Positions 1 through 22,774 of a stretch of DNA of 22,774 nt are shown in pieces. The DNA comes from a virus. The stretch's first letter is position 1. Each line of letters starts with the position of its first letter. The stretch covers positions 1 through 22,774 of IMG/VR virus record IMGVR_UViG_3300044845_000598, one strand, 5' to 3'. The notes beneath the pieces are model-generated. The model ran no database searches. It saw nothing but the letters and a program-made list of their open reading frames with translations, and had not been told where the DNA came from. The position numbers were made by a program, and so were the translations under genes.

Positions 1-153
1 GAATTATTTGAACTTTATGAAAAATATAACATAAGTATTAGCCATGAAGATCAGCACGGTGGGTTTATTCTTGTTAACAATGAAAGTTTATACAGAGACT
101 GGATACAAGAAGCTGCTTTGTGTTTAAAAGAACCTGATGATTTACTTTTTTAA
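1..153 (+). CDS. 3' end of a small phage hypothetical protein (5' truncated by window)
   Basis: An open frame runs from base 1 to a TAA at 151-153 and gives 50 residues, ending in EPDDLLF. The start lies outside the window. The visible part contains the phrase ISHEDQHGGFIL followed by a Trp-containing amphipathic helix. From memory this resembles short conserved proteins of Bacteroidota phages with an ISHED-x-GGFI core, but no function is known to me. It sits 7 bases upstream of the next small gene on the same strand, so it probably belongs to the same transcript. The frame is convincing because it is open to the window edge and its stop abuts the next start. Confidence 0.6.
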   Translation, partial: ELFELYEKYNISISHEDQHGGFILVNNESLYRDWIQEAALCLKEPDDLLF

Positions 154-160
154 CAATTTT

Positions 161-397
161 ATGAAACTATACGAACTAAAAAAATGGCCTAAGATTTGGA
201 AAATAGCTGAAGAAGCTGCTAAAGAACGGAAAGGTAGTAATTATTGTGAAAAAATTTCTTTATCACAGGCTTTTTCATGGATAGATACGGGTTATGATTT
301 TTTATTTTATGAATTGAATTTTGGAAATATTTCTGAAGCTAAGTCACTTTATCCAGAAATGTTTGATACAGAAAAAATTTATGAATTATGGACGTAG
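161..397 (+). CDS. Small hypothetical protein with C-terminal KIYELW tag
   Basis: 78 residues, function not recognised. I chose ATG 161, which follows the upstream stop by 7 bases and has an AT-rich leader. An in-frame ATG at 137 would add eight residues and overlap the upstream gene by 17 bases. The protein is charged and aromatic, with Lys/Trp-rich N-terminal residues (MKLYELKKW) and a central segment SQAFSWIDTGYDFLFYELNF. Its last seven residues, KIYELWT, are shared with four other small proteins in this window. The DNA encoding this tail contains the ATG (388) of the next gene, giving a 10-base overlap and likely translational coupling. The N-terminal MKLYEL resembles the tag but may be chance. 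Confidence 0.65.
   Translation: MKLYELKKWPKIWKIAEEAAKERKGSNYCEKISLSQAFSWIDTGYDFLFYELNFGNISEAKSLYPEMFDTEKIYELWT
374..397 (+). repeat. KIYELW tag element, copy 1
   Basis: Codons AAA ATT TAT GAA TTA TGG ACG TAG encode KIYELWT and the stop of the upstream gene. The ATG at 388-390 inside the element starts the next gene. Near-identical elements occur at 592, 3345, 6301 and 6477. The preceding residues DTE match the NTE before copy 2. Confidence 0.75.
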
Positions 398-615
398 CAA
401 TTAAAGGCGATAGAAAAAATGGTTATAAGATAATTGAATATTTAATATCTTTAGGGGGAGCTAATCCTTATAATTATAGAGGAGATCATGAATACAGTTA
501 TTATTATATAAATAAATATAATAACATTACTAGCCGTGATTTGGATAAAGGCCATCGATATAAATATTTATCAAAAATACCTAATACAGAAAAAATTTAT
601 GAATTATGGGCTTAA
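388..615 (+). CDS. Small hypothetical phage protein with C-terminal KIYELW tag
   Basis: 75 residues. The start ATG 388 lies inside the tag element of the preceding gene, and the N-terminal text (MDVAIKGDRKNG) reads like a natural start. A central LISLGGANPYNYRG segment and a Tyr-rich strand SYYYINKYNNI suggest a small mixed alpha/beta fold. I recall similar LGG-N-containing small proteins in Bacteroidota phages, but no function is known to me. The last seven residues are KIYELWA, matching the upstream gene although the bodies of the two proteins are unrelated. It is followed after 10 bases by the DNA polymerase gene, so it probably shares that transcript. Confidence 0.7.
   Translation: MDVAIKGDRKNGYKIIEYLISLGGANPYNYRGDHEYSYYYINKYNNITSRDLDKGHRYKYLSKIPNTEKIYELWA
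592..615 (+). repeat. KIYELW tag element, copy 2
   Basis: Codons AAA ATT TAT GAA TTA TGG GCT TAA encode KIYELWA and the stop. The internal ATG at 606 opens only an 11-codon frame and is not in frame with the polymerase start at 626. Here the tag is therefore kept without serving as the next gene's start. Confidence 0.75.
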
Positions 616-625
616 AATATAGAAC

Positions 626-2674
626 ATGGCAAATTATATAATTACAAGGAACAAAGAAGTTTTCTCTAAAATCGGTAATTACAATTATTGTAATTTAGAA
701 GATATGGTGCTTCCAGAAACAATAGCTGTAGATACGGAAACTACGGGGTTAAATGCTCATTTAGGTGATTATATATTTTCTGTTCAAATAGGTACAGGTA
801 AAAATAACTATATCATTGATTTAGAGCATAGAGATACACCTTTATTACAAGGAAATCAAATTTATTTCAAAGAATTAATACCCTATTTAAATACTAAGAC
901 ATTAATATTTCATAATTCTTGCTTTGATATAAAATTTTTTTATAAAGAAAACTATTATCCAGATAGCGTAAGAGATAGTATGATAGCATCTAAATGTCTT
1001 TATAATGGTGTAGATGGTATTTATAGCCATTCGTTTGATGCTGTAATGTCTAGAGAATTAAATCTATCTTATAACAAAGATGTACAAAGTACTATTAATA
1101 AAGTTAGGCTTACAACTAAAAGAAATATAGATTATTCCTTTGATGATGTAGATAGATTATTAGAATTAGAAGCTGCTCTTTTTCAAAAATTATTGAATGA
1201 AGATGCACACGAAAACTATTTATTTCAATGTGAATTTGTAAAAGCACAAGCTTATATGGAAAATTGTGGTTTACAAATATCTTCTAATTTATGGAGACAA
1301 AAATCAGAAAATGATATATTAAATCTTAAAAAAGCTCAAGAAAAGATTAAAGAATATATTTATGATAATCTTCCAAAATTCAGAGTATTACAATTAGATT
1401 TATTTGGTGATAACAAAAAGATTATTTGTAACTTAGATAGTCCTAAACAAATGATTCCAGTATTTAAAGAATTAGGTATTAATACTTGGGATGAGAGAGA
1501 AGAAAAAGACTCTATATCTGAAGGAATAATTAATAAGTCTAAACATGAGTTTGTAGATATGTGGCTTAACTATCAAGGACACAACCATAATGTATCTACA
1601 TTTGGTCTTAATTTGTTAGATAAAATACATAATGAAAGAATTTACTCAAACTTTAATATTTTAGCAGAAACAGGCAGAATGTTGTCAAGAAAAGGAAGTA
1701 TAAATTTCTTAAATTTTCCTTCTAATAAAGAAACAAGAAGTTGTTTTAAATCTGCAAAAGGCTGGAAATCAATTGGTTGCGACTATGATAGTCAAGAGGC
1801 AAAAATCCTGGCTTGGGAGTCTCAAGATGAAAATGCTAAATTAAATGTAATTCATGGTAGAGATACACATAGTTTACTTGCTAGACAAATATTTGAAGAA
1901 TTAAAAGATTTGTCTGACAAAGAAATAAAGACTCAACATAATGATAAGCGGCAGCTTGGTAAAATCGCCGGATTTTGTTTTGGATTTGGTGGTTCTGGAT
2001 TTACAGCAGCAGTACAATTAAATGTTTCTTTAGAATTAGGCAATAAAATGTATGAAGCTTACAGAACTTTATATAAAGATGTATTTACTTGGGGAGAAAG
2101 AAATTTTCAAGAAGCTATAAAAGTAGGATATTTAGTAGGTACTCATGGTTTTAGAAGATATTTTTCTCAATTTGATGTTTACAAATCTTTAGAGACTGAA
2201 ATAACGACTATTGATTGGGACCAATATAAAATAGGTAAACAAGAATGGAAAAAGATTAAACAGTCTAAAGAAGATGATACTCAAATAATAAAATATAAAA
2301 GCAAATACCCAAAAGAATCCTCTTATTATTCTTCTAAAGTAAAAATAGTTTCTAAATTCTTTTCAATGAAATCTGGATACTTTAATATGGTTCTTAATTG
2401 GCCTATACAAAGTTGTGCTTCATTTATGACTAAAAAAGCTGTTAGTGAAGTGTTTAAAAGAATAAAAGAAAATAATCATCTAGAAGTAGTTAAAATATCT
2501 AATTTTATATATGATGAGATTTTGCTTGATGCTCCAGAAGAATTAGCCGAACAATATAGACTTATTTTACAAGATGAAATGAGAAAATCAGGTAATTTTT
2601 ATGTAAACAATGATGCTGAAATCAAAATAACTTGTGACGCTAATGTAGCAGATGATTGGTATTCGACTAAATGA
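626..2674 (+). CDS. Family A DNA polymerase with 3'-5' exonuclease domain (phage type)
   Basis: 682 residues, the probable phage replicative polymerase; T7 gp5 is about 700. The N-terminal proofreading exonuclease shows Exo I VDTETTGL (D36, E38), Exo II HNSCFDIKFF and an Exo III-like YSFDDVDRLLEL. The palm has motif A as GCDYDSQEAKILAW (D386). The fingers have motif B with R442, K446, F450 and F454, aligning with E. coli Pol I R754, K758, F762 and Y766. Motif C is FIYDEILLD (Y629, D630, E631). Two departures from the family norm are Phe for Tyr766 and Tyr for the His of HDE in motif C. All catalytic carboxylates are present, so the enzyme should be active. The start ATG 626 follows an A-rich leader. 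A small tagged gene precedes it and an HNH gene follows. Confidence 0.95.
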   Translation: MANYIITRNKEVFSKIGNYNYCNLEDMVLPETIAVDTETTGLNAHLGDYIFSVQIGTGKNNYIIDLEHRDTPLLQGNQIYFKELIPYLNTKTLIFHNSCFDIKFFYKENYYPDSVRDSMIASKCLYNGVDGIYSHSFDAVMSRELNLSYNKDVQSTINKVRLTTKRNIDYSFDDVDRLLELEAALFQKLLNEDAHENYLFQCEFVKAQAYMENCGLQISSNLWRQKSENDILNLKKAQEKIKEYIYDNLPKFRVLQLDLFGDNKKIICNLDSPKQMIPVFKELGINTWDEREEKDSISEGIINKSKHEFVDMWLNYQGHNHNVSTFGLNLLDKIHNERIYSNFNILAETGRMLSRKGSINFLNFPSNKETRSCFKSAKGWKSIGCDYDSQEAKILAWESQDENAKLNVIHGRDTHSLLARQIFEELKDLSDKEIKTQHNDKRQLGKIAGFCFGFGGSGFTAAVQLNVSLELGNKMYEAYRTLYKDVFTWGERNFQEAIKVGYLVGTHGFRRYFSQFDVYKSLETEITTIDWDQYKIGKQEWKKIKQSKEDDTQIIKYKSKYPKESSYYSSKVKIVSKFFSMKSGYFNMVLNWPIQSCASFMTKKAVSEVFKRIKENNHLEVVKISNFIYDEILLDAPEELAEQYRLILQDEMRKSGNFYVNNDAEIKITCDANVADDWYSTK

Positions 2675-2723
2675 TAGGAAACTATGAGTATAATTTATTA
2701 ATTTTGATTAAAAATTATAAATC

Positions 2724-3086
2724 ATGGCAAAAAGAATAACAATAAAACCTCGTAATGCAGGAACTATGACAGAATCTGCATTTTGGGGTATGATAAGATC
2801 TACATTAAGAAATAAAAGTAGATGGTGGAAACCAAGAACTTTAGCTTTAGAATCTGTAAGAAGACCTTATACAGGATCTAATAAAAGAGCTAAGTGGGAA
2901 TTTAAATGTAGTGTTTGTAATAAATACTACATGCAAAAAGAAATGGAAGTACATCATTTACAAGAAGTAGGAACTTTAAAATGTGCTAATGATTTGCCTC
3001 AATTTGTAGAAAATTTATTTACAGAAACTGGTTGGGCGTGCTTATGTAAACAATGTCATTTAAAAGAACATAAAAAATTGTTATAA
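2724..3086 (+). CDS. HNH-type protein (putative HNH endonuclease)
   Basis: 120 residues. The basic N-terminal half (KRITIKPR, ending in WWKPRTLALESVRRPY) could contact DNA. The C-terminal half has the HNH/zinc layout: C62-x2-C65, the VHH pair at H77-H78, a candidate Asn at N89, then C108-x2-C111 with H112 and H116 in LCKQCHLKEHK. In the HNH family this beta-beta-alpha metal fold cuts DNA. Its place next to the polymerase suggests a role in DNA processing, but it could equally be a free-standing selfish nuclease. A 49-base AT-rich gap separates it from the polymerase. No extra DNA-binding modules such as NUMOD are visible. Confidence 0.75.
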   Translation: MAKRITIKPRNAGTMTESAFWGMIRSTLRNKSRWWKPRTLALESVRRPYTGSNKRAKWEFKCSVCNKYYMQKEMEVHHLQEVGTLKCANDLPQFVENLFTETGWACLCKQCHLKEHKKLL

Positions 3087-3110
3087 CAAAAAACTCAAAA
3101 ATGATAAAAA

Positions 3111-3368
3111 ATGAATAAAGATTGGCAAATAGGAGACTTAAAAAATATTCCTTTGGAAATTATTGCTAAAATGTTAGAAAGACAAGAAGAACAAGGTTTT
3201 GGTAGAAACTTGGAAATTCTTCAAGAAAACAGGAATTCAAGTGTGGGCTTTAGATGGCAAAATACTGTAGAAGGATATGATTTTTGGAGCAACATTTTAA
3301 GTCATGGAGAATACTATTTATTTTTTCAAAAATATCCAAAAAATAAAATTTATGAATTATGGGCATAG
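3111..3368 (+). CDS. Small hypothetical protein with C-terminal KIYELW tag
   Basis: 85 residues, function not recognised. The N-terminal third (DWQIGDLKNIPLEIIAKMLE) looks like an amphipathic helix. The middle, with GFRWQNTVEGYDFWSNIL, is aromatic. The phrase FWSNIL.HGEY is typical of small Bacteroidota phage proteins I have seen, but no role is known to me. The C terminus is NKIYELWA. The tag DNA holds the ATG (3359) of the next gene, a 10-base overlap. The start ATG 3111 follows an A-rich stretch; the ATG at 3102 is out of frame and leads nowhere. Confidence 0.7.
   Translation: MNKDWQIGDLKNIPLEIIAKMLERQEEQGFGRNLEILQENRNSSVGFRWQNTVEGYDFWSNILSHGEYYLFFQKYPKNKIYELWA
3345..3368 (+). repeat. KIYELW tag element, copy 3
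   Basis: Codons AAA ATT TAT GAA TTA TGG GCA TAG encode KIYELWA and the stop. The ATG at 3359-3361 within it starts the cysteine-cluster gene. The residues before the tag are KN, as in copies 4 and 5 (TN, RN), unlike the TE of copies 1 and 2. Confidence 0.75.
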
Positions 3369-3904
3369 AAGAACAAGCGTTTGAGTTTTTACCCAGAGTT
3401 GAAGAAGTTTTTAAAAATATCCCCGAAGATGTACAAATAGAAGCTGCTAACAAGCTTATAGATGATATTTTTGAAAAGAATGATATAGATGCTCAAGTAC
3501 AATGTGGAAAACAAGAATGTTCTTTCTGTTGTCACGATCAGATTATGCTTTCTAGTCAAGAAGCAGAATATATTAAGAAGAATGCTACGTATGAGATTAA
3601 TCAAGAGCTTTTAGAGAAACAAAGAAATGCAGTAGATTTTAAAAAACTATCTTTTGCAGACAGAGCTTGTATATTTCTAAAAGAAGGCAAATGTTCAATA
3701 TATGAGCATAGACCATTAATCTGCAAGTCACATAATGTAAAAAAAGGTGTAGATCCGAATAACTGTATAGTTACTGATGGTTTAACAAAAGAACCTAACG
3801 AACAAGCTTATTCTGTACCAGTACAATCTATATTATATTATTTTGCTATGAAAGATTTTCCTGAATTGAAATCAACATTTGATCATGATTTTTTAAAAAA
3901 TTAA
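3359..3904 (+). CDS. YkgJ-family cysteine cluster protein
   Basis: 181 residues. The pattern C49-x4-C54-x2-C57-C58, then C104 (ACIFL), C112 (GKCSIYEHRPLIC) and C122 matches the YkgJ/UPF0153 family, whose members bind a metal or Fe-S cluster through these cysteines and carry the characteristic RP-x2-C. The family's biochemical role is not settled. It has been seen in many bacteria and phages as a stand-alone protein. Residues 1-45 are a helical extension before the first cysteine. The start ATG 3359 lies inside the KIYELW element of the preceding gene, so translation is probably coupled. A short AT gap follows before the next gene. Confidence 0.85.
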   Translation: MGIEEQAFEFLPRVEEVFKNIPEDVQIEAANKLIDDIFEKNDIDAQVQCGKQECSFCCHDQIMLSSQEAEYIKKNATYEINQELLEKQRNAVDFKKLSFADRACIFLKEGKCSIYEHRPLICKSHNVKKGVDPNNCIVTDGLTKEPNEQAYSVPVQSILYYFAMKDFPELKSTFDHDFLKN

Positions 3905-3924
3905 AAATTTAAATAACTAAAAAT

Positions 3925-4290
3925 TTGGACATAAATAAAATTTATAACAGTTTTCAAGAAGAATTTATTAAAAAGATTGAAATACTCCCTAAAGGAGTTT
4001 TTTTTATTTTAGTAGGTCAAAGTTTATTAAAAGATATGGAAGACAAGCCTGTTATTGTGCCTGTTTTATCTGATACTAAAAACATTGCAGATTTAAAAAT
4101 AATTATTAACAAAATTATAGAAAAATCTGGAAAAGACATTCAAATAAAATGTTTTATGTCTTTTGATGTAAAAGAAAATGAGCTTATAACTTCTTTAGAA
4201 TATTTAGGAGAAGAAGTAAGTAATCAGGAAAAAATTAGTGTAAGTATTAATAGAGAAAAAATTGTAGACAAATCTTATCAAATATTTTAA
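3925..4290 (+). CDS. Hypothetical protein with TTG start
   Basis: 121 residues, not recognised. There is no ATG near the 5' end of the frame. TTG 3925, preceded by an A-rich leader, is the only sensible start. The next in-frame ATG would remove about a quarter of the protein. The sequence alternates beta-like and helical segments (GVFFILVGQSLL, PVIVPVLSD, IQIKCFMSFDV), suggesting a small globular alpha/beta fold, cytoplasmic. The stop overlaps the next small ORF by one base (TAATG at 4288-4292). A terminator-like hairpin lies within its first 80 bases. Confidence 0.6.
   Translation: MDINKIYNSFQEEFIKKIEILPKGVFFILVGQSLLKDMEDKPVIVPVLSDTKNIADLKIIINKIIEKSGKDIQIKCFMSFDVKENELITSLEYLGEEVSNQEKISVSINREKIVDKSYQIF
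3984..4005 (+). other. Terminator-like hairpin inside the 5' part of a gene
   Basis: ACTCC (3984-3988), a CTAAA loop and GGAGT (3994-3998) are followed by a run of T to 4005. The shape is that of a weak intrinsic terminator but it lies about 60 bases inside the coding frame. The stem is only 5 bp, so it may be a coincidence of the codons for Leu-Pro-Lys-Gly-Val. Confidence 0.3.
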
Positions 4291-4442
4291 TGTTTTATCT
4301 TTTAGTGTTTGTGGTTATAGGGTGTAGTATAGAATTAGGGTTTAAACCTAGATTTTATTTTACACATCAAAAAACAATATTTTTATTTTACGGAAGAAAA
4401 ACTAGAAACTATATTCAATTTTTTAAAAATGGAAGAGGATAA
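4290..4442 (+). CDS. Very small hydrophobic-N-terminus protein
   Basis: 50 residues starting MFYLLVFVVIGCS. The N terminus is a hydrophobic stretch followed by Gly-Cys, which could be a membrane anchor or a lipoprotein signal. The rest is basic and aromatic and ends KNGRG. The ATG overlaps the upstream stop by one base and the 3' end overlaps the next gene by 14 bases, so the frame fits a translationally coupled string. No function is recognised. Support comes only from packing and from the lack of another explanation for this stretch. Confidence 0.45.
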   Translation: MFYLLVFVVIGCSIELGFKPRFYFTHQKTIFLFYGRKTRNYIQFFKNGRG

Positions 4443-4605
4443 AGCATTATCACAAACAGTTAATCAGCTCAAAAAAGCTGTAGATAGATATATGAGTGCT
4501 GAACAAGCTATCGTTGAGTATCTAAAGTCTCCCTGGTGGAAAAGAATGTTTTATTACAGAAAATTTCTTAATTTCATGCTTAAACAATTAATAAATTTCC
4601 GATGA
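4429..4605 (+). CDS. Very small helical protein
   Basis: 58 residues starting MEEDKALSQTVNQLKKAV. The N-terminal half is an amphipathic helix with heptad-like spacing. The C-terminal half is basic and aromatic (SPWWKRMFYYRKFL) and could touch a membrane or nucleic acid. It overlaps the preceding ORF by 14 bases and the next by 4 (ATGA at 4602). Not recognised. It is one of three consecutive small genes filling 4290-4781. Confidence 0.5.
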   Translation: MEEDKALSQTVNQLKKAVDRYMSAEQAIVEYLKSPWWKRMFYYRKFLNFMLKQLINFR

Positions 4606-4781
4606 ATACACTTTGGTTTTATTCTTTTATTATTACTATCTTATTAGCAATAATAGACAGAAACGATAAGTTTTCAGAAAAATATCCTAAAACTTTTCCT
4701 TTACTCGGATTAATTTTTATGATAACCACTGTTTTGCTTATCATGTATACGGTTTTTACTTTTTTTCATAATCTTAAATGA
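4602..4781 (+). CDS. Small membrane protein, two predicted transmembrane segments
   Basis: 59 residues. Hydrophobic segment one is WFYSFIITILLAII and segment two LLGLIFMITTVLLIMYTVF, separated by a polar loop (DRNDKFSEKYPKTFP). This predicts a double-pass inner-membrane hairpin. The start overlaps the upstream stop (ATGA) and the end overlaps the helicase start (ATGA at 4778), so it lies inside a coupled operon. A holin-like or superinfection-exclusion role is possible but nothing in the sequence decides this. Confidence 0.5.
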   Translation: MNTLWFYSFIITILLAIIDRNDKFSEKYPKTFPLLGLIFMITTVLLIMYTVFTFFHNLK

Positions 4782-6142
4782 ATTACTGTAAATTAAGTAA
4801 AGAAGAGGTTAAATATCTTTTAGCTATTCCTAATGTGAATGATAGAAAGAGTGCTATTCAAAAGAAATTTATTGATAATGCTATTAAGCATAAGCATACT
4901 CTTACTATTATTCCTGTAGGGACAGGTAAAACGCACATGGGTATTACTTACATACAAAGACTTAGAAAAATAACTAATGAACGAGTAATTGTAATTGTAC
5001 CAAGTGGAGCATTAAAAGAGAATTGGGAACATAAGTTACAAGGAATAGAGAATGTAGATGTGTTTGTAATTAACAGTTATAGTATGTCAGAAGTTCAGTA
5101 TAAGTGTCATACACTTATTGCTGATGAATTGCATAGATATTCTAATGAAGATAGTAAATTCTTTAGTAATATTTTTGATAAAACAGAAAGGTCTTATACC
5201 ATTGGTCTTTCAGCTACGATGGAAGAAAAACATATAAGTTTTCTTGAGTCTAAAGGTATGGAGTCTATAAACTATCTTTCTTTAGAAGAAAGTAATACTT
5301 TAGAAATTACACCAAGAAGTGAAGTATATAATGTTCCTGTTGAGTTTACTAATCCTGAAAAGCTTGAATACTATAATATTCAAAAACAAATAGAAGGTTT
5401 AGGTGATTATTTCAAATGTTTAGAGCTTGGAAATTCAATTAACTTTATGCTACCAAAAGCTTTATCTGACGCAAATGTTAGAAAGCAAATGGTTAAAGAT
5501 TTAGTTAAGAAAGGTTTCTTAAAAGATTTAGAGCCAGGAAGCCCAGAATTTAACCAGGCTGTCTTTAAACTTGATGGAGTGATACTTGGTAAGGCAGCTA
5601 AGTTTATGCAGCTCATAAAGCAAAGAAGCTTGTTATTGTATAATGCTGAAAATAAATTCAAAGTTTTAGACAAAATTTTAGATGAAGAAAATCAATCAGC
5701 ATTTATATTCTTTCAAAGTATTTCTACTATGGATTTAATGCAAAGACCTGACTTTTTACCTTTTCATTCTAAGCTTACAAAAAAGCAAAAGAAAGAAAGC
5801 ATGAAAGAGTTTCTTACTTCTAATAAACATATTGGTAGTATTAAGTCTATAGGTGAAGGTTTTGACATAGAAACAGAATGTGCTACATTAGGTGTACCTT
5901 TTAAAGATGTAGAAGTAGTTATTAACTTTGGTTATAATTCTACTAAAACTTCTAGAATACAAGCTAATGGCAGGAGTCAACGTATTAATAATCAGAAACT
6001 TGACAAAATAGCAAGAAGTTATACTTTGTACGTAGACGATTTTAAATTTGCTGGTGAAATTATTTCAAGTCAAGAGTTAGTGTGGGTAAAGAAACGCAAT
6101 AATGGATTAAAATTTGTACAAATTAAAGAAGTAGAAGTATGA
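4778..6142 (+). CDS. Superfamily 2 DNA/RNA helicase (DEAD/DEAH-like)
   Basis: 454 residues with a full SF2 motif set. Motif I is PVGTGKT (46-52), motif II DELH (116-119), motif III SAT (145-147), a motif V-like SIGEGFD (about 357-363) and motif VI QANGRSQR (395-402) with the arginine finger. The first RecA-like domain covers about residues 25-180 and the second about 290-450, with a helical insert between. Such phage helicases unwind or remodel DNA or RNA during replication, recombination or transcription; the substrate cannot be told from sequence. DELH in place of DEAH is a normal variation. It overlaps the upstream small membrane-protein gene and the downstream SH3-like gene by 4 bases each. 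Confidence 0.93.
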   Translation: MNYCKLSKEEVKYLLAIPNVNDRKSAIQKKFIDNAIKHKHTLTIIPVGTGKTHMGITYIQRLRKITNERVIVIVPSGALKENWEHKLQGIENVDVFVINSYSMSEVQYKCHTLIADELHRYSNEDSKFFSNIFDKTERSYTIGLSATMEEKHISFLESKGMESINYLSLEESNTLEITPRSEVYNVPVEFTNPEKLEYYNIQKQIEGLGDYFKCLELGNSINFMLPKALSDANVRKQMVKDLVKKGFLKDLEPGSPEFNQAVFKLDGVILGKAAKFMQLIKQRSLLLYNAENKFKVLDKILDEENQSAFIFFQSISTMDLMQRPDFLPFHSKLTKKQKKESMKEFLTSNKHIGSIKSIGEGFDIETECATLGVPFKDVEVVINFGYNSTKTSRIQANGRSQRINNQKLDKIARSYTLYVDDFKFAGEIISSQELVWVKKRNNGLKFVQIKEVEV

Positions 6143-6324
6143 AATTAGTGAAATGTTTAGATAACAATCGTGTAGAAGATTTCTTAAGTATTGGAAGAAT
6201 TTATGAAGTAATTGAAGAGGATTCAACTCATTATAAGTTAAAAAATTATCACTCTCTTTGTACGTTTTTTAAAGAAAGATTTGAGATAGTGTATACAAAT
6301 AAAATATATGAATTATGGATGTAA
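6139..6324 (+). CDS. SH3-like small phage protein with KIYELW tag, paralogue A
   Basis: 61 residues. The body (VKCLDNN, FLSIGRIYEVIEED, FFKERFEIV) is a beta-rich pattern common in small phage and plasmid proteins that usually end near RFEIV. Here the protein continues with YTNKIYELWM. It is a clear paralogue of the next gene: they share VKC, a GRIYEVIE or GKIYKVIE core, the RFEIV strand and the tail. The start overlaps the helicase stop by 4 bases. The tag DNA provides the ATG of the next gene. No function is known to me. Confidence 0.75.
   Translation: MKLVKCLDNNRVEDFLSIGRIYEVIEEDSTHYKLKNYHSLCTFFKERFEIVYTNKIYELWM
6301..6324 (+). repeat. KIYELW tag element, copy 4
   Basis: Codons AAA ATA TAT GAA TTA TGG ATG TAA encode KIYELWM and the stop. 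The Ile codon is ATA instead of ATT, a synonymous change. The ATG at 6315-6317 starts the paralogous next gene. Confidence 0.75.
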
Positions 6325-6500
6325 AATGTATTGGTAATTCAGGTTGTAAATATGTTTTAACTGTTGGGAAAATCTATAAAGTAATTGAAAGTGATTTAGA
6401 ATGCTATAGAATTGTAGATGATCGTAAGGCTAAAATAAAATTTTACAAATGGAGATTTGAAATAGTTAATAGAAATAAAATTTATGAATTGTGGACTTAA
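6315..6500 (+). CDS. SH3-like small phage protein with KIYELW tag, paralogue B
   Basis: 61 residues, homologous to the preceding gene through a tandem duplication. Its N terminus (MDVKCIGNSG) matches the usual start of this small phage family, so ATG 6315 is right even though it lies inside the upstream tag. The body contains VGKIYKVIESD and KWRFEIV, where such proteins normally end. An extra RNKIYELWT follows. The tag has TTG for Leu, so no ATG is formed at the usual place, and the next gene begins separately at 6513. Confidence 0.75.
   Translation: MDVKCIGNSGCKYVLTVGKIYKVIESDLECYRIVDDRKAKIKFYKWRFEIVNRNKIYELWT
6477..6500 (+). repeat. KIYELW tag element, copy 5
   Basis: Codons AAA ATT TAT GAA TTG TGG ACT TAA encode KIYELWT and the stop. 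TTG replaces TTA (synonymous), which destroys the overlapping ATG. The downstream gene does not start here, so the peptide is conserved where the start codon is not needed. Confidence 0.75.
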
Positions 6501-6512
6501 ACAAAATAAAGT

Positions 6513-7154
6513 ATGATTTTTGAAGCGTTAAAGCTTCTTCATGTGTGTAACAAGAACAATCTAATGGTTGAAGAATTATTTATTCTACAAACCATTTATG
6601 ATTACCAAACTAATGTTTCCGAATTAAAGAAAGATTATGTCAAAGAATTAGAAAAGAATTATTTAGAGTATTATGCTAAGTTTTCTGGAAAGTATGACGT
6701 TGGTGGAATGTATGAAAAAGATATTTCTTGGAAAAACTACATTGAGAAGCTTATAAGAGATGGTTGGATTGAAGACTATAGAAGAAATAAGAATAGTTTT
6801 AAACTCTCTGAATTAAGAGTAAGTGAAGAATTTTATAATGTATTTGTTGGTGATAAATCAGATGAGGAGCTGTTTGAAATAGCTATGTCTATTTATCCCA
6901 ATAAATATATTACACCATTTGGCACTACTTTTCCTAATTTTAACTTTACAACAAAAGAAAGAAAAGATTTGTTTGAAGAGTTTAAAAAGAAAGTATTGAG
7001 TGGAAACAGAAAAGCTAAATGGAATGAGTTCTTAATGATTACTGCTTCATTGTATGAAAATCCAGAAGACTTTAGTCAATTTTCTTCCATGAAGTTCGAT
7101 AAGTATATCACTACTTTTTATCAAAATTTAGAATATTATAAAACATTAATTTAA
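6513..7154 (+). CDS. Hypothetical protein, possible winged-helix N terminus
   Basis: 213 residues, not recognised. The first 90 residues are helical, with a GGMYEKDISWKNYIEKLIRDGWIEDYR segment that reads like the recognition part and wing of a winged-helix domain. The rest is helical and aromatic, with an IYPNKYITPFGTTFPNFNF loop. Its place between the SF2 helicase and the DnaB-type helicase (interrupted only by the TnpB element) would fit a helicase loader or replication-initiation factor, but this rests on context alone. The start ATG 6513 follows the A-rich leader after the tagged gene. It is the last gene before the 144-base gap. Confidence 0.65.
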   Translation: MIFEALKLLHVCNKNNLMVEELFILQTIYDYQTNVSELKKDYVKELEKNYLEYYAKFSGKYDVGGMYEKDISWKNYIEKLIRDGWIEDYRRNKNSFKLSELRVSEEFYNVFVGDKSDEELFEIAMSIYPNKYITPFGTTFPNFNFTTKERKDLFEEFKKKVLSGNRKAKWNEFLMITASLYENPEDFSQFSSMKFDKYITTFYQNLEYYKTLI

Positions 7155-7220
7155 TAAAATTAAACAATGTATGGGATTTTGATAAAAAACAATAAAAGAT
7201 ATTCCAAATTTTTATAAAAA

Positions 7221-7279
7221 TTGTTAATATTTGATTTTATAAAAAATATATATTAAAATAAATGATAATATATTAACAA
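7221..7279. repeat. 10-bp perfect inverted repeat upstream of tnpB promoter
   Basis: TTGTTAATAT at 7221-7230 is the exact reverse complement of ATATTAACAA at 7270-7279. The right arm ends 7 bases before the -7 box. It could be an operator or part of the element's left end. In such AT-rich DNA a chance match is possible. Confidence 0.35.
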
Positions 7280-7286
7280 ATATTTT

Positions 7287-7294
7287 TATCTTTG
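7287..7294 (+). promoter_or_regulatory. Bacteroidota-type -7 promoter box for tnpB
   Basis: TATCTTTG matches the Bacteroidota consensus TAnnTTTG exactly and ends 4 bases before the tnpB ATG at 7299. A clear -33 TTTG is not visible. The transcript would be nearly leaderless. The position in a gene-free gap directly before an autonomous gene makes it credible. Confidence 0.6.
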
Positions 7295-7298
7295 CATT

Positions 7299-8534
7299 AT
7301 GAAATTAGTAAAACAAATACAGGTAGACAAAAACCACTCTTATTATAAAGAGTGCGACCGTATTTGTTTTGCTTCTAAAAACCTATATAATCAAGCATTG
7401 TATAGGATTACACAAAAGCATAGTTTAGAAAATGCTTATTTTAACTACTTTGATTTAACTAAAGAATTAAATCGTGAAAATCAAGTAGATTTTAGAGCTA
7501 TGCAAAGTAGTGTTTCTCAGCAAACTTTAATGTTATTAGATAAATCATACAAGTCTTTCTTTAATGCCTTCAAAGATTATTCTGTTAATCCTCATAAGTA
7601 TAAAGCTAAACCAAAGTCTCCTCATTTTAAAGATAAGACAAAAGGAAGGTTTCAGGCTACGTTCACAGAATGTGCAATAAGCAAAAAGTTTCTAAAAAAA
7701 GGACTCATTAAATTAGCAGGAGTTGATTTTACAATACCAAATACTTTTGAAAAGGTAAATCAAGTTAGGATAATTCCAAAATCAAATAGCTTATATTGTA
7801 TTGAAATTGTATATGAAAAACAAGAAATATCTTTAGTTAAAAGCGAAAACTATGCTGGAATAGATATTGGTTTAAACAACTTAGCCACTGTTGTCACTAC
7901 AGACTGTAATGCTTTTATAATTAACGGGAAACCACTAAAGTCCATAAATCAGTATTATAACAAAAAACTAGCTAAGTATAAGTCAGAGTTGCCATTATTG
8001 TCAAAAAATATTGTAACTAAAGAAGGTAAAAGAATCCAAGTTAAAACATCTAATAAAATAAAAAAACTAACATGTAAAAGAAACAACAAGATAAAAGACT
8101 ATTTGCATAAAGCAAGTACAAAAGTGGTTCAGACGTTGAAGCAAGCTAATATTTCTAAAATTGTCATAGGTCAAAACAAAGACTGGAAGCAATCTATAAA
8201 TATTGGCAAAAAAAACAATCAAAAATTTGTTTCAATTCCACATGCCAATTATATAAATATGATTACTTATAAATCGTTATTAGAAGGAATAGAAGTGGTT
8301 ACTCGTGAAGAGTCTTACACTTCAAAATGTTCTTTCTTAGACAATGAAACTATAAGGAAGCACAATGAGTATAAAGGCAAAAGAATAAAGCGAGGTATGT
8401 TTAAATCAGCTATGGGGTTAAAGATAAATGCTGATGTAAATGGTGCTTGCAATATTTTAAGAAAAGAAGTTCCTAATGCTTTTGCTAAGGGAATAGAGGG
8501 GATATTGGTTTTCCCAATTAAATATTCTTTATAA
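7299..8534 (+). CDS. tnpB: TnpB / IS605-family OrfB RNA-guided nuclease
   Basis: 411 residues, normal TnpB length. Seen: RuvC-I AGIDIGLNNLATV (D189), the IVIGQNKDWKQ strand (288-298), REESYTSKCSFLD (336-348) and RuvC-III INADVNGACNILRK (D379). The N-terminal part (FASKNLYNQALY, QQTLMLLDKSYKSFF) is the usual TnpB helical/wedge region. TnpB proteins are programmable DNA nucleases guided by an omega-RNA from the element's 3' end. In this subfamily the position where RuvC-II Glu is expected holds Gly (G291); E337 or E338 may substitute. The second CxxC of the zinc ribbon is absent. No TnpA is present, so the element would be mobilised in trans or be fixed. The gene carries its own promoter. Confidence 0.93.
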   Translation: MKLVKQIQVDKNHSYYKECDRICFASKNLYNQALYRITQKHSLENAYFNYFDLTKELNRENQVDFRAMQSSVSQQTLMLLDKSYKSFFNAFKDYSVNPHKYKAKPKSPHFKDKTKGRFQATFTECAISKKFLKKGLIKLAGVDFTIPNTFEKVNQVRIIPKSNSLYCIEIVYEKQEISLVKSENYAGIDIGLNNLATVVTTDCNAFIINGKPLKSINQYYNKKLAKYKSELPLLSKNIVTKEGKRIQVKTSNKIKKLTCKRNNKIKDYLHKASTKVVQTLKQANISKIVIGQNKDWKQSINIGKKNNQKFVSIPHANYINMITYKSLLEGIEVVTREESYTSKCSFLDNETIRKHNEYKGKRIKRGMFKSAMGLKINADVNGACNILRKEVPNAFAKGIEGILVFPIKYSL

Positions 8535-8548
8535 AAATAAAGAATATT
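8521..8548 (+). terminator. 12-bp perfect hairpin at the end of tnpB
   Basis: AATATTCTTTAT (8521-8532), an AAAA loop and ATAAAGAATATT (8537-8548) form a perfect stem overlapping the tnpB stop codon. A T run occurs further on at about 8557-8561. It may be a terminator, the subterminal hairpin of an IS605-type right end, or part of the omega-RNA scaffold. The stem is almost all A-T, which is weak for a terminator. Confidence 0.5.
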
Positions 8549-8577
8549 ATTAAATAATTTTTAACAAAATTTATACC

Positions 8578-10701
8578 ATGGAATACTTAGAACATATAAG
8601 AGCCTTAAAAGAAAAGTTAAAAAATCCTGTAAAAGGTATTCCTATTAGTTTTCCTACATTTAGAAAGTATTACCCGTATTTTGAGAAAGGGCATAGAATA
8701 TTATTAGCTGCAGACACGGGTACGACCAAGGCTCAGCCAAATTCTGCTGTAATTTATACACCAGAAGGATATAAAACTATGGGAGAAATACAAGTAGGTG
8801 ACTATGTAATAACTAAATCAGGAGAGCCTACAGAGGTACTTGAAATTTATCCTTTTGATAATTTAGATATTTATAAAATTACTTTTTCAGATGGAACATC
8901 AACAGAATGTTGTGAAGATCATTTATGGGAAGTAAGGGCTAGATCTAAAAATAAATATGATATACGAAGTACTAAAGAATTATTAAAATTAAAACTTATT
9001 GGAAAAACACCTAAAAATAATATAAGATATGAATATACAGTAGATTTGTGTGAAGAAGTTCAGCATACTCAAAAAAATTTAAGTATAAAACCTTATCTTT
9101 TAGGATATTTGTTAGGTAATGGTTGTTTTGGGCACGTGACTTCTATAGTAAGTCATATAAATGATTTAGAAGAAATAATTACATATTTAAATCTTACGAA
9201 TCATTTTACCTTTACTAGACAAAAATTTCAACCTACTTTACCTAATAATGCAAGAATAAATATTTCTAATAAAATAAAACCTATTTTAGATAATTTAAAC
9301 CTTTTAGGAAAGAAGTCTCAAAATAAGTTTATTCCTGAAGAATATTTTTATTCTACTATAGAAGATAGGTATGATTTACTTGCGGGATTATTAGACTCTG
9401 ATGGATCTATTAATGATTCAGGGCATAAGTGCAAAATAAGATACTCATCTACTTCTAAACAATTAGCTTTAGATATACAAAAATTAGTAAGAAGTTTGGG
9501 AGGTATTTGTACAATAGTTGAATGCACAAGTGATCAATATAAAAATAATGTTATATACAATTGTAGTATAAGAACTAGAAAAAACCCTTTTAAGTTAAAA
9601 AGAAAATCAGATGTTTTTGATAAAGTAGGAGGTTTTTCGTACTTTTTTAGAAAAGGTATTGCTAATATAGATTATGTTGGTAAAAAAAACAGTAAATGCA
9701 TTTTAGTTAAAGACTCTTCTCATTTATACTTAACTGATGACTATACTGTTACCCATAATACTACGTTAACTATTAAATGTTTTATTCTTGATATAATAGC
9801 TTATTGTGTTAATAATCCTACAGTTAGTGCTAAAATATATTACTTTTCTATTGAAAATCATAGAAGTGTAGTTATTAGTAAATTTTATCTTTATTTAATA
9901 GCAAAGTATTTGGGAAGAGAATACACTCTTACAGAGTTAATGAATCCTTCTCAACAACAAACTATTGATGATATAGAAGCTATGACACCTAAAATGGAAA
10001 AAATAAAACAAAGTTTAGTAATAATAGATTCTATACATGCTCCTACAGAAATTTATCAGTATATGATAAAAGAAATGGAGCAGTATGGAAAATTAACTAC
10101 TAACTCTAAAGGAGAAAGAACTTTTACTTATTTTAATCCTGAACAATATGTTTTTTGTATAACTGATACTATCAACGCTCTTAATCCTGACCCAGGTTTA
10201 AGTGAATATGATAGTATTAAAAGATGGAGTAAAAATTATTGTAAATTAGGGCTTAGTAATATATACTCTACGATTGTTATTAATATATCTCAGCTAGATA
10301 ACTCGGTTAGGGCTAATATGTATGCTAATACAGGACAAAGAGTGGAAGAAAAACATGAACCAACTTTAGGACAATTAGCTGATGTAAAGTCTACTCCGGC
10401 TGATCATACTCTTGTTATGAGTTTATTTCTACCTTATAGATACGGGATAAACACTTATATGGATTATGATATAAAAAGACTAGATAATCATTATATCAGA
10501 CTAAGTATTATTAAGAACAACTTTGGTTTAGCTGGTAGAGAAGTAGGTGCTCATTTGTACTTTGATGGTAACAAAGGTGATTATGAAGAACTCCCAGATG
10601 CAGCAGATAAAGCTGCTGTTGATGCTTTTTTAGATAAGAAAGGAATAGGAAAACTTGTAGCTAATTCAGGTGCAAAAAAAGTGGATAAGTTCTTGATTTA
10701 G
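8578..10701 (+). CDS. DnaB-like replicative helicase interrupted by an intein
   Basis: 707 residues: N-extein 1-51, intein 52-394, C-extein 395-707. The spliced product would be 364 residues. Joining the exteins rebuilds a P-loop, ADTGTTK|TTLTIK, with the intein between Lys and Thr. Thr replaces the usual Gly before the Lys. The C-extein has the RecA/DnaB features: FSIENHRS (like the SxE of DnaB), a strand VFCITDTINAL (D530) for Walker B, NISQLDNSVR (the DnaB SQL-x-R-S-V-like segment), then LGQLADVKSTPADHTLVMSLFLPYRYG, matching the DnaB LSDLR...ADVVMFLYR region. The DnaB N-terminal domain is missing, as in several phage helicases. The enzyme would unwind DNA ahead of the polymerase, probably with the primase at 13120. 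It follows the TnpB element by about 30 bases. Confidence 0.88.
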   Translation: MEYLEHIRALKEKLKNPVKGIPISFPTFRKYYPYFEKGHRILLAADTGTTKAQPNSAVIYTPEGYKTMGEIQVGDYVITKSGEPTEVLEIYPFDNLDIYKITFSDGTSTECCEDHLWEVRARSKNKYDIRSTKELLKLKLIGKTPKNNIRYEYTVDLCEEVQHTQKNLSIKPYLLGYLLGNGCFGHVTSIVSHINDLEEIITYLNLTNHFTFTRQKFQPTLPNNARINISNKIKPILDNLNLLGKKSQNKFIPEEYFYSTIEDRYDLLAGLLDSDGSINDSGHKCKIRYSSTSKQLALDIQKLVRSLGGICTIVECTSDQYKNNVIYNCSIRTRKNPFKLKRKSDVFDKVGGFSYFFRKGIANIDYVGKKNSKCILVKDSSHLYLTDDYTVTHNTTLTIKCFILDIIAYCVNNPTVSAKIYYFSIENHRSVVISKFYLYLIAKYLGREYTLTELMNPSQQQTIDDIEAMTPKMEKIKQSLVIIDSIHAPTEIYQYMIKEMEQYGKLTTNSKGERTFTYFNPEQYVFCITDTINALNPDPGLSEYDSIKRWSKNYCKLGLSNIYSTIVINISQLDNSVRANMYANTGQRVEEKHEPTLGQLADVKSTPADHTLVMSLFLPYRYGINTYMDYDIKRLDNHYIRLSIIKNNFGLAGREVGAHLYFDGNKGDYEELPDAADKAAVDAFLDKKGIGKLVANSGAKKVDKFLI
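8731..9759 (+). mobile_element. Probable class 3 intein with LAGLIDADG endonuclease, in helicase Walker A
   Basis: 343 residues (host residues 52-394). Block A begins AQPNSAVIYTPEG with Ala1 instead of Cys/Ser, then IQVGDYVI. Block B ECCEDHLWEV places Trp (host W117, intein W66) two residues after the His. Block F KCILVKD places Cys (C374, intein C323) where other inteins have Asp. Block G is TVTHN with Thr (T392, intein T341) before His-Asn, and the +1 residue is Thr. This Trp-Cys-Thr triad with a non-nucleophilic residue 1 defines class 3 inteins. The inserted endonuclease has LLGYLLGNG (174-182) and LAGLLDSDG (268-276). The first motif has Asn181 where the catalytic Asp is expected, so cutting may be lost. 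Confidence 0.88.
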
Positions 10702-10723
10702 AACTTATTAATTAGTATATTTA
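10693..10723 (+). promoter_or_regulatory. Possible Bacteroidota-type promoter before the Sak4-like gene
   Basis: TTG at 10693-10695 is followed after 20 bases by TATATTTA (10716-10723), one base off the TAnnTTTG -7 consensus. It overlaps the helicase stop and leaves a 25-base AT-rich leader before ATG 10749. The gap here (10702-10748) is unusual for this packed operon, which supports a promoter. The match is imperfect. Confidence 0.35.
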
Positions 10724-10748
10724 CATATAAAAACAATCAATTATTAAC

Positions 10749-11537
10749 ATGTTCGACTTAACATTTGATGTTCAGAAACCTACAGTTTTTGAACCAAGAT
10801 TTTTAATCTTGTATTCAACCCCTAAGGCTGGGAAAAGCTCAAATTTATTACAATTACCAAAATCTTTACATATAGATTTAGAATCTGGCGGAGGGTTTTA
10901 TGAAGGTAATAATATAGACGTTTCTAAATTAGCTAAACAAGTACAAAAACATCCTATAGCAATTCTTAGAGAATTAGTTACAAAAATTAAAGAAGCTAAT
11001 ATTGCTAATAATAATGTTCCTGTATATGATTTTATAACTTTAGACAGTGCAACAATTTTAGAAGATTACGCTGCTTTATTAGCTACTCAAACTTATAAAG
11101 CTTCTAAAATAGGTGCAACTTTTTCAGGTAAAAATGTAGTGACTGATCTTCCAAATGGCGGAGGGTATTATTTTTTGCGTGAAAGTTTTGAAGAATTATA
11201 TACTCCTTTTATAGAACTTGCTGGAAAGTGTTTTACACTTGTAGTACATACAAAAGATAATGTAATTAATAAAGATGGTAAAGATTCTACTGTAGCAGAA
11301 CTTAATCTTACTGGTAAATCTAAAATGATTACTGCTTCCAAAGCAGATGCTATTGGTTTACTTTATAGAAGTAAAAAAGAAAAAAATACCAACATTCTTT
11401 CTTTTGTAGGAGGAGACTCTAATCCTTCTGTAGGATGTAGATTACCATATTTAGCTAATAAAGAGTTTGTCTTATCTACATTTGAAGATGGTGTGATAAA
11501 AACAAATTGGGAAACTATATTCCCTTCTATTAAATAA
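10749..11537 (+). CDS. Sak4-like RecA-fold ATPase (phage recombination, AAA_24 type)
   Basis: 262 residues. The Walker A motif is STPKAGKSS (23-31), followed by the strand HIDLESGGGF (41-50), a Sak4-type signature. Walker B is FITLDSAT (D99). A sensor-like strand FTLVVHTKD follows, and the C terminus has GGDSNPSVGCRLPYL. Sak4 proteins are short RecA-like single-strand annealing or ATPase factors of phage recombination that work with a phage SSB; the next gene is a candidate for that partner. A probable own promoter lies upstream. An A-rich linker separates it from the next gene. It could otherwise be a more general RecA/KaiC-like NTPase, but the start, length and context favour Sak4. Confidence 0.8.
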   Translation: MFDLTFDVQKPTVFEPRFLILYSTPKAGKSSNLLQLPKSLHIDLESGGGFYEGNNIDVSKLAKQVQKHPIAILRELVTKIKEANIANNNVPVYDFITLDSATILEDYAALLATQTYKASKIGATFSGKNVVTDLPNGGGYYFLRESFEELYTPFIELAGKCFTLVVHTKDNVINKDGKDSTVAELNLTGKSKMITASKADAIGLLYRSKKEKNTNILSFVGGDSNPSVGCRLPYLANKEFVLSTFEDGVIKTNWETIFPSIK

Positions 11538-11551
11538 TTTAATTTTTTTTC

Positions 11552-11580
11552 AAACAATAAAACAAAACAAAACAAAAACA
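11552..11580 (+). promoter_or_regulatory. A-rich leader with AAAAC repeats, probable strong translation start
   Basis: About 29 bases made almost wholly of A and C, with tandem AAAAC units, end directly at ATG 11581. Bacteroidota lack Shine-Dalgarno use and favour A-rich unstructured leaders, so this should give strong initiation. The following gene has a codon choice (TTG Leu, AAG Lys at its start) unlike its neighbours. Confidence 0.5.
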
Positions 11581-12336
11581 ATGGACTTGAAAGAGATGAT
11601 GTTGACTACAGGTCAATTTATGACAGTAGCAAATGTAAAAAATGGAGGAAGTTTGGAAGACAAGATTGTACTTGCTGGTGCAACTCCAGTAAAAGTAAAA
11701 TTGAATGTATCTAAAGTAGAAAAAATCAAGTTTGATTTGAGATATACTTATGATGCTACTAAGCAAAAAGGTAAGTTTGACCTATCACAAGATTTCTTTG
11801 ACTCAGTAGCTGGTTTGAATGAAAAAGGCACAGGATTTAGTGAGTTCTACATTGCTGGTACTAATCAAACAGTGTTAGTATTGTGTACAGAAGGCGTAAG
11901 TAATGATTACGGTGTAACTCCTAAAATTCTTAACTCTAAAAAAGGAGACAAGAAATCTTTAGGATTTGTAGCGGTATCTCTTGAGTTTTATGCTCAAAAA
12001 TCAGAGTTATTCCCTAAAAATGAGGCTGGCACATGGTTATTCAATTTACCAGAAACTGCTTTACCAGGTGTTTATTCTATCGAACCTGCTACTATTGAGC
12101 TAGAGGGTACAGTAGAAGATAATTCTCCTGCAATAACTGAAAATATTGTAGCTCCAGTAGAAAGTGTATGTGAAGAAGAACCTGTTGTAGATGTACCTTC
12201 TGATATTCCTGCATGGGTACAAGCTGATGTAACTGCTGAAGTTACTGCTCAAGAAGAAGCTATCGCTAATTTTGAAAGCAATACTCCTGCTCCTTCAATG
12301 GTAGATTATGCTAATCAAGTTTTAGCATCTATTTAA
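11581..12336 (+). CDS. Probable highly expressed replication accessory protein (candidate ssDNA-binding)
   Basis: 251 residues. Residues 1-170 look beta-rich and globular (VKVKLNVSKVEKIKFDLRY, EFYIAGTNQTVLVLCTEG). Residues about 180-251 are a low-complexity acidic tail rich in Glu, Ala, Pro and Val (VEDNSPAITENIV, EEEPVVDVPSDIP). A compact beta domain plus an acidic tail resembles the layout of phage ssDNA-binding proteins, and the gene lies between Sak4 and the primase. No family motif is seen, so this is inference. The strong A-rich leader and the following hairpin terminator suggest high expression. Alternatives are a structural or other abundant protein. Confidence 0.7.
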   Translation: MDLKEMMLTTGQFMTVANVKNGGSLEDKIVLAGATPVKVKLNVSKVEKIKFDLRYTYDATKQKGKFDLSQDFFDSVAGLNEKGTGFSEFYIAGTNQTVLVLCTEGVSNDYGVTPKILNSKKGDKKSLGFVAVSLEFYAQKSELFPKNEAGTWLFNLPETALPGVYSIEPATIELEGTVEDNSPAITENIVAPVESVCEEEPVVDVPSDIPAWVQADVTAEVTAQEEAIANFESNTPAPSMVDYANQVLASI

Positions 12337-12341
12337 TTTAT

Positions 12342-12380
12342 AAATACCCTTGAAATATAGGGTATTTTTTCTTTTTTTTT
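12342..12380 (+). terminator. Intrinsic terminator
   Basis: AAATACCCT (12342-12350), an 8-base loop and AGGGTATTT (12359-12367) form a 9-bp perfect stem followed by a long T tract to 12380 broken by one C. It ends the transcript of the preceding gene or reduces read-through to the next. Confidence 0.8.
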
Positions 12381-12402
12381 AATTTTAAAATAATAATAAT
12401 TT

Positions 12403-13074
12403 ATGTTTCAGGCTAACACTAGAAAACAAACAGAAAGTACAGGTAAACAATATTTATATGAAGTGGCTCCAGATGGTATCTGGAAAGGAATGAGAGTCTT
12501 AGATTGGAAGTTGTCTGATGATAAAAGAAGTATTTCTTTTGAAATGATTCAGGAAACAAGTGGTAAATTTCACACAGAAACATTTTACTCTCCAAACTTT
12601 GTAGAATCTGCTGATAGAAAAGCAGATAGTGCTAAAAGAATAGAGATAATGCTTTCTCAATTAGAGGATATGTTTAGTGCTCTTGTACCAGCAAATAATA
12701 ATAATGGTACAAGATGGGGTACAGATTCTCCTGCTTTTGAAACATTTGAAGAGTTCTGTAACTTTTACACTAATCAAATAGATAAAGAGAAAATGCCATT
12801 GTTTGATTTCAAAGCCCTATACAAAGCAGGAATAGTTTATAAAAATGCTGGAGATAAATTTGCTAAAGCTCCTAAAAGAGAAAGAGGTGGTCAACCTTTT
12901 ATTTCTTCAGAGTATTTACCTAGAACACTATCTGCTGATTATGATATTAATGAGGGTAGAGGTAACTACAGAAAATATTTAACATTTAAAACAGAAGAAT
13001 TAGAAGCTACTGTTGTTGATGATTTACAAATACCTGCTAGTCAAATAGGTGGTACTGATTCTCTTCTATTTTAA
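12403..13074 (+). CDS. Replication-region hypothetical protein, starts MFQAN
   Basis: 223 residues, not recognised. N terminus MFQANTRKQTESTGK, then a beta-rich part (GIWKGMRVLDWKLSDDKRSISFEM, GKFHTETFYSPNF), a helical middle (IEIMLSQLEDMFSALV, FEEFCNFYTNQID) and an ordered segment with ERGGQPFISSEYLPRTL. The C terminus is acidic and hydrophobic (EATVVDDLQIP, DSLLF), reminiscent of SSB tails that recruit partners. It is bracketed by two hairpin terminators, so it is expressed almost as its own unit. Like the downstream primase it begins MFQAN. A second DNA-binding or primase-partner protein is possible but unproven. Confidence 0.7.
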   Translation: MFQANTRKQTESTGKQYLYEVAPDGIWKGMRVLDWKLSDDKRSISFEMIQETSGKFHTETFYSPNFVESADRKADSAKRIEIMLSQLEDMFSALVPANNNNGTRWGTDSPAFETFEEFCNFYTNQIDKEKMPLFDFKALYKAGIVYKNAGDKFAKAPKRERGGQPFISSEYLPRTLSADYDINEGRGNYRKYLTFKTEELEATVVDDLQIPASQIGGTDSLLF

Positions 13075-13085
13075 TATTACTAATT

Positions 13086-13119
13086 AAAAAGGAGATGTTA
13101 AAGTCTCCTTTTTATTTTT
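13086..13119 (+). terminator. Intrinsic terminator directly before the primase start
   Basis: AAAAAGGAGA (13086-13095), loop TGTTAAAG and TCTCCTTTTT (13104-13113) make a 10-bp perfect stem. A T-rich tail runs to 13119 and the primase ATG follows immediately at 13120. With no room for a promoter between them, it may act as an attenuator or RNA-processing site for the primase message. Confidence 0.75.
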
Positions 13120-14079
13120 ATGTTTCAAGCGAATAAGCAAATATTCAAAACAAGTACAAAAGCTTTATTAGAGACTGTAAATCAATTACATGTTTTAGAA
13201 TATTACTTATCTCAACCTATTGTTTTAAATGAGAATATTAAATCTCCTATAAGACATGATCCAAATCCAGGTTGTAGATTTTGTATAGACGCTGATAGCA
13301 ATGTAATTTTATTTGATTATTCAAGAGGCACATCTCACAATATAGTGAGTGTTGTTGCTGAAAAAATAGGAATTGATTACATGGAAGCTTTAGCAGAAAT
13401 TCAAAAAACATTTGTAGTTAAAAATACAAATTATGTAAAACCAGAAAAGTTAATAGCTCCAGATAGAGTTCCTTTTAAGATATTTATTAAAAGAAAAGAA
13501 ATTCAAGAAAGAGATTTAAAATTCTGGAGTATAGGAAATGTAGAATTTACTAAAGAAGATTTTGATTTTTATAATATAATAAGTTTAGAAGTCTATTCCA
13601 TTAATGATATGGTGTTTAGACCTTCACAGGCTTATTTATTTAACTTTCCTTCTTTTAGACAAATATACAGACCAGACCTTAGAAAAGATGCCAGAGGTTT
13701 AGAAGCAAGATATAGAAGTGATACGATGCTTGGTTTACATGTAATTGGAAAGATTACTAATTTTGATTACATATTTGTAAACAAAAGTTGCCGAGATGGT
13801 ATATTCTTACATAAACTAGGCTTTAACTCTGCTTTTGTCCTCAAAGAAGGACATAAATATCTTCCTGAACAAATTGAATACTTACAACAATTTAAAAAAG
13901 TGATATTACTTTATGACCCTGATGAGACTGGTGTGGCTAATTCTACTAAGTGGTGTGAGCAATTAGGTTGGAGTCCTTTTTTCTATTTAGAAGCTAAGGA
14001 TACAGTAGAGATGTTAGAGAATTTCCCTAAAGAGTATGTAGAGCAAATATTAAATAACAAACTAAACGAAGTTGTATAA
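13120..14079 (+). CDS. TOPRIM DNA primase (DnaG-like, phage)
   Basis: 319 residues. An N-terminal DnaG-type segment reads SPIRHDPNPGCRF...VILFDYSRG (42-70), the usual SPFR-D-NPS...D layout of phage primases. The C-terminal TOPRIM has YIFVNKSCRDGIFLHKLGF (217-235) and the acidic motif VILLYDPDETGV (261-272; D266, D268). In the first TOPRIM motif the usual Glu is replaced by a KS-type phrase (NKSCRD), a variant I have seen in other phage primases. The catalytic zinc ribbon of DnaG is absent. It should make RNA primers for the polymerase, with the DnaB-like helicase at 8578 as partner. It begins MFQAN like the preceding gene. Its stop overlaps the next frame if that begins at TTG 14072. Confidence 0.85.
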   Translation: MFQANKQIFKTSTKALLETVNQLHVLEYYLSQPIVLNENIKSPIRHDPNPGCRFCIDADSNVILFDYSRGTSHNIVSVVAEKIGIDYMEALAEIQKTFVVKNTNYVKPEKLIAPDRVPFKIFIKRKEIQERDLKFWSIGNVEFTKEDFDFYNIISLEVYSINDMVFRPSQAYLFNFPSFRQIYRPDLRKDARGLEARYRSDTMLGLHVIGKITNFDYIFVNKSCRDGIFLHKLGFNSAFVLKEGHKYLPEQIEYLQQFKKVILLYDPDETGVANSTKWCEQLGWSPFFYLEAKDTVEMLENFPKEYVEQILNNKLNEVV

Positions 14080-14386
14080 ATTTTCAGATTTTTTAAACTG
14101 GGATATTCCTAGTATGGAAAACACATTTAGTGTTTCAGAAGAATTATTTTCCAAAATGTTAGAAGTAATAACAGAAAACCCTACGGAAGATAATATATTA
14201 AAAGAATTATTTGAGAGAATGGATAGTGACGTAGAGTTGCATTCTGTAAATGAAATGGTTTTAGCAACAATATTAATTAATGAAAGAGCCAACATTCATA
14301 AAAGAGCTATAGATAATGCATTAAAAGAGCATGAACATTCTGCTTTTTTAGATGTTATAACAGCCGTTTATGAAAAACTAGACTAA
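14072..14386 (+). CDS. Small helical hypothetical protein
   Basis: 104 residues if started at TTG 14072, which overlaps the primase stop by 8 bases, or 90 if started at ATG 14114 (MENTFSVSEEL). The extra residues (YKFSDFLNWDIPS) read like real protein, but ATG is the commoner start and the choice is open. The rest is acidic and helical (SKMLEVITENP, ELFERMDSDVEL, LATILINERANIHKRAIDN). No motif is recognised. The stop overlaps the next start (TAATG, 14384-14388). It may serve the MoxR/VWA pair downstream. Confidence 0.65.
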   Translation: MYKFSDFLNWDIPSMENTFSVSEELFSKMLEVITENPTEDNILKELFERMDSDVELHSVNEMVLATILINERANIHKRAIDNALKEHEHSAFLDVITAVYEKLD

Positions 14387-14712
14387 TGCAAAATTTATAT
14401 GCGTTACACTATCAACTGGATCAAATAGGTCCTAATTTAGAAACTGTTTTAGAGTTTTTAAATAAAAAAATAGACAGTACCAATCCTGGTAGTCTATTAC
14501 TTATAAGAGAAGAAGCTAGATTGCTTCTTAATGTAGCAAGTAAGTGTCACTTTAGTGCAGATTACTACTACCGTAAACTTGGTAAGAGAGTAGGAGAAGA
14601 GTATGCTTTACTTTCTTCTTTAAGAGAATATACAGAGATGGTGAAAAAAGACTGTGATACATTACTTTATTCTTTAAGCAATTCAATTAATTATTATAAA
14701 AACGAGAGATGA
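14386..14712 (+). CDS. Small helical hypothetical protein
   Basis: 108 residues, predicted all-helical (LETVLEFLNKKID, LLLIREEARLLLNVASKC, EYALLSSLREYTEMVKKDC). Not recognised. ATG 14386 overlaps the previous stop and the 3' end overlaps the MoxR start (ATGA at 14709), so translation is coupled to the AAA+ gene. A role as an adaptor or chaperone for the MoxR/VWA pair is a guess from position. Confidence 0.7.
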   Translation: MQNLYALHYQLDQIGPNLETVLEFLNKKIDSTNPGSLLLIREEARLLLNVASKCHFSADYYYRKLGKRVGEEYALLSSLREYTEMVKKDCDTLLYSLSNSINYYKNER

Positions 14713-15752
14713 CAATCAAACAACAATTAGAAAAAAGATACGTATATTCTTCAAAAAACATAGATGCTTTAGAGACTGCTTTTCAACTTAATAAAAATAT
14801 TGTTCTTTTTGGACCTCCAGGGGAAAGTAAGTCGACTTTGAGTGTAGACTACTTAAAACTTAAAGGAGTAACTTCTCCTTATATAATGTCTCTAGGTATG
14901 GGTTCTAAAACAGAAGATTTGTTTGGAACTATCAATATTGAAGAATTTACTAAAAATAACAAAGTAATCTATAATGTTGAAGAATCATTTATGGCTCACG
15001 AATATGTAATATTTGAAGAGGCTTTTGATGCTCCAGCAGAATTACTTGCACAACTTAAAGATATATTATCTTCAGGTTGGTTTAGAAAAGGTAATCAACA
15101 ATATAAGATTAAAACCAAGCTGGTTATTGTATGTACTAACGTTGACCGGAAAATTTATGCGAAAAATCCTTCTATCAAAGCTTTGATGGAAAGATTTCCA
15201 TTAGAAAAGAAGTTTGAATGGGAAAAATATAATGCTGTTACTTATGGCAATCTTATTAGAACAGTCAAGGGAGATGAATATGCTAATCCATTACTTCTTA
15301 CTATTCTAGAAGAATTTGCTAAGAAAGACAATAAAATATCTCCTAGAATTGCTTTAGAAGCTTCTGAACTTCTATATCATTGCGGAATGGATTGTTTAGA
15401 TTTAATAGCAGATTTTAATTCTGACCCAGAACTACTTAAAAATGCTAAGATAACTTTCGCTTTTGATTTAAAGTTCAATACTTTGGCTAGTGAAATACAT
15501 GATTTGTTTAATAAGTTTAAAGCTATTGAGTCTGATGAGAATAAATCAACAGATATGATTACTTACAAGGGTCAGATAGAATATAAGCTAAAAGAAATTG
15601 AAGCTATTCCTACACCTGATGATAAGACGCAGTTAAAAGCAAGTGTTGTTAAAAATGCAAAAGACTACATTAGAATAATTGACAAAACTGTCACTACTCT
15701 TAATGATTTTAGTACGTTTGAGTCGCAAGAAGGTGAAGATTTATTTAACTAA
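14709..15752 (+). CDS. MoxR-type AAA+ ATPase
   Basis: 347 residues. The Walker A motif is GPPGESKST (35-43), of the GPPGxxKS form of the RavA branch of MoxR proteins. The Walker B region is YVIFEEAFDAPAELLAQL, with Glu-Glu where most have Asp-Glu. Sensor 1 is VIVCTNVD, and ALMERFPLE contains the likely arginine finger. The C-terminal lid and helical parts end in SQEGEDLFN. MoxR ATPases pair with a VWA protein to remodel or activate a target complex, and the VWA gene follows after 8 bases. The substrate is unknown. Phage relatives include cobaltochelatase-like CobS proteins. Confidence 0.88.
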   Translation: MTIKQQLEKRYVYSSKNIDALETAFQLNKNIVLFGPPGESKSTLSVDYLKLKGVTSPYIMSLGMGSKTEDLFGTINIEEFTKNNKVIYNVEESFMAHEYVIFEEAFDAPAELLAQLKDILSSGWFRKGNQQYKIKTKLVIVCTNVDRKIYAKNPSIKALMERFPLEKKFEWEKYNAVTYGNLIRTVKGDEYANPLLLTILEEFAKKDNKISPRIALEASELLYHCGMDCLDLIADFNSDPELLKNAKITFAFDLKFNTLASEIHDLFNKFKAIESDENKSTDMITYKGQIEYKLKEIEAIPTPDDKTQLKASVVKNAKDYIRIIDKTVTTLNDFSTFESQEGEDLFN

Positions 15753-15760
15753 AAACAAAT

Positions 15761-17104
15761 ATGAGTAAGTTTAATTTTGATTATCAAGCTTATTTAAAAA
15801 CTTTTTCCTGGAGAACCCAGGAAGAAGTTTCTAATAAGGAATATATAAAATCTGCTCCAGCATATACTACCCCTAATAATTCTAGAATTAATTATAAATT
15901 GGGTAATTATGACCTCGAAACTAAAGCTAATAGAGATTTTATAAAAGAAAGTTCACGCTTTTTCTATCACAAAATGATGGAGGATGGTGAATGGGTGAAT
16001 GAAAAGTATACAGATGTAGAACTAATTGAGGATGAAGCAGAAAAAGCTAATGTTATAAAAAAGAAAGCTATTTATGATTCTATTGACACTACTACTATTC
16101 CTGGCTTTACTCCTTTAGATCAAGCTATATTTTTATTTTATTCTTTATTAGAAGAAGACCAACAAGTTAATGGAGGTGCTAACTCTGGTAATGTATGTAA
16201 TATGGATACTGGTCAAATGGTTCAAAAGATTGGGGCTATTAATATGACAGATAGTATGCTGTATGACCCTATTTTAGAAGAATTTGAAAATACTCCTCAA
16301 CCACCTAATGCTCCTAAACCATTTAAAGGTAATTATTTAAAAACCTTAAATAAATTAGCTTTAATAGAAAACTTAGGAAGTGAATTTAAAGTGGAAAAAG
16401 AAGTAGAAGAAAAGATTTCTATTATAGGAGATATTCCTGCTATAAGAAAAATGAATAGCTACTCACAAGTAGTAGATGCTGATTTGTATCAATTTGGTAT
16501 GCCTGATTTTAACTTAAAATTTGCACAGAAAGATTTGATGTGTAACTTAAAAGTGGAGAAAACAGATCATAAACAAAAGATTATATGCATGATTGATTCA
16601 AGTTCGAGCATGACCGAAGGTTTAAAACAGGAATGGTTAGCTACTATTTTATTAGATAGGCTTAGATATGCTGCTAAAGAAGAAGCAGAATTATTTATTC
16701 TAACTTATAGAGAAACAGTAGAAAAAAGCTGGCACGTCTTTGATAAGAAATCAGCTATGTCTTTCTGGAGAACTTATGATTACTACACAGCTTCTTGTAC
16801 TACAGAAGTAGGAAAGTGCATTAACTACGTTGATGAGCAAGTTAAAAGTGGAGATTTTATGGGAATGGGTATAGACTTGTCTCAAGAAAACCCAGAAATA
16901 CTAGTAATTGGTGATGGAAATGACGGAATAGATAAGAGCTTTGAGTATAAGACAAACACTATCACACTCATGGATAGAATTAACAAAGACTTAAAGAAGC
17001 TTTGTTTAAAGACTGGTGGCAAATATATACACTTAGATGATGAAGGAATGCAAGAATTTACAAAAAATGATACAAAAATTAGAAAGTTTAAAAGGACAAA
17101 ATAG
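15761..17104 (+). CDS. VWA-domain protein, partner of the MoxR ATPase
   Basis: 447 residues. The C-terminal von Willebrand A domain begins KIICMIDSSSSM, a complete MIDAS DxSxS (D279, S281, S283). It continues with a Thr-containing loop SCTTEVG and the acidic GDGNDGID loop, so metal binding should be intact. The N-terminal 260 residues are helical with a Gln/Asn/Pro-rich stretch (about 130-190) and no recognised domain. In MoxR systems the VWA protein links the ATPase to its substrate. The 3' end overlaps the next gene by about 38 bases. Confidence 0.88.
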   Translation: MSKFNFDYQAYLKTFSWRTQEEVSNKEYIKSAPAYTTPNNSRINYKLGNYDLETKANRDFIKESSRFFYHKMMEDGEWVNEKYTDVELIEDEAEKANVIKKKAIYDSIDTTTIPGFTPLDQAIFLFYSLLEEDQQVNGGANSGNVCNMDTGQMVQKIGAINMTDSMLYDPILEEFENTPQPPNAPKPFKGNYLKTLNKLALIENLGSEFKVEKEVEEKISIIGDIPAIRKMNSYSQVVDADLYQFGMPDFNLKFAQKDLMCNLKVEKTDHKQKIICMIDSSSSMTEGLKQEWLATILLDRLRYAAKEEAELFILTYRETVEKSWHVFDKKSAMSFWRTYDYYTASCTTEVGKCINYVDEQVKSGDFMGMGIDLSQENPEILVIGDGNDGIDKSFEYKTNTITLMDRINKDLKKLCLKTGGKYIHLDDEGMQEFTKNDTKIRKFKRTK

Positions 17105-17573
17105 ATATTCTGTTGACATAGATAAATTAAACCAAGATTCTGCGTTTAAAATTTATAGTTATGAGTACACTAAATATCGTTATACTATAGTAAGTGATAA
17201 TATGCTTATTTTAGAAGCTGATTACAAATCAGGTCTTATTCTTAACGCATATTTAGACTCTACTACTATTAATACTTTACCAGTATTTTATTTTTATTTT
17301 CCTTTAAATACTAGATGGGAAGATATACTCATGAATAATTTTTGTGTAGGTATAAAGAGTGCTACTGTAGAAGATGCTTTGTATTGTTTAGATACAATAG
17401 CTCCTTTGCAATCTAAAACTATTTATGTTACTTCTAAAAAGCCTACTAACTTAAAGCCTTATAAATTAATACGTTCTTCTTACAGAGAGCAAATTTATAG
17501 TAATTGGAAGTTAACAAGAAATATTGAAAAGAAAATAAAAAAGATTAAAGTAATTAAAGAGATTGTATTGTGA
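17067..17573 (+). CDS. Hypothetical protein downstream of the MoxR/VWA pair
   Basis: 168 residues from ATG 17067, which follows a run of A. An earlier ATG at 17037 would give 178 residues and a 68-base overlap with the VWA gene. The core is beta-rich (YRYTIVSDNMLILEADYKSGL, LPVFYFYFPL) and the C terminus is very basic (NIEKKIKKIKVIKEIVL). No motif is recognised. It ends in a GTGA overlap with the next gene. It may belong to the MoxR/VWA unit. Confidence 0.65.
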   Translation: MIQKLESLKGQNRYSVDIDKLNQDSAFKIYSYEYTKYRYTIVSDNMLILEADYKSGLILNAYLDSTTINTLPVFYFYFPLNTRWEDILMNNFCVGIKSATVEDALYCLDTIAPLQSKTIYVTSKKPTNLKPYKLIRSSYREQIYSNWKLTRNIEKKIKKIKVIKEIVL

Positions 17574-18025
17574 GACCAAAAAGAAGATTGTATAAACTTT
17601 GGAAGTTCTTTGAAAGACCTTCCAATGTTTATAAATACTTAAAAGAAGTACAATTATTGGAAGATAATGATGCTTTAATTTTGACTAAAAAGTTTTCAGA
17701 CCAGTATTCAGAATTAAAGTCTTTTCATTTTAAAAACTTTGATTTAAGGTTTAATCAGCTTATTGCAAATAAACTACATTACTTTTTAGGAATGCAGTTT
17801 TATATGGAAGATAATGAAGTTCTTATTGCTTTAGGTTGTAAACCTGAAGAGGTGACTATGTGGGGTGTAAACTGTGATAAAAACATGAAAAAGTTAAAAA
17901 ATACCAAATGGAAATATTTGTATGAATTAACTGTAGAACACATTAAAAGTATAGTAGAAGGTAATTATACTAAAAATCATTTAATTTTAGAATATTTTAA
18001 CAAAAGAATAGATGAAAGAAATTAA
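17570..18025 (+). CDS. Hypothetical protein with GTG start
   Basis: 151 residues beginning at GTG 17570 within GTGA, overlapping the previous stop. The N terminus is strongly basic (MRPKRRLYKLWKFFERP). The middle is helical and the sequence CKPEEVTMWGVNCDKNMKKL precedes a helical C terminus. Not recognised. The overlap pattern and steady coding character support it. The 3' end overlaps the next gene by 14 bases. Confidence 0.7.
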   Translation: MRPKRRLYKLWKFFERPSNVYKYLKEVQLLEDNDALILTKKFSDQYSELKSFHFKNFDLRFNQLIANKLHYFLGMQFYMEDNEVLIALGCKPEEVTMWGVNCDKNMKKLKNTKWKYLYELTVEHIKSIVEGNYTKNHLILEYFNKRIDERN

Positions 18026-18209
18026 AAACAAAGATTTAGTTATTGGTGAAGTTTATGCTGATCTTAAAAAAAACTCAACTTTTTTAAGGTATGAAAAATC
18101 AGATGATTATGGGGATTATTTTTCTTATGTGTCTGGCATAAATTGTTATATAACCGACACTAACGGTTTTATTGTATTTGGATTAGGAGAAAACTATTAT
18201 CAAAATTGA
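18012..18209 (+). CDS. Small SH3-like phage protein
   Basis: 65 residues. The layout KDLVIGEVYADLKKN, FLRYEKSDD, FSYVSG and ending NGFIVFG is a beta-barrel-like pattern common in small phage proteins (start K-x-L-VGEVY). It lacks the KIYELW tail. Function unknown to me. The start overlaps the previous gene by 14 bases and 3 bases separate its stop from the next ATG. Confidence 0.7.
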   Translation: MKEIKNKDLVIGEVYADLKKNSTFLRYEKSDDYGDYFSYVSGINCYITDTNGFIVFGLGENYYQN

Positions 18210-18212
18210 ACA

Positions 18213-19295
18213 ATGACAAAAGAACAATTTGAAGAAAAATTTGGAAAGCAATTAAAGCTTTCTGAAAAGAAATGGATGTTAATGTCTTCTAGAGCTAATA
18301 AAGATAATAACTTAGTCATAGTCTCTGGGTATAGAGAAATTGACTATGATTATTTATATTTTATCTACAAAGATGAAGTATGGGAAATGCTTCTTGACGG
18401 TAATGTTAGATATTACGATCTTTTTCCTTATACAACAAGAGAGTTATTTCAATTAGTTTTAGATACTAAAAAATCTATAGAGTACTTTCCACCAGGAAAT
18501 AAAATTCTATATAGAGCTTCTGGTGTCAAAGGACAAGTTATTGTAGCTTTAGATTATTTTGCTACAAAGATTAAGTCAGTGTTAGACCCTGTTATTACTG
18601 TTAAAGTTCCTAAAGAAGTTTGGGGTGTTGATGAGGTTGTATCAGAAAAACATATTTTAGAAGAATTAGAAGAATTTCTTACTAGTCTAGGATACTATAA
18701 AAGTATAATAGACTATGTATTAAAAAATACAGATGTATTATTTATTAAACAAGGTGGTGAATGGGATATGGGTTATTTAGATGCTCTTATTGAGAATGCT
18801 AAATTTGAAGAGATGTCGAATATTATTCCAAACGAACAAAATAAAAAAGCTAAAGCTTTGCTGAATGAGGAATGGGATAAAACCAAATTTCATGATTTTT
18901 TTGGCCATCGTATAGACAGGGGTGCTTTATTAGATAATGAAATAAAACAAAGTAATAACTTTGATTTTAAAGACCATTATATAACCAAAGCTTGGGATAT
19001 TTTAAAGAAGTCTAATTCTGAAGAAGTACTTACTAAAGACCCTGTATTTAAAGTAATAACTAATAATATTTGTGAACTTTTAGAGTATAAAAATAACAAA
19101 TATGGTAATTCAGCTTTAAAACCTTTAGAAATTTTTACAGGAAAATCTAAAACAGGGAGTAGAATTGATGATAAATTGGCAAGAGTTAAAAATTCTGAAA
19201 AATTACAAAAAAATGACATAGCCGATATAATTGGTTATCTTATTTTAGTATGTAAAGAGAATAATTGGACAACATTTGACGAATTTAAAGATTGA
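18213..19295 (+). CDS. Protein with C-terminal MazG-like / nucleotide-modification-associated domain
   Basis: 360 residues. The last 110 or so contain ICELLEYKNNKYGNSAL, KPLEIF, RIDDKLARVKN and NDIADIIGYLILV. This pattern of Glu and Asp on helices resembles all-alpha NTP pyrophosphohydrolases (MazG-like) and the phage nucleotide-modification-associated domain of DUF1599 type. Such enzymes remove or prepare modified or unwanted nucleotides. The N-terminal 120 residues (YREIDYDYLYFIYKDEVWEML) look like a separate small beta domain; the middle is helical with a HDFFGHRIDRGAL segment. The exact substrate cannot be told. The stop overlaps the next start (TGATG). Confidence 0.7.
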   Translation: MTKEQFEEKFGKQLKLSEKKWMLMSSRANKDNNLVIVSGYREIDYDYLYFIYKDEVWEMLLDGNVRYYDLFPYTTRELFQLVLDTKKSIEYFPPGNKILYRASGVKGQVIVALDYFATKIKSVLDPVITVKVPKEVWGVDEVVSEKHILEELEEFLTSLGYYKSIIDYVLKNTDVLFIKQGGEWDMGYLDALIENAKFEEMSNIIPNEQNKKAKALLNEEWDKTKFHDFFGHRIDRGALLDNEIKQSNNFDFKDHYITKAWDILKKSNSEEVLTKDPVFKVITNNICELLEYKNNKYGNSALKPLEIFTGKSKTGSRIDDKLARVKNSEKLQKNDIADIIGYLILVCKENNWTTFDEFKD

Positions 19296-19492
19296 TGGAA
19301 AAAAAAATTGATTGTTTTAAACATGGCGTGGAGGGGATTCTCTCCACGCATAATTCTATAAAAGATGCATGTAAGTATTATTTTAAAGGAGTTTCTTCTT
19401 ACCAAAAAATGATACAAAAAAGCTGTTCTGGAGCTAAGAAAAAGCCTTTAGATTCAGAAGTGGGACCAATTTATTTTAGATATAAAAACTGA
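19295..19492 (+). CDS. Small basic protein, possible IENR/NUMOD-like DNA-binding fold
   Basis: 65 residues from ATG 19295, whose first base is the last of the upstream TGA. An in-frame TTG three bases earlier is less likely. The phrase NSIKDACKYY, a basic SYQKMIQKSCSGAKKK and the ending GPIYFRYKN resemble the Sx-KEA...G...W/F-x-Y pattern of DNA-binding repeats in intron and HNH endonucleases, but here as a stand-alone protein. This is a weak resemblance. A GC-rich hairpin lies in its first 60 bases. The 3' end overlaps the next ATG by one base. Confidence 0.6.
   Translation: MEKKIDCFKHGVEGILSTHNSIKDACKYYFKGVSSYQKMIQKSCSGAKKKPLDSEVGPIYFRYKN
19326..19349 (+). other. GC-rich palindromic hairpin inside the 5' end of a gene
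   Basis: GCGTGGAG (19326-19333) pairs exactly with CTCCACGC (19342-19349) across an 8-base loop. It is the most GC-rich stem seen in this AT-rich window. It lies about 30 bases after the start codon and could control translation or bind a protein. Confidence 0.5.
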
Positions 19493-19710
19493 TGGAAAAA
19501 TTACTAACAACAGAGGAGAAAAAAATACTGCCTTCAGATTTGATTTGGGATAAAACGGAAGAATCTGACGAATTTACTTATCGTGTGGAAGCGTACGATC
19601 AAAAAAATAATACGCTATATATAGGTTACTGTGACAAAGGAGAGTATGACATATTAGATTGGAGATTTGCAAATTTAGATGACGATATTTACGCTGAAAT
19701 TCTAGAATAA
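19492..19710 (+). CDS. Small acidic hypothetical protein
   Basis: 72 residues, acidic, with an SDEFTYRVEAYDQKNNTLYIGYCDKGEYDILDW beta region (quoted from the middle of the protein in parts: EFTYRVEAYD, LYIGYCDKGEY). The C terminus is LDDDIYAEILE. It looks like a small beta-sheet protein of the kind seen among phage accessory genes. ATG 19492 overlaps the previous stop (TGATG). Not recognised; 12 bases separate it from the next gene. Confidence 0.65.
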   Translation: MEKLLTTEEKKILPSDLIWDKTEESDEFTYRVEAYDQKNNTLYIGYCDKGEYDILDWRFANLDDDIYAEILE

Positions 19711-19722
19711 ACTTTTTTAATT

Positions 19723-20244
19723 ATGCTCGAAAAGACATTACAAATTGTAGCAGCTTGTGCTGTTTGGATTAATTACGCTGGTGAGATTCTCAAGAAAGAC
19801 AAAAGATTTTATAAGCAAAAAAATAAACAACTTTTAAATGCTTTACTTGACAATAATATTAATATTATTAAAGAAAGTAAGCATACAGAAGCTTTAGTAA
19901 TGAATAATCCTAAGATTAAAGCTAATCTTGAAATGCATTATCGAGAAATTACTGGAGAAGATATAGTTTATGAAACTGATTCTGCTGTAGAAGATTTAAA
20001 TTTAATGCAAGAAATGTTTGGTACATTCTTAGAAATTTATCTTTCAAGAGATACAGTATCTTTAGTAGAATTTTTTATCCAACTAAGAAGCATTAGAGAC
20101 AAAGAAAAGTTATACACTGAACAAGAGCTTAAATGGTTTTGCGGTACTATAGCAAGTAAAGTATGCTCTAATACTGTGCATCCTGATATAATTAACTCTG
20201 CTTTAGAAGATATTAAAACTTTAAAATTTAAAAAAGAACATTGA
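19723..20244 (+). CDS. Helical hypothetical protein
   Basis: 173 residues. The first 20 (MLEKTLQIVAACAVWINYAG) are moderately hydrophobic but look like an amphipathic helix more than a signal. The remainder is helical with alternating acidic and basic stretches (DLNLMQEMFGTFLEIYLS, EFFIQLRSIRDKEKLY). Cys residues at the C-terminal part (WFCGTIASKVCSN) are few. Not recognised. The stop overlaps the TTG start of the next frame. Confidence 0.65.
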   Translation: MLEKTLQIVAACAVWINYAGEILKKDKRFYKQKNKQLLNALLDNNINIIKESKHTEALVMNNPKIKANLEMHYREITGEDIVYETDSAVEDLNLMQEMFGTFLEIYLSRDTVSLVEFFIQLRSIRDKEKLYTEQELKWFCGTIASKVCSNTVHPDIINSALEDIKTLKFKKEH

Positions 20245-20477
20245 GAATCCTTAATATATTAACAATTCAAAAAAACATTCCTACTGATATTCAGTCTTTT
20301 CCTGTAGAAAGTAATCAAATATTTGAAGGAATATATGATATGGCTATAAGAGAAGGTGTGGAAATTATTAAAAACTTGTTAGAAGATAAATCTTTAATAA
20401 ACGAAGATGATTTTTATCAAACAGGAGTATTTATAAGTAAAGATTTTGAAGTACACTTAATGATTAGTTACATTTAA
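20241..20477 (+). CDS. Small hypothetical protein with TTG start
   Basis: 78 residues from TTG 20241, overlapping the previous stop (TTGA). No ATG occurs in frame until residue 34, so TTG is the likely start. It begins MRILNILTIQKNIP and has a helical middle (IYDMAIREGVEIIKNLLED). The C terminus (VFISKDFEVHLMISYI) is a beta strand pair. Not recognised. A hairpin follows its stop. Confidence 0.55.
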   Translation: MRILNILTIQKNIPTDIQSFPVESNQIFEGIYDMAIREGVEIIKNLLEDKSLINEDDFYQTGVFISKDFEVHLMISYI

Positions 20478-20482
20478 AACAT

Positions 20483-20511
20483 AGAGGAGATTGGAAACAG
20501 TCTCCTCTTTC
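20483..20511 (+). terminator. Hairpin terminator before the next small gene
   Basis: AGAGGAGA (20483-20490), a 10-base loop and TCTCCTCT (20501-20508) form an 8-bp perfect stem, followed by a short T-rich tail. The next ATG is at 20517, 8 bases on. The stem shares the GGAGA...TCTCC core of the hairpin at 13086. Confidence 0.65.
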
Positions 20512-20516
20512 TAATT

Positions 20517-20900
20517 ATGCAAAAATACAAAATAGAATTAACTGAAGAGCAGATGAGTTTAATTGCTCAATGCTTAGAAGATTGCAGCAGATTTGCTTCA
20601 GGGCAATGGCAAATGGAAAAAACAATAACAAAAATGCTTAAAGATTTAGATATCATTGAGCAAATAGAGAGAAAAGAATTAGCAGATATGTATTTAAGAT
20701 TTGCTAAAAAAGCTCTACTACCTGAAATGTCAGATAGCAGTAGTAAAGGTTATAATGGTTCTAATTTTATAGGTAACACTTATCAAATTTATAGAACTAT
20801 ATTATACCAATTAGCGATAGATAATAATCATAATAATGTTTATTCCTACCCTGCTTTACCTAGTGGAACAATGGGTACTATTGAAATTGAAAAAATATGA
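20517..20900 (+). CDS. Conserved phage hypothetical protein
   Basis: 127 residues. The N terminus MQKYKIELTEEQMSLIAQCLEDCSRFASGQWQM (read as KYKIELTEEQMSLIAQCLED, then SRFASGQ) is a pattern I recall from conserved small phage proteins, with a helix carrying Asp/Cys followed by a FASGQ phrase. The middle is helical and the last third is ordered (PALPSGTMGTIEIEKI). No role is known to me. It starts just after a hairpin terminator and overlaps the next gene by 4 bases (ATGA). Confidence 0.75.
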   Translation: MQKYKIELTEEQMSLIAQCLEDCSRFASGQWQMEKTITKMLKDLDIIEQIERKELADMYLRFAKKALLPEMSDSSSKGYNGSNFIGNTYQIYRTILYQLAIDNNHNNVYSYPALPSGTMGTIEIEKI

Positions 20901-21397
20901 TAACATTTGAAAAATTTTTAGAAAAATACAGGCCTATTACTAATCATTTTAGCTCTGATTTAGAAGAAATAAGATTTGAGACTTATGGTGAGGAGTACAG
21001 ATATGTATTAGCTCAAGATAGTGATTTTATATGGACATCAGTAAGCAGTGATAATGAGACTACTTATATTCTACCGGGAAAACACCTAGTTAATAGGAGT
21101 CATTATTATGTTTGTACAAATCCTTGGACAAATGAAGAAGAAATAGTAAATGACAATGAAATGATTTCTGTAGAAGATTCTATAAAAGCTTGTTTAGATT
21201 TTTTTCAAACCCTTGGTTATAGTTTAAATGCAAATGATGTTGAAGAGTATTTTAAAAAACTTTTTCCAGAACCAACTCAAGAAATAACATTAGGTGATGC
21301 TAAATATACAGCTATTGACTATTGGGAAATTACACACAAAGAAATTGAAGAAGACGAAGAAGATTTAATGCATAATTTTTACTTAAACTTAATTTGA
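20897..21397 (+). CDS. Hypothetical protein
   Basis: 166 residues, acidic. The N-terminal half has beta segments with aromatic residues (DFIWTSVSSDNETTYILPGKH, given in parts: FIWTSVSSD and TYILPGKHLV) and ends in a helical, very acidic C terminus (EITHKEIEEDEEDLM). Not recognised. It starts in a 4-base overlap with the previous gene and its TGA lies 2 bases before the next ATG. Confidence 0.65.
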   Translation: MITFEKFLEKYRPITNHFSSDLEEIRFETYGEEYRYVLAQDSDFIWTSVSSDNETTYILPGKHLVNRSHYYVCTNPWTNEEEIVNDNEMISVEDSIKACLDFFQTLGYSLNANDVEEYFKKLFPEPTQEITLGDAKYTAIDYWEITHKEIEEDEEDLMHNFYLNLI

Positions 21398-21399
21398 AC

Positions 21400-21726
21400 A
21401 TGATAATAGTATTAACACTGATTTTAAGTTTAAACCTAAACTTACATGAAGTTTCTTTTTATAGTGACCCATTTCATGGTAGACAAACTGCAAATGGCGA
21501 AGTATATGATAAGAATAAACTAACTTGTGCTGCTTTAAAACACTACAAGTTTAGAGATAGATTAAAAGTAACTAATCTAAAAAATAACAAGAGCGTAATC
21601 GTAACAGTAAATGATAGAGGTAATTTTAAAAAGTACGGCAGAACCTTGGACTTATCCGAGGCAGCATTCAAGAAAATAGGAAGTTTGAAAAAAGGAGTTT
21701 TAACAGTAAAAATTGAAAAGTTGTGA
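21400..21726 (+). CDS. RlpA-like double-psi beta-barrel protein with signal peptide
   Basis: 108 residues from ATG 21400; an in-frame TTG at 21394 overlaps the previous stop and is less likely. An N-terminal hydrophobic segment (IIVLTLILSLNLNL) looks like a signal peptide. The mature part has SFYSDPFHGRQTANGEVYD, VNDRGNFKKYGRTLDLS and AAFKKIG, matching the RlpA/DPBB domain including its conserved Asp-Arg-Gly and DLS segments. RlpA proteins are septal lytic transglycosylases that cut peptidoglycan. In a phage it could aid lysis or entry, acting in the periplasm. Confidence 0.88.
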   Translation: MIIVLTLILSLNLNLHEVSFYSDPFHGRQTANGEVYDKNKLTCAALKHYKFRDRLKVTNLKNNKSVIVTVNDRGNFKKYGRTLDLSEAAFKKIGSLKKGVLTVKIEKL

Positions 21727-21732
21727 GCTACC

Positions 21733-22161
21733 ATGAATGAAATGAGAAAAGCATGCCGTACTTGTCCCTGGAAAAAAGGAACTACGTCTCCTGGATTAAT
21801 TGGTGGTTCTGAACCAACAGTATATATTGGTCAAGTTTCTGGACCTTTTATGCTCGCTTGTCATAATTCTAAGAACTATGCAGGAAAAGAAACTAACTTA
21901 GAATCTAGTGATACTAAACAATGTGCTGGAGCAAATATATTTAGAGCTAATATTAATGTGGCTAAACTAATGCCTAAAGGTATAGAACAACTGCCACAAG
22001 ACTTAGAAAATATATATAATACAAGAGAAGAATTTTTAGCTCATTATTACAATGTATCTGAAGAAGTAATTAAAACTATTTTCACAGAAAGATTGTATCA
22101 AGAGTTATTAATTAAAGAAATGAGGGATGCTAACGTCAAAAAAGTAAACTTGAAAAAATAA
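21733..22161 (+). CDS. Probable DUF6283-like small cysteine protein
   Basis: 142 residues. C-x2-C in ACRTCPWKKGTTSPG, then a Cys-His in LACHNS and a later Cys in KQCAGAN suggest a metal-binding site, as in the DUF6283 family of phage proteins with CxxCPWR. The family has no known function to me. The C-terminal half is helical and charged (EEFLAHYYNVSEEVIKTIF). ATG 21733 is preceded by a short leader; a second in-frame ATG at 21742 would make it three residues shorter. The stop abuts the next ATG. Confidence 0.7.
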   Translation: MNEMRKACRTCPWKKGTTSPGLIGGSEPTVYIGQVSGPFMLACHNSKNYAGKETNLESSDTKQCAGANIFRANINVAKLMPKGIEQLPQDLENIYNTREEFLAHYYNVSEEVIKTIFTERLYQELLIKEMRDANVKKVNLKK

Positions 22162-22362
22162 ATGGGAAAGAGAAGTGAACACAGGGGGCTTTTGTTCCCA
22201 AAGATGCCAAAAGAGTTCTGGGCTATTTTTTTAATAGCAATCATACTTTGCTCTATATGGGAAACATTGTTGGTATATTTAGTCATTTTTATTGTTGGTG
22301 GCACATTGATGCTTGCAACAATGAAAGACCCAAACGACCCTTTTAGTGATTTGAAAAAATAA
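22162..22362 (+). CDS. Small membrane protein
   Basis: 66 residues. A basic N terminus (KRSEHRG) precedes a 35-residue hydrophobic region (FWAIFLIAIILCSIWETLL, YLVIFIVGGTLML) that can form one long or two short transmembrane helices. The C terminus is charged (KDPNDPFSDLKK). The start immediately follows the previous stop. Its size and topology would suit a holin or small membrane factor, but this is only suggestive. Confidence 0.65.
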   Translation: MGKRSEHRGLLFPKMPKEFWAIFLIAIILCSIWETLLVYLVIFIVGGTLMLATMKDPNDPFSDLKK

Positions 22363-22366
22363 AAGA

Positions 22367-22525
22367 ATGGATCATTTTGCAGAAATAGAAAGGCTACAGA
22401 AAAAATTGCAAATCATTTCAGATAACAAATGGGAAACCATAGAGATGTTGCAAAAAGAAAATGAAGAGCTTAAATTAAAGATTAAAGAGTTAGAAAAACA
22501 ATTAAATAAACAAACAAACAAATGA
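22367..22525 (+). CDS. Very small coiled-coil protein
   Basis: 52 residues. The sequence is a charged helix with Leu/Ile at heptad spacing (IERLQKKLQIISDN, LQKENEELKLKIKELEKQL), a clear short coiled coil. The ATG is 4 bases after the previous stop and the stop overlaps the next ATG (ATGA at 22522). No function is recognised. It could dimerise or bind the adjacent membrane or lipoprotein products. Confidence 0.6.
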   Translation: MDHFAEIERLQKKLQIISDNKWETIEMLQKENEELKLKIKELEKQLNKQTNK

Positions 22526-22774
22526 AAAAAGTATTAGTATTAGCAATTTTGGCTTTGAGCCTTTCATCGTGTGAAACAAAACCAAAAGTAGAGCCGAAAA
22601 TATGCCTCACTTGTGTAGCATTTTCTTGGAAAGACGAGTCACAATATCCCCTTGCAGGATTTCCAGCATACGGCAAAGGTAACCCAGCAGACAATTATGA
22701 ACTTTGTAACCAAGATAAAGACTCGAAAGATGTCGTTAAAATAAGAGAAAGAGTTAGGCATATTTATATTAACA
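22522..22774 (+). CDS. Lipoprotein, 3' truncated by window edge
   Basis: 84 residues are visible, open at the window edge. It starts MKKVLVLAILALSLSSC: a basic n-region, a hydrophobic core and a lipobox LSSC with Cys17, so it should be a lipid-anchored exported protein. The mature part has a CLTC motif and an AYGKGNPADNYELC segment. The 3' end is missing, so size and domain are unknown. It begins in an ATGA overlap with the coiled-coil gene. Confidence 0.7.
   Translation, partial: MKKVLVLAILALSLSSCETKPKVEPKICLTCVAFSWKDESQYPLAGFPAYGKGNPADNYELCNQDKDSKDVVKIRERVRHIYIN

Follow-up and report, generated by a model that had tools for sequence, protein, structure and literature searches.

The window and its five tailed genes

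The window, the whole stretch of DNA analyzed here, is the 22.8-kb virus record IMGVR_UViG_3300044845_000598 and contains 38 gene-like ORFs. The closest named-phage relatives of its DNA polymerase are Crassvirales polymerases, at about 26% identity, and the enzyme is 40–45% identical to the polymerases of IMG/VR contigs L006–L013. Judged by this polymerase likeness, the window is a fragment of a crAss-like phage that includes the replication side. Five of the 38 ORFs terminate in KIYELW, one further residue, and a stop codon (ends 397, 615, 3368, 6324, and 6500), all exactly where an earlier note on this DNA had placed them. The six-residue cores occupy positions 374–391, 592–609, 3345–3362, 6301–6318, and 6477–6494, and the codon between core and stop is ACG, GCT, GCA, ATG, and ACT in copies 1–5, respectively. 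The genes and their tails are as follows.

137–397, plus strand: small gene 1, start more likely the ATG at 161; tail KIYELWT at 374–394, stop codon TAG
374–397, plus strand: tail copy 1, AAA ATT TAT GAA TTA TGG ACG TAG
388–615, plus strand: small gene 2, 75 aa; tail KIYELWA at 592–612
592–615, plus strand: tail copy 2, AAA ATT TAT GAA TTA TGG GCT TAA
3111–3368, plus strand: small gene 3, 85 aa; body homologous to part of a Bacteroides phage DAC15 protein
3345–3368, plus strand: tail copy 3, AAA ATT TAT GAA TTA TGG GCA TAG
6139–6324, plus strand: small gene 4, 61 aa, weakly DUF6501-like; tail KIYELWM
6301–6324, plus strand: tail copy 4, AAA ATA TAT GAA TTA TGG ATG TAA
6315–6500, plus strand: small gene 5, 61 aa, DUF6501-like, predicted SH3-like barrel; tail KIYELWT, predicted to be disordered
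6477–6500, plus strand: tail copy 5, AAA ATT TAT GAA TTG TGG ACT TAA

The tailed genes are surrounded by replication, helicase, and nuclease genes, and no shell or capsid gene is present in the window. Between the polymerase gene and small gene 3 lies an HNH endonuclease gene (2724–3086, phrog_1985) with a relative in the crAss-like contig L143. Elsewhere in the window, positions 14709–17104 encode a MoxR-like AAA ATPase (bpMoxR) and, after it, a protein of 447 aa in which a DSSSS motif is possibly of the vWA type; together they make up an AAA+/vWA pair carried by a crAss-like phage. Positions 21394–21726 encode a DPBB_1 protein (lytic-transglycosylase-like double-psi barrel) with a hydrophobic N terminus.

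Several tails overlap the start of the next gene. The ATG at 388 places the following gene 10 nt inside small gene 1, the gene for a CxxCxxCC protein (3359–3904) begins inside tail copy 3, and small gene 5 begins at 6315, inside tail copy 4. In copy 5, the overlapping start codon has become GTG and begins no gene, as the earlier note had observed; however, copy 2 retains its ATG, at 606, and also starts no gene, only an 11-codon ORF. The codons of the five cores differ only synonymously, by ATT/ATA and TTA/TTG alone, again in agreement with that note. The stop codon of small genes 1 and 3 is TAG. Recoding of this codon was considered and rejected: read-through of copy 3 would cross the overlapping CxxCxxCC gene, and TAG ends other genes too.

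A sixth exact copy of KIYELW is found neither elsewhere in the window nor on its minus strand. When the tails are shuffled, at most two genes share four residues at fixed C-terminal positions, versus the five observed, and the number of KIYELW-ended ORFs expected from residue frequencies is about 1e-6. The shared end of the five genes is not attributable to chance.

The bodies that precede the tails belong to several families rather than one. Small genes 4 and 5 are paralogues (40% identity, E 2e-8), whereas the body of small gene 2 stands alone. The earlier claim that only copies 4 and 5 sit on related bodies is probably too strict: genes 1 and 3 share 33% identity over 49 aa (single-comparison E 0.017) and a common WxxT..GYDF motif, and are probably distant relatives by this alignment. 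On that basis, the window probably contains about three body families, not four. No convincing family for small gene 1 was found in Pfam or PHROG. The body of gene 3 matches residues 9–81 of a 189-aa protein of Bacteroides phage DAC15, in which other sequence, and no tail, continues after residue 81. In gene 5, the match to the DUF6501 profile stops at profile position 65 of 67, at residue 49, ahead of the tail. The AlphaFold2 model of this protein, built with five homologues, is a five-strand SH3-like barrel whose best PDB matches are SH3, KOW, and YorP (weak, E above 0.04). Residues 57–61 have pLDDT values below 50, such that the tail of gene 5 is predicted to be disordered and to lie beyond the domain; this disorder is read from one body, as the AlphaFold2 model of an L022 protein (see below) had a pLDDT of 38.

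Recurrence of the tail in other phages

In addition to the five copies in the window, seven copies from three other phage contigs were compared: two from L069, four from L022, and one from L055, giving 12 in total. L069, which was recovered twice independently, by pattern and by homology, is 99.6% identical to window positions 8560–13194. The two phages have in common a replicative-helicase-like gene with an in-frame LAGLIDADG element, a probable intein (8578–10701). At 7299–8534, the window has a TnpB-type gene (OrfB_IS605 and Cas12f1-like TNB domains) where L069 has thyX (L069:1280–1951), a swap or insertion between two phages that are otherwise about 99% identical.

In L069, the homologue of the copy-4 protein has a body identical to that of the window up to residue 51, followed by three replaced linker residues (YTN to NRD) and a last residue changed from M to T; within its six core codons there is one change, which is synonymous (GAA to GAG). 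At the place of copy 5, L069 encodes a 115-aa two-domain protein, the first domain of which is the orthologue of gene 5 (70%) without the tail and the second of which is a paralogue that ends in KIYELWA. Just downstream of this place the gene differs between L069 and the window at 3 of 654 bases, versus 3 of 24 in the tail, and the last L069 tail differs from the tail of window copy 2 at 1 of 24 bases. This pattern of differences, read from the two aligned phages, shows that domain and tail travel together, as an exchange of domain plus tail.

The 63.6-kb contig L022 encodes four small proteins that end in NKIYELW*, KCYELW*, NKIYETW*, and RIYELW*, and whose bodies are mutually unrelated by BLASTP. 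Three of these genes overlap in a row that leads into a helicase homologous to that of the window. Two of the tailed bodies are also found, tail-less and adjacent to each other, within a larger L022 protein of 476 aa. This protein (L022:9496–10926) is composed of tandem small domains, and the same domains are found as single tailed genes nearby. L055 contributes one copy, DKIYELW*. Across all 12 copies, the tail is terminal or at a fixed distance from the C terminus, and the bodies are unrelated by BLASTP apart from the pairs named above. Tail-less homologues of these bodies exist, and the tail is missing where the domains are fused internally. As far as can be read from these sequences, three crAss-like lineages are shown to carry the tail at the end of small domains that are unrelated to one another, which makes it portable, and it is lost in internal domains. 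The terminal recurrence on unrelated bodies elsewhere that the earlier note had looked to is thus borne out by the small proteins of L022 and L055. Its expectation that homologues in relatives would keep the motif holds for L069 and fails for more distant crAss-like homologues, so the tail is not universal.

Scans of the viral collection with the patterns KIYELW, KIYELWx*, KIYELW*, and [KR]IYExW* gave other matches that are nearly all out of frame or internal, the exceptions on real small genes being L022 and L055. Two further endings, RIYEKW* on a 180-aa family in four contigs and FKIYELWE* on one 105-aa ORF (L107), each look like a single chance case and were set aside. CrAss-like relatives with a 45%-identical polymerase have no tail, and neither in three larger crAss-like contigs that lack the tail nor in a 122-kb record of a faecal phage do genes share such a terminal motif, low-complexity Thr/Ser runs aside. 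A search of viral contigs for more relatives of the window genes and of the L022 helicase returned L069 and L022 itself only. Mimicry of a host protein was also considered and rejected: 395 Bacteroidota genomes gave three pattern matches, in none of which a gene clearly terminates in the tail, and therefore no common host protein has it. Scanning of a genome collection also yielded no clear terminal case; its only ATG-started matches are ORFs of 8 and 17 codons. A phylogenetic profile, for which the contigs are partial, yielded no partner protein common to the window, L022, and L055 yet absent from tail-less relatives. None of the papers searched mentions KIYELW, and broader literature searches on such a tail were also empty.

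Peptide and nucleotide conservation

Among the seven copies of the window and L069, the four variable columns are all third codon positions (hypergeometric P 0.005), and the probability that four random changes would all be synonymous is 0.0001–0.002. Conservation in this set is thus not at the nucleotide level; nucleotide-level conservation is what the earlier note had regarded as telling against a peptide. The four L022 copies show no third-position excess (P 0.56), with changes that include I to C, L to T, and K to R, and over all 12 copies the same test is likewise not significant (P 0.12). The L055 copy and the first L022 copy came from a search with degenerate codons and could not have shown a missense change, whereas the other three L022 copies and both L069 copies are free of this bias. 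The selection on the peptide proposed earlier is supported, in this small sample of sequences, by a synonymous-only core next to a changed linker and body in L069, by recurrence in L022 and L055, and by varying initiation bases.

The main competing explanation, which is possible although we hold it to be less probable than a peptide function, is that the conserved unit is the nucleotide sequence, either a coupling or initiation element or a cassette junction with short homology, and that the peptide is a by-product. The ATG in TTATGG would start the next gene, and the upstream AAAA..GAA would help the ribosome. In 8 of the 12 copies the ATG of nnATGG does start the next gene, with an overlap of exactly 7 or 10 nt, and in the three phages compared all overlaps of these lengths are tail copies. 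Because of this overlap with the next start codon, a nucleotide-level contribution or a dual role of the tail DNA is possible. With the next ATG embedded in ATGG or ATGGTAA, the Trp is therefore forced, and W* arises from ATGGTAA at –7 overlaps in another crAss-like genome too, but there without KIYEL. As read from these junctions, the overlapping start accounts for the final Trp but not for KIYEL. In addition, the peptide is kept in the four copies in which no gene starts (window copies 2 and 5, the last L069 copy, and the first L022 copy), and no common peptide precedes the ordinary stop/start couplings of these and related phages. Adenines at –3, –6, –12, and –13 promote translation initiation in Bacteroidota (PMC6847099), and the A at –3 and the A-rich stretch from –14 to –11 would suit such initiation. 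However, position –6, the third base of the Tyr codon, is A in no copy; position –3, the third base of the Glu codon, is G in two gene-starting copies (L069 copy 1 and L055); and positions –13/–12, in the Lys codon, are GG in the L022 RIYELW copy, where Lys is replaced by Arg. The initiation bases thus vary across copies, whereas the residue is kept or conservatively changed. The Bacteroidota promoter –7 element TAHHTTTG (consensus from PMC6847099) is absent from the tail, by reading of AAAATWTATGAATTATGG. The break between the window and L069 at the tail would suit a cassette junction, but among the L022 copies several of the 18 nt vary, more than homology-driven exchange would allow.

Two further readings are less probable still. 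The tail could be a C-terminal degron by which a host protease rapidly removes these early proteins, a reading that we consider improbable: a predicted disordered, hydrophobic-ended C terminus on small proteins would be apt and would be portable across bodies, but an ssrA-like degron has an LAA-type end, whereas the copies end in W, WA, WT, or WM after EL in the canonical form, and six fixed residues that include Lys and Glu exceed the specificity of the known non-polar tail signals. Very unlikely, and disfavoured, is recent duplication only, in which several genes received the 3′ end of one gene, without function and too recently for it to have diverged. Three of the window copies match at all 18 nt, and cassette exchange is visible, as such copying would have it; against it stand the exclusively synonymous changes in the window and L069, the fully diverged linkers adjoining the tail, and the same tail in two other distant phages.

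A candidate docking tag and its relation to known systems

The shared tails suggest a reusable C-terminal docking tag. The explanation that we favor, with an even chance of being correct, is that KIYELW(x) acts as a short linear motif at the C terminus, docks small accessory proteins on one partner, and has spread as domain-plus-tail cassettes; both the docking and the single partner are inferred. In this view, crAss-like phages encode, on their replication side, small accessory domains that fold on their own; each would carry the tail as a flexible extension, and the tail would dock all of them on one common partner, of phage or host origin. Domain and tail would form a cassette that is duplicated and exchanged at gene junctions, and the ATGG at the Trp codon would double as the start of any gene that comes immediately after. 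The copies are few and come from only three lineages, and the overlap with the next ATG in 8 of 12 is not required by a pure peptide function. A more specific version, based on analogy and rather doubtful, is that KIYELW is a capture tag that recruits a varying repertoire of small proteins to a single assembly encoded by the phage, whether the virion, the replication complex, or another compartment; it would then be the C-terminal equivalent of the T4 capsid targeting sequence or of encapsulin cargo peptides.

Small phage accessory proteins are mostly of unassigned function and look unrelated. If the docking motif is real, such proteins could be classed by the partner they share through the tag, not by fold, and one partner would be a foothold on a whole set of crAss-like host-takeover or assembly proteins. 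The tails also show domain-plus-tail cassettes swapped at overlapping gene junctions.

The capsid targeting sequence of the T4 internal proteins IPI–IPIII is a short shared peptide that is portable to other proteins (PMC7697877). KIYELW is similar in being a short peptide common to otherwise unrelated small phage proteins. The T4 sequence, however, is N-terminal, about 10 aa long, and removed by the head protease, whereas KIYELW is C-terminal in all copies and lies among replication genes; the comparison is an analogy only. With overlapping stop/start coupling (ATGA, ATGGTAA), the tails have in common that the start of the next gene lies inside the tail codons in most copies, and they differ from the ordinary couplings described above in their shared upstream peptide. 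The bacterial sliding-clamp motif QL[SD]LF is likewise short, often C-terminal, and has a hydrophobic-aromatic end, but its defining Gln is absent in 12 of 12 copies, which have K/R-I/C-Y-E-L/T-W instead. Encapsulin cargo-loading peptides are short C-terminal sequences on unrelated cargo that are recognized by one partner. They are encoded beside an HK97-fold shell gene, whereas the KIYELW genes have replication, helicase, and nuclease neighbors, and to our knowledge KIYELW resembles no encapsulin cargo peptide in sequence; the likeness is one of arrangement, a short C-terminal peptide carried by unrelated proteins.
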